From positions 1-64,000 of the forward strand of contig JALBUN010000036.1 in NCBI GenBank assembly GCA_025174535.1: a stretch of 64,000 bases of DNA. The letters run 5' to 3'. Below are positions 1 through 64,000 of the stretch, piece after piece; the first letter of the stretch is position 1, and each line of letters opens with the position of its first letter. Below the pieces are notes generated by a model that ran no database searches, was not told the origin of the DNA, and worked only from the letters and a program-made list of their open reading frames with translations. The stretch is from Cantharellus purpuraceus. Its lineage: Eukaryota > Basidiomycota > Agaricomycetes > Cantharellales > Hydnaceae. The position numbers were made by a program, and so were the translations under genes.

Positions 1-465
1 GGAGAGGAGTACGTAACAGGGAAGTGGGATGGTGCTCTGTGGTTGGATGAGGATGGGAGCAAAAGGTCGGTCCCGATGGCTGATCGTGCTCTGTGACTGG
101 ATGACAATGCGGAGCCCGGTTGGGAGGTACGCTAAAGCTGGTTTCAGGAGAAGCAACCTCTCGGTGGCGGAGGGAAATCTGATTGTTGAACCAAGGTGTT
201 TTACCTCAGTGTAGAGATGATGGATTGTGATGTAGAGTGTAGACTTAGAGCTTGGACTTTGACTTTAGAGCGTTGGCTGAAAACTTGTTGATTGATTCCA
301 AAGGCGAAAACTAGCGCCCTTTATATACAAATTCCCAGGGAACAACGACACAATATGAGGAGCAAATGATGCAAGAAATGCTGATCAAGCCAGCTGACAA
401 AGCGTGTGAAGTTGAGCTACTAAAGGGGAAATCATGGAGAAATGAAACGACAGATAGGGACATCA
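1..465 (-). repeat. P repeat, promoter/LTR-like, copy 1
   Basis: This stretch matches, with scattered differences, 8,790-9,375 and 42,011-42,607 (same orientation) and 23,108-23,646 (opposite orientation). Read on the minus strand it has a TATA-like box at about 318-326, followed by GGCGCTAG, so it looks like a promoter or LTR fragment firing leftward. In both Harbinger-like copies it lies directly behind the coiled-coil gene, so it was probably part of that element before the two copies separated. I could not define TG...CA ends, so calling it an LTR is inference. The left edge is cut by the window. Confidence 0.6.
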
Positions 466-532
466 TTAGACTGCTCATGGACAGCCATTCACTCCAAGGT
501 GACCTTGTATCCTACGTCTTGGGAGGCTTACA

Positions 533-1627
533 TTACTGGGTTCTCCCTCTACATCTTTTTCTTGAACTAGGAATTTGAGATTGATCAGAGTCTGAATCAG
601 ATTGATCAGAGTCTGAATCAGATGGATTCCTTAGACCTTTTTTCTTGATGCCTTGAACTAGGAGTTTGAGATCGTTCATTAGACCTTTTTCTTGATGCCT
701 TAAACCTTGAGTCATTCCTTGCTTCCATGTTTGAAAATTAATCCTATTACCATCTTCGTCATATGATGACATTTCATTCTTTCTAGTATATATTGTAGAT
801 AGTTTTCTAGGCTCACCATTTATGAATAATTCCATTCTATTTAGTCTACAAGACTGATCTGAGTCTATAAGTATATAGTCTACACCTCTTTTCACTATCT
901 TAAATGTCACCTTTCTGGTGCCATTTTCCTGTAACCTTGTTACCTCCTGTTCTTGTTTTCCAGCCCAGTGATTCATATCAAATTTCCAGTCAACAATCTC
1001 AGATATTATTGCTTTATATTTATCACCCTGTTTCTGAAGTTTATTAATGTCTGTTCCAAGTTCCACTACAGTATCATCTGTTTCTACAATCCACTCATGC
1101 ACTTCAGATTTCCATTCCACAATGTCTGATATTGTTGCAATACATCTATTAACCTGTTTCTGAAGTTTATGAATATCTGTTCTATAGTCCAATATAAGAT
1201 TCTCTGCATTATGTGTATTGACCTGTTGATGAATATCTGTTCCATGGTCTGATATTGTGGCAACACACCTATTAACCTGTCTCTGAAGTTTATGAATATC
1301 TGTTCCAAATCCTGATACAATATCATTCATTTCACTCATCCATTCATCTAAATTCTCTTTCCTGTCTGTCAAAGTAGTTATAATTGTATTTTTTTCCTCA
1401 ACCTGTTTCTTAAGCACCTGAATTTCCTGACTCTGGGAATTAACCTGTTGTTCAAGCATAGTGATCTGCCTATCCTTTTCACTCATCCAAGACTTGACAT
1501 TTATAAGATCAGATATTAATTCATCTTTTACTTCCATTTGACTTGCCATAGCTTTTATCAGTGCATCATTGTCACTTATCCAGCCTTTGATTGCTTTTAT
1601 ATCTTCAAAGATTTGTGGCATTTTCAA
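533..1627 (-). CDS. Coiled-coil protein of Harbinger-like element, copy a
   Basis: An open frame of 364 codons. I do not recognise the family. The N-terminal half is heptad-rich, with repeated units carrying the pattern GTDIHKLQ.QVNRC.ATIS, so it contains internal repeats of about 35-45 residues. A less charged block near residues 240-300 may be a small folded domain. The tail is low-complexity Ser-Asp-Gln repeats ending in a basic stretch (SSRKRCRGRTQ). It matches the gene at 21897-23057 almost residue for residue until the tail, where the reading frames diverge. The gene sits next to the terminal unit, so it could be a DNA-binding or structural partner of the transposase; that is inference only. 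Confidence 0.65.
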   Translation of the reverse strand: MKMPQIFEDIKAIKGWISDNDALIKAMASQMEVKDELISDLINVKSWMSEKDRQITMLEQQVNSQSQEIQVLKKQVEEKNTIITTLTDRKENLDEWMSEMNDIVSGFGTDIHKLQRQVNRCVATISDHGTDIHQQVNTHNAENLILDYRTDIHKLQKQVNRCIATISDIVEWKSEVHEWIVETDDTVVELGTDINKLQKQGDKYKAIISEIVDWKFDMNHWAGKQEQEVTRLQENGTRKVTFKIVKRGVDYILIDSDQSCRLNRMELFINGEPRKLSTIYTRKNEMSSYDEDGNRINFQTWKQGMTQGLRHQEKGLMNDLKLLVQGIKKKGLRNPSDSDSDQSDSDSDQSQIPSSRKRCRGRTQ

Positions 1628-2161
1628 ATCCCTCTCTGCTTATAAAACAGAAATGAAAAAACATAATAATCATTTTTTTCTGAACATTTGATATTTTGTA
1701 TAGGCAGTAGATATATACATCTTGCTTTCTTAATAAAATGATTATTATGTTTTTATGTTATAAGCATTATGAAGATGCTCTCTTTTATGCTTCAATGCAA
1801 GATAGAGTTTGATAGAAGAGTTAATGATTGGTATATATCTCGGATAGGATCACTCCATGATTTGTTTCTGAGGTAAGTTCCTTTATAAATATCAAGGTTC
1901 CAATCACTGACTTTATACAGATGTACTGATGGCACACTTCTGGAACAGAAATTAACAGAGTTATATACTAGTATGGAGCAGGATCATTATTTTCCACCAC
2001 TTTGGATGGAAAATCTGATGGTATTGCACCCTAAAGTACGAGGGATAGTCATACAGTCTCATGTTAGAACAAGATTATCTACCACTATGCCCTAACTAAG
2101 TTACTTTGTTTTAAAAATAGCTTCACTGCATTAAAGGTGTTTGTTTCCAAGACTTTCCTAA

Positions 2162-2727
2162 GAAGCTTATTCAGAAATACAACAAATACGTATGTACAAC
2201 CTATTTTCCTCAAATTTTATACAATACACTTCAATTCAAACTTATTTTCATATTTCAACATGATTCTCAAATTTTACACAATATACTAGATTAAAACATA
2301 TTTTGATATTTTGGCATAATTCTCAAAAATAATTCTTTTTTTCCTGATTTAGTGGTGGCAACTCTCTTGAAGGAACATCCAAATATCATTGATTCTTTCT
2401 TATACAATACTTATAACATAATTTGAACTATCTTTAATCCCCACCTGGTATTTGTATATCTAAATACCCTATATAATACCAATTATATTCATATATACAT
2501 TCCTATTATATCCATGTAAATGATTATGTTCATCTCAACCAAATATCTTATCTTTTAAAGTTTATTAAAATATAGAATATATGTTTATATTTATGAAAAT
2601 TTCACACATCCGAAATCTTTTAAGATATCCAAATTGTAACTCCCTGGCTTTATGTATCATTGAAATTCTGATGTATATCTCATATACATCAGAATATTGT
2701 ATACTGACATGATTCCGAACAAGCGTC
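2162..2727 (-). repeat. Harbinger terminal unit, about 566 bp
   Basis: AT-rich unit with imperfect inverted ends. The left edge reads GAAGCTTATTCAGAA and the right edge ends TTCCGAACAAGCGTC, so both ends start from the same GA.GCTT.TTC.GAA motif. It is the reverse complement of 20798-21362 and related to 28313-28867 and 63188-63836. An internal foldback around ATATACATCAG is shared by all copies. Here the unit forms one end of the larger element rather than a free MITE, since coding DNA follows on its left and a TTA target lies on its right. Confidence 0.75.
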
Positions 2728-2730
2728 TTA

Positions 2731-3110
2731 GTCTGTCCAACTATCATTGCTGTTTCTGCACATCTGTCTCCAGTTCTGAATTGGTGCATCAGTATCACCA
2801 TAGGAACCCAGACATCTGTCTCTGTCAGACTTGGACATACTCAGAGATCCATCACTGGAGTAATTATTAGATTTCAAATATATATTTAAGCCATACAACT
2901 GAGGACTTTATTCTCCAGTTCAAATATTGAATCATGTCTAGGTCTCAAGTCTGATTTGAACTATCTAAGTCATACTCCATCTCTGAAATCTTGGATACAG
3001 GTATTAGTGAAGGCATAGCACATAAGCTTCAAGTCCATTCTGACCACCACAACTTTGACTCTGACCCTGACCCTGAAGATCCAACCCTCCAATGGACTCA
3101 GAGTGTAACA
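2731..3110 (+). repeat. Gypsy LTR relic (Gyp-A/B/D family)
   Basis: Degenerate match to the internal and 3' part of the 514-bp Gyp-D LTR (for example the CATAGGAACCCAGACATC, ATTTCAAATAT and CACATAAGCTT blocks), ending at TGTAACA at 3110. Its 5' part is missing because the Harbinger-like element Hb-a abuts it at 2727. It is strongly CpG-depleted, so it is old. Confidence 0.65.
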
Positions 3111-3198
3111 TATTGTAACTGTTGCCAATCATGAGAATACTACCACTCTGACATGTCCTTGAAGGTATGTACAATCCTGTATATACAGCATGCCACAA

Positions 3199-3611
3199 CC
3201 ATATTCATTAATGCCCAGATCTCCATCTGACCTATGCAAATCCCTGTGCAAATGAAATCTATACTCCATATGGAAACCATCACATCCCACCTGTCTGTCC
3301 AATCATCATTGCTGTTCCCACCCATCCATCTCCAGTTCCAATTGATGCATCAGCACCACCATAGGAACCTGGACATCTATCCCTATTGGACTCAGACATA
3401 CTCATGTAAGGCCATAGGCCTCAGAGACCCATCACTGGAGTAATTATTATTAGATTTCAAATATGTATTTAAGTTGTACAACTAGGGACTTCATTTCCCA
3501 GTTTGAATATTGAATCATGTCTAGGTCCTAAGTCTGTTCCAACTTTAAGTCATACTCTGTCTCTGAAGTCTTGGACACCAGTATTAGTGAAGGTGCAGCA
3601 CATAAGCTGAA
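3199..3611 (+). repeat. Gypsy LTR relic, truncated
   Basis: A second plus-strand LTR of the same family, starting near the ATATTCATTAATGCC block at 3205 and running to CACATAAGCTGAA at 3611. There the minus-strand LTR of Gyp-A begins abruptly with TGTTACG. About 90 bp of its end are not found next to it, so the Gyp-A junction interrupts it. Confidence 0.65.
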
Positions 3612-4125
3612 TGTTACGCACTAGGTCGATTGGGGGTTGGAGATTGGGTTGGAGGTTGGGTTGGAGTCGGGTATGTCGTGGGGGTCAGAGCGGACTTGGC
3701 TTCAGCTTATGTGCTGCGCCCTCACTAATACCAGTGTATGAGATTTTGGAGATGGAGTGCGACTTAGAGAGTTAGGATCGGACTTAGGAACTAGGTGTGA
3801 TTCAATATTTGAACTGGGAATGAAGTCCCCAGTCAGGCAACTTAAATACATATTTTGAAATCTAATAATAATTACTCTGGTGATGGGTCTCTGAGGCCGA
3901 CAGCCTTACATGAGTATGTCCAAGTCTGATGGGGATGGATGTCTGGGTTCCTATGGTGATGGTGATGCATCAATTGGAACCAGAGATGGGTGGGCAGAAT
4001 CGGCGGTGACAATTGGACAGGTAGATGGAGATGTGGTGGTTTCCAAATGGAGTATAGATTTCATATGTGTGGGGATCTGAGTGGATCAGGCGGGGATCTG
4101 GGCGTTAATGAATATAGTCATAACA
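3612..4125 (-). repeat. 3' LTR of Gyp-A, 514 bp
   Basis: Plus-strand ends are TGTTACG and CATAACA, giving TG...CA on either strand. Length equals the Gyp-D LTRs (514 bp). It is followed on the right by a stretch (AAATGGAGAG in Gyp-D orientation) that serves as the polypurine tract in this family. A TATTTAA promoter-like box lies inside. Confidence 0.85.
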
Positions 4126-4241
4126 GTATCTCTCCATTTAAGGCCAAGCCCCTGAGGCCTCATGTCCGTGGATTGAATAGGTGAGACGATTGGGCGCAGT
4201 CAGAGTTATACTGGGGTCTGGAGACATATAAAAGGAGGGGC

Positions 4242-6342
4242 ATGATTGAGGTCTTATCCTCAATGATGTCAAACCCTTTGGCAAGTATGAGCGTGGCTAA
4301 GCTTGAGCAGTTGCTCTTGGCCCGTCGGAAGGAAGAGGAAGAGGAGCGGAAACGTAAAGAGGAGGAGGAAGCAGAAGGGAGATGGAAGGAGGAGGAGGCA
4401 GAGCGGAGGCGGAAGGAGGAGGAGGAGGTGGAATGGAGATGGAAGGAGGAGGAGGAGGTGGAGCGGAGATGGAAGGAGGAGGAGGAGGTGGAGCGGAGAT
4501 GGAAGGAGGAGGAGGAGGTGGAGCGGAGATGGAAGGAGGAGGAGGAGGTGGAATGGAGATGGAAGAAGGAGGAGGAAGAGGCAGAGCGGAGGCGGAAGGA
4601 GGAGGAGGAGGCAGAGCGGAGGCGGAAGGAGGAGGGAGGAGGCAGAGCGGAGGCGGGAAGGAGGAGGAGGAGGCGGAGCGGAGATGGAAGGAGGAGGAGG
4701 AGGCAGAATGGAGATGGAAGGAGGAGGAGGAGGCGGAGCGGAGATGGAGGAGGAGGAGGAGGAGGCAGAGCGGAGGCGGAGCGGAGACAGAAGGAGGAGG
4801 AGGAGGCAGAGGAGGTGGTGGTGGAGGTGGAGGAGGCAGAACAGAGATGGAAGGAGGAGGAGGAGGTGGAATGGAGATGGAAGGAGGAGGAGGAGCAGAG
4901 GCGGAAAGAGGCAGCAGAGATGGAACAGAGAAGGAAAGAGGAGGAAGCAAAGGCCAAGAGAGCCCACAGGGTCAAAGAACTTGCGGCCGTGATGGAGGCT
5001 GCGAGACTGAAGGAAGTGGAGGAGCAGGCACACGAGCTAGAAGCTGCCATGGAGGTAGAGGAGGAGGTGGCCAGGGCAGGGGCGACCAGCCCAGGGAGTC
5101 CAAGTGTGCCTATACAGACAGGGACCCCTGAGGTCGCCATCATCTCCATTACATGGATGGAGACAACTCGTCCGATAACTGTCCCTGTGGTGGACTCACC
5201 GTTACGTCCGTGGTATGGCCATTATTTGGGTTGGGTGCAGCTGAGGAAGATGAAGCGGTGGAGGCAGAGAGGGCTGAGGTGGAGGCAGATCCCGATGCCA
5301 ATATGGAGCTTGACACAAATGCGGAGCCCGAGGTGGGTGTGGACATCAGGACAGATGCAGAGCCGGATCCAACTTCAAATTGTTACAAGGAGATGGCTTG
5401 GGTAGCCATGGTTGAGGCTTGCAAAAGAGCAGAGCTCTATGCCGCTACCACCAAGAGGAATCTCGATGTCATGGTCTTTTCATTGAAGGTGCACCTGAGT
5501 GCTGATACGGAGAAGTGGGAGGTGGATCAGAGGGTCATATGGTGCAAGGCAGAGAGTCACGTGTTGGTGACCCGTAAGAAGGAGCTGCATGTCACTAGAT
5601 TGGCGATCCAGCTTTGCAAGTGCAAGATGGAGAAGGCAGTGGCAGAACAGCAGGACAAGGAGGAGGAGAGGGAACACTTGGAGGCTGCATTGAGAAGGGG
5701 TGGACCACCCAAGGCTCTGGCTCCAGCAGAGTCATTCGGCGGGCCCGGTGTAACTTGCGACTTGTGTCATGATGTGGGCATAGAGTGTGTGTGGCCTACC
5801 AGCCCAACTTACTGCCTTCGGTCCTGTGATTGTTGTTGGGGTCAGAAAGGAGGGTGTAGGATTGATGGAAAGTTCAATCCCCAGAGTCAGAGCGTCAAGC
5901 CCTGACTAGTGGTACAAGGAGGGGCAGAGAAAGAATCGGAAGGTCGTCTGACCAAAAAGTGGCAGATGGAGACAGGTGCTGTGGCAGCCAGGGGTAGCAG
6001 TGTCGGATCGGAAGGGGCAACGACTGGTGCAGGTATGGGGCGTGTCTCTGCACCCAATAGTACTGTGGGCCAGCTTATCTGGCTGGTTAACCTGCAGTCA
6101 GAGCACCTCCGGTGGACAGAGGGGTTGCTAGTGGACTTGGTGAAGATGATGAAACGGAAGGAGGTTCTGGAGGGTTGGCGGACGGCCGAGTTACGTCGGT
6201 TATGGAAGTTCATGGCCCCCTTGGACAAGGATTCAGACATGGGGATGAGAAAGATTGGGTGTCGGATGTAGAGAGTGATGATGAGTTGGAGATGGAGCCT
6301 GAGGTAGATAAGGGAAAGGGGAAAAGGAAACGTGATGTATAA
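4242..6342 (+). pseudogene. Antisense gene of Gyp-A (Glu-rich, Cys-cluster protein)
   Basis: A gene running against the retrotransposon, between pol and the 3' LTR. Order: short N-terminus from ATG 4242, a Glu/Arg-rich repeat block (to about 4,920), a Lys/Glu coiled region, an acidic block, and near 5755-5860 a Cys cluster of form CDLC...C....SCDCCWGQKGGC. The last resembles fungal zinc-cluster proteins, but I cannot name a family. An in-frame TGA at 5903-5905 is followed by CTAG, and the frame stays open after it. Compared with the Gyp-D copy there is a 1-nt loss near 5,212 and another near 6,245, so this copy is broken. The final residues are basic (KGKRKRDV), possibly nuclear. Confidence 0.7.
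4380..4920 (+). repeat. GA-rich coding minisatellite
   Basis: Tandem 30-bp-scale units built around GGAGGAGGAGGTGGAGCGGA, keeping the reading frame and encoding runs such as KEEEEVERRW. The units are most regular at 4,420-4,560 and drift after 4,620. The same block in Gyp-D (57,340-57,560, opposite strand) is much shorter, so copy number has changed between family members. All reading frames on both strands are open across it, which produces long Ser/Pro/Leu-rich spurious frames. Confidence 0.85.
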
Positions 6343-6499
6343 AAATAAAAATGAAAATGATTATAAATTTTGGAGTGGAGAAAAAATGAGGCGGAGTGAT
6401 ATTCCTTTGGAGTTTTTGGGCAGGCTTGTAATTTCCCTTGTGACTTGTAAAATGATGATGTGAAATAATGGAATTAGCATTAGTAATTGACTTAAAGAT

Positions 6500-8777
6500 T
6501 CATAAGAGGGCAGGTTTGTCTGGATAAGCGGAGTGAAAGTCGGAGATGGATTCGGATGCATGATCGAGTTTGGACATGGAGATCCATGAGGACTCTTCAT
6601 TGGTGCCTTCGTATCCAGTCCATTTGACTAAGTACTGGAGCTTGCACTTGTATTGACGGTTGATCTTTGAGTCCAGGATCTCAGATATCTCATATTCATT
6701 GTCTCCTTTGATGATGATCAGGGGAGGTGGGGGTTGCATGCGACTGGAGATCTCATTCGTAGTAGCGGGTTCAAGCATTGATATGGAAAACCAGATGAAC
6801 TGCTTGGAAGTGGCCAGGGAGGCAGAGGGTGAAGGACCTGCTGCCTGCGCAAGCAATGACCTCATAAGGACCTAAGTATTTCTCAGAGAGTTTCTTTGAT
6901 GGGCAGGTGGTCCAGAAGTGGCCTTAACGAATACTTTGTCTCCAATTTGCAGGTCCAGAGCCAGAATGCGGTGTCGGTCTGCGGAGACTTGATATTGTTT
7001 CTGGGCATTGGAGATGGTTTCTTGGAGATGTTGGTGTAGTTGATTGAGGTTGGTTATGAATTGGCAGGCTTTGATTGAGGCAAGTTCTTTCTTGGGGTGG
7101 ACGGAGATGTTCAGGTGATAGCCTTTATTAGCAAAAAAGGGAGAGATGCCAGTAGTCGCGTTTGGAGTGTTGTTGTAGGCAAACTCTGTGATTGGAAGTA
7201 GATCAGCCCAGTTGTCTTGTTGATAGTTACAATAGATTTGGAGATATTGTTCCAGGGACTGATTCATTCATTCTGTTTGTCCGTCTCCTTCAGGGTGGTA
7301 TCTGGAGGTGAAATGAAGCTTCATGTCGAGAGCCTTTCCTAATGTGCGGAAGAAGGAGGACATGAACTCCAAGCCTCAATCGGATGTGACATGCGATGGG
7401 ACTCCGTGTTTAGAGAATACGTGGAGAATGAACAATTTAGCTAGTGAGGTGGAGGTGATGGTGTCATGCATTGGAATGAATAGTGACTGTTTGGTGAACC
7501 TGTCGACAATCATGAGTATGGTGTCATATCCGAGCAATGGGGGAGCTTCTCTATGAAATACATGGAGATGGAGTTCCATGGTTGCTCTGGGACTGGAAGT
7601 TGCTTAAGCGTTCCGTAGGGTTTGTGCCTTTGCAATTTTGAGCGCATACATGTGGTGCAGGAGTTACAGTAGTGTTGAATGTATTCTCGCATTTTTGGCC
7701 ATACATAGTCTCGTCGGATTAATCCTTGTGTGCGATTTTGCCCAAAATGGCCTGAGATCGGGTGATCATGGTAATACTGCAAAACTCAGAGTCGGAGACT
7801 GTTGGCGTTGGGGATATATATCTGGTTGTTGTGTCAGAGGTGTCCTTTGGGGTCAAGTGACCATTTCAGATCAGAAGGGTTATCCAAGTGTTTAACTGCA
7901 ATAGGATTGGGAGTGATGAGTGGATGTCGGAGCGGAGTTGGTCGATGTCCATAATGGTGACAGCTCGGAGGGTGGGAGTCATGAGGGTGGATGCTCGTAG
8001 GGACGATGCCAGCTGCTCATTAGTAAACACAGGGTGAAAGTTGTGTGGGTTTACAGTGGTATAGTCGCTATTCCCCTCTTTAGGGTAGATGTCCCATCAT
8101 CTAGTTAAAGCGTCAGGCTTTGCTCCGAGTCAACCTGGATGGAACGGATAATGAGATTGAACTGAGATAGGGATTCAGACCATCAGACTTGTCTCTGGGT
8201 GAGCAGTTTCATTGTGGAGAAGTATTCCAAGTTCTTGTGGTCAGTTATGATGTCCACTGGATCGGAGGGACCTTCAAGGTAGTGTCTCCATATCTGGAAG
8301 GCTTCATATATGGCAAGGAGCTCTTTGTCATGGACATCAGTTTGGGGGGCATAAATGTATGCAAGTGAAAAGCGATCAGATGGACTTGTCCGTTGTCCGG
8401 AGAGATGATGGACAGGATTGCAGCGAGTGCATAGTCGGAGGCATCAGTCTCTAATAGGATAGGAACATCTGGAACCCAATGAGTCAGTATTGGAGCAGAA
8501 GTAAAGGCCTTTTTCAAGGTCTCTGTCTACATTCATCAGTGAAATTCCATTGGATACCCTTCCTAGTGAGTCGGGTGAGCGGAATGGTGATATTGGAGTA
8601 GCCATGAATGAAGCGGTGGTAGAAGTTGGCGAACCCTAGGAAGGACTGTACATCCTTGACTTTCCAGGGTTCTGGCCATTCCTGTATGGCTTTGATTTTG
8701 TCATCAGACATTGTCAATCCTGCCGGGGAGAGGATATAGCCTAGGTATTCGACCAAGTTGGAGTGGAATTTGCATTT
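6500..8777 (-). pseudogene. Gyp-A pol, 3' part: RNase H, integrase, chromodomain
   Basis: Read leftward: RT thumb/connection (LGYILSPAGL, YLGYIL at about 8,740), RNase H-like domain with [13 protein letters not shown] at about 8,450, integrase H2C2 zinc finger (YYHDHPISGHFG ... CTTC) at about 7,600-7,780, catalytic core with PFAYNN-type and E.MNQS motifs at 6,900-7,560, and a chromodomain at 6,520-6,720 (YLVKWTGYEGT). Frames change several times and stops interrupt. Typical chromovirus order. Not functional. Confidence 0.85.
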
Positions 8778-8783
8778 GTCAGC

Positions 8784-10209
8784 ATGGTGTCGGTTCGCTT
8801 ATGGAATAGATCCTATAAGCCTCCGCGCAACGGTCCTAGCAAACAGACAGTGTGTAATGCAGTTGTTCAGCACTCCAAAGATCAATCAGGTCGAGGGGTA
8901 GACGTAGCACTGAGTAATATGGAAGTGGAATAGTGCTCTGTGGTTAGATGGGGATGGGAGCAAAAGGTTGGTCCCGATGGCTGATCGTGCTCTATGACTG
9001 GATGACAATGGGGAGCCTGGTTGGGAGGTACGTGAAAGCTGGTTTCAGGAGAAGTGACCTCTCGGTGGCGGAGGGAAATCTGATCATTGAACCAAGGTGT
9101 TTTACCTCAGTGTAGAGATGATGGATTGTGATGTAGAGCAAAGAGCATAGACTTAGAGTGTGGACTTTGACTTTAGAGCATTGGCTGAAAACTTGTTGAT
9201 TGATTCCAAATGCGAAAACTAGTGCCCTTTTATATACAAATCCCCAGGGCACTATGACACAATATGAGGAGCAAATGATGTGATATGATGCAAGATATGC
9301 TGATCAAGCCAGCTGACAAAGCATGTGAAGTTGAACTACTAATGGGGAAATCATGGAGAAATGAAGCGACAGATAGGGGTAATCTTTGTAAGAATAGGAG
9401 GTGATGAGTAATAAAAGAACCGAAAATAGAACAAGGATGAGTAAGTCGTGTATGAATGAATTAAAAGATGAAACAGGGGTGAGTCATATAAAGGAACAAT
9501 AGAAATGTCCACCAATACCATCTTCCCTACGGCTCCGAAGGTAAAGGACCCTGAGTCACATGAGGACTTCAGTCAGCATCCACAACAAATACTCCTTATT
9601 GTCTTAGTGATACGTCTCCATATGGTATCCTGTTCCAAGGATATTTGGTCCCTTTGCCTGACACGATGTAACCTGAGTTGGATTGAAGTGGGAGGATAGG
9701 TCAGCGATGGCGACTGAAATTCTACCTCACATTCAACTCTTCTATCTGTGTTATGATATAGAGGCAAAATGCCAAGGAATGTATATGGTTCAATGGAATT
9801 GTGAAAGAATATAGGATCACCAATGACATAAGAGAGACATGGTGGGGATCTTGGGCGTTGAAAGAGTTTGGGAAGTATTTTGACATGTGGAGGTGGCTTA
9901 ACATGCCTGTGGAGCTCAGCATATTTGTGATAGTCCTCTGTGTCCAGAGACCAGTGTGACGTATTATTAGAAGCGATGTTGGAGAGGGGAACAGAATGGG
10001 AAGCCATGTGAATGATGATGAAAGGATTGGTGTGAATAGAAGGCTGATAATGATCAATGGCGATGAAACACGAGTGACGATTGATGGCTAGAATTAGAGA
10101 CTGAGGTGGAGAGGGAGTTGCGGCGCTATTTAAAAGTTGATACAAAAAGATGCTGGCGGAGTTGGACTGTCAGAGTGGGTCAATATATGTCCTCAATGCG
10201 TCCTGGCTC
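8784..10209 (-). mobile_element. P-insert: 1.4-kb insertion in Gyp-A RT
   Basis: The RT sequence of Gyp-A is interrupted between matching GTCAGC copies at 8778-8783 and 10210-10215, compatible with a 6-bp (or 5-bp) target duplication. The insert reads, on the minus strand, a 190-codon ORF (9573-10145), then about 200 bp, then the P repeat with its TATA-like box near 9,225-9,233. A shortened relative is at 42,011-43,256. The ends do not form inverted repeats and are not clean TG...CA. It may be the 3' end of a retroelement (ORF plus LTR-like tail) that moves non-autonomously; the class is unresolved. Confidence 0.6.
9573..10145 (-). CDS. P-ORF: unknown protein, 190 aa
   Basis: Open frame of 190 codons. 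The C-terminal two thirds resemble the protein at 47065-47502: both share the core V/YIGDP.F...I.PYTF.G followed by a beta-strand-like stretch and a terminal W.R.....R.C..C segment. I know no family for it. In Gyp-C the related gene occupies the position behind the chromodomain, before the 3' LTR, where other retroelements keep env or accessory genes. No signal peptide or clear membrane segment is seen. Start chosen at the first Met; a later Met (MASHSVPLS) is possible. Confidence 0.55.
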   Translation of the reverse strand: MYQLLNSAATPSPPQSLILAINRHSCFIAIDHYQPSIHTNPFIIIHMASHSVPLSNIASNNTSHWSLDTEDYHKYAELHRHVKPPPHVKILPKLFQRPRSPPCLSYVIGDPIFFHNSIEPYTFLGILPLYHNTDRRVECEVEFQSPSLTYPPTSIQLRLHRVRQRDQISLEQDTIWRRITKTIRSICCGC

Positions 10210-10234
10210 GTCAGCAGGCGAAGAGGCCATGTTT

Positions 10235-11574
10235 TCAGAGATGTTGGAGTACATCTCGGACATGTGTCCAATGTTCTTCTTCATTGTCCAAATATACCAA
10301 AATGTCGTCTAAGTAGACAAGGACAGTCACATCGAGGAGGTTGGCGAAGGTATCATTCATAAACCTCTGGAAAGCGGCCAGAGCATTGGTTAGTCCAAAG
10401 GGCATGATGCACCACTCAAAAGATCCATATCGTGTGCAGAAGGTCATTTTCCATTTGTCACCTTCTTGGATGCAGACTAGATGGTAGGCATGTCGGAGAT
10501 CTATTTTGGAATAGATTTTAGCCTTTCGAGGACTTTTGAGTAGGTCTGCGGTGCGGGGTATCGGGTATTGGTCTTTCTTGGTGATCTTGTTGAGTCCATG
10601 GAAGTTGACGCATAGATGGAGTGATCCATCCTTTTTGCGGACAAATAGGACCGGAGCTCCATGAGGAGATAGGGATGGGCAGATGAAGCCCATAGCCAAG
10701 TTCTCGTCTATGAATGTTTGGAGAGCCAGTAGCTCTTTTTGGGATAGCAAGTAGATAGGTCCAAGCAGAGGGGTGGAGTTGTCATCCAGTTCAATCTTGA
10801 GATCGTATGGTCGGTGTTCCGCTAGGGAGTTGGCTTTAGACTTGCTGAACATGTTGGCGAACTCATGATACTCCTTAGGGACCATAGATAGGTCCGGTGG
10901 CATTGATCAGGCGGAACAAGCAGCGAGGAATATCAGATCGGAGAGGTGAACCTGGAATGTGTGAGAACCATCCAGTTTGCTTAGTCTGGCGAAGACCATA
11001 GCGTCCACCATTGATATAAATGGCGGGGTAGATGGAGTATCTATTGGAGCGGAGTCAGCAGAGGTGGAGGATAGTTTTGCACCTAAAGTTGCTGGTGACA
11101 TCAGGGATGACACAGCCTGCACTGGAGAATGGAATGTGATATGGCCCAATGCCCAGTCAATCAACGGATTGTAGTGGGTGAGCCAGTTATGTCTGAGAAC
11201 CACAGAACAGCTGGAGTCAAGTGGAGTAACATAGAATGTAAGGTTCTGGATTTCTCCAACAGAAAAATGGATAGACAGATCTATAGCTCGTGAAATAACA
11301 GCATTAGTAGTGCCATCAAATAATCGGAGTGGTATCGGAGTTATGGTGTGTGTATGGAGTTTATGTGAATCGGAAAAAGAGGAATTGAGGAAACAGTGAG
11401 TAGAACTGGAGTCAATTACTGCTTGAATAGTGGTATCGGGAATGGAGTTGGAGTAGACGAGGAGGGTAAGGGAGTTGGAGTGGGAAAGAGCGGATGCATT
11501 CAGGCGGACCTCGTTTGTCGTACGGGGAGTACCAATGCAGCCCTCAGCCTCTACGGAGGCTATAGGACTGCTTA
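10235..11574 (-). pseudogene. Gyp-A pol, 5' part: protease and RT
   Basis: Starts in the -1 frame relative to gag. The protease region has [10 protein letters not shown] around 11,380 where retropepsins have D-S/T-G; the Ser-Ser here is shared with Gyp-B and Gyp-D, so it is a family trait. RT begins near 10,900 ([13 protein letters not shown]) and includes [19 protein letters not shown], the IDLRHAYH block and the catalytic [11 protein letters not shown] at about 10,290. It stops at the P-insert. The YLDD motif is intact but the gene is split. Confidence 0.85.
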
Positions 11575-11584
11575 CTATTTTTTT
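11575..11584 (-). promoter_or_regulatory. Gag-pol -1 frameshift site of Gyp-A
   Basis: On the minus strand a run of seven A is followed at once by the gag stop TAG (11575-11577). The pol frame continues one base back (-1) across the run. A-AAA-AAA is a classical slippery heptamer. The same arrangement occurs at 30390-30400 and 50649-50659, so it is conserved in three family members. Confidence 0.65.
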
Positions 11585-12717
11585 GGGTCCGTCACTTTTG
11601 CATTGGACTTGTCCGTTGTGGCGTTGGTGGTGCAGCCCTTTGCCTTTGCTGCGGATGAGGTTGCCTTGTTGCAATCCTTGGCTTGGTGGCCAGGTTTTCC
11701 ACAGAACAGACAGAGGTTGTTGTTCATGTGGCACTGGCGTTCCTGCTGGGTAAGTTTTCTGTCCTTCCCCAGCTTGGTGGAGAGGTCCAGAGTACTCTTG
11801 CAAGCTCCGGAGTTATTGCTGGTGCCAGAATTGTTCTGACCGGAACCAGAAACAGCAGCGTTACCAGTGTTTGACTTCTGGCCTGAGTTGGCGGTGGTCC
11901 TCTTATCAGACCCCTTGTTGGACTTTGGGGTCTTGTCCAATGATTTGTCCAATTTGTTGTTGGCCAAATTTTTGCGGGAGACTTCAGATTGATGTTCCCA
12001 ATAACGGGCGTCGATGGATTGGGCGAGCTTGCAGAGGTTAACCAAAGTATCCAGCTTACCAACGCGTGATATCTAATCCTTGATGTGGGATGGGAGTCCA
12101 CTGTAAAATTGGCGTCAGAGTGCAGCATTGCCCCATTGGACTTTCAGGGCTAGCTGCTGGAAACTCACAATGTATTTTGCGATTTTGTGATTTTCCTTCA
12201 TCCGAAGTTGATTGAGTTCATTCTTGGCATCGGCCTCGGGGTTGTAAGGACCAAAATTGGTCTGAAGTTCAGAGATGAAGTCGGAGTAGTCCTCTGACCA
12301 TATGGGGTCATCGGAGTCGTCCATGAGCGCTGGCTCAAAGTAGTCCAGTGCGGTGCCTTTGAGATAGGACATGGCAAAGGTGACCTTCTCCTGATTGGAT
12401 GTGAAAGTGTCAGGGCGGTCGCGGAAATTCAACCAGCATTGCACCAAGAACGGTTGGAGCTTTCGTGGATCGGAGCCGTTGAAGGGGTCAGGTTCTCGGA
12501 CCTTGGTCCAGGACTTAGGAGCTTGTGGGTTACGGATGCTGCTGGCGAGCAGGGAGATGGCTTGCGCCAGATTTGGAGAGGGCGGGGTGTCGTCTTCTTC
12601 ATTGACGGCCTCTATGTGGTCCGTCGGTTCTTTGATGACCTCGGGGATGGTGTTGATGCTGGGAGCAGGCACCTCAACAGTTTGTGCATGTTCGGAATTG
12701 GTGGTGGATCGTGGCAT
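11575..12717 (-). pseudogene. Gyp-A gag
   Basis: Start at ATG 12717 (MPRSTTNSEH), about 33 nt inside the 5' LTR. Retrotransposon gag domain at 12,120-12,500 (FLVQCWLNFRDRPD, SYLKGTALDYFEPAL) and a CCHC knuckle CLFCGKPGHQAKDC near 11,690. Interrupted by a TGA at 12115-12117, where relatives have CGA or CGC, and by a TAG near 12,073 where Gyp-D has GAG. Otherwise one frame. It would form the capsid if intact. Confidence 0.85.
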
Positions 12718-12749
12718 TGGTAGGAGTGAGTATGGAAGTTTGAATATAC

Positions 12750-13276
12750 TGTTACGCACTAGGTCCAATTGGGGGTTGGAGATTGGGTTGGAGATCGAGG
12801 CCAGAGGTCAGGTCAGAGTCGGAGCACGTCGTGGGGGTTGGAACAGACTTGGCTTCAGCTTATGTGCTGCACCCTCACTAATACCGGTGTCCGAGATTTC
12901 GGAGATGGAGTACAACTTAGAGAGTTAGGATTGGACTTAGGAACTAGGCGTGATTCAATATTTGAACTGGGGAATGAAGTCCCCAGTCAGGCAACTTAAA
13001 TACATATTTGAAATCTAATAATAATTGCTCTGGTGATGGGTCTCTGAGGCCGACAGCCTTACATGAGTATGTCCGAGTCTGATGGGGACAGATGTCTGGG
13101 TTCCTATGGTGATGGTGATGCATCAATTGGAACCGGAGATGGGTGGGCAGAATTGGCAGTGACAATCAGACAGGTAGATGGAGACGGTGGTTTCCAAATG
13201 GAGTATAGATTTCATATGTGTGGGGATCTGAGTGGATCAGACAGGGATCTGGATGTTAATGAATATAGTCATAACA
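12750..13276 (-). repeat. 5' LTR of Gyp-A, 527 bp
   Basis: TGTTACG at 12750 to CATAACA at 13276. It differs from the 514-bp 3' LTR by small indels and many C/T changes. The right flank GTTAC is not repeated beside the 3' LTR. Confidence 0.85.
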
Positions 13277-14050
13277 GTTACATCCATTGAACTCCATCTG
13301 CTTTTAAGGCAATGATGAGTTACATGTCACATTGGTATGCATATATGAGCACAAACCTTTCTGTTTAATAGAGTTCTGAAACAGAGCCAGTGACAACCAT
13401 GCCAATAAGAGTATAGCATGTGGTGTGAGGTGAAATCTCAGAAATGTGGTATGCTCATCCTCCACGGAGCTGCAGCTTACCAGGATGCAATATATTGTCA
13501 TGCAAGTATTGGAACAAGCATGTCAACTTACATAACTAACACATGTCAGTTCACAGCTCTTTCAAACTAGAATTAGGCTCAAAATAATTGCAGGGATTCA
13601 AAAGTATGTGCCTCTTGATCTCAAGCAAGCACAAGTAAATACAAAGACATCCGATCTAATCCAGATGTAAATCAAGCACTGTCGATGGCGTCCGTTTTGA
13701 GACGTGGCGATTCTTACTGGGCTTGACCAGTGGCATCAACGGCTTCTCCAGTTCCATTGCATTTTGCCGCCTTGTCCACATACTATGACTTGACGCGGGA
13801 CGCGTGCACTATCTGAGAACTGGATTGCGGTGCCGGTGAGTGGTAGACGGTACCAGAAGTACCAGGTCACGATCGGGGTCAGCCAATCAAGGTGAGCAGA
13901 GAAATACAGGCTTTAATTATGCGAAAGTTGACCGTGAATGTTCACACGCCTAGTATACACGTGATGACCAAGCGACCGCTCGCCGGAGGGTACTTAAGCG
14001 TAGCTTTATACAACGGTCCTCCAACGTTGACGTGCTACTCGGTGACTTCT
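13277..14050. other. Unique upstream region of ABC transporter gene
   Basis: About 770 bp without recognisable repeats, between the Gyp-A LTR and the host gene. I see no open frame worth calling. An in-frame ATG at 13892 would extend the ABC protein by 53 residues, but the family match starts at 14051. The last 300 bp are richer in CpG than the nearby repeats, so the promoter is probably here. No clear TATA box. Confidence 0.5.
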
Positions 14051-17000
14051 ATGACCTCTTGCTATGATGCAGACGGCTGGGACCCTGTCTCACGTGATCG
14101 TGACTTTGACCTCACGCTATGTTTCGAGCAAGGTGTTTTACTGCCAACATTGTTTGGAGTTTTGTTCGTGCTGGCATTCGCTCGGACATTGCAATTGACG
14201 CGAAAAGATGCGTTACCCCGTACTGCACGCAGTCAAAGAACTCTCAGTGCCAAACTCGTGAGCAACGAGTTAAAGCAATTTTTTTTGTAGCTTATCAACT
14301 CTTGTTACTACTAGGTGTTACTCGTCCTCGCAGCCTTATGCAGCTTTGCGTCGCTTATCTTTGGTTTGCTCCATCCGATGAGATTTCACTGGCCCGTCTT
14401 CACAGCTATCTTTAATGTCGTCGCGTTCTCCTTGGCTCCAGCTTTCACATACCTGAATCATACGCGCACCCATACATCATCCTCAATCTTACTTGTTTTC
14501 TGGCCAGCATATATACTCACTCTTCTTATCTGGATACGGAGTATATCTATGACCTCTTTACTATCCAAGCGCGATGTCAATGTCTGGCTTGTTTGTGTCG
14601 CGGCGGCTTTGGGCATCGTTTCTTTTCTCTTAGAGCTAATCGGCACAGATATCAAGGGCGATGCAGATGAATACGAGGAAATAGGAAAGATGGAAAAGGA
14701 AAGTCCTTTTGTTCGTGCGAACATCTACAGTCGGTGGAGCTTTGGATGGATGACTCCGCTCATGAAGGTATGTGTTTGGTTGTTCGTGAATCGGAGTACT
14801 TCATCGAAACAATGACAGTTGGGGTCGTCCAAATTCCTCACAGAAGAAGACATGTACGCGCTTCTGCCGGCTGACAAGTCTGCAAATTTGGGTGCCCGAT
14901 TGCAAAAGGTCATGGAGAGCCATTCCTCCCTTTGGGTCTCACTCTTTGTGGCTTATGGTGGTCCCTTTGCATTTGCTGTATGGTGGTCCTTACTTTATTA
15001 TTCTCGTGGTCTACTAAGCATCCTTCAGGCAGGTCTAAAAGTTATTCAGGACTGCTTGGCATTCCTTCAGCCCCAGCTATTGCGACTGTTGCTATCATAC
15101 ATCACTTCTTACCAACGCTCTCGTGAGGAAGGGGTCAAGGGACCTAGTCCCTACGAAGGATTTGCCATTGCCCTATTGATGTTTGGCGTTGCAATGGCCC
15201 AGTCGGTGATATTACACCAAGTACGTCGTTATGTCCGTCACCCTTGAGACCATTATTTATAATATATCGTAGTACTTCCAGCGCGTGTTTGAAACAGGCA
15301 TGCGTGTTCGTGCAGGGCTAGTCACCGCCATCTACAGGAAAGCCCTGCTGCTTTCTGGGGATGAACGAGGAAACCGTGCCACAGGCGACATCGTGAATCT
15401 CATGAGTGTAGATGCCACCAAGATGCAGGACCTTTGCACTTATGGCCTGATCGTACTTAGTGGGCCACTCCAGATCACGCTCGCCTTCGTGTCCTTGTAT
15501 AGCCTCTTAGGCTGGCCCGCTTTTGCTGGGGTAGCAATAATGGCCATCTCGGTGCCAGCGCAGACGGTGGTAGCAAAGTATCTGAAGAAGTTGCAAGAGC
15601 AGCAGATGGAAAACCGAGACCAAAGGACAAGGTTAATGAGTGAATTGTTGACAAATATCAAGAGGTGGTATCTTTGGATGTTCCTGTGTCACCCTCTCCT
15701 TGCTGACATTATATGTTAGTGTAAAGCTTTACGCATGGGAACCTGCATTCATCGGACGTATCTTGCGAGTTCGCAACGACCAAGAGTTCAAAATGATGCG
15801 GAAAATTGGTCTTGTCTCCGTTTGTGCACTCTCGTCTTCATTTGTTTTCTTAGCCATCATTTTGAACAGGCATATAATAACAGCCTGTGGACTGTTGTAC
15901 CACTTCTGGTGGCGTTCAGTTCGTTTGTTATGGCAGCAGCAACGTCTAGCGAGCCTCTCACATCAGATATCATCTTTCCGGCGATATCGCTTTTCATGTT
16001 GCTGCAGTTCCCATTGACGATGGTGAGGAATCATCTGGCTTCCTTTGTGACAGCTTGTTTGACATCTTCAAATAGTTTGCAACAATCACATCCTCGGTGA
16101 TTCAGGCAATGGTGTCCGTCAATCGTCTGTCGAGTTTCTTGCGAGCGGCGGAGTTGCAGCCAGATGCTAGAACAACCGTCTATAAGACCGACAGGCTTAC
16201 CAAAGGAGATGAGGTACACGCTCTCACCATCTCTTAGCTAAATGGATGTCCAACTTTTCTCACTCATTAGGTGCTGAAAATTCAAGGCGGTGAATTCCAG
16301 TGGAGTAGCGAGCAAGTGGAACCGACGTTATACGGTATAGACCTTACTGTGAGAAAAGGTGAACTGGTGGGGGTGCTTGGCAAAGTTGGCGCTGGAAAGG
16401 TGAGATACACATCCTTTAACCATGTCGTGATGCGAGTGACGGGCTTAATCGATTAGACGAGTTTACTATCCGCTATCATTGGCGAGATGATCAAGGCTGA
16501 AGGGGAGCTGACACTGTGCGGTACGATCGCGTACTGTCCACAAACTCCTTGGTTTGTCCTCTCTATCTCCTACTGCCATTGCTGATTCTCTTGTGAAGGA
16601 TAATGAGTGCCACTGTTCGCGAGAACATCCTTTTCTCCCATACATTTGATGCGGAGTTTTATGAAATTGTTCTGGATGGTGTGCTATGATGCATTTAGCT
16701 TTGCACGTGTACTGACCCTTACAAATAGCATGTGCCCTGAGAGTGGACCTTTCCCTTCTCAAGGACGGCGATTTGACCCAGGTGGGGGAGAAAGGTATGT
16801 TTTCGTTCTCGGGCAACTGCCCACTTTCACTAATATCCTTATACAATTTCCTTCTATCAGGCATCACTGTAAGTTGGACTGCGCTAGTGCGAGGGTATTC
16901 TAACAGTGATATTTAGTTGTCTGGTGGGCAGAGAGCGCGCATATCATTAGCCAGAGCTGTATATGCCCGAGCCGACTTGTGAGTCAATGTGCATATCAAC

Positions 17001-20000
17001 GCATTGATACTCTATTGTTAAACAGTTACTGTCATAGATACCTTCTGGATGATGTTCTTGCAGGTATGCATGAATCTCTGTTGGTCATAATGGCAAGACC
17101 TCACTTATTATGGCAGCGGTTGACTCGCATGTGGCTCGCCACATTTTTGGTTAGTAGCAATTGAGTCGAGTCTTCGAATTGTCTTTCACCTGAGATCCTC
17201 TCAGACCATGTTATTGGCCCAACTGGTATTTTGGCGACAAAGGCTCGAATATTGGTCACAAACATTGTTTCCTTCCTGAAGCAACACGATCAATTGGTCT
17301 TCCTTCGTCGTGGAATTATCCTAGAGAGCGGGACATACCAAGATATCCTGGCTGATGAAGGCAAAGAGCTGCATAAGCTACTGTACGACATTTCTTGCTT
17401 TAATTAGGGCTTCATTTGACCTGATTCATTGCTAGTATGGGCCACAGTCGCATTCTTGCCTCACATTCGGGGGCCTCCAGTTCTCGCGAAGATGACGAGA
17501 CTTCTCCCAGCGAGCAAGAAACTCTTGATGCTACAAGTTCTGTGCAGGGGTCTCTAGATAAATTACAGAGAATGCGTAGCTGGGGACGAGCCTCCCTCGT
17601 GGAACAAGGAAACACACTGCGTGCTTCCTTCCTACCTGTTGGAGAAAAACAAGAACACACGGAGCACGGACGCGTCAAGTTGAGCGTGTACACTGCATAT
17701 ATCCAGGCGGCGTCTTTTCCAGGATTTATAGTCTTCTTGATATGTGTGGTGTTACAGCAGACATCACAGGTTCTAGCCAATGTTACGCTGAAGCAGTGGG
17801 GTGAACACAATCAGGAGGCGGGTGGGAATTCGAATATGTCGAGCTATCTGATGTTGTATGGTCTATGCTCTACTTCGACCATTCTGGCGTCTCTGGCTGG
17901 AGCAGTGTTGTTGTTCGTTTTCTGCACACTGCGGAGTGCAAAGTACTTGCACAACTCCGTGAGTCTCCTAATACTTCCGGCGTCAGCATCTTAAGCCCAT
18001 CCATTTAGATGTTAATCGCCGTCATGCGTGCTCCTCTGAGTTTCTTTGAACAAACACCCACTGGACGGTGAGTTAATTGTCGCCAAGCAGAGGATATGAC
18101 TTAGCATTGTACTGGGACAGGATCCTCAACTTATTCTCCCGAGATACCTATGTAGTACGTAATTTGTCGCAGTAGGTCAAGTCTATTGTGTATGACAAGG
18201 GTTCGTAGGTGGATCAAGTTCTGGCGCAAATGATTAGAGGGTTGTTCCGGAACTTGGCCAACATCGGAGGTAAGTTAAATGACGCGGCAGCCCAGACTGA
18301 CTACTGAATAGCATCCAAGGGATTCTTGTTGTTCTTGTTGTTAGTTTTCCAACATTCCTCATCGCAATCCCCATTTTGGGCTATCTCTACCATCGTATTA
18401 TGATGTGAAGTGCTCCGTGTTCATCCACCGACTTGATGCTTAATTGAGTGACAGGTATTATCTCGCTACAGGTCGCGAGTTGAAGCGTCTCGATGCCACG
18501 TCTCGATCCCCCATATTTGTACGTCCGCACGTTCTCTTGTTTAGTCCTTTGTTTCTCATGTATCAAATCAGTCCTCATTCGCTGAGACGTTAGGAGGTGC
18601 TTCGACCATTCGTGCATTCGGACAGCAGAATATCTTCATCGTAGAGAATCAGCGTCGCATCGATCGCAACCAAATGTGTTACCTTCCATCCATCTCCGTG
18701 AATCGCTGGCTGGCGGTACGGCTAGGTTTGTTTAGCCTCATATGCAGGGACTCTCGACTCATTTATTTACAGAGGCATTAGGAGTGTTATTGATACTAAT
18801 ATCGGCACTGTTAGCATGTACAGCTCTTGTCACCAGCGGAGTCAATGCTGGCCTAGTTGGTCTCGTACTCTCTTACGGATTGGATACTTCCAGTGCTCTT
18901 GTGCGCTCCATTTTCGTTTGTTTTAGCGAATGCATATGCTTACTGTCTGAATACGATTTTTTTAGAACTGGTTTGTGCGGTCTGCAAGTGAGGTGGAACA
19001 AAATTTTGTGTCCGTGGAGCGGATTCTTCACCAGACGGAAGTGACACCAGAGGCACTTGAGCATATTCCAGACGCGCTGCCTGAAGATTGGCCTTCGGAG
19101 GGAGAAGTGGAATTCAAGTTAGTCATCACACTCATAGTCTCAGTCTGTCACCAAAAATCTAACACTGTTGTAGGTCTTATTCCATGCGCTACCGACCTGA
19201 ACTAGATCTGGTGTTGAAGGATGTGTCATTTATAATTGTAAGTAGGATTGCACTTCGCAGTCACTCTAATCGAACATCTGTCTCAGAAACCTAGAGAAAA
19301 GATTGGAATATGCGGGAGAACAGGTGAAGACTATTCTTTTCTGAAAATCATTCAGGCTAACAATGTTGTCGAACCACAGGTGCTGGGAAGTCATCGGTAT
19401 GAGCCTTGCACTGATTACTTCCTTCCTGATTCCGCGATTCTCAGCTTCTCTTGGCCCTTTTCCGCATACTCGAGCCAGCCTCTGGAACGATCTTGATCGA
19501 CGGGGTGGACATTACTACCCTTGGCCTTCATGACCGTCTGTGGCTCTCGAACATCTCGTTTGCATTTTCTGATAGTTTAAAATTCTAGTCCGTTCAGCAA
19601 TAAGCATCATCCCTCAGGAATCACAAATGTTCGAAGGCACGATGCGCGAGAACATCGATCCTACCGGGATTTATGAAGATACAGATATTTGGACGGCACT
19701 GGAACAAGCTCACCTTAAGGACTTTGTGCAGAGTCTCCCAGGGAGTCTGGATGCCAAGGTGCAAGAAGGTGGTGCTTCCATGTCTTCCGGTCAACGGCAA
19801 TTATTGTGCTTTGCAAGAGCATTGTTGCGCAAGGTAGCTACTTTCGCCCTTGTTTCTCGTCAGGTTTGTTGCTGAACAGCTATTTCAGTCGAAAATACTC
19901 GTTCTAGATGAAGGTATGAAGTCTCCGTCATCTTTGTTGTGGGACATAATCTCTGAGTATCATCTAGCTACTTCCGCGATTGACCTGGATACGGACAAAG

Positions 20001-20321
20001 CGGTGCAGGATATTCTTCGTGGTCCCCAATTTAAAGAAACGACCATATTCACTATAGCGTATGTCTGCCAGCCTTCGCCCGTTTGCACTTAAAGCTCACC
20101 TCATCTATAGCCACCGGCTCAATACTATCATCGAATCCGATAGAGTGCTAGTTATGAGTGATGGCAAGGTCATTGTCATATTGTGATGTCGGTCGAGTTT
20201 GTTGCTGATATTCTCTTACAAGGTCGCCGAGTTCGATTCCCCAGAAGTCCTGCTGGATAACCCTAGTTCTATGTTTGCCTCGCTAGCTAGAGAAGCGGGT
20301 GTTGCATTAAAGCAGGCATAG
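14051..20321 (+). CDS. MRP-type ABC transporter (ABCC), 1,485 aa, 34 introns
   Basis: Full ABCC exporter of the MRP1/Ycf1 type, expected to move glutathione conjugates or similar anions across vacuolar or plasma membrane using ATP. With the introns removed the frame stays open for 1,485 codons. Order: TMD0-like N-terminus starting [13 protein letters not shown]1; NBD1 with Walker A GKVGAGKT near residue 636 and signature LSGGQ at about 725; linker; TMD2; NBD2 with Walker A GRTGAGKSS near 1275-1283, signature SSGQ at 1379-1382 and LDEATSA after 1397. NBD2 has the usual catalytic Glu after Walker B, while NBD1 has LLDD, the asymmetry typical of ABCC. Start chosen by the conserved C-DADGW start. 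Retroelements flank both sides. Substrate is unknown. Confidence 0.93.
14258..20222 (+). other. Intron map of the ABC transporter gene
   Basis: Introns placed by GT...AG ends and family alignment, all phases consistent: 14258-14314, 14768-14818, 14978-15028, 15221-15272, 15665-15719, 15820-15869, 16023-16075, 16214-16270, 16400-16456, 16552-16598, 16679-16728, 16795-16860, 16869-16916, 16979-17037, 17064-17116, 17150-17204, 17383-17435, 17959-18008, 18068-18120, 18155-18208, 18270-18319, 18405-18454, 18519-18571, 18726-18772, 18901-18965, 19118-19173, 19238-19286, 19324-19379, 19397-19444, 19536-19588, 19834-19888, 19914-19967, 20059-20110, 20169-20222. Intron 14978-15028 is 51 nt with no stop, so retention would add 17 residues. 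Exon 16861-16868 is only 8 nt. Confidence 0.85.
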
Positions 20322-20622
20322 CCCACACATATATATATGATTTTTATAATACATTGGTTTCTACATCAGGGAGCTCCAATGGCTGAGCTCAATTGAAGAG
20401 TTTTGGAAGTATTTTGGCATGTGGAGGAGGCTTTACATGCCTGTGGAGCTTGGGATATTTTTGATAGTCTTCCATGTCCAGATGTTATATCCTGTAACAC
20501 CAAGTCTGACCTCCAGATGCCATCTCCACCTCCATCTACTCCATCTCCATCATCTCCATCTCTGACAACCCCAAACACTGTCTATTGTTCTCTTGATAAG
20601 TAATTGCCTAGTTTTGGGATAA
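20322..20622. repeat. 3' flank of ABC gene with P-ORF relic
   Basis: An AT-rich stretch (TATATATATATGA) just after the stop codon probably includes the 3' UTR. From about 20393 to 20490 the sequence matches part of the P-ORF (compare 9,862-9,950): AGTATTTTG.CATGTGGAGG and TGCCTGTGGAGCT blocks. So a small decayed P-ORF fragment lies here. It ends before the Gyp-B LTR at 20623. Confidence 0.55.
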
Positions 20623-20797
20623 TGTTATGACTATATTCATTAATGCCCAGATCCCCATCCAATCCACCCAGATCCCCACACACATGAAATCTATACTCCA
20701 TTTGGAAACCATCACATCTCCATTTAGTCTGTCTGATCATTACCATTAACCCCACTCATCTGCCTCCAGTTCTGATTGATGCATCAGCATCACCATA
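20623..20797 (+). repeat. Gyp-B 5' LTR, first part
   Basis: Begins TGTTATGACTATATTC and stops at CACCATA, where the Harbinger-like element enters. The LTR resumes after 28867 with ATAGGAACCCAG. With the second part the LTR is about 528 bp, close to the 514 bp of Gyp-D. Confidence 0.85.
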
Positions 20798-21362
20798 GAC
20801 GCTTGTTCGGAATCATGTCAGTATACAATATTCTGATGTATAGGAGATATACATCAGGATTTCAATGATACATAAAGCCAGGGAGTTACAATTTGGATAT
20901 CTTAAAAGATTTCGGATGTGTGAAATTTTCATAAATATAAACATATATTCTATATTTTAATAAACTTTAAAAGATAAGATATTTGGTTGAGATGAACATA
21001 ATCATTTACATGGATATAATAGGAATGTATATATGAATATAATTGGTATTATATAGGGTATTTAGATATACAAATACCAGGTGGGGATTAAAGATAGTTC
21101 AAATTATGTTACAAGTATTGTATAAGAAAGAATCAATGATATTTGGATGTTCCTTCAAGAGAGTTGCCACCACTAAATGGGGAAAAAACAATTATTTTTG
21201 AGAATTATGCCAAAATATCACAATATGTTTTAATCTAGTATATTGTGTAAAATTTGAGAATCATGTTGAAATATGAAAATAAGTTTGAATTGAAGTGTAT
21301 TGTATAAAATTTGAGGAAAATAGGTTGTACATATGTATTTGTTGTATTTCTGAATAAGCGTC
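20798..21362 (+). repeat. Left terminal unit of Hb-b, 565 bp
   Basis: Starts GACGCTTGTTCGGAA and ends TTCTGAATAAGCGTC, an imperfect 15-bp inverted pair. A foldback pair GATGTAT/ATACATC lies 30-60 bp in. Nearly identical to the right unit, apart from a short block near 21,020 that the right unit lacks. Confidence 0.85.
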
Positions 21363-21770
21363 TTAGGAAAGTCTTGGAAACAAACACCTTTAATGCAGTG
21401 AAGCTATTTTTAAAACAAAGTAACTTAGTTAGGGCATAGTGGTAGATAATCTTGTTCTAACATAAGACTGTATGACTATCCCTCGTACTTTAGGGTGCAA
21501 TACCATCAGATTTTCCATCCAAAGTGGTGGAAAATAATGATCCTGCTCCATACTAGTATATAACTCTGTTAATTTCTGTTCCAGAAGTGTGCCATCAGTA
21601 CATCTGTATAAAGTCAGTGATTGGAACCTTGATATTTATAAAGGAACTTACCTCAGAAACAAATCATGGAGGGATCCTATCCGAGATATATACCAATCAT
21701 TAACTCTTCTATCAAACTCTATCTTGCATTGAAGCATAAAAGAGAGCATCTTCATAATGCTTATAACATA

Positions 21771-21866
21771 AAAACATAATAATCATTTTATTAAGAAAGC
21801 AAGATGTATATATCTACTGCCTATACAAAATATCAAATGTTCAGAAAAAAATGATTATTATGTTTT
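21771..21866. repeat. 19-bp perfect inverted repeat before coiled-coil gene
   Basis: AAAACATAATAATCATTTT at 21771-21789 is exactly inverted at 21848-21866, with a 58-nt spacer. It ends 33 bp before the start codon at 21897 (second ATG 21903). A close counterpart exists in Hb-a at about 1,658-1,753. It could be a transposase or regulator binding site, or an RNA hairpin in the leader. Confidence 0.75.
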
Positions 21867-21896
21867 TTCATTTCTGTTTTATAAGCAGAGAGGGAT

Positions 21897-23057
21897 TTGA
21901 AAATGCCACAAATCTTTGAAGATATAAAAGCAATCAAAGGCTGGATAAGTGACAATGATGCACTGATAAAAGCTATGGCAAGTCAAATGGAAGTAAAAGA
22001 TGAATTAATATCTGATCTTATAAATGTCAAGTCTTGGATGAGTGAAAAGGATAGGCAGATCACTATACTTGAACAACAGGTTAATTCCCAGAGTCAGGAA
22101 ATTCAGGTGCTTAAGAAACAGGTTGAGGAAAAAAATACAATTATAACTACTTTGACATACAGGAAAGAGAATTTAGATAAACGGGTGAGTGAAATGAATG
22201 ATGTTGTATCAGGATTTGGAACAGTTATTCATAAACTTCAGAGACAGGTTAATAGGTGTGTTGCCACAATATCAGACCATGGAACAGATATTCATCAACA
22301 GGTCAATACACATAATGCAGAGAATCTTATATTGGACTATAGAACAGATATTTATAAACTTCAGAAACAGGTTAATAGATGTATTGCAACAATATCAGAC
22401 ATTGTGGAATGGAAATCTGAAGTGCATGAGTGGATTGTAGAAACAGATGATACTGTAGTGGAACTTGGAACAGACATTAATAAACTTCAGAAACAGGGTG
22501 ATAAATATAAAGCAATAATATCTGAGATTGTTGACTGGAAATTTGATATGAATCACTGGGCTGGAAAACAAGAACAGGAGGTAACAAGGTTACAGGAAAA
22601 TGGTACCAGAAAGGTGACATTTAAGATAGTGAAAAGAGGTGTAGACTATATACTTATAGACTCAGATCAGTCTTGTAGACTAAATAGAATGGAATTATTC
22701 ATAAATGGTGAGCCTAGAAAACTATCTACAATATATACTAGGAAGAATGAAATGTCATCATATGGCGTAGATGGTAATAGGATTAATTTTCAAACATGGA
22801 AGCAAGGAATGACTCAAGGTTCAAGGCATCAAGAAAAAGGTCTAAGGAACGATCTCAAACTCCTAGTTCAAGGCATCAAGAAAAAAGGTCTAAGGAACGA
22901 TCTGATTCAGACTCTGATCAATCTGATTCAGACTCTGATCAATCTGATTCAGACTCTGATCAATCTCAAATTCCTAGTTCAAGAAAAAGATGTAGAGGGA
23001 GAACCCAGTAATGTAAGCCTCCGAAGACGTAGGATACAAGGCATTCCATGCTTCTGA
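21897..23057 (+). CDS. Coiled-coil protein of Hb-b, 386 aa frame
   Basis: Same family as 533-1627; the first 320 or so residues match nearly throughout. Repeated heptad units contain the pattern KLQ.QVNRC.ATISD. After about 22,850 this frame reads hydrophobic repeats (IQTLINL), whereas the +1 frame (from 22796) reads an Arg/Ser-rich stretch and SDSDQS repeats ending SSRKRCRGRTQ, as in copy a. So one copy has shifted in the tail; the charged SDSDQS tail is probably ancestral. Function unknown. Start chosen to match copy a (MKMPQIFEDI). Confidence 0.65.
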   Translation: MKMPQIFEDIKAIKGWISDNDALIKAMASQMEVKDELISDLINVKSWMSEKDRQITILEQQVNSQSQEIQVLKKQVEEKNTIITTLTYRKENLDKRVSEMNDVVSGFGTVIHKLQRQVNRCVATISDHGTDIHQQVNTHNAENLILDYRTDIYKLQKQVNRCIATISDIVEWKSEVHEWIVETDDTVVELGTDINKLQKQGDKYKAIISEIVDWKFDMNHWAGKQEQEVTRLQENGTRKVTFKIVKRGVDYILIDSDQSCRLNRMELFINGEPRKLSTIYTRKNEMSSYGVDGNRINFQTWKQGMTQGSRHQEKGLRNDLKLLVQGIKKKGLRNDLIQTLINLIQTLINLIQTLINLKFLVQEKDVEGEPSNVSLRRRRIQGIPCF

Positions 23058-23062
23058 CAAGG

Positions 23063-23799
23063 TCACCTTGGAGTGAATGGCTGTCCATGAGCAGTCTAAT
23101 GATGTCCCTATCTGTCGTTTCATTTCTCCATGATTTCCCCTTTAGTAGCTCAACTTCACACGCTTCATCAGCTGGCTTGATCAGCATTTCTTGCATCATT
23201 TGCTCCTCATATTGTGTCGTTGTGCCCTGGGAATTTGTATATAAAAGGGCGCTAGTTTTCGCCTTTGGAATCAAAAAACAAGTTTTCAGCCAACGCTCTA
23301 AAGTCAAAGTCCAAGCTCTAAGTCTACACTCTACATCACAATCCATCATCTCTACACTGAGGTAAAACACCTTGGTTCAACGATCAGATTTCCCTCCGCC
23401 ACCGAGAGGTTGCTTCTCCTGAAACCAGCTTTCGCGTACCTTCCAACCGGGCTCCACATTGTCATTCAGTCACAGAGCACGATCAGCCATTGGGACCGAC
23501 CTTTAGCTCCCATCCCCATCCAACCACAGAGCACTATCCCACTTCCCTGTTACTTACCCCTCACCCTGATTGATCTTTGGAGTGCTGAACAACTGCGTTA
23601 CACACCGTCTGTTTGCTAGGATCTATTCCTTAAGCGAACCGACACCGAGTGACATCATCGGGCTGCTCAAGGACAACGATTCAATTATCTGGTACACCAT
23701 GCCGCTGCAAAGTCTCACCTACTGTCTGCTCAGTAAGTGCATCATTATCAACCCTCACAGCCAAAAGGCTGTCCTTTGATAATGTGATCAAACTGCTCC
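23063..23799 (+). repeat. P repeat, promoter/LTR-like, in Hb-b
   Basis: Inverse of 1-465 and of 8,790-9,375. It carries TATATAAAAGGGCGC at 23238-23252, a good TATA box followed by a spacing typical of an LTR promoter reading rightward, towards the cargo genes. TGACAAGGT occurs just before it (about 23055-23063) and again at about 23800-23808, possibly a target duplication, but the ends are not TG...CA. Because Hb-a carries the same repeat at the same junction, it was in place before the two copies separated. Confidence 0.55.
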
Positions 23800-23808
23800 T
23801 GACAAGGT

Positions 23809-24174
23809 GACCTTCCATCCGACGTCATTACCATGATATGATAATATCCAATCGGCTGGTACACCTATTTAGCTATGCAGCAAAGAATTTGGAATGAAAG
23901 ACTGGCAAGATAGGAAACAAGGAACTGGTAGAAGAATGATAGATGAAAGGACAGGGAATTCTGTATGGGACTTTGTTGTAGTATTCAGAACTAGTGCATG
24001 CATCTGGCTATTGACAACTTTAGAAAATATATATAATTCAATTTATAAATATTAGATAAAAATATGGATGTTTACTACAACATTCTGATTTGATTCACCA
24101 TTCTGCTCTTCAGAACTATGCACATATCTAGTAAAAAATGAAATAAATTTTATATATCCTTCTTTATTGACATC
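23809..24174. other. Hb-b noncoding spacer
   Basis: AT-rich stretch between the P repeat and the PD-(D/E)XK-like gene. No open frame on either strand that I would call. It may hold the promoter of the gene at 24175; no clear TATA box was identified. Confidence 0.4.
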
Positions 24175-24945
24175 ATGGGTAAAGATAAGAAGTGCAATGA
24201 TTGGAGTTCTCGTGATCTTTGGGATTATGGTATAATGGTTGACACACAATGGACTAAACAGTTTTTTGAGACAGATTTTAGAGATATTACTTTAGATATT
24301 GATGATGAGATCCTCAGTTTTGATTACAAAAAAGATGATGTGAAATGTTTAAAGGAGTCTTCAAGAAAATTTTTTACATACTTAGATAGATCTACTAGAG
24401 TCAGGGAAGGATCTACGTTGGTTAATGATTTTACCAGAGAAGTGCTCTTTCTTATGAAATATGACAAGGATGAAAGATTAATCATCACTCATAATAAAAT
24501 CCCTATGAATGTGAGGGGAAATATAACAAGAAATGTTATAGAGATGTGTGTTATAAAAAATGATAATGAGATACTGTTTTTTACACATGAGAACACAAAT
24601 CAGATAAATCCAGAACCGCAGATTATAGCAAGAGCTATAGCAGTTTTTCAATTGAATAACAAGATTAGGAAGAATAAGGGAAAAAGTGCTTTAGAGGAAA
24701 TGACAATACCTTGCATTCAAACATCGAGAAAAGTCCCCCAGTTTTACCTAGTAACTGTTACAAGAGAGCTTGATCATGCTATCACAGAAGGGTTGTTTTC
24801 AGAAGTGATAACAAATGTAAGGTGTTGTTTCCCTGTAACAGTAACAGGTATGAAACATATTAATAGTAGAAAGAATGTTCTACAGTGTTTTGAAGCATTT
24901 AAGAAGTTTGTAGATATACTTGATAGGAAATTAGATGAGAAATAA
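24175..24945 (+). CDS. Possible PD-(D/E)XK nuclease-like cargo protein, 256 aa
   Basis: Intact frame. Around residues 75-150 the layout EGSTLVNDFTREVL ... VIEMCVIKNDNEILFFTHENT ... PQIIARAIAVFQLNN resembles the strand/acidic/helix layout of PD-(D/E)XK-fold proteins seen in fungal transposon-rich genomes, with an acidic residue before the second strand and E in the third. The C-terminal half (VPQFYLVTVTRELDHAI ... GMKHINSRKNVLQCFEAFKKF) also fits that type as I remember it. The assignment rests on pattern only. As cargo of a DNA transposon it might help cleavage or act on competing DNA; that is inference. Confidence 0.4.
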   Translation: MGKDKKCNDWSSRDLWDYGIMVDTQWTKQFFETDFRDITLDIDDEILSFDYKKDDVKCLKESSRKFFTYLDRSTRVREGSTLVNDFTREVLFLMKYDKDERLIITHNKIPMNVRGNITRNVIEMCVIKNDNEILFFTHENTNQINPEPQIIARAIAVFQLNNKIRKNKGKSALEEMTIPCIQTSRKVPQFYLVTVTRELDHAITEGLFSEVITNVRCCFPVTVTGMKHINSRKNVLQCFEAFKKFVDILDRKLDEK

Positions 24946-24983
24946 TGAGTTTTTAAAATTAATATATAATAACCAGAGACACC

Positions 24984-25163
24984 ATGTTGAATATACCTGA
25001 GATTGGTGATAAGGTATCATTTATCAATGCAAGAACACAAATGACAGTGACAGGTATTGTTACATTAGTAACTGGCACTTTGTCAGATGATACTTTGCTA
25101 ATAACTGTTACTTATGATGACAATGAGATTCAGCTACCACTACGTGCACTACAACAAGTATAA
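24984..25163 (+). CDS. Small beta-rich protein, 59 aa
   Basis: A short frame starting MLNIPEIGDKVSF and ending ALQQV. Length 59 residues, 38 bp after the preceding gene, same strand. The pattern GDKVSF...TGIV...D..L..VTYDD.E..LPLRAL suggests a small SH3- or Tudor-like barrel. Function unknown. Clean stop and no Cys or low-complexity bias. Confidence 0.45.
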   Translation: MLNIPEIGDKVSFINARTQMTVTGIVTLVTGTLSDDTLLITVTYDDNEIQLPLRALQQV

Positions 25164-25214
25164 GATAAATCAGATAAGTGAATATGCAATATTTTTATTC
25201 ACTCAAATGAAGGC

Positions 25215-25439
25215 ATGTGTGGTGATAGTGAAAAAATTCAAATTACTTGGAAGTGCAATCATATAACTACTACATCTGTAGTTACAGATTGTAAGGATAT
25301 TAAATGTCCTAAGAGCTCTGAACATTCAAAAAATACTCATCATGATACTAATGGTACTTATTGTTGTGTGAACAAAAGTTCAAATCTTGAAATTATCCAA
25401 GTGAAAATAGATGAAAAATGTTGTGAGTGTAGAAACTAG
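25215..25439 (+). CDS. Cys-rich small protein, 74 aa
   Basis: Frame of 74 codons with eleven Cys residues, including a CNH pair, C(x5)C spacing (CKDIKC), a CC pair in TYCCVN, and CCEC at the end. No signal peptide, so a zinc-binding fold is more likely than a secreted disulphide protein. Not recognised. It lies in the run of short same-strand genes of Hb-b. Confidence 0.4.
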   Translation: MCGDSEKIQITWKCNHITTTSVVTDCKDIKCPKSSEHSKNTHHDTNGTYCCVNKSSNLEIIQVKIDEKCCECRN

Positions 25440-25550
25440 GACTTTTAAATCAACTCCTTATGAGGATTCTTTGAACATCTGATTTCTTATACTTTGGAAT
25501 ATAATGTCAATAGCATTAGAACACTCTTCAAACTGAGCTTCTATGCTGTA

Positions 25551-26108
25551 TCAAGAGGAAGGATATACAACAATTGAAACACCCTGATTGTTATTGGTGG
25601 TTTCATATAATTTTAACCTACCATCCTTAGTTATGATCATACCATAGATTGTGATTTTACTTTTCTTGAAAACTCTCTGCTGTTGTTTCAATGCAACAAC
25701 CATTGACGTAACCAAATTGTTATACACATCACAGTTCTTACAAGTTTCCCCAGCAATAGAAATATCACACTTCTTGCCAGTTTCTCTAGCAATAGAAATA
25801 TTACAACTAGGCAGATTATCCTGTTGCATGGTTTGCAGACTTGACATACAATGATTTTGTTGAATCCAGGTTGAATTACTTATTTCATTGCCCTTTTCAA
25901 TCATCTTATTGTACAGTGCTTCTGGTGTTTTATCTCTTTCCTGAGAAACCGATCCAGCTGGAAAGAAGTCCTTTGGGGGATTTCTTAATCTGAATTTTAT
26001 GTAGATGGTGTCAGAGTCTATATACAAAGGATTTTCATCATCCTCTGGTTCTTTTTTAACAAAGACAGTAGATATTTTATGAACAACTTGCTTAGAGACA
26101 GACAACAT
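25551..26108 (-). CDS. Unknown protein, 185 aa, opposite strand
   Basis: The only minus-strand gene in Hb-b, converging on the small genes to its left and diverging from 26205. Acidic N-terminal segment (EPEDDENPLYIDSD), a Gln/Asn-rich middle with a tandem pair ISIARETGKKC / ISIAGETCKNC, and a basic C-terminus. A start at MLSVSKQVV fits. About 95 bp separate it from the divergent frame at 26205, so a shared promoter is possible. No family recognised. Confidence 0.45.
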   Translation of the reverse strand: MLSVSKQVVHKISTVFVKKEPEDDENPLYIDSDTIYIKFRLRNPPKDFFPAGSVSQERDKTPEALYNKMIEKGNEISNSTWIQQNHCMSSLQTMQQDNLPSCNISIARETGKKCDISIAGETCKNCDVYNNLVTSMVVALKQQQRVFKKSKITIYGMIITKDGRLKLYETTNNNQGVSIVVYPSS

Positions 26109-26204
26109 AGCTTCATAGAATAAATATTATTTAATTTAAAATTCAATTATCAAAAAAATGAACATATTTTTGTTTTACTGTAATATAAGAGTATCTTAGT
26201 CAAA

Positions 26205-26405
26205 ATGCCCTCAGACCAGCAAAAACGCACAAAGGAGCAAAAAGAGAAAGAGCAAAAAGAGAAAGAAGAAAAAGAGCTTCAGCAACTTAAAATGTGGAAT
26301 GATCAAAGGGACAGAGCATATAATAAGTTGATGGACAATCATTGGAATTTTCTATACACAAAGTGGCCTGTCTTAGAACACAAAAATATCATAGAACAAA
26401 ACTAA
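26205..26405 (+). CDS. Charged helical ORF, 66 aa, before transposase
   Basis: Lys/Glu-rich helix (EQKEKEQKEKEEKELQQLK) followed by WNDQRDRAYNKLMDNHWNF. It may be a separate small protein or the first exon of the transposase: a good acceptor TTGTTTTCAG lies at about 26489-26498, just before the transposase homology starts. I could not find a donor that keeps the frame. Confidence 0.35.
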   Translation: MPSDQQKRTKEQKEKEQKEKEEKELQQLKMWNDQRDRAYNKLMDNHWNFLYTKWPVLEHKNIIEQN

Positions 26406-26481
26406 AAGATATGAATGACATGGATGATGTAAAAAAGTAGTATATAACAAGCTTGGACCAATACCAGTATTTTTCTTTCTT

Positions 26482-27679
26482 GTGGTATTGTTTTCAGTTG
26501 AAGAACATTCTACACCTTATAGAGAGATAGAAAAAGGCTTGTTAGTACTATATCATCTACTCAAAGGTCCTACTTATGAAGAAATAGGAAATTTCATGCC
26601 ATCAAGTAGCTTTTATGATGTTCATAAGGAATTTTATGGTCGTCTGCATCATCTTAACTTTGATCTAGATAAACAAGTTACTGATTCACTGCGTACAATG
26701 TTCTCAAATATAATAATAAGGATATTATCAGCTCTTATAAAGAATCCTCCAAAAATGGAATCAGTGACATTACTTCTTGATGGTCATGATACAAGAGGAA
26801 TTTTGATTGGATCGGCATCTGAAGAGGGGTACTCACATAAATTTAAAAAGGCAGGATTTCGTACTCAAGTATGCATTGACATTAATCAAATGGTTCTATT
26901 CACCTCACCTTCATTGGCATGTAAACTAAATCCTGATGCAAAAATGTTTGTAGAGATGGCTGTATGGAATAAAATAGATAAGATTGATCAGATAGGCTTT
27001 GATGGAGCTTATCCATCTGCTATTCCAGAAGTAGTAAAGGCAAGTATATTAAAGCCTAAGAACTTCTTTTATCCTTTTCGGAAGCCAAAAAATGTTGAAC
27101 TTAAACCTGAAGAAAAGATTTTTAATAAGAAGTTTGGTGCCTTTCGTTCAACAGTAGAAGCATTCTTTGGAGGGTTTGCAATATTGTTTGAAAAATTTGA
27201 TAATAAGAGATCTATTAGAACTACAAATCCTGCTGTCTTTAATCTGGAATTAAAGGTAGCATGTCTATTATGGAATATTAAGAAATTTGTAGAACTACGT
27301 AAGATCAAACCATCTCCTTATCATGAAAAATGGTGTGAACAATATTTTGATTACCCTGAGGAAGAGGACCCAGATATTGAGCCACCCAGATCATTACTGG
27401 AAAGAGCAGAAGATGTTGACAAGATGACTCAATCTCAACAACGACTATTAGAAAGATGTGAGTATGATGTGGAGATGCATTATGAGACTGAAAATGAAGT
27501 AGAACAAATAATAAGGCAAAGAAAAAGGAAAGTACGTAGAATATTTAGTTAAATGGAAATGTTATGCAGAGAAAACTTGGGAAGCAACATCAAGCTTTAA
27601 ATCTACAGAATGTATTAAAGAGTATTGGAAAGACAATAGTAATAGTATTATTGTATACCTATGCTACATTCAACTGTAA
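26482..27679 (+). CDS. DDE_Tnp_4/Harbinger-like transposase with shifted chromodomain
   Basis: The main frame (356 codons) has a DDE layout: LLLDGHDTRG (Asp100), IGFDGAYP (Asp174) and FRSTVEAFFGGF (Glu226), the last followed by a helical block ending LLWNIKKFVE, as in PIF/Harbinger-type DDE_Tnp_4 enzymes. It would cut and join the element ends; the 3-bp TSD agrees. Near 27529 the frame ends shortly after EVEQIIRQRKRK, but the +1 frame continues as a chromodomain, YVEYLVKWKCYAEKTWEA, to a stop at 27677-27679. The switch is at an A5-GG run, so either a 1-nt indel or a programmed shift. A chromodomain on this transposase class is unusual; it could direct insertion to marked chromatin. Confidence 0.7.
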
Positions 27680-27735
27680 TTTTTTTTTCCCAGAATAAAA
27701 TTGAATATTTGTATGTTTTATACTTATAGGTATCT

Positions 27736-28233
27736 ATGGAGACTGATCCATTACTGAAACAGCGTCTCAATCAACAGTTTTACCAAAAGCCTTTTCACAG
27801 CAATCCACACCGGCTAGCTAATTGTACAACGTGTGACTGGTACCCCTTTGGGCAGTATCTGGACCGTTCATATGCTGAAGGTGAAGTGTTCCAGCTTTCA
27901 AAGTATCCTCATATCAAATATGTATTTCTTGGTCTACAACCTGATAAAATAGGCTATAATGAAAGTGATCCTATTTTTGTAGCAGAATTTGTAGGTTTTC
28001 TGAATAAAACCAACAGATTTGTAAGTGGTTCTGATCCAACCTCTGGATATGCACACATTATAACCACACATGTGAATCAGGCGTTTGTTAGACAGCCAGG
28101 CCCAGATATAAATAGGCAGAAACTATATCTTGGCCGTACAGTGCACATGATCTACATAACTAGTATTGGTATACTATTGGCTTTGCTGTGTTGGACAGTG
28201 TCCAGACATACCAATGAAGATAAGAATTCATAA
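27736..28233 (+). CDS. Tail-anchored unknown protein, 165 aa
   Basis: Open frame starting METDPLLKQRL, 56 bp after the chromodomain stop. An acceptor-like TATAG lies just before it, so it could also be a downstream exon. Residues 1-140 are soluble in character, with CTTCDWYPFGQYLD and a KTNRFVSGSDPTSGYAH loop. Residues about 143-160 (YITSIGILLALLCW) form one membrane segment, followed by a short charged tail. Not recognised. A membrane protein is unexpected as DNA-transposon cargo. Confidence 0.45.
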   Translation: METDPLLKQRLNQQFYQKPFHSNPHRLANCTTCDWYPFGQYLDRSYAEGEVFQLSKYPHIKYVFLGLQPDKIGYNESDPIFVAEFVGFLNKTNRFVSGSDPTSGYAHIITTHVNQAFVRQPGPDINRQKLYLGRTVHMIYITSIGILLALLCWTVSRHTNEDKNS

Positions 28234-28312
28234 TGGCATGTCTAAATCTATGGAGAAAGAAGCTTGTTGATGATATAAGGTGATGATTTTTGTTTTTAAA
28301 ATGACCTCCCTA

Positions 28313-28867
28313 GACGCTTGTTCGGAATCATGTCAGTATACAATATTCTGATGTATATGAGATATACATCAGGATTTCAATGATACATAAAGCCAGGGAG
28401 TTACAATTTGGATATCTTAAAAGATTTCGGATGTGTGAAATTTTCATAAATATAAACATATATTCTATATTTTAATAAACTTTAAAAGATAAGATATTTG
28501 GTTGAGATGAACATAATCATTTACATGGATATAATATATGAATATAGTTGGTATTATATAGGGTATTTAGATATACAAATACCAGGTGGGGATTAAAGAT
28601 AGTTCAAATTATGTTACAAGTATTGTATAAGAAAGAATCAATGATATTTGGATGTTCCTTCAAGAGAGTTGCCACCACTAAATGGGGAAAAAACAATTAT
28701 TTTTGAGAATTATGCCAAAATATCACAATATGTTTTAATCTAGTATATTGTGTAAAATTTGAGAATCATGTTGAAATATGAAAATAAGTTTGAATTGAAG
28801 TGTATTGTATAAAATTTGAGGAAAATAGGTTGTACATATGTATTTGTTGTATTTCTGAATAAGCGTC
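28313..28867 (+). repeat. Right terminal unit of Hb-b, 555 bp
   Basis: Direct repeat of 20798-21362 with the same inverted ends GACGCTTGTTCGGAA and TTCTGAATAAGCGTC. It includes a perfect hairpin TGATGTATAT-GAG-ATATACATCA near 28347-28369. Followed by ATA, the right copy of the 3-bp target duplication. Confidence 0.85.
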
Positions 28868-29223
28868 ATAGGAACCCAGACATCTGTCCCCATCGGAGTC
28901 AGACATATTCACATAAGGCCATTGGCCTCAGAGACCCACCACTGGAGTAACTATTATTAGATTTCAAATATGTATTTAAGTTGTACACCTGGGGACTTCA
29001 TTCCCCAGTTCAAATATTGAATCACACCTAGCTCCTAAGTCCAATCTGAATTATCTAAGTCATACTCCATCTCCAAAATCTTGGACACTGGTATTAGTGA
29101 GGGTGCAGCACATAAGCTGAAGCCAAGTCCATTCTGACCCCCTGATGCACCCCAATCCCACTCCAACTCCAACCCCAAACTCTGATCCAAGTTCCAACCT
29201 CCAATCAGACCTAGTGTGTAACA
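28868..29223 (+). repeat. Gyp-B 5' LTR, second part
   Basis: Continues the LTR from CATAGGAACCCAG to CTAGTGTGTAACA at 29223. It matches 49139-49485 of Gyp-D with most CpG sites changed to TpG or CpA (for example GTGCGTAACA to GTGTGTAACA). Confidence 0.85.
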
Positions 29224-29257
29224 GTATATTTGAACTGCTGTACTCATTCCTACCCCA

Positions 29258-30400
29258 ATGCCATGATCCACCACCAATTCCAAATGTACATGAACCATCG
29301 AAGTGCCTGCTCCCAGCATCAACACCATCCCTGAGGTCATCAAAGAACTGATGGGTCACATAGAGGCTGTCAATGAAGAGGATGATACTCCACCCTCCCC
29401 AAATCTGGTGCAAGCCATCTCCCTGCTTGCCAGCAGCATCCATACCCCACAAACTCCTAAGTCCCAGACCAAGGTCCAGGAACCCAACCCTTTTGATGGC
29501 TCCAATCCACACAAACTCCAACCATTCCTGGTGCAATGCCAGTTGAATTTCTGTGACCACCCCAACACATTCACATCTGATTGGGCGAAGGTCACCTTCG
29601 CCATGTCCTATCTCAAGGGCACCACACTGGACTACTTCGAGCCAGCACTCATGGATGACTCTGATGATCTGATATGGTCAGAGGACTACTCCAACTTCAT
29701 CTCCAAACTCCAGACCAATTTTGGTCCTTACAACCCCAAGGCCAATGCTGAGAACAAACTCAATCAACTTTGGATGAAGGAAAACCACAAGATTGCAAAA
29801 TACATTGTTAGTTTCCAGCAGCTAGCTCCAAAGGTCCAATGGGGCAATGCCACACTCTGATGCCAATTTTATGTTGGCCTCCCATCCCACATCAAGGACA
29901 AGATATCACATGTCAGTAAGCTGGATACTCTGGTTAACCTTTGCAAGCTCACCCAATCCATTGACACCCATTATTGGGAACATCAATCTGAGGTCTCTTG
30001 CAAAAATTCAGCTAACAACAAGTCAGACAAATTGTCAGACAAGACCCCAAAGTCCAACAAGGGGTCCAATAAGAAGACCACCCCTGACTCTGGCCAAAAG
30101 TCAAACACTGGTAATGCTGCCACTTCCGGTTCCAGTCAAAATAACTCCAGCCCCAGCAACAACTCTGGAGCTTGCAAGAGTACTCCAGACCTCTCCACCA
30201 AGCTGAGAAAGGATGGCAAACTTACCCAGCAGGAACACCAGCGCTGCATGGACAACAACCTCTGTCTGTTCTGCAGAAAGCCTGGTCATCAAGCCAAGGA
30301 TTGCAACAAGGCAACCTTGTCCACTGCAAAAGCAAAGGGCCATGCAGCCAATGCTACAATGGACAAGTCTGACACCAAGGCGACAGACCAAAAAAAATAG
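29258..30400 (+). pseudogene. Gyp-B gag
   Basis: Starts at ATG 29258, 34 nt after the LTR, but codon 3 is TGA where Gyp-D has CGA. Gag domain at 29,510-29,860 (FLVQCQLNFCDHP, SYLKGTTLDYFEPAL) and zinc knuckle CLFCRKPGHQAKDC near 30,265. The second frame ends at TAG 30398-30400 directly after an A8 run. Arg residues of Gyp-D are often Cys, Gln, His or stop here. Not functional. Confidence 0.85.
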
Positions 30401-32789
30401 TAAGCAGTCCTCTAGCCTCTGTATGGGCTGAGGGCTGCATTGGTACTCCCCATGTGACAAATGAGGCCCACCTGAATGCATCCACTCTTTCTCACTCTGA
30501 CTCTCTCACCCTCCTTGTCCACTCTGATTCCATTCCCAATACAACTATCCAAGCATTAATTGACTCCAGTTCTACTCACTGTTTCCTTGATTCCACTTTT
30601 TCCAATTTACATAAACTCCATACATACACCATAACTTCAATATCACTCCGATTATTTGATGGCACTACTAATGCTATTATTTCACAAGCTATAGATCTGT
30701 CTATCCATTTTTCTGTTGGAGAAATCCAGAACCTTACATTCTATGTTACTCTGCTTGACTCCAGCTGTTCTGTGGTTCTTGGACATAACTGGCTCACCTG
30801 CTACAATCTATTAATTGACTGGGCATTGGGCCATATCACATTCTGTTCTCCAGTGCAGGCTGTGTCATCCCTGATGTCACCAGCAACCATAGGTGCAAAA
30901 TTGTCTTCCACCTCTGCTAACTCCACTCCAATAGATACTCTGCCTACCCCCCTGTCTATATTGATGGTGGACACTATGGTCTTCACCAGACTAAGCAAGC
31001 TGGATGGATCACAAACATTCCAGGTTCACCTCTCCAATCCAGTGCTCCTTGTCACCTGTTCTGCTTGATCAGCTCCACCGGACCTATCTATGGTTCCTAA
31101 GGAATATCATGAGTTTGCTGACATGTTCAGCAAGTCCAAAGCTGACTCTTTAGCAGAACACTGGCCATATGATCTCAAGATTGAGTTGGATGACAACTCC
31201 ACCCCTCCACTTGGCCCTATCTACTTGCTATCTCAAAAAGAGCTACTGGCTCTCCAAACATTCATAGATGAGAACTTGGCCATGGGCTTCATCTGCCCAT
31301 CCCTATCGCCCCATGGAGCTTCAGTCCTATTTGTCTGCAAAAAGGATGGATCACTCCATTTATGTGTCAACTTCTGTGGACTCAACAAGATCACCAAGAA
31401 AGACCAGTACCCAATACCCCACACCACAGACCTGCTCAAGAGCCTGCAAAAGGCTAAGATCTATTCCAAAATTGATCTCCAACATGCCTATCATCTAGTC
31501 CATATCTGAGAAGGTGATGAGTGGAAAATGACTTTCCACATTAATATGGATCTTTTGAATGGTGTGTCATGCCCTTTGGACTAACCAATGCTCTGGCTGC
31601 CTTCCAGCAGTTCATGAATGATACCTTCGCTGATCTCCTTGATGTTACCATCCTTGTTTACTTAGATGACATTTTGGTATATTTGGATAATGAAGATGAA
31701 CATCAGACACATGTCCGAGAGGTACTCTGATGTCTCCACCAACATGGCCTCTTCATCCATGTCAACAAATGCAAATTCCACTCTGACTCAGTCAAGTATC
31801 TAGGCTATATCCTCTCCCCTGCAGGACTGACAATGTCCGATGACAAAATCAAAGCCATACAGGAATGGCTGGAACCACAGAAAGTCAAAGATGCACAGTC
31901 CTTCCTAGGGTTTGCCAACTTCTACCAATGCTTCATCCACAACTACTCTGATATTACTGTTCCACTCACCTGGCTTACTAGGAAGGGTATCCAATGGAAA
32001 TTCACCGATGAATGTAGACACAGCTTTGAGACCTTGAAAAAGGCCTTTACCTCCACTCCAATATTGACTCATTGGGTTCCAGACACTCCTATCCTATTAG
32101 AGACCAATGTCTCTGACTATGCACTGTGATCCTGTCCAATCATCTCTCTGCATGACCGACAAGCCCACCCAATTGCTTTTCACTCTTGTACATTTACACC
32201 CCCCAAACTGAACTATGATGTCCATGACAAAGAGTTCCTTGCCATATATGAAGCTTTCTGGATATGGAGACACTACCTCGAAGGCCCCTCCAATCTAGTA
32301 GACATCATAACAGACCACAAGAACTTGGAATACTTCTCCACAACAAAACTACTCACCCAGAGACAAGTCTGATGGTCCAAACACCTGTCTCAGTTCAATC
32401 TCATTATCCACTTCCACCCTGATTGACTTGGAGCAAAGCCTGACATGTTAACTAGACACTGGGATGTCTACCCTAAAGAAGGGAGTAGCGACTATGCCAC
32501 TGTAAATCCACACAACTTTTGTCCTGTGTTCACTAACAAGCAGCTGGCATTGTCCCTACAAGCATCCACCCTCATGACTCCCACCCTCCAAGCTGTCACC
32601 ATCATGGACATTGACCAACTCTGCTCCAACATCCACTCATCACTCTGATCTGCCCCTGTTGCAGTTAAACACTTGGATGACCTTTCCAATCTGAAATAGT
32701 TGCTTGACCCCAAAGGACACCTCCAACACAATGACCGGATATACATCCCTGATGCCAATGGTCTTCAACTCTGAGTTTTGCAGTACTAT
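30398..32789 (+). pseudogene. Gyp-B pol, first part: protease, RT, RNase H
   Basis: Protease region with [11 protein letters not shown] near 30,560. RT from 31,090 ([13 protein letters not shown]) with [19 protein letters not shown] and, at about 31,650, [13 protein letters not shown], so the YLDD catalytic motif survives. RNase H near 32,090 (LLETNVSDYAL) has D-to-N in the usual TDAS position. Numerous TGA stops stand where Gyp-D has CGA or the ancestral codon was Arg, for example near 31,507. Interrupted at ACTAT (32785-32789) inside the integrase finger by LTR-T. Confidence 0.85.
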
Positions 32790-35032
32790 TGTTTTGGAAC
32801 CCGCAAAATTATGGTGTTAGGGCAAACTCTAAATTACCACAATTCCGTGAATGAACAGCTGAGAAGAATATCAAACCCTACTACAGCACAACTCCAGAAA
32901 TGATTTAATGTTTGTACTTTGGTTACAATCCTTTGTATTGGTCAATGCAGACTATACGCAGAAAAGTAATACATTTCTTAGCAGCAAGAAATGAATAAGA
33001 CTTCCAGAGTCTAGAGTTCACGGACGCTTAGGGGTCCAGATATTCCAAAAAGAGGGGAATGCACTTAGAGGCTAAAGGAAGTAGGTGGATGAATCCAACC
33101 ATCCAACCAGTGGCACTCAGAAGCGGGTAACAGCAATGTGTGAAGTAGTCTAGCAACTGCTTCACACGAGTTCAAGCTTCTAATGCTCTGCAAAGGCAGT
33201 ACACACTAGTTACTTAAACAAGAGCACTAATGGCAGGACTATCAACAGACAATCTCACCATGTAGATTTGTAGTTACATGAGGCAGATGCTACACTCACA
33301 CCCAAAGCAGGAATATCTCTACTTCAAGTGCAATCAAGTACAGTTAAACAACTGTAAAAGATCCTTGAACTGGTAATCAACAGTTACTGAGATAGAGGAT
33401 GACACTGTATGTCACTCCAGTCACACTGGGGTGCAGAAGATGGGTAGAAGTTGTTAAAAAAAAAGATGTGGAGGGGTGTTGTGTGTGAGTGTAAGATGAA
33501 GGTGAGGGATGGTGGCGAAGTAGATTTTGAATAGGGGAGCAATTACTGCAAGGATGCAGATATATGCAGGGTCAATGGAGAGGTGTTGTTTAGTAGAGTG
33601 ATGTTACCAAATATCAGAATATTCGGTTAAGAACTGGGACTTCTGCAAAATGTTTGAGCAGAAATGGGAATAGCAACACTTTGAAAAAGTGTTTGCTTAA
33701 TAGAAATGGATGTAATGATCCGAATCGTTCGTAATTTGAGATAGCAATAGTTGATGCAATATCCTAATGGGATATGCAAAAGATTTCAAATTGAATAGGT
33801 TGTTTAGGAGTTATTCCAGGAACGACAGAAAGTTGACACAAGCTGTTTGTCTACAGCTTGGAAAGGATTGAGAACAGTGAATTCAATACCTTGATACTCG
33901 TACACAGTTGTAGCTAATATACAATTTGACAATCACATGATAAGAATGCCTTTTAGTAAGATTGAAACATATGATAAAAGAAATGATGTGGATACTGATA
34001 ATATGTGATGTCATAGGGAAAAACCTTTTATAGAGAAAGGAGTTTTTACCCGTTTGACTTGAGGTTTATGACAAATGAAAATCATCATAATACCTCCCTT
34101 TTGAGTAGTAGCCACCCCCGTAGAATGAAAGGATGGCTCACAAAATAAAATTGAAAATCATCTCCTCCTCATCCCTTAATCAAAAAATTCCTAAACTTTT
34201 CACAACTTTCCCTTATCATAAAAACTCTCCCTTCTTACTCCAATAGGTCGGAATAGTATTTGAATAAATTCTTGACAGAAGTGGTAGAATATGTTATTAT
34301 TTCAGAGGCAAAATGGCCTCCTTATATATTGTATTTACAGGGGCTGACTAATGCTTCTGGAATATTCTACCTATTATAGATGGAAACTACTGGAAGGTTG
34401 TGGAAGGTGAAAGAAAGGGGTAGAATATTCCAAGCCAATCACAGGTTCTGATCACTGTGCTAACACTGATCAGGAGCTGAATAATGGTTCTGCAATGTTC
34501 TGTCTGGTGATAGAAGGAAACAGCTAGAATGTTATGGAAAGGGGTAGAATATTCCAAGGCAATCACCTGATCTGATCCCTGAACTAGGCACTGATCAGGC
34601 AAAAAGAAGGGTGTCCACCCTGTTTTCTGCACTGGTTTGGATAGTCATGGATAGCCACATCTCAGATGATGATCTCCATGGAAAATAGTGCCCTGAGAGG
34701 CTGTGGTTGTCAAGTTACAGAATATTTATTGATCAGAGACATCTGAGCTTGAATTCAGGCCAAATGCCTGGTCCAAAGGGGGAGAGCCGGCTGTGCGAAG
34801 GTTTGTGGGCACCTATGGGTCCACAACTGTAGCACAGCAGAAATAAATCATTCTGGGCTGAGTTTTGCATGGAATATTCCCGAAAAAATATGAAAAAATA
34901 GAGAATATTTGAATAAGTCCATTTCAGATACAAGCACCAAATATATGCTGATATTTAGGAATGGAAAAGCAAAGTATAGCACATTAGTGCTGCATAAATA
35001 GGATTTGATAGGGAAAAGGTGGTTCCCATACA
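32790..35032 (-). mobile_element. LTR-T solo LTR with nested LTR-S
   Basis: Plus-strand ends TGTTTTGGAACC and GGTTCCCATACA. Reverse complement starts TGTATGGGAACC and ends TTCCAAAACA, identical in form to 52546-53969. TSD ACTAT at 32785-32789 and 35033-35037. Without the 826-bp insert and its 5-bp duplication the length is about 1,412 bp, matching the 1,424-bp copy. No internal coding region, so a solo LTR left by LTR-LTR recombination. Confidence 0.85.
33452..34277. mobile_element. LTR-S solo LTR, 826 bp
   Basis: TGTTAAAA ... CTTGACA with TSD GAAGT at 33447-33451 and 34278-34282, inserted in LTR-T. It shares blocks such as ATGCAATAT.CTAAT.G.ATATGCAAAAG with the 766-bp LTR at 59731-60496, so the two belong to related families. 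No ORF inside. Orientation cannot be fixed without an internal region. Confidence 0.75.
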
Positions 35033-36337
35033 ACTATCATGATCACCTAATTTCTGGCCATTTCAGGCAAAACCACACACAAGGGTTAATCCAACAGGAC
35101 TATGTATGGCCAAAAATGCAAGAGTATATTCAACACTACTGTAACTCTTGTACCACGTGTATACGCTCAAAATTGCAAAGGCACAAACCCTATGGAATGC
35201 TTAAGCAACTTCTGGTTCTGAAGCAACTGTGGAACTCCATCTCCATGGATTTCATAGAGAAGCTCCCCCCATCACTCAGATATGACACCATACTTGTGAT
35301 TGTCAACAGGTTCACTCAACAGGTTCACTAAACAGTCACTATTAATTCTGACACATGACTCCATCACCTCCATCTTACTAGCTAAGTTGTTCATTCTCCA
35401 CATGTTCTCTAAACATGGAGTTCCATCGCATGTCACATGTGATTGGGGCTCAGAGTTCATGTCCTCCTTCTTCTGCACATTAGAAAAGGCTCTCAACATG
35501 AAGCTTCATTTCATCTCTGGATACCATCCTGAGGGAGATGGACAAACAGAACGAATGAATCAGTCCCTGGAACAATATCTCCAAGTCTATTGCAACTATC
35601 AACAAGACAACTGGGCTGATCTACTTCTGATAGCAGAGTTTGCCTACAACAATGCCCTGAATGCAACTACTGGCATCTCTCCATTCTTTGCTAATAAAGG
35701 TTACCATCCAAACATCTCCATCCACCCAGAGAAGGAACTCACCTCCACCAAAGCCCACCAATTTGTAACTGGCCTTGACTGACTACACCAACATCTCTGA
35801 GAAGCCATCTCTGATGCCCAGAAACAATACCGAGTCTCTGTGGACTGACATTGTATCCTGGCTCTGGACCTACAGATTGGAGATAAAGTATTCATCAAGG
35901 CCAAACACTTCTGGACCACCTGTCCATTGAAGAAACTCTCTGAGAAATACTTAGGTCCTTATGAGGTCATCACTCACACAGGCAGTAGGTCCTTCACCCT
36001 CTGACTCCCTGACCACTTCCAAGCAGTTCACCTGGTCTTCCATATATCAATGCTCAAACCTGCTACTACAAACAAGATTCCTGGTCACACCCAATCTCTG
36101 CCCCCTCTGATCATCATCAAAGGAGATAATGAATATGAGATATCTGAGATCCTGGACTTGAAGATTGATCATCAGTACAAGTGCAAGCTCCAGTACCTAG
36201 TCAAATGGACTGGATATAAAGGCACCAATGAAGAGTCCTCATGGATCTCTGCATCTGAACTCAATCACACATCTAAATCCGTCTCTGATTTTCACTCTGC
36301 TTATCCAGACAAACCTGGTCCTCTTACAAATCTTTAA
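35033..36337 (+). pseudogene. Gyp-B pol, second part: integrase and chromodomain
   Basis: Resumes after the duplicated ACTAT with YYHDHLISGHF and CTTC of the integrase finger, then core motifs MDFIEKLP (Asp), CDWGSEF (Asp; Gyp-D has SDRGSEF) and GQTERMNQS (Glu), then the chromodomain KCKLQYLVKWTGYKGTNEESS near 36,180-36,270. Short frames change at about 35,330 and 35,780. Pseudogene. Confidence 0.85.
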
Positions 36338-36681
36338 GTTCTATCCCTGACTCTGATCCTATTATTCCACATCATTGTTTTATTATGAATTCACAGAGAA
36401 AAGTCACAAGTCTACCTGACCTCTGAAAAACCTCACTCCAACCCACTTTTTCTCCTTCAAATTGCAAGTCAAAACTTCCACTATTCTCAAATTCATTCTG
36501 AAATATTACAATCAAAATCAAAGTCATTTTTTTAGTTATACATCATGCTTCCTTTTTCCCTTCCCCTTGTCTACCTCAGCCTCTGTCTCTGACCTGTCTC
36601 TGACTCATCGTCACTCTCCACATCCAACACCCAATCCTTCTCATCCCCCATGTCTGAATCCTCATCTAGGGGGACCATGAA
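36338..36681 (-). pseudogene. Gyp-B 3' region, end of antisense gene
   Basis: Matches 55,769-56,064 of Gyp-D: intergenic AT-rich DNA, then the C-terminal codons of the antisense gene (read leftward; acidic residues then a basic end). Broken at ATGAA (36677-36681) by Ret-H and continued at 44432. Confidence 0.7.
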
Positions 36682-36951
36682 TGTAAGTACCCAAGGTACT
36701 TAATTACCATAGTATATAAGTATAATTGATATATACAGCATTCTCTTAAGGAACATTGTCCTCTTGGTAGATGTATGTGCCCATAGGGTGCATATGTATA
36801 GTTATTATGTAAGCCAGTGGACCCAGTATATGTGTGGATCCACTTATAGTAGATAGAACTTAGTTAACTACAACACTGTACAAACACATCACCCAACCAA
36901 TATACTTGGTTGAGTTCTGTGCAATGGTATGAACTAAGACACCCATTTACA
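36682..36951 (+). repeat. Left LTR of Ret-H, 270 bp
   Basis: TGTAAGTACC ... CCCATTTACA. Contains hairpin AAGTACC-CAA-GGTACTT at 36685-36701 and ACCAA-TATAC-TTGGT near 36896-36910, and a TATATAAG box near 36,713. Differs from the right LTR at a modest number of positions. Confidence 0.9.
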
Positions 36952-37529
36952 CTTTTTTGAACTTCCAAAGGAAGAATCAAGTGATTCTTTCTCATTATTG
37001 AAGTTTTCTAGTCAATACTAGAAAACCAGCTATTGCTGGTGTACAGATGTATATCAACCCCCCCAGTCGCTCATTTAAGTGAGCAACTAGTAGACTAACT
37101 TAGTTAGTCTACAAAGATAGAAGAAAAGAGTCATCATAATGATGACTCGCAGTAGAGTGAGTTGTGCTGGCAGCACCCAGGACATCATAAATGATGAATG
37201 GCAGCACATAGCCAGTAGCAGAAGCTCCCGTGAAGGGGAGCTAGACCCTAGAGAAGTCACAGGGACTTCTTGTAAGGAAGACTCTAGAAGAGAGTTGCCG
37301 CAATTGTGAGATCACACAGATGATCACACAATAGATCATCTGTCAAACAAGAACCCTTCATCAAGTGGTTCTTTGATTAGAGAAGAAAGGAGGAGACAGT
37401 CATTAACTGTCTCCAATGTTTCTAAAGGAAAGGAACATGCTCAATATATGAGCATGTAGAAGTAGCAATACTTCTACTAGGGAATCATGCAGCACAGAGC
37501 AGCATGAAACCCACAGGTCAATTGCAAGA
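36952..37529 (+). repeat. Ret-H leader: consecutive hairpins
   Basis: About 580 bp without a long frame, made of adjacent inverted repeats. Examples: GTAGACTAAC-TTA-GTTAGTCTAC (37090-37112), GAGTCATCAT-A-ATGATGACTC (37128-37148), GGAGACAGT-catta-ACTGTCTCC (37392-37414), ACATGCTCA-atata-TGAGCATGT (37435-37457), GTAGAAGTA-GCAA-TACTTCTAC (37456-37477). Spacers between stems are often under 15 nt. No primer-binding site complementary to a known tRNA end was recognised after the LTR. Confidence 0.85.
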
Positions 37530-39225
37530 TTGACCAAACAACTCATGCATAATCAACATGAGATGAAGAGCATTAGTGAAGCTAGTGCTCAGGTAGCTAA
37601 GATGGCTGCTGAAGCAGGGCATGCTGCCACTACTATGGGGCAGCAAATAGCAGAGCTAGGAATGATGTTAAAATTGCTCCAAGAGAACTCTGAGCAATGC
37701 AAGTCATGTTGCCAAAGATCAGATTCTACAAGAATCTGAATCCAGAGAGTCTGGATCTCCCCAGGGTGAGAGGATCCAACCGAATGATCAGTTAGACAGA
37801 GGAAATGAAATTCCCCTAATGGAGGGAATCAGAGACCCAGTAATCCCTGTGAGGCAAGGATTACTGATCCAGATTGAAGAGGAAACTCCTCAATCTATGG
37901 CAAAGGAGCTCAATCAAGAGATCGAGCTATGGAAATTACAAGAAGTTGAGGCTTCTCATAAACACAGGTTAGCCCTCAAATGGAAGGCTAAACATGCAGA
38001 GCAGGAGCTCAGCCAGCTGTTTAGAGAGCAGCGGCCCCAGCAAGAGCTCAATGTGGCTGTCGATTTAAACCAACAGTTGCAACATGCACTGAACAGTTAT
38101 CAGTGTGTACAAGTGGTGGGCCTTTCAGGAGACACCCACCATGAGCAACAAGATACCCCAATGGGTACCTCAAGAAGATGTTCCCCATAACAGGGAACAA
38201 TCAGTGCCATTGACCCTAGAAGGTCAAGGCATACCAGATCAATTAGACACAATTGATCCTATCAATGGTATTACTCACATGGTGCAAGTAGCCATAGTCA
38301 ATAATAGAGATACAGACCCAGAGAAGTCTGTACTTGCCAAGGTGGGCATTAAAGTATCACCTCCTGAGCAATATGCAGGAGGTGCAGATCTCAAAGAGTT
38401 TGAGATCTTTGTAGCAGGTATGCTACAATGGCTGAAGATGAATAACCTCCTAGGGCCATCAAGTACAAAGTTTCAACTATTGTACTTAGGCACTCGCCTT
38501 AAAGGCAAGGCCCAGGAATGGTTCTACAGGAATGTAGAACACTACAACAGGGCAGTCCAAGACTGGACCCTGGAAACTGCAATCCAAGAATTGCAGCATA
38601 GATTCCTACACACCCTGATGCATCATCATGCATCAGATAAATTTGACTCTGTAATACAGGGTCAAAGGACCATTCATGAATTAATGAACAACCTAGATAA
38701 GTATGCAGGTCACATGATAATGCCACCAGATGCATACACATACAGGAAGAGGTTTGTAACTGCAATGTGTGAACCTCTGAGATAAGAAGTCCTCAAGAAG
38801 GGCTTCAATGCTGAGTTTAGCAGTATCAAGCAGTTGTATGGAATGGCTCAAATGATAGAGGAAGCAACATGATACCACCATGGTATGCAACACCCAGAGA
38901 ACATGACTAATGCATCCTCCTCAACCCATAGACCAGTAGTCAATAGAACTACTGGTATGATGAATACAGGGAGTCGACCCATGCCCCATGGATGTGTGTA
39001 TATGGCTCCCAACACATACTCACAACAAGTGAGTGCATCAAGGCTGGAACCCCATAATGGAAGCTCTGGGTCCAATTCCAACAATTACCCCTTTAAGGGT
39101 AATTATCAATTGAAGCTACCAGCACATGTGAGTGGTGATCGATCAAACAACATTACCAGTAACATTGTGTGCTACAAATGTGGCCAGACAGGTCACATGT
39201 GACCCAGCTGCCCCAAACTAAAGGG
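37530..39225 (+). pseudogene. Ret-H gag with zinc knuckle
   Basis: Three overlapping frames (37530-37739, 37819-38190, 38105-38785 with 38885-39202) together look like one gag. The N-terminus is helical; a gag domain lies at 38,340-38,780 (PPEQYAGGADLKEFEIFVAG, GTRLKGKAQEWFY). The CCHC knuckle CYKCGQTGHM.PSC near 39,170-39,213 has TGA in place of an Arg codon. Frameshifts near 37,745 and 38,150 and stops near 38,784 and 38,870 break it. Perfect hairpins run through it, for example 37838-37866, 38358-38384, 38386-38408, 38409-38428, 38521-38540, 38615-38636. Confidence 0.7.
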
Positions 39226-39639
39226 CAATGTTAAGCTCAGCTGTGGTCTGAAAGAACATGTCCTCACACATAGTGGAGGACAATGTAGATGGATGATCCC
39301 AAGGACCATCTAGAGGAAAAAATACCAGCTATAGAAGTAGCTGATGAATGGGATGAGGAAGTTGCCCCATACAAATGGGACGACCAAGATGATGCCCCCA
39401 AAAAGGAGGCTACACCAATGTATTGCTCTAATGCAATACAAATTTGACCCAATGATCAAATTCCACCGAAACACACCTATGCAGTGCATTTCTGTAGTGC
39501 AACAAGATTCCCAACAAGCAGGGAATCACAACAGCTACATATAGCTGCTGTCAGCATTGACAGATCAGCCAAACCTATGTATAATCATAGGAGCCGATAG
39601 AAGTCAACAGTGTGACCTGATAGACTGTACATAGACAAT

Positions 39640-39870
39640 AAAACAATCTCTGGGTATTGGGAGATTGGTGGAACACTTGCTCACTGTCTATTAGACAGTG
39701 GGAGCAAGGGGATAATGATATCCCCTGAATTCACATGCATGACAGGTATGAAAACCTTCATGCTAGAGCAACCCATCACACTGCAATTAGCATGCATTGG
39801 GAGCAGGGGTACCATAAATTATGATACTCACACTACCATTTGCGCTAAACTCCAACATAAGCTCAACAAT
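39640..39870 (+). pseudogene. Ret-H protease remnant
   Basis: A frame reading GGTLAHCLLDSGSKGIMISP gives the retropepsin D-S-G motif at about 39,696. It is followed by about 40 residues of protease-like sequence and then lost. Two hairpins lie on the active-site codons: CACTGTCT-ATT-AGACAGTG (39682-39700) and GGGGATA-atga-TATCCCC (39708-39725). The RT that should follow is absent. Confidence 0.55.
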
Positions 39871-39949
39871 GGGGTTTACTCTATTTGAGCTTAACCACAG
39901 GTATATGCCTAGAATAGGCATGCCCATGAACAATGACAACAAGTTCAAG

Positions 39950-40370
39950 GGTGTCAAATGATTCACACAGCAGGCTCAAATGAACCTGCTAGCAGCGCAC
40001 AATGTGATTATAGAAAGTCATGTCGTTCAGACATTTCATGCCAATAAGAAATGTCAGGAAGGTTCAACCTTCCAGAGGTGACAAAGTCTACCTCTCAACA
40101 AAAAACTTGACTCTACCTAAGGGTAGGACCAGCAAACTAGTGCCCAAGTATATTGGGCCCTATAAAGTAATCGAAGCCCATAATAAAGCTTCAATGGTGA
40201 CACTGGAACTGCCACCAGAACTGACTAGTAGGCACATTATGCCTACATTCCATGTCAGTCTCATTCAACCGTATGTGCTGAATGATGAGATGAGATTCCC
40301 AAAATGGGAAGCAAAGTCATTTTATGACTTTGGGAACAATGACAAGCAGGAGTGGCTCATTGATGGATAA
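39950..40370 (+). pseudogene. Ret-H integrase C-terminal domain
   Basis: From 40020 the frame reads RGDKVYLSTKNLTLPKGR, LVPKYIGPYKVIEA and PTFHVSLIQPYV, the GPY/F-type integrase tail of Gypsy elements, to a stop at 40370. The catalytic core is missing, so an internal deletion joined protease to integrase tail. Although the protein sequence is conserved, its DNA is full of hairpins: 40031-40054, 40057-40073, 40074-40095, 40228-40246, 40296-40310 and AAAGTCAT-TTT-ATGACTTT at 40313-40331. Confidence 0.75.
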
Positions 40371-40882
40371 GCAATAAAGAAATTGAATTTCAAGTTCTAT
40401 AGATGTTGGGAGATGTCACCTGGGAACCTTACACATTGTAAGGACCTAGAAGCTCTAGACGATTATTTGGAGCTTTGAGGGGTGACTCAAGTGCAAGAAC
40501 TACCTCATAGATGGTAGTTCTCAGAGAGACAGAGCTGCAAAGATCTAATGGGGCTCAAGGGGGAGAAGTGGACCTACCAATAAAGGTAGCTCCTAGTGGG
40601 ATGCAACAAAGAGCTACCATCAATGACAGTAGCTCAATGAGGGGAGGAGGGACTACCTCAATTAATGGTAGTTCCTAGATAAGGATAGAGCTACCATAAC
40701 AACAGGCAGCTCAATGGTAGAAAAAACTTCTCCCATAGGGGGCAGTTCACCATCATGCTACTTATAGTAGCATGAAAGGGGTAAGTGATAATTAATTGCA
40801 TTACACCCATGTGACATAGTCACTGGAAAAATTCTCAATAAAGAATTTTTGAGCTCAGCCATAAAAGGCTAGCAGTGTTTCT
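40371..40882 (+). repeat. Ret-H spacer of hairpins and AGCTACC motifs
   Basis: No long frame. Many inverted pairs built on AGAACTACC/GGTAGTTCT and GAGCTAC/GTAGCTC recur between 40,490 and 40,700, suggesting local duplication of hairpins. CATGCTAC-ttata-GTAGCATG lies near 40,755 and AAAAATTCT-caata-AAGAATTTTT near 40,830. Possibly a structured RNA region between two coding units. Confidence 0.6.
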
Positions 40883-42010
40883 TTGAACCACCACAACCCC
40901 CCCTCCATCAAAATGTTATCCCTCAGAAGGGAGGTGATGGATGCTCAAGATGAGCATCCAATGGAAGTTGAACAAACTTCCACAGTGGCAGTACCTGCAA
41001 TGAGTGCTGCAGATATGATCAGAGGTCATCAAGATGAGATGACCTGGAAAATCAGCGGATGGCATGGTGGTGCTGCCATCCATCACCCTCCATCACCCTC
41101 ATGGGTGCAACAAGTGCAACACATATGTATCACACTTAATCAAGGCCCAAAATGGAGGCCAACTATATCTTTCCACCACTTTGGTAGAAAGAGCATTAAG
41201 AGTTGCATGGCTGTGACTTATACATGACATTGAAGATGATGTCATGACACCTTATCGTGAAGACTATGATAAGATGTACAAAGATAACTTGGACCTGTTT
41301 GTGCAGGTCCAAGAACTCAAAGGACTTCTCAACAATGAGAAGTCTGAAGTAACTTGTCTCAGAGACAAGTTAAAAACACTGAAGGAGGCTGCTGATAGAG
41401 CATCTTCTACATTCAAAACCAAGCTCACGACAGTGCACTTGGCCCCAGTAGCATTGCTATCATGTGCTACAGCAGGCAAATCATTGCCTGCCATTATGCC
41501 ATCACAACCTGTGGCTTCATCGTCACAGGAAATGATTGATCTCACCAAAGAGAATGATCTCCTGAGCAAATTGCCTTGGGTCAACCCTCGAGAGTCAAGA
41601 TTGGGACAACACCAATCCAATCTGGGAGGGATATGACCATGATCATGGTCTCCTCCTGGCTAGCATTCCCAAGGGTGCTAAGCAACTGGGCAAACTTTTT
41701 GAGTTTGCCCTATCCAAAATCAAAGCTGAGATTGATCAGCTTTGAAAAGAATATATGGCTAGTGATGCCAGCTGTACCTTAAAAGACCCAGCATAGAAGA
41801 CACTGGAAGAAGCCCAGCATATGAATTATTGCAAATGCTGGGACAATTTCAGGCATGCTCTCAAGCATGCAAATGTGGGGAAATCATTCTCCAAATGGGC
41901 ACCATGGTTCATGACTGCAGCTGACCCTCCCAGAGCAGTCACTGGCCACCTGCTGTGACCTCTGGGCAAGTCTGCCCCTATCAGGGCAGACTGGTTTGAC
42001 ATCTGCGATA
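40883..42010 (+). pseudogene. Ret-H extra ORF, 5' part, unknown protein
   Basis: Frames 40883-41227 and 41244-41636 plus shorter pieces up to the insertion. The product has a coiled segment (VQELKGLLNNEKSEVTCLRD) and later KSFSKWAPWFMTAADPP. No family recognised. It lies behind the integrase tail, so it is an accessory gene of the element. Three stems of 9-10 bp follow each other at 41288-41313, 41323-41344 and 41351-41371 inside the coiled segment. Broken by frameshifts, and at 42,010 by the P-insert. Confidence 0.5.
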
Positions 42011-43256
42011 TGGTGTCAGTTCACTTATGGAATAGATCCTATAAGCCTGCATGCAACGGTCCTAGCAAACAGACAGTGTGTAATGCAGTTGTTCAGCACA
42101 CCAAAGAACAATCGGGTCGAGGGGTAGGGGCAGCACTGAGTAACAGAAAGTGGAATAGTGCTCTGTGGTTGGAGGAGGATGGGGAGCGAAAAGGACAGCC
42201 CAGATGGTTGATCGTGCTCTGTGACTGGATGACAATGGAGAGCCCGGTTGGGAGGTATGTGAAAGCTGGTTTCAGGAGAAGCAACCTCTCAGTGGTGGAG
42301 GGAAATCTGATCATTGAACCAAGGTGCTTTGTCTCAGTGTAGAGATGATGGATTGTGATATAGAGATGATATAGAGTGTAGAGCGTAGACTTAGAGCGTG
42401 GACTTTGACTTTAGAGTGTTGGCTGAAAACTTGTTAATTGATCTCAAAGGCAAAAACTAGCGCCCTTTTATATACAAATCCCCAGGGCACAACGACACAA
42501 TATGAGGAGCAAATGATGCGATATGATGCAAGAAATGCTGATCAAGCCAGCTGATGAAGCGAGTGAAGTTGAACTACTAATGGGGAAATCATGGAGAAAT
42601 GAAGCGACAGATAGGGGTAATCTTTGTAAGAATAGGGGGTGATGAGTAATAAAAGAACCAGAAATAGAACAAGGATGAGTAAGTCGTGTATGAATGAATT
42701 AAAAGATGAAACAGGGGTGAGTCATATAAAAGAACAATAGAAACATCCACCAATACCATCTTCCCTACGGCTCCGAAGGTAAATTGACCCTGAGTCACAT
42801 GAGGACTTCAGTCAGCATCCACAACAAATACTCCTTATTGTCTTAGTGATACGTCTCCATATGGTATCCTGTTCCAAGGATATTCGGTCCCTTTGCCTGA
42901 CACGATGTAACCTGAGTTGGATTGAAGTGGGAGGATAGGTCAGTGATGGCGACTGAAATTCTACCTCACATTCAACTCTTCTATCTGTGTTATGATATAG
43001 AGGCAAAATGCCAAGGAATGTATATGGTTCAATGGAATTGTGAAAGAATATAGGATCACCAATGACATAAGAGAGACATGGTGGGGATCTTGGACGTTGA
43101 AAGAGTTTGGGAAGTATTTTGACATGTGGAGGTGGCTTAACATGCCTGTGGAGCTCAGCGTATTTTTGATAGTCGTCTGTGTCCAGAGACCAGTGTGACA
43201 TAGACACTGGTGGAGTTGGACTGTCAGAGTGTTTCGATGTACGTCCTCAATGCATC
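42011..43256 (-). mobile_element. P-insert relative within Ret-H
   Basis: Closely matches 8786-10207 but lacks about 200 bp (corresponding to roughly 9,960-10,150), so the P-ORF (42812-43207 here) has lost its N-terminal third. The P repeat with TATA-like box near 42,466-42,474 occupies its left half. It contains none of the dense hairpins of Ret-H, which marks its borders. I did not find a matching target duplication. Confidence 0.65.
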
Positions 43257-44086
43257 CTGGCTTGTCAATGGACACTCTGGAGTTTGTATCGCTCCATAAA
43301 AAGGCATTGGCCATGCCATTTGCAGAATGGACTGTACCAATGTGCAGAGTCATCAAAAGAATGACTCTGCTGGCTCGCGCTGATAACACACGTCTTATCA
43401 TCACTCTACCAACCACACTGGTAGACACACTTGCCCTCATACAGGGGTGGCAAGTAAACCCTAATGGGGTCCCCCTGGCCATCTGACAGGAGTCAGATGG
43501 TACTATGAACTTGTCCAATGTGGACATCTGGATGTGGCTGCAAAAGGCCACTCCCAAGAAGGGTTCTTCTGCATTCAAGAAGAACCTCTGGACTATGTTC
43601 CAGAATCCCAGCCACTGGGAATTATTGACCAGTGGCCAAAAGTTCTCACCAACTCTTGGTGACACCTTTTGCACTTCAGTCACTGGAGTGTATGATTGGG
43701 GGAATTGCTCCCCTGAAGAACATACTGAATTAGAGCTTGCACTCTGGTTTGGGCAATTGGGAGGCATCACCCTCAATCGTGCTGCTATATTAGAGGAGTT
43801 TGCTAAACACATTGCCTCTGGAGCAGCTTTTAACCAGCCCACTAGGGTTGGTAAGCAAAAGCAGGAGACTCAGGGAGTCTCCCAAGCAGCTCATAAGGCT
43901 GCTAAATGCTCTCTTGCTAAGCATTTAGGTCACGATCAACTTAATTGTGAACTCAATCAGGATGCTGTAGCAATTGCATCCTCATCCATTCAAGTGGATG
44001 AGGATACCACAACCACATTGGGGATGACTGAGAGCCATCCTCCTCTGGAACCATATGAACAAGACAACCATATGGACACTGGCTAG
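43257..44086 (+). pseudogene. Ret-H extra ORF, 3' part
   Basis: The frame from about 43265 to a stop at 43486, then 43505-44086. Includes HKKALAMPFAEWTVPMCRVI, NLSNVDIWMWLQKA and LALWFGQLGGITLNRAAILEE. Unknown family; the reading is plausible protein, not low complexity. Hairpins: GCAGAGTCAT-caaaaga-ATGACTCTGC (43344-43370), CCATCTGAC-agga-GTCAGATGG (43479-43500), GGTTCTTCT-gcattca-AGAAGAACC (43562-43586), ATCCTCATCCA-ttcaag-TGGATGAGGAT (43978-44005). Confidence 0.5.
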
Positions 44087-44148
44087 TCAGAACAGCTTCA
44101 TAAGGAGCTGGATGATTAAGAATTACTGAATGAGAATGTGTCTCATTC

Positions 44149-44161
44149 AAAAAGGAGAGGG
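44149..44161 (+). promoter_or_regulatory. Polypurine tract of Ret-H
   Basis: AAAAAGGAGAGGG directly before the right LTR TGTAAG at 44162. It primes plus-strand DNA synthesis in LTR elements and fixes Ret-H as plus-strand. Confidence 0.8.
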
Positions 44162-44431
44162 TGTAAGTACCCAAGGTACTTACTTACTATAGTATATAAG
44201 TATAATTGATATATGCAGCATTCCCTTAAGGAATGTTGTCCTCTTGATAGATGTATGCACCTATAGGGTGCATATGTATAGTTATTATGTAAGCCAGTGG
44301 ACCCAGTATATGTGTGGGTCCACTTATAGTAGATAGAACTTAGTTAACTACCACACTGTACAAACACATCACCCAACCAATATACTTAGTTGAGTCCTGT
44401 GCAACAATGTGAACTAAGACACCCATTTACA
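44162..44431 (+). repeat. Right LTR of Ret-H, 270 bp
   Basis: Same length and ends as the left LTR; followed by ATGAA, the second copy of the target duplication. Hairpin AAGTACC-CAA-GGTACTT is retained. Confidence 0.9.
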
Positions 44432-45517
44432 ATGAATTTCTGCAGTTGATGCAACTCAGCAGTCCATTGACCCTCCAGAACCTCCTTCCATTTCATCGTC
44501 TTGACCAAATCCACTAACAACCCCTCTATTCACTGGAGATGCTCTGACTGAAGGTTAATCAGCTGGATAAGCTGGCCCACAGTACTGTTGGGCATGAAGA
44601 CATGCCTCATACCTGCACCAGTCATTGCTCCCTCTGATCCAACACTGCTACCTCCAGCTGCCACAGCACCCATTGCTATCTGCTGACTTTTGGTCAGACA
44701 ACCTTCTGATTCTTTCTCTGCCCCTCCTTGTACCACTGGTCAGGGCTTGGCACTCTGACTTCAGAGATTGAACTTGCCATCAATCCTACACCCTCCTTTC
44801 CAACCCCAACAATGATCACAAGACCAAAGTCAGTGAGTCAGACCAGTGGGGCATATACACTCCACACCCACATCATGGCACAAGTTGCATATTACACCAG
44901 GTCTGCTGAATGGCTCTGTTAGAGCCAGAGGGTGGTCTGCTCCTTTTTGACATGGCCTCCAAGTTTCTCTCTCCTCCTCCTTGTCCTACTGCTCTGCTGT
45001 AGCCTTCTCCATCTCACACTTATGAAGCTGGATTGCTGACCTAGCGACATACACCTCCTTCTTATGAGTTGCTAATACACAATCCTCTGCCTTGTGCCAT
45101 ATGACCCTCTGATCTGCCTCCCACTTCTCTGTATCAGCACTCAGGTATGCCTTCAACAAGAAGACCATGACCTTGAGATTCTTCTTGGTAGTAGCAGCAT
45201 ATAGCTCTGTCCATTTGTGAGCTTCAACCACAGCTACCCAGGCCATCTCCTTGTAACAATTTGAGGCTGGGTCAGGCTCCATATCTGTCCCAACATCCAC
45301 ACCCACCTCAGGCTCTGCATTTGTGTCAAGCTCCATGTCCACATTGGGATCCACCTTCACTTCCACCTTCTCCACCTCTGCTGCATCATCCTCTTCAGCT
45401 GCACCCACTGCAAACAATGGTCATGGTTGCAAACAAACCGGCAAGTCTACTGGTGGGGTAGATGTCAGATGGGTCAACTCCATCCATGTGACCAAGATAA
45501 TGGTGACCTTGAAGGTC
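44432..45517 (-). pseudogene. Gyp-B antisense gene, remainder
   Basis: Read leftward from 45,517: acidic block (VDPNVDMELDTNAEPEVGVD), the coiled region with KEMAWVAVVEA, the Cys-cluster segment near 44,790-44,920 (degraded), then the TGA at 44740-44742 in context TGA-CCA-G and the second frame (MVQGGAEKESEG) to 44,530. Matches Gyp-D 56,060-57,130. Arg codons are largely lost. It is cut at 45517 by LTR-T. Confidence 0.75.
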
Positions 45518-46639
45518 TGTATGGGAACCACCTTTTCCCTATCAAATCCTATTTATGCAGCACTAATGTGCTATACTTTGCTTTTCCATTCCTAAATATC
45601 AGCATATATTTGGTGCTTGTACCTGGAATGGACTTATCAAATTCTCTATTTTTTCATATTTTTTTGGGAATATTCCATGCAGAACTCAGCCCAGAATGAT
45701 TTATTTCTGCTGTGCTACAGTTGTGGACCCATAGGTGCCCACAAACCTTCACACAGCCGGCTCTCCCCCTTTGGACCAGGCATTTGGCCTGAATTCAAGC
45801 TCAGATGTCTATGATCAATAAATATTCTGTAACTTGACAACCACAGCCTCTCAGGGCACTATTTTCCATGGAGATCATCATCTGAGATGTGGCTATCCAT
45901 GACTGTCCAAACCAGTGCAGAAAACAGGGTGGACACCCTTCTTTTTGCCTGATCAGTGCCTAGTTCAGGGATCAGATCAGGTGATTGCCTTGGAATATTC
46001 TACCCCTTTCTAACATTCTAGCTGTTTCCTTCTATTATTAGATAGAACATTGCAGAACCATTATTCAGCTCCTGATCAGTGTTAGCACAGTGATCAGAAC
46101 CTGTGATTGGCTTGGAATATTCTACCCCTTTCCTCCACCTTCCACAACCTTTCAGTAGTTTCCATCTATTAATAGGTAGAATATTCCAGAAGCATTAGTC
46201 AGCCCCTGTAAATACAATATATAAGGAGGCCATTCTGCCTCTGAAAGAATAACATATCATCATATTCTACCCATCTTCTGCACCCCAGTGTGACTGGAGT
46301 GACATACAGTGTCATCCTCTATCTCAGTAACTGTTGATTACCAGTTCAAGGATCTTTTACAGTTGTGTAACTGTACTTGATTGCACTTGAAGTAGTGATA
46401 TTCCTGCTTTGGGTGTGAGTGTAGCATCTGCCTCACATGACTATGAATCTACAGGATGAGATTGTCTGCCAATAGTCCTGTCATTAGTGCTCTTGTTTAA
46501 GTAACTAGTGTGCACTGCCTTTGCAGAGCATTAGAAGCTTGAACTCGTGTGAAGCAGTTGCTAGACTACTTCACACATTGCTGTTACTCACTTCAGAGTG
46601 TCACTGGTTGGATGGTTGGATTCATCCACCTACTTCCTC
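45518..46639 (+). mobile_element. LTR-T copy, left part
   Basis: Begins TGTATGGGAACC after AGGTC and follows 52546-53680 closely up to CCACCTACTTCCTC, where Gyp-C is inserted. It resumes at 63173 (TCCTCTAGCC) and, after the MITE, at 63840. Contains TATATAAGG near 46,220. Its end lies beyond 64000. Confidence 0.8.
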
Positions 46640-47011
46640 TGTGAGGGCGACGCTGATGACAAGGCCACAACAACAAGATACTCAATAGATGAGAGCTGAT
46701 AAGAGATAATGCCAGCTGGTACAGCAGATATCCTCAGTCTATACAGCTGTTTCTGATAAATACATGGGACTTACCTGGTACAGCAGATATCCTCAGAGAT
46801 TAAGCTGAGGGGATCACACTGCACCAAGGCAAGTCTTTATACTAAATGATGGAGACGGATAGGAGAACCAAGATAGGGGAATAATAGAGAGGAAGGATAG
46901 GGGAAGTGATAGGGGCAATGAAATAGGGGAGATGCACCCTGACAGGCTGTGCTGATAGGGGCGTCAAGAGAAAATACTAAAAATAGAATATGACTCATTT
47001 GAACCCTGACA
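46640..47011 (-). repeat. 3' LTR of Gyp-C, 372 bp
   Basis: TGTGAGGGCG ... ACCCTGACA on the plus strand. Nearly identical to 62801-63172 over the whole length, so Gyp-C inserted recently compared with Gyp-B. Confidence 0.9.
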
Positions 47012-47024
47012 TCACCCCCCTCTT
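47012..47024 (-). promoter_or_regulatory. Polypurine tract of Gyp-C
   Basis: On the minus strand AAGAGGGGGGTGA abuts the 3' LTR start TGTCAGGG. Confirms minus-strand orientation. Confidence 0.75.
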
Positions 47025-47064
47025 AATGCATGTTGTCTCGATATGCACTATTGTCCCGTCCATC

Positions 47065-47502
47065 TCAAGAGAGACACACCCTGAAGCACTCTGCAAGGTC
47101 CCTTCTCACTCTCTGCCAAAGTAGAGCCCATGATGAGTGTTGATGGTGATTCTTCTCTGCCTTGGGGTAAAGTGGGATGGTGAACTCTCTGGGGGATATG
47201 AGATCGTCTGTGCTGAAAACCGCTCCAAGTATCATCTCCCCTCCCTCATAGGTGACTTTACCGGCGAGCCCTTGGAAGGTGTATGGTATGTCATAGTTGC
47301 TGATGAATAGAGGGTCCCCAATGTAGTGTGTCTGGTGTCTTGATGGATTACAATGCCAGAAGGGGAAATGAACTTGTGGAGGTGGAGATGGGAGGTTATA
47401 ATCCTCTACAGCACATGCAGTATCCCTTGAGTCAACTGACCAAGTGATTGATGGGTAGGAACGGAGTGAGCATAGAGGGGTGGATTCAGACTGGTAAGGC
47501 AT
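47065..47502 (-). CDS. P-ORF homologue, accessory gene of Gyp-C, 145 aa
   Basis: Intact frame between the chromodomain and the 3' LTR. Core HYIGDPLFISNYDIPYTFQG matches VIGDPIFFHNSIEPYTFLG in the P-ORF at 9573-10145, and both end in a Trp/Arg/Cys-rich helix (WQRVRRDLAECFRVCLS). Small beta-rich domain likely; no signal peptide or membrane segment. Its position is that of env or accessory genes in other retroelements. Function unknown. It stays open while gag and pol are broken. Confidence 0.6.
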   Translation of the reverse strand: MPYQSESTPLCSLRSYPSITWSVDSRDTACAVEDYNLPSPPPQVHFPFWHCNPSRHQTHYIGDPLFISNYDIPYTFQGLAGKVTYEGGEMILGAVFSTDDLISPREFTIPLYPKAEKNHHQHSSWALLWQRVRRDLAECFRVCLS

Positions 47503-47608
47503 GGTGGGTTGGGTAGTGAACGGTAATGGTTTTACTGAGGAAGGGGAAGTGGATTCACTGGCTTATATATGGTTAGTGGAATTTCGGCATGGATGAATTT
47601 GGTGAGTG

Positions 47609-48966
47609 CTAAGCTTCACTGTGCCTATTCTGCGGCTCTGAAATGTGTCCAATACCACATGTTGGGTTCCTGCCAGCTGTCCAATCAAAGAGGACCTGTT
47701 TGGGAGGTTCTGTGAAGTTCTCAAAGCGTCTGAAGGGAAGAGCCGCATAGGTGGCTGCTGAAATACACCTTGGGGCTTCAGGATTCTCCCAATGGAAGTC
47801 TGCAATGCACCTTCTAGCCCCACTGGCATCCTTAGCTGGGATCCAGAGGTCATCAGCAGCTCCATAGCCCTTCCAATGCACCAGGTATTCCAGTCTTCCT
47901 CGGAAAACTCTGCTGTCAAGGATCTTCTCAACTTCGTATTCCTGTACTCCATCTCGAATGACTGGAGGTGGTGGAGGAGATGACTGGCGTTCAGGGATGG
48001 GATCCTTTTCATAAGGACGGAGTAAGACAACAGAGAACACTGGATGAGTGTGACCAAAGATTGGAGGAAGTTGTCGGCCATAGGCATTTTGCAAGACCAC
48101 CTTATTAATCACATATGGTCCTAACCATTTGTGATCAAGTTTCTTGGTTGGATGGGTGGTGGTGATATTTTGTGCATTGAGCCAGACCTTGTCACCAAGC
48201 TTGTATACTGGGGCTGCTTGCCGATGGGCATCATAGAATCATGCCATATCATCTGCTGCCTTTTCCAGGGTGGAGCGAGCCTCAGTGGTGGCCATCTCCA
48301 TATGCTCAGTGAATTCTTCCAGTGCTTCAAGTCATGTCTCTCAGATTGGCTCTAGCCCAAGCCTTGGGTGTTGGCCTGTATCAAGCATGAAGGGGGTTGA
48401 TTGCATGGAGGAGTGGATGCAGTTGTTGTATGTGAATTCAGCAAGAGGAACCCACTCAATCCAGTCATCCTAGCACTGATTGACAAAAAGCCTCAAGTAT
48501 TGTTCAATTTCTTGATTGACCCTTTCTGTCTGACCATCAGTTTGTGGATGGTATGCTGTGGATGCTACAACCTTGATCCCCAAAAGCTTATTGAGCTCAC
48601 GCATAAATTGAGAGACAAACTGGGTGCTGTGGTCACTGATGATCTCCTCAGGAAAGCTGTGGTGTTTCCACACATGGTCTCGGAAAAGTCATGCAACTCC
48701 TATGGGGTTGATGTCAGAGGTGGTAGGGATAACATGTGCTCATTTGGAAAGATGGTCCACAACGACAAGGAGTGCATCATAGCCATGACTGATCAGTAGC
48801 TCTACAATAAGGTCAACAGATATCACTTGCCACCTCTGATCTGGGACACGATTAGGCAGGAGTTTATCCATAGGAGGAGCAGGGAAAGTTTTTGTCTGAT
48901 TGCAGAGGTCACATCCCTTAACGTATTTGGCAATGTATTGTCCAAATCCAGGCCACCAGTAGCTGC
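47609..48966 (-). pseudogene. Gyp-C integrase core and chromodomain
   Basis: From the right: CDLC of the zinc finger near 48,905, core motifs SVDLIVELL (Asp), SDHSTQF (Asp) and GQTERVNQEIEQYL (Glu), GDKVWLNAQN of the integrase tail, then the chromodomain YEVEKILDSRVF ... LEYLVHWKGYG at 47,840-47,940. Stops near 48,475, 48,365 and 48,240 interrupt. The frame at 47609-48112 is open. Confidence 0.85.
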
Positions 48967-48971
48967 GGGAT

Positions 48972-49485
48972 TGTTATGACTATATTCATTAACGCCCAGA
49001 TCCCCATCCGATCCCCTCAGATCCCCGCGCATATGGAATCTATACTCCATTTGGAAACCGCTATGTCTCCATTTTCCTGTCCGATTGTCACCGCCGATTC
49101 CGCCCATCCGTCTCCAGTTCCGATTGATGCATCAGCATCACCATAGGAACCCAGACATCCATCCCCATCAGACTCGGACATACTCATGTAAGGCCGTCAG
49201 CCTTGGAGACCCATCACCGGAGTAATTATTATTAGATTTCAAATATGTATTTAAGTTGCCAACTGGGGACTCCATTCCCCAGTTTGAATATCGAATCACG
49301 CCTAGCTCCTAAGTCTGATCCTAACTCTGTAAGTCATACTCCATCTCCAAAATCTCGGACACTGGTATTAGTGAGGGTGCAGCACATAAGCTGAAGCCAA
49401 GTCCGTTCCAACCCCCACGACGTGCTCCGACTCCGACCCAACCTCCGACCCAAACTCCGACCCCAATCGGACCTAGTGCGTAACA
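48972..49485 (+). repeat. Left LTR of Gyp-D, 514 bp
   Basis: TGTTATGACT ... GTGCGTAACA. A TATTTAA box near 49,248. Only 32 nt separate its end from the gag start, so no room for a long leader; a tRNA-type primer site was not recognised. Confidence 0.9.
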
Positions 49486-49517
49486 GTATATTCGAACTGC
49501 CATACTCACTCCTACCA

Positions 49518-50659
49518 ATGCCACGATCCACTGCCAATTCTGAATGCACACGAATCGTTGAGGGACCCGCCCCCAGCATCGACACCATCCCTGAGGTCAT
49601 CGAAGAACCAACGGACCACATAGAGGCCGTCAATGAAGAAGACAACACCCCGCCCTCTCCAAATCTGGCACAAGCCATCTCCCTGCTCACCAGCAGCATC
49701 CATAACTCACAAGCCCCTAAGTCCCGGACCAAGGTCCGAGAACCTGACCCATTTGATGGCTCTGATCCACGCAAACTCCAGCCGTTCTTGGTGCAATGCC
49801 GGTTGAATTTCCACAATCACCCCGACGCATTCACATCCGATCGGGCGAAGGTTACCTTCGCCATATCCTATCTCAAGGGCACCGCACTGGACTACTTCGA
49901 GCCAGCACTCATGGACGACTCCAATGACCCCATATGGTCAGAGGACTACTCTGACTTCATCTCCGAACTTCGGACCAATTTCGGTCCTTACAACCCCAAG
50001 GCCGATGCCGAGAATGAACTTGATTGACTTCAGATGAAGGAAAATCACAAAATCGCAAAATACATTGTGAGTTTCCAGCAGCTAGCTCTGAAAGTCCAAT
50101 GGGGCGATGCCGCACTCCGACGCCAATTTTACATTGGACTCCCATCCCGTATCAAGGACGAGATATCAGGCGTCAGTAAGCTGGATACTTTGGCTACCCT
50201 CCGCAAGCTCGCCCAATCCATCGACGCCCGTTATTGGGAACATCAATCTGAAGTCTCCCGCAAAAATTCGGCCAACAACAAATTGGACAAATCATTGGAC
50301 AAGACCCCAAAGTCCAACAAAGGGTCTGATAAGCAGGCCACCGCCAATTCAGGCCAGAAGTCAAACACTGGTAATGCTGCCACTTCCAGTTCCGGTCAGA
50401 ACAATTCGGCACCAGCAATAACTCTGGAGCTCACAAGAATACTCCGGACCTCTCCACCAAGCTGGGAAAGGCTGGAAAACTTACCCAGCAGGAACACCAG
50501 CGCCGCATGGACAACAACCTCTGTCTGTTCTGCGGAAAGCCTGGTCACCAAGCCAAGGATTGCAACAAGGCAACCTCGTCTGCAGCAAAGGCAAAGGGCC
50601 ATGCCACCAACGCCATGACGGACAAGTCCAATGCTAAAGCAACGGACCAAAAAAAATAG
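49518..50659 (+). pseudogene. Gyp-D gag
   Basis: Starts MPRSTANSEC at 49518. Gag domain (FLVQCRLNFHNHPD, SYLKGTALDYFEPAL), an Asn/Ser/Lys-rich linker and CCHC knuckle CLFCGKPGHQAKDC near 50,530. TGA at 50025-50027 replaces an Arg/Gln codon, and one base is missing near 50,408, shifting the knuckle. The ancestral stop TAG at 50657-50659 follows an A8 run. Confidence 0.85.
50649..50659 (+). promoter_or_regulatory. Gag-pol -1 frameshift site of Gyp-D
   Basis: Eight A followed by TAG. Pol continues in the -1 frame (ATA GTA AGC). Same as at 11575-11584 and 30390-30400. Confidence 0.65.
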
Positions 50660-52545
50660 TAAGCAGTCCTATAGCCTCCGTATGGGCTGAGGGCTGCGTT
50701 GGTACTCCCCGTACGGCAAACAAGGTCCACCTGAACGCATCTGCTCTTTCCCACTCCAACTCCCTTACCCTCCTCATCCACTCCGACTCTATTCCTGATA
50801 CCACTATTCATGCCTTAATTGACTCCAGTTCTACTCATTGTTTCCTCGATTTCTCTTTTTCCGATTTACATAAACTCCATACATACACCATAACTCCGAT
50901 ATCACTCCGATTATTTGACGGCACTACTAATGCTGTTATTTCACGAGCTATAGATTTGTCTATCCGTTTTTCTGTCAGAGAAATCCAGAACCTTACATTC
51001 TATGTTACTCCGCTTGACTCCAGCTGTTCTGTGGTTCTCGGACATAACTGGCTCACCCGCTACAATCTGTTGATTGACTGGGCATTGGGTCATATCACAT
51101 TCCGTTCTCCAGCACAGGCTGTGTCATCCCCGACATCACCAGCAACTTTAGGTGCGAAATTATCTTCCGCCTCCGCTGACTCCACTCCGATAGATACTCC
51201 GTCTACCCCTCCGTTCATATCGATGGTGGACGCTATGGTCTTCACCAGACTAAGCAAACTGGACGGTTCTCACACATTCCAGGTTCACCTCTCCGATCCA
51301 ATATTCCTCGCTGCTCGTTCCACCCGATCCACTCCACCAGACCTCTCTATGGTTCCCAAGGAGTATCATGAGTTCGCCGACATGTTCAGCAAGTCTAAAG
51401 CCAACTCCCTAGCAGAACACCAACCATACAATCTCAAGATCGAACTGGACGACAACTCCACCCCTCCGCTTGGCCCTATCTACTCACTATCACAAAAAGA
51501 GCTATTGGCCCTCCGAACATTCATAGATGAGAACTTGGCCACAGGCTTCATCCGCCCATCCCTATCTCCTCATGGAGCTCCAGTCCTATTTGTCCGCAAA
51601 AAGGACGGATCACTCCATCTATGCGTCGACTTCCGTGGACTCAACAAAATCACCAAGAAAGACCAATACCTGATACCCCGCACTGCGAACCTACTCAAGA
51701 GTCCTTGAAAGGCTAAGATCTACTCCAAAATAGATCTCCGACATGCCTACCATCTAGTCCGTATCCGAGAAGGCAACGAATGGAAAACGACCTTCCACAC
51801 ATGATATGGATCTTTTGAGTGGTGCGTCATGCCCTTCGGTCTAACCAATGCTCTGGCCGCCTTCCAGAGGTTCATGAATGATATCTTCGCCAACCTTCTC
51901 GATGTGACTGTCCTCGTTTACTTAGACGACATTCTGGTATATTCAGACAACGAAGAAGAACATCGGACACATGTCTGAGAGGTACTCCTACATCTCTGAA
52001 AGCATGGCCTCTTCGCCTGCGCTGACAAATGCGAATTTCACTCCAACTCGGTTGAATACCTAGGCTATATCCTCTCCCCGGCAGAGTTAACAATGTCCGA
52101 TGACAAAATCAGAGCCATACAGGAATGGCCAGAACCTCGGAAAGTCAAGGACATACAGTCCTTCCTCGGGTTTGCCAACTTCTACCGCCGCTTTATTCAC
52201 GGCTACTCCGATATCACTGTTCCGCTCACCCGACTCACTAGGAAGGGTATCCAATGGAATTTCACTGACGAATGTAGACAGAGTTTTGAGACCTTGAAAA
52301 AGGCCTTTACTTCCGCTCCGATACTGACTCATTGGATTCCAGATGTTCCCATCCTATTAGAGACCGACGCCTCCGACTATGCACTTGCCGCGATCCTGTC
52401 CATCATCTCCCCGGACGATGGACAAGTCCACCTGATCGCTTTTCACTCGCGTACATTCACACCCCCCAAACTGAACTATGACGTCCATGACAAAGAGCTC
52501 CTTGCCATATATGAAGCCTTCCGGATATGGAGACACTACCTTGAG
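50657..52545 (+). pseudogene. Gyp-D pol, first part: protease, RT, RNase H
   Basis: Protease with [11 protein letters not shown] near 50,820; conserved [11 protein letters not shown] from 51,345 with [15 protein letters not shown] and [11 protein letters not shown] near 51,920, catalytic Asp pair intact. RNase [14 protein letters not shown] near 52,360. In-frame TGA codons at 51706-51708, about 51,803 and about 51,976 stand at former Arg codons. Cut at TTGAG (52541-52545). Confidence 0.88.
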
Positions 52546-53969
52546 TGTATGGGAACCACCTTTTCCCTATCAAATTCCATTTATGCAGCACCAATGTGCT
52601 ATTCTTTGCTTTTCCATTCCTAAATATCAGCATATATTTGATGCTTGTACCTGGAATGGACTTATTCAAATATTCTCTATTTTTCCATATTTTTTTGGGA
52701 ATATTCCATGCAGAACTCAGCTCAGAATGATTTATTTCTGCTGTGCTACAGTTGTGGACCCATAGGTGCCCACAAACCTTCGCACAGCTGGCTCTCCCCT
52801 TTTGGACCAGGCATTTGGCCTGAATTCAAGCTCAGATGTCTCTGATCAATAAATATTCTCTAACTTAACAACCACAGCCTCTCAGGGCACTATTTTCCAT
52901 GCAGATCATCACCTGAGATGTGGCTATCCATGGCTGTCCAAACCAGTGCAGAAAACAGGGTGGACACCCTTCTTTTTGCCTGATCAGTGCCTAGCTCAGG
53001 GATCAGATCAGCTGATGGGTGATCAAATCAGGTGATTGCCTTGGAATATTCTACCCCTTTCCATAACATTCTAGCTGTTTCCTTCTATTATTAGATAGAA
53101 CTTTCCAGAACCATTATTCAGCTCCTGATCAGTGTTAGTGCTGTGATCAGATCCTGTGATTGGCTTGGAATATTCTACCCCTTTCTTCCACCTTCCACAA
53201 CCTTCCAGTAGTTTCCATCTATTAATAGGTAGAATATTCCAGAAGCATTAGTCAGCCCCTGTAAATACAATATATAAGGAGGCCATTCTGCCTCTGAAAG
53301 AATAACATATCATCATATTCTACCCATCTTCTGCACACCAGTGTGACTAGAGTGACATACAGTGTCATCCTCTATCTCAGTAACTGTTGATTACCAGTTC
53401 AAGGATCTTTTACAGTTGTGTAACTGTACTTGATTGCACTTGATATTCCTGCTTTGGGCATGAGTGTAGTATCTGCCTCACGTGACTACGAATCTACAGG
53501 GTGAGATTGTCTGTCGATAGTCCTGCCATTAGTGCTCTTGTTTAAGTAACTAGTGTGTACTGCCTTTGCAGAGCATTAGAAGCTTGAACTCGTGTGAAGC
53601 AGTTGCTAGACTACTTCACACATCGCTGTTACCCACTTCTGAGTGCCACTGGTTGGACAGTTGGATTCATCCACCTACTTCCTTTAGCCTCTAAGTGCAT
53701 TCCCCTCTTTTTGGAATATCTGGACCCCTAAGCGTCCATGAACTCTAGACTCTGGAAGTCTTATTCATTTCTTGCTGCTAAGAAACGTATTACCTTTCTG
53801 CGTATAGTCTGCATTGACCAATACAAAGGATTGTAACCAAAGTACAAACGTTAAATTGTTTCTGGAGTTGTGCTGCAGCAGGGTTTGATATTCTTCTCAG
53901 CTGTTCATTCACAGAATTGTGGTGATTTAGAGTTTGCCCTAACACCATAATTTTGCGGGTTCCAAAACA
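52546..53969 (+). mobile_element. LTR-T solo LTR, 1,424 bp
   Basis: TGTATGGGAACC ... TTCCAAAACA with TSD TTGAG at 52541-52545 and 53970-53974, in the RNase H region of Gyp-D. Reference copy for the family. TATATAAGGAGG near 53,273 may be its promoter. Several foldbacks occur (TACAGTT-gtgt-AACTGTA 53411-53428; GTGTGAAG...CTTCACAC 53592-53621). No coding content. An intact partner element is not in the window. Confidence 0.9.
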
Positions 53970-55768
53970 TTGAGGGTCCCTCCGATCTGGTAGACATCAT
54001 AACAGACCACAAGAACTTGGAATACTTCTCCACAACGAAACTGCTCACTCGGAGACAGGTCCGATGGTCCAAGTACCTATCTCAGTTCAACCTCATTATC
54101 TGTTTCCATCCTGGTTGACTCTGAGCAAAGCCTGACGTGTTAACTAGACGATGGGACGTCTACCCTAAAGAGGGAAATAGCAACTATGCCACTGTAAACC
54201 CCCACAACTTTCATCCTGTGTTTACTAACGAGCAGCTGGCATCGTCCCTACGAGCATCCACCCTCATGACTCCCACCCTCTGAGCTGTCACCATTATGGA
54301 CATCGACCAACTCCGCTCCGACATCCACTCATCACTCCGATCTGATCCTGTTGCGGTTAAACACTTGGACAACCCTTCCGATCTGAAATGGTCACTTGAC
54401 CCCGAAGGACACCTCCAACACAATGACCGGATATACATCCCCGACACCAACGGCCTCCGACTCCAAGTTTTGCAGTATTATCATGATCACCCGATCTCCG
54501 GCCACTTTGGGCAAAATCGCACACAAGGATTAATCCGATGAGACTACATATGGCCAAAAATGTGGGAATACATTCAACACTACTGTAACTCCTGCACCAC
54601 ATGTATGCGCTCAAAATCGCAAAGGCACAAACCCTACGGAACGCTCAAACAACTTCCGATCCCAGAGCAACCATGGAACTCCATCTCCATGGATTTCATA
54701 GAGAAGCTCCCCCCATCACTCGGATATGACACCATACTCGTGATTGTCGACAGGTTCACCAAACAGTTCCTATTCATTCTGACGCATGACACCATCACCT
54801 CCGCCTCACTAGCTAAATTGTTCATTCTCCACATATTCTCTAAACACGGAGTCCCATCACATGTCACGTCCGATCGGGGTTCGGAGTTTGTGTCCTCCTT
54901 CTTCCGCACATTAGGAAAGGCTCTCGACATGAAGCTCCATTTTACCTCCAGATACCACCCTGAAGGAGACGGACAAATGGAACGAATGAATCAGTCCCTG
55001 GAACAATATCTCCAAATCTATTGTAACTATCAATAAGACAACTGGGCTGGTCTACTTCCGATCGCAGAGTTTGCCTACAACAACACTCCAAATGCGACTA
55101 CCGGCATCTCTCCGTTCTTTGCTAATAAAGGCTACCATCCGAACATCTCTGTCCACCCCGAGAAGGAACTTGCCTCCACCAAAGCCCACCAATTCATAAC
55201 CGACCTCGATCAACTACACCAACATCTCCGAGAGACCATCTCCGATGCTCAGAAACAATATCAAGTCTCCGCAGACCGACACCGCATTCCGGCTCTGGAC
55301 CTGCAAATCGGAGACAAAGTATTCGTTAAGGCTGAACACTTCCGGACCACCCATCCATCAAAGAAACTCTCCGAGAAATACTTAGGTCCTTATGAGGTCA
55401 TTGCTCGCACGGGCAGCAGGTCTTTCACCCTCTGCCTCCCAGACCACTTCCGAGCAGTTCATCCAGTCTTCCATATATCAATGCTCGAACCTGCTACTAT
55501 GAACGAGATCTCCAGTCGCATGCAACCCCCACCTCCCCCGATCATCATTGAAGGAGACAATGAATATGAGATCTCGGAGATCCTGGACTTGAAGATCGAC
55601 CGTCGATACAAGTGCAAGCTCCAGTACTTAGTCAAATGGACTGGATACGAAGGCACTGATGAAGAGTCTTCATGGATCTCCGCATCCGAACTCGATCACG
55701 CATCCGAATCCATCTCCGATTTTCACTCTGCTTATCCAGACAAACCTGGCCCTCTTTTGAATCTTTAA
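53970..55768 (+). pseudogene. Gyp-D pol, second part: integrase and chromodomain
   Basis: Integrase finger YYHDHPISGHFG ... CNSCTTC (54,478-54,604); core Asp in MDFIEKLP, Asp in SDRGSEF, Glu in GQMERMNQS; tail GDKVFVKAEHF; chromodomain EYEISEILDLKID ... LQYLVKWTGYEGTDEESS (55,560-55,690). Stops near 54,117, 54,283, 54,539 and 55,034 fit C-to-T changes. Ends LLNL at 55768. Confidence 0.88.
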
Positions 55769-55930
55769 GTTCGATTACTAATGCTAATTCTATTATTTTG
55801 CATCACCACTTTATTACAAGTCAAGGGAAATTACCAGCCTGCTCAAAAAAAAAAAAAAAAACTCCAAAGGAATATCACTCCACCTCATTCTTTCTCCATT
55901 CTGAAATTTATAATCATTTTCATCCTTATC

Positions 55931-57657
55931 TTATACATCACATTTCCTTTTCCCCTTTTCCTTATCTACCTCAGGCTCCATCTCCGACTCCTCATCACTC
56001 TCTACATCCAACACCCAATCCTTCTCATCTCCCATGTCCGAATCCTCATCCAACGGGGCCATGAACTTCTGCAACCGACGTAACTCGGCTGTCCGACGAC
56101 CCTCCAGAACCTCCTTCCATTTCATCGTCCTCACCAAGTCTACTAACAACCCCTCCGTCCGCCGAAGGTGCTCCAACTGCAGGTTAACAAGCCTGATAAG
56201 CTGGCCCACGGTGCTATTGGGCGCAGAGATGCGCCCTGTACCTGCACCGGTCGTTGCCCCTTCCGACCCGACGCCACTACCCCCAGCTGCTACAGCACCC
56301 GTCTCAGTCCGCCTCTTTTTGGTCAGACGACCCTCCGATTCCTTCTCTGCCCCTCCTTGTACCACTAGTCAAGGCTTGATGCTCCGACTCCAGGGATCAA
56401 ACTTTCCATTGACCCTACACCCTCCTTTCTGACCCCGACAATGATCGCAGGACCGAAGGTGGCGAGTTGGGCCGGTAGGCCACACGCACTCCACACCCAC
56501 ATCATGACATAAGTTGCAAGTTATGCCAGGTCCGCCAAATGGCTCCGTTGCAGCCAGAGCCTTGGGTGGTCTGCCCCTCCTCACTGCGGCCTCCAAGCAT
56601 TCCCTCTCCTCCTCCTTGTCCTGCTGTTCTGCTGCCGCCTTCTCCATCTCACGCTTGTGAAGCTGGATCGCTGACCTCGCGACACGCAGCTCCTTCTTAT
56701 GGGTCGCCAACACGCGACTCTCTGCCTTGCACCATATGACCCTCCGGTCCGCCTCCCGCTTCTCTGTATCAGCACTCGGGTAGGCCTTCAGTGAAAAGAT
56801 CATGACGTCGAGGTTCTTCTTGGTGGTAGCGGCATAGAGCTCCGCTCTTTTGCGAGCCTCGACCGCAGCTACCCAAGCCATCTCCTTGTAAGAATTCGAA
56901 GTAGGATCCAGCTCCGCATCCGTCCCAACATCCACACCTGCGTCAGGCTCCGCATTTGTGTCGAGCTCCATATTGGCATTGGGATCCGCTTCCACCTCCG
57001 CCCTCTCCACCTCCACCGCATCGTCTTCCTCAGCTGCCCCCGACTCAAATAAGGGCCGTGCCCGCGGACGTAATGGCGAGTCCTCCGCAGTGACCGTCCT
57101 TGAACGAGTCGCCTCTGTCCGTGTAACGGAGATGATGGTGACTTCCGGGGTCCCTGGCCGTATGGGCACGCTTGGACTTCCTGGGTGGCTGGTCTTCCCT
57201 GCCCCGGTCACCTCCTCCTCTACCTCCATGGCCGCCTCTAACTCGTGCGCCTGCTCCTCCACTTCCTTCAGTCTCGCAGCCTCCATCGCTGTCGCAAGTT
57301 CCTTCACCTTGCGGGCCCTCTCTGCCTTCGCTTCCTCCTCTTTCCTTCTCCGTTCCGTTTTCGCTGCTTCTTTCCATCGTTCCTCCTCCTCCTCCTTCCA
57401 TCTCCATTCCGCCTCCTCCTCCTCCTTCCACCTCCGTTCTGCCTCCTCCTCCTTCCGTCTCCGTTCCACCTCCTCCTCCTCCTTCTGTCTCCGTTCTGCC
57501 TCCTCCTCCTCCTTCCGTCTCCATTCTGCTTCCTCCTCCTCTTTCCGTTTCTGCTCCTCTTCCTCTTCCTTCTGTCAGGCCAAGAGCAACTGCTCCAGCT
57601 CGGCCACACTCATGCTTGCCAAAGGGTTTGACATTGTTGAGGATAAGACCTCAATCA
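55931..57657 (-). pseudogene. Antisense gene of Gyp-D, with UGA-CUAG
   Basis: The least damaged copy. Start at 57657 (MIEVLSSTMSNPLASM), but a TGA near codon 27 replaces Arg. Then the Glu-rich repeat, coiled region, acidic block, and the Cys cluster CNLCHDVGVEC ... SCDHCRGQKGGC at about 56,410-56,515. The frame ends at TGA 56369-56371, followed by CTAG, and the same frame continues from 56365 to 55931: KKRRTETG, a leucine-rich helix (LIRLVNLQLEHLRRTEGLLV), an acidic block and a basic end. The Cys cluster resembles fungal zinc-cluster DNA-binding proteins. Transcribed against pol, it could regulate the element. Confidence 0.7.
56369..56371 (-). promoter_or_regulatory. Candidate stop-codon readthrough site
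   Basis: TGA followed by CTAG, the known eukaryotic readthrough context UGA-CUA-G. The equivalent site in Gyp-A is 5903-5905 with the same context; in Gyp-B 44740-44742 it is TGA-CCA-G. In each case the frame stays open beyond the stop for at least 60 codons. Confidence 0.55.
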
Positions 57658-57775
57658 TGCCCCTCCTTTTATATGTCTCCAGACCCCCAGTATAACTCCG
57701 ACTGTGCCCAATCGTCTCACCTATTCAATCCACGGACATGAGGCCTCAGGGGCTCAGCCTTAAATGGAGAGATAC

Positions 57776-58289
57776 TGTTATGACTATATTCATTAATGCC
57801 CAGATCCCCGTCCGATCCCCTCAGATCCCCACGCATATGAAATCTATACTCCATTTGGAAACCGCTACGTCTCCATTTTCCTGTCCGATTGTCACCGCCG
57901 ATTCCACCCATCCGTCTCCAGTTCCGATTGATGCATCAGCATCACCATAGGAACCCAGACATCCGTCCCCATCAGACTCGGACATACTCATGTAAGGCCG
58001 TCAGCCTCGGAGACCCATCACTGGAGTAATTATTATTAGATTTCAAATATGTATTTAAGTTGCCAACTGGGGACTCCATTCCCCAGTTTGAATATCGAAT
58101 CACGCCTAGCTCCTAAGTCTGATCCTAACTCTGTAAGTCATACTCCGTCTCCGAAATCTCGGACACCGGTATTAGTGAGGGCGCAGCACATAAGCTGAAG
58201 CCAAGTCCGTTCCAACCCCCACAACGTGCTCCGACTCCAACCCAACCTCCAACCCAAACTCCAACCCCAATCGGACCTAGTGCGTAACA
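57776..58289 (+). repeat. Right LTR of Gyp-D, 514 bp
   Basis: Same ends and length as the left LTR, preceded by the purine-rich AAATGGAGAGATAC and followed by GGGAT. Confidence 0.9.
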
Positions 58290-58294
58290 GGGAT

Positions 58295-59725
58295 ACAAGT
58301 TCTGTTGTTCTCCAGCGACCAGGGTGACCTGTAATGTGAGTATCATGGTGTGCCCTTACAATGTCATGGCGCAATTTGGGTCAAGAGGGACATATACCTT
58401 GCCACAATAGAGGACAAGTCCATTCTCCTCGGTCCATTCCTGTCCTCGTAAATTCCAAGAGGGACCAAGTTCCTTAAGAGCCTTCACAACCTTTTCATCT
58501 CTGTTGGTGCAGTTCCGCACATGTTCCAGGAATATGTCTCCTTCTCCTGTGATCATTTGAGCTCCTGGCCCTGGATAGGTGGATGTCACATCGATGTGGA
58601 ACAGCTCAGGGCCAAGAAAAACCTGGTTCTGATTATCTTCCTCCCCCCACTTATGATCTACACGTTGTGAGAGGGCATCAGGTTTGGCTGAATGTCATCC
58701 AGGACGGTGGATCAGTTCAAAGTCAAAACAAGAAAGGTATAGTGACCAGCGAGCTTATCGACGATTGAGATTCTGAGCTGTACAGAAATATATGAGGTTT
58801 TGATGGTCATTAAGGATTTCAATCTTGTATTTGGTCCCTTCCAAGATGTGGCGCCATTCTTCTAGTCCATGGATGACTGAGAGCAATTCCTTATCATGGA
58901 TGGCATAGTTGCGCTCTGCATCTGAAAGGCTCTTGGATACAAAACCTACCAGCCTCCATTTCTCATTGTCACAGAGTTGAGATAGAACAGCACCTGTTGC
59001 ATATGCTGAAGCATCTGTCTCTAGTCGAAAATGCTTGGTTTGATCTGGGAGGACAAGGATTGGAGTTGACGTGACAAGCTGCTTGAGTTTATCAAAGGCT
59101 TCTTGTTCTGGGCCATCGGGTATCCAGGACCACTGTGTATCTGCCTTTGTTAACCGATTCAGAGGCTTTGCAATATGTGAGAAGTCCTCAATGAAGCGAC
59201 GGTAGAAATTGATGAAACCCAAGAAGGATTTGACTTCTGTCACATTGTGTGGTGTGGGCCAGTCTCTGACTCCAGCCACCTTAACTGGGTCCATAGCTAC
59301 CTGTCCCTGTGAGAGAATCAATCCAAGATAATCTACCTTCTGTTGCATGAAAAGGCATTTATCTGGTTTGAGGTACAGGTAGTTGGCCTGAAGAATTTCA
59401 AGGACAGATTGCACGATTGCGCAGTGTTGTTCTAGGGATTCAGTGAAAATGAGGATGTTGTCCATGAACACTACCATAGTGCCATCATCAATGAGGTCCT
59501 TGAAAATGTCATTCATCATCGTCTGAAAGGTTGCTGGGCTGTTTGTGAGACCAAAGAACATGACCAGGGGTTCAAATAGACCACAATTGGTTTGAAAGGC
59601 TGCCTTCCACTCATCGCCCTCTTTCATTGTTATATCCCCATCAGATGTCAAGCTTGGTAAAGTACTTGGCATTGGCTGCGGCAATTTTATTCATGATGTC
59701 CAGTACCAGGGGTAGTGGGTAGGCG
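58295..59725 (-). pseudogene. Gyp-C RT C-half, RNase H, integrase start
   Basis: From the right: PLPLVLDIMNKIAA, then FQTNCGLFEPLVMFFGLTNS, then the active site VVFMDNILIFT near 59,460. The second catalytic Asp is Asn here (GAC to AAC in a former CpG), so the RT is dead even where the frame is open. RNase H with LETDASAYATGAVL near 59,010; then the integrase finger HHDTHITGHPG near 58,340. Interrupted by Gyp-D at 58294 and by a stop near 58,755. Confidence 0.88.
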
Positions 59726-59730
59726 TTCTT

Positions 59731-60496
59731 TGTTATTTGAATAGTGTAAATAATTGCTTTGCTGGAGTGTAGTGATGAGCAGAAGTCGAATAGAAAGTGG
59801 AGCAGTGGTGGGAACTGGATGTATGCGTAGTCGAATTGAAGATATACTTGAGTAGTATCTTCCTACGAAGTTTGATGGGATTTGGTGTGATCTTCGTCTA
59901 GATATTGACAATTTGAGCAGGGATCAGGAGCAGATGACTCGAACAAGAGTAAATGCTTGATAGAAAAATAGCCAGTTATTGTATGGCTTCGTAATTCGAG
60001 ATTCGAGTTGGATATGCAATATTCTAATAGAATATGCAAAAGCTAATAGAAATACGCGTTCGTTCTGGAGATATTCCAGATACGAATAGATTCAGACACA
60101 CAGACAGAAACAGGTGAGAGGAAATTCTCTAGTCTGTTCAAGTGCATTACAGATGTGATTTATATATGATAATAAGTCCTATGAATGAGTGAAGTCATTC
60201 GTAAATGTCCTGAGTCAATGATGGGATGGATGATGAGATGATGATGGGGGAAGTGTCCATGATGATGAAATGATGAAAATAAAAGCGAAAATAATGTCCA
60301 GGAAGTTCTGGAACTCACAGGGGCTTCTCCTGTTCCCTATTCCATTCCTGTAACCGTCCTCCTTTACCCCCTTTGTCCCTCAAAACCTCCTGAGCCTCCT
60401 ATATGCTCCTGTTCCCCCCCTGTCCCCTGTAATCCCCCTCTCCTCTCCCTTCTCCCCAGAAGTCCGGCAGCTAGATGTCCGGCAGCTGGAACAACA
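59731..60496. mobile_element. Solo LTR, 766 bp, in Gyp-C RT
   Basis: TGTTATTTGAA ... GGAACAACA with TSD TTCTT at 59726-59730 and 60497-60501, inserted exactly between ITIKN and AYPLPL codons of RT. Contains an AT-rich block with ATGCAATATTCTAATAG shared with LTR-S at 33452-34277. A short C-rich stretch (60,390-60,460) lies near its right end. Confidence 0.85.
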
Positions 60497-60501
60497 TTCT
60501 T

Positions 60502-61589
60502 GATTGTGATATCATTCAGCTTGCGGTAGTCTTGCACAAAACAAAGATTGCCATCCTTCTTCTTCACAAAAAAGACAGGAGATGCCATGGGTGACTTGGA
60601 AGGACGTATACGATGATTCCATAGGTTCTCCTCAAGGAATGCGTCCAACTCCTTCTGCTCATTTGGGGACATTGGATAGACCTTTGTGCTGAAGGGTTGC
60701 ACTCCTGGAGTGAGTTCAATAGCGTGGTCCCACAGTTTTCGAGGTGGAAGTTGGTCAAAGGACTCCTTTGCAAAAACATCCTTAAATCCCCAGTACGCCT
60801 TTGGGACAATCTCCTCAAAGGTTTTGACTGGAGTAGATTCTGCAGTCTTCTGTGTGAGCCGTTGAGAAACTGTTGAACCAGCATAGATATTCTCCAAGTC
60901 TTCTTCTACAAATATAACAAACGTTCAGTCTCCCTCGTATTGGGGTTGCTTGTGTGAGTTCTTGCCATTTGAAGGAGTTGTGCCAAGCAAATGCTCTTTA
61001 TGTTCTGGTACTTCTCCACATGAATCAGGGCAGCGAGTCATCTGTACCTTTCCTGTACACCAGTCTACCTCTGGGTTGTGCTTCACGAGCCAGGTGTGCC
61101 CAACAATTATGCCAAAGGTTCCCAGGCTTGTGACTGAAAATGTGGCATGTTCGGTATGGGTCCCATATGTGCAGATGAGATTGACTTCTTCCTTGATTGA
61201 ACCTGCTTCATTTGGGGTCCCATCAATATTATAAACAGGTATGGCACATGGTAGAGGGCACGTTCAAAGTTTCTCTGCTTTGACATATTCTGCATCAATG
61301 AACATTCCTGTAGCACCACTATCAAGGAGTGCATCTACTGCTAGAGGGTATCCAGTGTCTACCAAGTGGATTTTCATGGGAATTCTTGTACATCAACGGA
61401 TGTCTGCAGATCAAAGGTAGAGACGAGGAGGGTCATCATGTTTAGCTGGAAGTTGAGAAGGGGTTTCAGGCATGGCTGTTTTGGTTTCAGTCTGATGGAC
61501 AAGGGGGTGTGCATGTAACATATCGCTTGTGAGCCCTACAGTACATTATTCAAGAACTGAAAACCAATTTGTCAGGCAGGGCATGCTCT
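60502..61589 (-). pseudogene. Gyp-C protease and RT N-half
   Basis: Protease LLDSGATGMFID near 61,310-61,335, followed by GTFGIIVGHTWL near 61,100. RT from 60,880: FKDVFAKESFDQLPPRKLWDHAIEL, SKSPMASPVFFVKKKDGN and VQDYRKLNDITIKN at the LTR junction. Stops near 60,930 and 61,270. Otherwise a standard Gypsy pol N-terminus. Confidence 0.85.
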
Positions 61590-62732
61590 TCACTGCTGAC
61601 TGGCCTGAAAATCCTGCTTCTCCTCTTGCTTTGGAATTACTGCCTTCTGCGCTTCTTCCTTGGCCTTCAGTGCAGCTGCTACTGACTCTGATATCATGCC
61701 GGCAATTGCTGTTTGTGTGAGATCAGCTCGGATATGTTCCTTGCATGGTTCAGGGCATGCTGGGGATATATGGCCACGCTTTCCACAGTTATAGCACATC
61801 CGAGTCTCAATGCGATGGCAGTTGGAGTCAATATCCATAGGTGCAGCACCATTAGAGATTGCCAAGGTAGTTGGTACAGAGATGACCGGAGTGCTGTGAG
61901 GGCGGGATGGGGTAGAGCGAGCAGGAGTGAGGGAAGTCTGAGCACATCTCACTTCTAGAAGACGACGGTGGTTGCAGTCAATTTGGCAGGCCACTTCCTT
62001 CTATGCCTTGAGATCAGATGGGAGGGATGGCTGTGCATGGATCTTGTCAAGAATCATTGCAGGGAGCCCTTGGGCATAGGCATCTTCCAGTGCTGCATCA
62101 TTAAACCCAGTCCTTCCTGCTAGTATCTCAAACTGTGCCATGTATTCATTTGCTGACATGCCAGGTGTCATCCTAAGATTGTGTAACTTTGTTCATGCTG
62201 TTTGGGAGCGGTCAGGGTCCCCAAAAGCATTCTCCACCTGCTTAATGAATTCCTCCAAGGTGGAGAGTGGTGAGGTCCTGCCAATGACTGCCTGTGTCTC
62301 ATTGTGCACCCATACTTCAGCAGAACCTCCCATCATAAAAGAGAGGGCATAGAGGATCTTGGTCCGCTCATCTGGGAAAGATGTAGGCTGGACTGCAATG
62401 GCAAGCCTGATAGAGAGAATGAAACCTTCCATCTCTGCACGATCTCCATTGAATTTGGCTGGTTCAGCTGCCCTTATTGGGCGAATGGATGACAATGCAG
62501 GAGGAGGTGTGGGAAATGAGGTGGTCTGAGAGATGGTCTGTGCTGCAGCGATGGCAGCAGCAGTGGCAGCATCCACTAGGTTGTTCTGGACATTGGTGAA
62601 CTGGCTCTGGAGGTGCTGGTTCTGGAGTTGCAGCTGCTGGAGCTGCTGTGCCTGGGTGTTGAGCAATGCTCACAGAAAGCCACCACTTTCACCTAGAGTG
62701 TCCCAATAGGCTTCAGGGAGCTGATTGGTCAT
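61590..62732 (-). pseudogene. Gyp-C gag
   Basis: Start at ATG 62732 (MTNQLPEAYWDTLG) with a TGA soon after. Gln-rich helix (AQQLQQLQLQNQHLQ), gag domain at 62,200-62,480 (PAKFNGDRAEMEGFILSIRL) and CCHC knuckle CYNCGKRGHISPAC near 61,760-61,800. A TGA at 62193-62195 and a TAG near 61,997 break it; the last frame runs to 61590. Confidence 0.85.
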
Positions 62733-62800
62733 GGTATCGGTGAAGAGGTTAATAGGGAAAGTGTTATGAGGTGTGGGGTCATCTTGTGAGCTTGATCTTC

Positions 62801-63172
62801 TGTGAGGGCAATGCTGATGATGAGGCCACAACAACAAGATACTCAATAGATGAGAGCTGATAAGAGATAATGCCAGCTGGTACAGCAGATATCCTCAGTC
62901 TATACAGCTGTTTCTGATAAATACATGGGACTTACCTGGTACAGCAGATATCCTCAGAGATCAAGCTGAGGGGATCACACTGCACCAAGGCAAGTCTTTA
63001 TACTAAATGATGGAGACGGATAGGAGAACCAAGATAGGGGAATAATAGAGAGGAAGGATAGGGGAAGTGATAGGGGCAATGAAATAGGGGAGATGCACCC
63101 TGACAGGCTGTGCTGATAGGGGCGTCAAGAGAAAATACTAAAAATAGAATATGACTCATTTGAACCCTGACA
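62801..63172 (-). repeat. 5' LTR of Gyp-C, 372 bp
   Basis: TGTGAGGGCA ... ACCCTGACA; matches the 3' LTR with very few differences. Followed by TCCTC. Confidence 0.9.
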
Positions 63173-64000
63173 TCCTCTAGCCTCTAAGACACTTGTTCAG
63201 AAATACAACAAATATGTATATACAACCTATTTTCCTCAAATTTTACACAACACACTTAGATTAAAACTTATTTTCATATTTCAACATGATTCTCAAATTT
63301 TACACAACACACTTAGATTAAAACTTATTTTTATATTTCAACATGATTCTCAAATTTTACACAATATACTAGATTAAAAACATATTTTGATATTTTGGTA
63401 TAATTCTCAAAAATAATTGTTTTTTCCCCATTTAGTGGTGGCAACTCTCTTGAGGGAACATCCAAATATCATTGATTCTTTCTTATACAATACTTGTAAC
63501 ATAATTTGAACTATCTTTAATCCCCACCTGGTATTTGTATATCTAAGATGCTTGTTTGGAAGGATGCTGTTATACAATATTCTGATGTATACAAGATGTA
63601 CATCAGAATATATGAGATATCCATGTAAATGATTATGTTCATCTCATTTAAATATCTTATCTTTTAAAGTTTATTAAAATATAGAATATATGTGTATATT
63701 TATGAAAATTTCACACATCCAAAATCTTTTAAGATATCTAAATTGTAACTCCCTGGCTTTATGTATCATTGAAATTCTGATGTATATGAGATATACATCA
63801 GAATATTGTATACTGACATGATTCCAAACAAGTGTCTAAGTGCATTCCCCTCTTTTTGGAATATCTGGACCCCTAAGCGTCCATGAACCCTAGACTCTGG
63901 AAGTCTTATTCATTCCCTACTGCTAAGAAATGTATTACCTTTATGTGTATCGTCTGCATTGACCATTACAATGGATTGTAACCAAAGTACAAATGTTAAA
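63173..64000 (+). mobile_element. LTR-T copy, right part, with MITE
   Basis: TCCTCTAGCCTCTAA continues the LTR-T of 45518-46639, is interrupted by the MITE, and resumes at 63837 with TAAGTGCATTCCCCTC up to the window end. Matches 53,684-53,870 of the solo LTR. Confidence 0.8.
63188..63836 (-). mobile_element. Harbinger-type MITE, 649 bp, TSD TAA
   Basis: Starts GACACTTGTTCAGAA and ends TTCCAAACAAGTGTC; TSD TAA at 63185-63187 and 63837-63839. The empty site CTCTAAGTGC is present at 53,688-53,697. It is a relative of the terminal units of Hb-b, in inverse orientation, with an internal tandem copy of about 60 bp (63,235-63,350) and a second partial end (AGATGCTTGTTTGGAA) near 63,547. No coding capacity; it would depend on a Hb-type transposase. 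Confidence 0.9.

What the first reader, a model, noticed from the sequence alone, without database searches (positions are those of the whole stretch)
36682..44431. Retroelement built from consecutive perfect hairpins, including its coding regions
Seen directly: Ret-H contains a perfect inverted repeat with a short loop about every 20-40 bases along most of its length. Samples with coordinates: 36685-36701 (7 bp), 37090-37112 (10), 37128-37148 (10), 37392-37414 (9), 37435-37457 (9), 37456-37477 (9), 37838-37866 (9), 38358-38384 (9), 38386-38408 (10), 38409-38428 (8), 38521-38540 (8), 38615-38636 (9), 38932-38956 (9), 39083-39104 (8), 39419-39440 (8) abutting 39441-39462 (7), 39506-39527, 39532-39547, 39548-39563, 39682-39700 (8), 39708-39725 (7), 40313-40331 (8), 41288-41313 (10), 41323-41344 (9), 41351-41371 (10), 43344-43370 (10), 43479-43500 (9), 43978-44005 (11), 44127-44149 (9). 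A 9-bp stem at a given position and loop is expected by chance once in 4^9 tries, so the density is far beyond chance. It overlies conserved protein (zinc knuckle, protease DSG, integrase tail) and stops at the borders of the element and of the P-insert inside it. Inference: either the RNA is selected to fold into a string of stems (packaging, protection from silencing, translation control) or replication repeatedly creates foldbacks by template switching. I know of no described LTR element like this.
Basis: partly seen in the sequence, partly recalled or inferred. Interest (0 to 1): 0.9.

Follow-up and report, generated by a model that had tools for sequence, protein, structure and literature searches.

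The report
Hairpin-riddled Ty3-like retrotransposon family
A jumping gene of the Ty3/gypsy kind carries a short, mostly perfect, self-complementary hairpin about every 50 bases, also inside its protein-coding parts; the other elements checked in the window lack this style, and its cause is still open.

Summary
All 29 listed hairpins exist. In 36682-44431 there are 82 stems of at least 7 bp with loops of 3-12, against 5.0 in 30 dinucleotide shuffles. Six coding segments hold 36 against 4.3 after codon shuffling. The nested insert is at chance; other stretches have 0.3-1.3 per kb, the rest of the window about twice its shuffles. Ret-H is an internally deleted Ty3/gypsy LTR element with a 5-bp target duplication, one of scores of copies in this genome. 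Pol pieces from five chosen sister copies are as dense (12-15 per kb).

The hairpins have a signature: mostly perfect pairing, hard ends, stems capped at 11 bp, span 22.7 +/- 3.4 nt, longer stems with shorter loops. G-U is not preferred over its mirror A-C, and copies show almost no compensatory change beyond CpG decay. One copy carries a fresh 28-pair foldback (one mismatch), and three to four loops are inverted.

I favour birth of perfect foldbacks by short-range template switching in the element's replication, filtered by protein constraint. RNA-level selection is the main rival. Against mine: only 1 of 415 stems is new in the family, and no A/T donor-arm skew. DNA of relatives in other species would decide it; I reached none.

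The parts
36682..44431 (+). Ret-H: LTR retrotransposon copy of the hairpin-rich Ty3/gypsy family, internally deleted (RT and integrase core missing)
   Evidence: LTR pair and self-comparison, TSD, Pfam, 82 hairpins
36682..36951 (+). 5' LTR (270 bp, starts TG, ends CA; 93.3% identical to 3' LTR; carries 3 hairpins)
44162..44431 (+). 3' LTR (4 hairpins), preceded by a purine-rich tract
36677..36681 (+). left copy of 5-bp target-site duplication ATGAA
44432..44436 (+). right copy of 5-bp target-site duplication ATGAA
36952..37671 (+). leader between 5' LTR and gag, dense in hairpins
37672..38190 (+). gag N-terminal part (its peptide resembles the start of P0001 and P0027 by eye)
38093..38785 (+). 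gag capsid region (Ty3_capsid PF19259, E 1.1e-5, 25.4 bits, below the 29.1-bit cut-off); 56 relatives in metagenomes
39170..39211 (+). zinc knuckle CX2CX4HX4C with one in-frame stop, as it stands
   Evidence: sequence; motif recognised from memory
39682..39726 (+). protease active-site region (LLDSGS) overlain by two adjacent hairpins (39682-39700, 39707-39726)
   Evidence: motif recognised from memory
40077..40277 (+). integrase C-terminal SH3 (SH3_Tf2-1, PF24626, E 2.7e-15)
40865..44086 (+). third coding region, interrupted by the insert; open frames 40865-41227, 41217-41636 (coiled-coil-like by eye) and 43487-44086; no Pfam family above cut-off
42010..43267 (.). P-insert: later nested insertion related to 8784-9963; 1 hairpin vs 0.6 expected, so the hairpin style stops at its borders
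37090..37148 (+). example hairpins with 11-bp (37090-37112) and 10-bp (37128-37148) stems and 1-nt loops
38358..38428 (+). three consecutive hairpins inside conserved gag codons (9, 10, 8 bp)
38932..38956 (+). hairpin where sister copy L028 has an inverted loop and a foldback of 28 positions (27 paired, one mismatch)
37435..37457 (+). hairpin whose 3' arm in the window copy differs in sequence and length from the 14 sister copies that cover it and is the exact complement of its own, CpG-decayed 5' arm (template-switch-like)

Best explanation
Ret-H belongs to a Ty3/gypsy family whose sequence is filled with short perfect foldbacks. The best-supported mechanism is mutational. During the element's replication (most likely reverse transcription, because neither the nested insert nor the other elements checked show it), the polymerase now and then switches for about 7-11 nt onto the opposite arm of a small hairpin and back. 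In one step this writes a perfect inverted repeat within a span of about 23 nt. Protein selection then keeps those events that cost little, largely through synonymous positions, and the stems decay by ordinary substitution. Shown: density, perfection, hard ends, fixed span, 11-bp cap, family-wide sharing, element-restricted borders, one fresh foldback and loop inversions. Inferred: that the family's own reverse transcription is the step, that the rate was high enough in the past, and that the span reflects the geometry of that enzyme.
For: Stems are perfect and end abruptly: beyond the last pair, Watson-Crick pairing is at chance (19-28% at +2 to +8 in the window copy), and G-U is 10% at the first failed pair. 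At family level (28 segments) stems of 7, 8, 9, 10, 11 and >=12 pairs number 24, 18, 13, 12, 7 and 0, against 9.4, 2.9, 1.1, 0.25, 0 and 0.05 in column-shuffled controls. Span is 22.7 +/- 3.4 nt over 84 hairpins, with stem and loop length negatively correlated (r -0.38; 0 of 5000 permutations as extreme), the opposite of what a stability threshold gives. Stems with one mismatch exist as an apparent age series: >=9 pairs, 32 perfect vs 0.9 expected and 31 with one mismatch vs 13.6. The excess mismatches are mostly transitions, with A-C (10 vs 1.95) at least as common as G-U (5 vs 1.2), as neutral decay predicts and RNA selection does not. L028 has, at 38932-38956, an inverted loop and a foldback of 28 positions with one mismatch. 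Loops are exactly reverse-complemented at 4 sites, while the control transforms gave 0 (reverse) and 1 (complement; the same ambiguous 3-nt site) among 1051 hairpins over 28 segments. The window copy's hairpin at 37435 looks recopied from its decayed arm. The style is absent from the nested insert and the other stretches tested. Published template-switch work describes the same footprints, arm homogenisation and spacer inversion (PMC8604942 abstract; PMC8794818 abstract and discussion).
Against: Only 1 of 415 stems >=8 bp in the 28 segments is new; 411 have a near-equivalent in more than half of the other copies and 3 in 20-50%. So births are rare over the family's visible history, and the one fresh event is 28 positions long, not 7-11. 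The A-rich strand bias of unpaired parts is not inherited by one arm (5' arms: 201 A vs 179 T, underdispersed); 5' arms have slightly more C than G (169 vs 140; 41 vs 24 hairpins), the opposite of the G-C excess that PMC8794818 derives from one-way switching. Codon-phase counts 25:19:18 show little bias, and arm codons are not less conserved than others (0.745 vs 0.696, not significant), so no trail of protein damage is seen. G-U stems, though rarer than A-C, also exceed shuffles (7 vs 1.95 in the window copy). No data on the family's reverse transcriptase. Loop inversions can also arise after insertion by host processes.
Confidence: 0.45

Rival explanations
1. Selection on the element's RNA to fold into a string of short stems (packaging in Gag particles, protection from RNA silencing or nucleases, translation control), like genome-scale ordered RNA structure of some RNA viruses but stronger. 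The 11-bp cap would keep stems below the reach of double-stranded-RNA binding proteins (their reach is recalled).
For: Mean MFED 37% (+) and 34% (-) over 21 windows, z about -5; passages of PMC7642675 give up to 23.4% for the most structured coronavirus, measured with other software. Coding hairpins depend on codon choice: 36 vs 4.3. Arm codons are as conserved as the rest. 11-bp cap. A slight excess of exactly abutting hairpins, 9 vs 5.6 +/- 2.2, though none in the wider gap class -3 to 2 (11 vs 11.5).
Against: G-U is not favoured over its mirror A-C in stems, at edges or in variants. Longer stems have shorter loops. Of 122 two-sided cells, 120 lie at CpG-decay sites. Other gypsy copies in the window lack it. 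Both strands are equally structured.
Confidence: 0.27
2. Selection at about 23-nt scale against host small RNAs: palindromic units of small-RNA size would give guides that fold on themselves and targets that are closed.
For: Span 22.7 +/- 3.4 nt is tighter than chance combinations of stem and loop (0 of 5000). The style covers LTR, leader and coding parts.
Against: No small-RNA data. Watson-Crick perfection is not needed. Other gypsy copies in the window do without. The match to small-RNA size is recalled and may be coincidence.
Confidence: 0.1
3. Host DNA polymerases or cruciform repair made the palindromes after insertion.
For: Loop inversions and the L028 foldback could be host events.
Against: 411 of 415 stems have a near-equivalent in more than half of the other copies; the nested insert and other stretches lack them.
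Confidence: 0.05
4. Chance, base composition or codon usage.
For: None found.
Against: Dinucleotide shuffles and codon shuffles.
Confidence: 0.01

Closest known systems
Ty3/gypsy (Metaviridae) LTR retrotransposons of the Tf2-1-like SH3 integrase type
   Same: LTRs with TG...CA, 5-bp TSD, Ty3-like capsid (weak), zinc knuckle and protease motif by eye, RNase H domain in a sister copy, SH3_Tf2-1 integrase tail
   Different: 12-15 perfect short hairpins per kb in the window copy and five chosen pol segments, a third coding region without Pfam family; no such style in the other gypsy copies of the window
Coding palindromes of Nematomorpha mitochondrial genes (Mikhailov et al. 2019, PMC6649704; abstract, discussion and part 1 of 3 of results read)
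   Same: Perfect inverted repeats inside conserved protein-coding sequence; binary perfect-or-absent character, for which those authors discuss a repeat-conversion or template-switch origin
   Different: There repeats are long (at least 15 bp counted, mean 43, up to 142 bp) and mitochondrial. Here stems are capped at 11 bp, about 23 nt in span, about one per 50 nt, in a nuclear retrotransposon, and imperfect stems are in excess too
Template-switch (quasipalindrome) mutation (PMC8794818 abstract and discussion; PMC8604942 abstract)
   Same: Creates or perfects stems in one event, homogenises arms, inverts spacers; each footprint is seen at least once here
   Different: Described there for RNA genes and 39 yeast protein genes, not as the style of a whole element
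Genome-scale ordered RNA structure (GORS) of some RNA viruses (PMC3950689, PMC7642675; passages)
   Same: Many consecutive short stem-loops throughout coding regions; high MFED
   Different: MFED about 37% here vs a 3% threshold and values up to 23.4% in those passages; no G-U preference; retrotransposon, not a plus-strand RNA virus

Membership tests
Ty3/gypsy LTR retrotransposon | paired LTRs with target-site duplication | tested here: met
   270-bp LTRs 93.3% identical; ATGAA on both sides
Ty3/gypsy LTR retrotransposon | gag capsid and zinc knuckle | tested here: met
   Ty3_capsid 1.1e-5, below Pfam's cut-off in the decayed window copy, but listed as precomputed domain for 20 of the 56 relatives; knuckle read by eye
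Ty3/gypsy LTR retrotransposon | RT-RNase H before integrase | tested here: inconclusive
   RNase H domain 4.3e-14, then a weak integrase zinc domain 0.02 in L036, SH3 tail in the window; RT domain not scored, and the window copy lacks RT
GORS-type RNA structure | MFED above about 3% genome-wide | tested here: met
   mean 37% over 21 windows and 38% over 4 (+ strand)
GORS-type RNA structure | pairing acts in the RNA (G-U tolerated, strand-specific) | tested here: not met
   G-U above shuffles but not above A-C; both strands alike
Functional RNA family | compensatory substitutions | tested here: not met
   120 of 122 two-sided cells are at CpG-decay sites; copies are too recent to test older history
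Functional RNA family | match to a curated RNA family | tested here: not met
   0 Rfam matches at gathering score in 36400-44700
Template-switch palindromes | arm made complementary, or loop inverted, in a single multi-base event | tested here: met
   L028 foldback; 3 clear and 1 ambiguous loop inversion
Template-switch palindromes | frequent births in the lineage carrying them | tested here: not met
   1 of 415 stems new
Template-switch palindromes | directional donor arm | tested here: not met
   no A/T arm skew; slight C over G in 5' arms

The most novel reading that the evidence does not exclude
This element's own reverse transcription turns its genome into a chain of foldbacks of about 23 nt: a self-palindromising replicator in which short-range template switching, rather than point mutation, has been a dominant force on the sequence while the proteins were kept.
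Probability: 0.35. Interest if true: 0.9.

Novelty: new variant of a known kind. Interest (0 to 1): 0.74.

Why it matters
A coding sequence can apparently be recast over about half its length as short perfect hairpins while its proteins survive. If mutational, it would show that template switching in reverse transcription can dominate sequence evolution, giving a natural record of a process usually seen as rare. If selective, its folding energy would exceed the values I read for structured RNA viruses, and the 11-bp cap and 23-nt span would point to the host machinery being dodged. Either way the question becomes testable with DNA of related elements, small-RNA data and strain re-sequencing.

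Tried and rejected
Compensatory evolution among copies: looked for in 28 segments; two-sided cells were CpG decay in 120 of 122. Donor-arm asymmetry predicted by one-way copying: not seen for A/T; a slight C-over-G excess in 5' arms. Hairpin periodicity: best period 22 among 58 tried, not significant by my estimate. Codon phase: weak, 25:19:18 for stems >=6, 17:9:12 for >=7. Protein-level compatibility of metagenome relatives with the hairpins: a first version looked strong (1846 vs 1713 +/- 13), but after correcting for decayed residues and comparing with 14 shifted controls it was not distinguishable (0.334 vs 0.104 +/- 0.167; two controls exceeded it). Relatives' DNA: none in viral contigs or GTDB genomes, one scan each. 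A diverged sister family in the own genome: RNase H matches lie at 55% identity or more or at 28-31%, none between (150 scored of 306 candidates). Literature: (23 and 24 returned no paper) found no LTR element described as hairpin-filled in the titles and abstract starts listed; open-access papers only. A 38-bp stem in the pooled counts is in L002, outside the stretch that aligns with Ret-H, and was not used. The codon-shuffle control had one segment off frame and overlapping segments; one search repeats it (36 vs 4.3 instead of 4.0).
Full report
What is there. Every one of the 29 inverted repeats in the finding exists with a perfect stem. A systematic count in 36682-44431 (stem >=7, loop 3-12) gives 82, against 5.0 on average and at most 10 in 30 dinucleotide shuffles. 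By part, with 50 shuffles each: 36682-42009, 65 vs 3.6; 43268-44431, 16 vs 0.7; nested insert 42010-43267, 1 vs 0.6. Four other stretches have 0.3-1.3 per kb. The rest of the window has 40 vs 21.6 (1-36681) and 19 vs 12.1 (44432-64000; 20 shuffles each), so it too lies mildly above its shuffles, but at about a twelfth of the density. Codon shuffling that keeps the protein and codon usage of six segments leaves 4.3 of 36 (correcting). So codon choice carries most of it.

Anatomy. The element has 270-bp LTRs (36682-36951, 44162-44431; 93.3% identical) and a 5-bp duplication ATGAA. The capsid region matches Ty3_capsid weakly, and the tail matches SH3_Tf2-1 at 2.7e-15. A zinc knuckle (39170-39211) and a protease LLDSG motif (hairpin 39682-39700) are read by eye. 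RT and integrase core are missing from the window copy: homology of most sister loci to it stops at about 39839, and several of them go on into pol. A third coding region (40865-44086) has a coiled-coil-like part and no accepted Pfam family; two metagenome proteins match part of it (60-64% identity over 35-45%).

The family. The own genome (40.15 Mb, 50 contigs; name and lineage not given, fungal by my inference) holds scores of copies. There are 47 DNA matches to the gag segment from 40 scored of 214 candidates, 144 protein matches with a relative's gag as query, and 41 LTR matches from 40 scored of 418 candidates. The 29 sister loci have 5.4-12.5 hairpins per kb, flanks included. Pol segments that follow in L013, L020, L026 and L029 have 13-15 per kb vs about 1 shuffled; L036, with RNase H, has 12. 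Those five were chosen because they run on in the element. Of the 23 loci the other 19 range from 0.7 to 12.4 per kb, many because they run into other sequence. The RNase H search shows no close second family: identities are 55% or more, or 28-31%.

Signature of the hairpins. In the window copy stems of 7, 8, 9, 10 and 11 bp number 31, 18, 20, 11 and 1, none longer. At family level, allowing for CpG decay, stems of 7-11 number 24, 18, 13, 12 and 7 (column-shuffled controls 9.4, 2.9, 1.1, 0.25 and 0), with none of 12 or more. Five stems of 12 or more occur in the oriented loci; by position only the 13-bp stem of L028 lies in an aligned stretch. Beyond the ends pairing is at chance. Loops are in excess up to 12 nt (81 vs about 7), weakly at 13-20 (12 vs 4.8), not beyond. 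Span is 22.7 +/- 3.4 nt. Stem and loop lengths are negatively correlated, and the span is tighter than in any of 5000 permutations. A stability threshold would give the opposite correlation. Among one-mismatch stems G-U is not preferred over A-C: 7 vs 17 in the window copy (expected 1.95 and 2.15); 118 vs 183 in the pooled, not independent, copies (expected 24 and 30). Predicted folding is extreme on both strands.

Variation between copies. I used 28 segments covering 36690-39839: the window and L002-L030 without L016 (99.7% identical to L012) and L025 (99.9% identical to L024 over 3.6 kb); one largest stretch per copy, other stretches dropped. Most change at stem pairs is decay of CpG to TG or CA. 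Of 122 two-sided cells, 120 are at such sites. At other sites G-U and A-C breaks number 113 and 168 cells. CpG decay goes equally to TG (2150) and CA (2092). The copies therefore look like decayed offspring of one recent source, and the compensatory test cannot reach the time when the hairpins arose. Stem columns vary less than others at non-CpG sites (0.020 vs 0.030-0.033); I have not explained that.

Events at hairpins. Among 17 clusters of private changes, one place in L028 (two clusters, window 38941-38965) is a clear foldback: inverted loop plus copied-back flank, 27 of 28 positions paired outward from the loop. Exact loop inversion occurs at 4 sites. The control 'reverse only' gives 0 and 'complement only' gives 1, the same ambiguous 3-nt loop. 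At 37435-37457 the window copy's 3' arm differs from the 14 others shown and matches its own decayed 5' arm. Against this, of 415 stems >=8 bp in the 28 segments only one is new; 411 have a near-equivalent in more than half of the other copies.

Weighing. Perfection, hard edges, neutral-looking mismatches, fixed small span, restriction to one family, and the observed switch events favour template switching in the element's replication. The lack of A/T donor-arm skew, the rarity of births in visible history and the good conservation of arm codons leave room for selection. A protein-level test on metagenome relatives was inconclusive after controls. Papers used: PMC6649704 (abstract, discussion, part 1 of 3 of results), PMC8794818 (abstract, discussion), PMC8604942 (abstract), PMC3950689 and PMC7642675 (passages). 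None of the listings (titles and abstract starts; two searches returned none) describes an LTR element like this.

Noticed in passing
42010-43267; related to 8784-9963, with partial similarity at 23106-23621: The nested P-insert sequence also appears inside or next to other copies of the hairpin family, judged by eye from shared peptide pieces in the translations of L003, L011, L035 and L038, so it may often land in this family.
   Followed up: partly
36690-39839 and sister loci: Strong CpG loss in the copies (CpG o/e about 0.1-0.4), equal to TG and CA, which suggests host CpG methylation with deamination and not strand-biased editing of cDNA.
   Followed up: partly
36690-39839: Non-CpG variation is a third lower in stem columns (0.020) than in loops (0.033) or between hairpins (0.030); unexplained, alignment effects not excluded.
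   Followed up: no
36952-36990: No usual primer-binding site (TGG start, recalled) follows the 5' LTR, and no 6-nt or longer complement of the LTR was found there for self-priming; the priming mode is unclear.
   Followed up: partly
40865-44086: Third coding region with coiled-coil-like segment, no Pfam family above cut-off and only two metagenome relatives of its end part; also seen in L038.
   Followed up: partly
L002:557-641 (oriented locus): A 38-bp perfect stem with a 9-nt loop just upstream of the part of L002 that aligns with Ret-H; what it belongs to was not examined.
   Followed up: no
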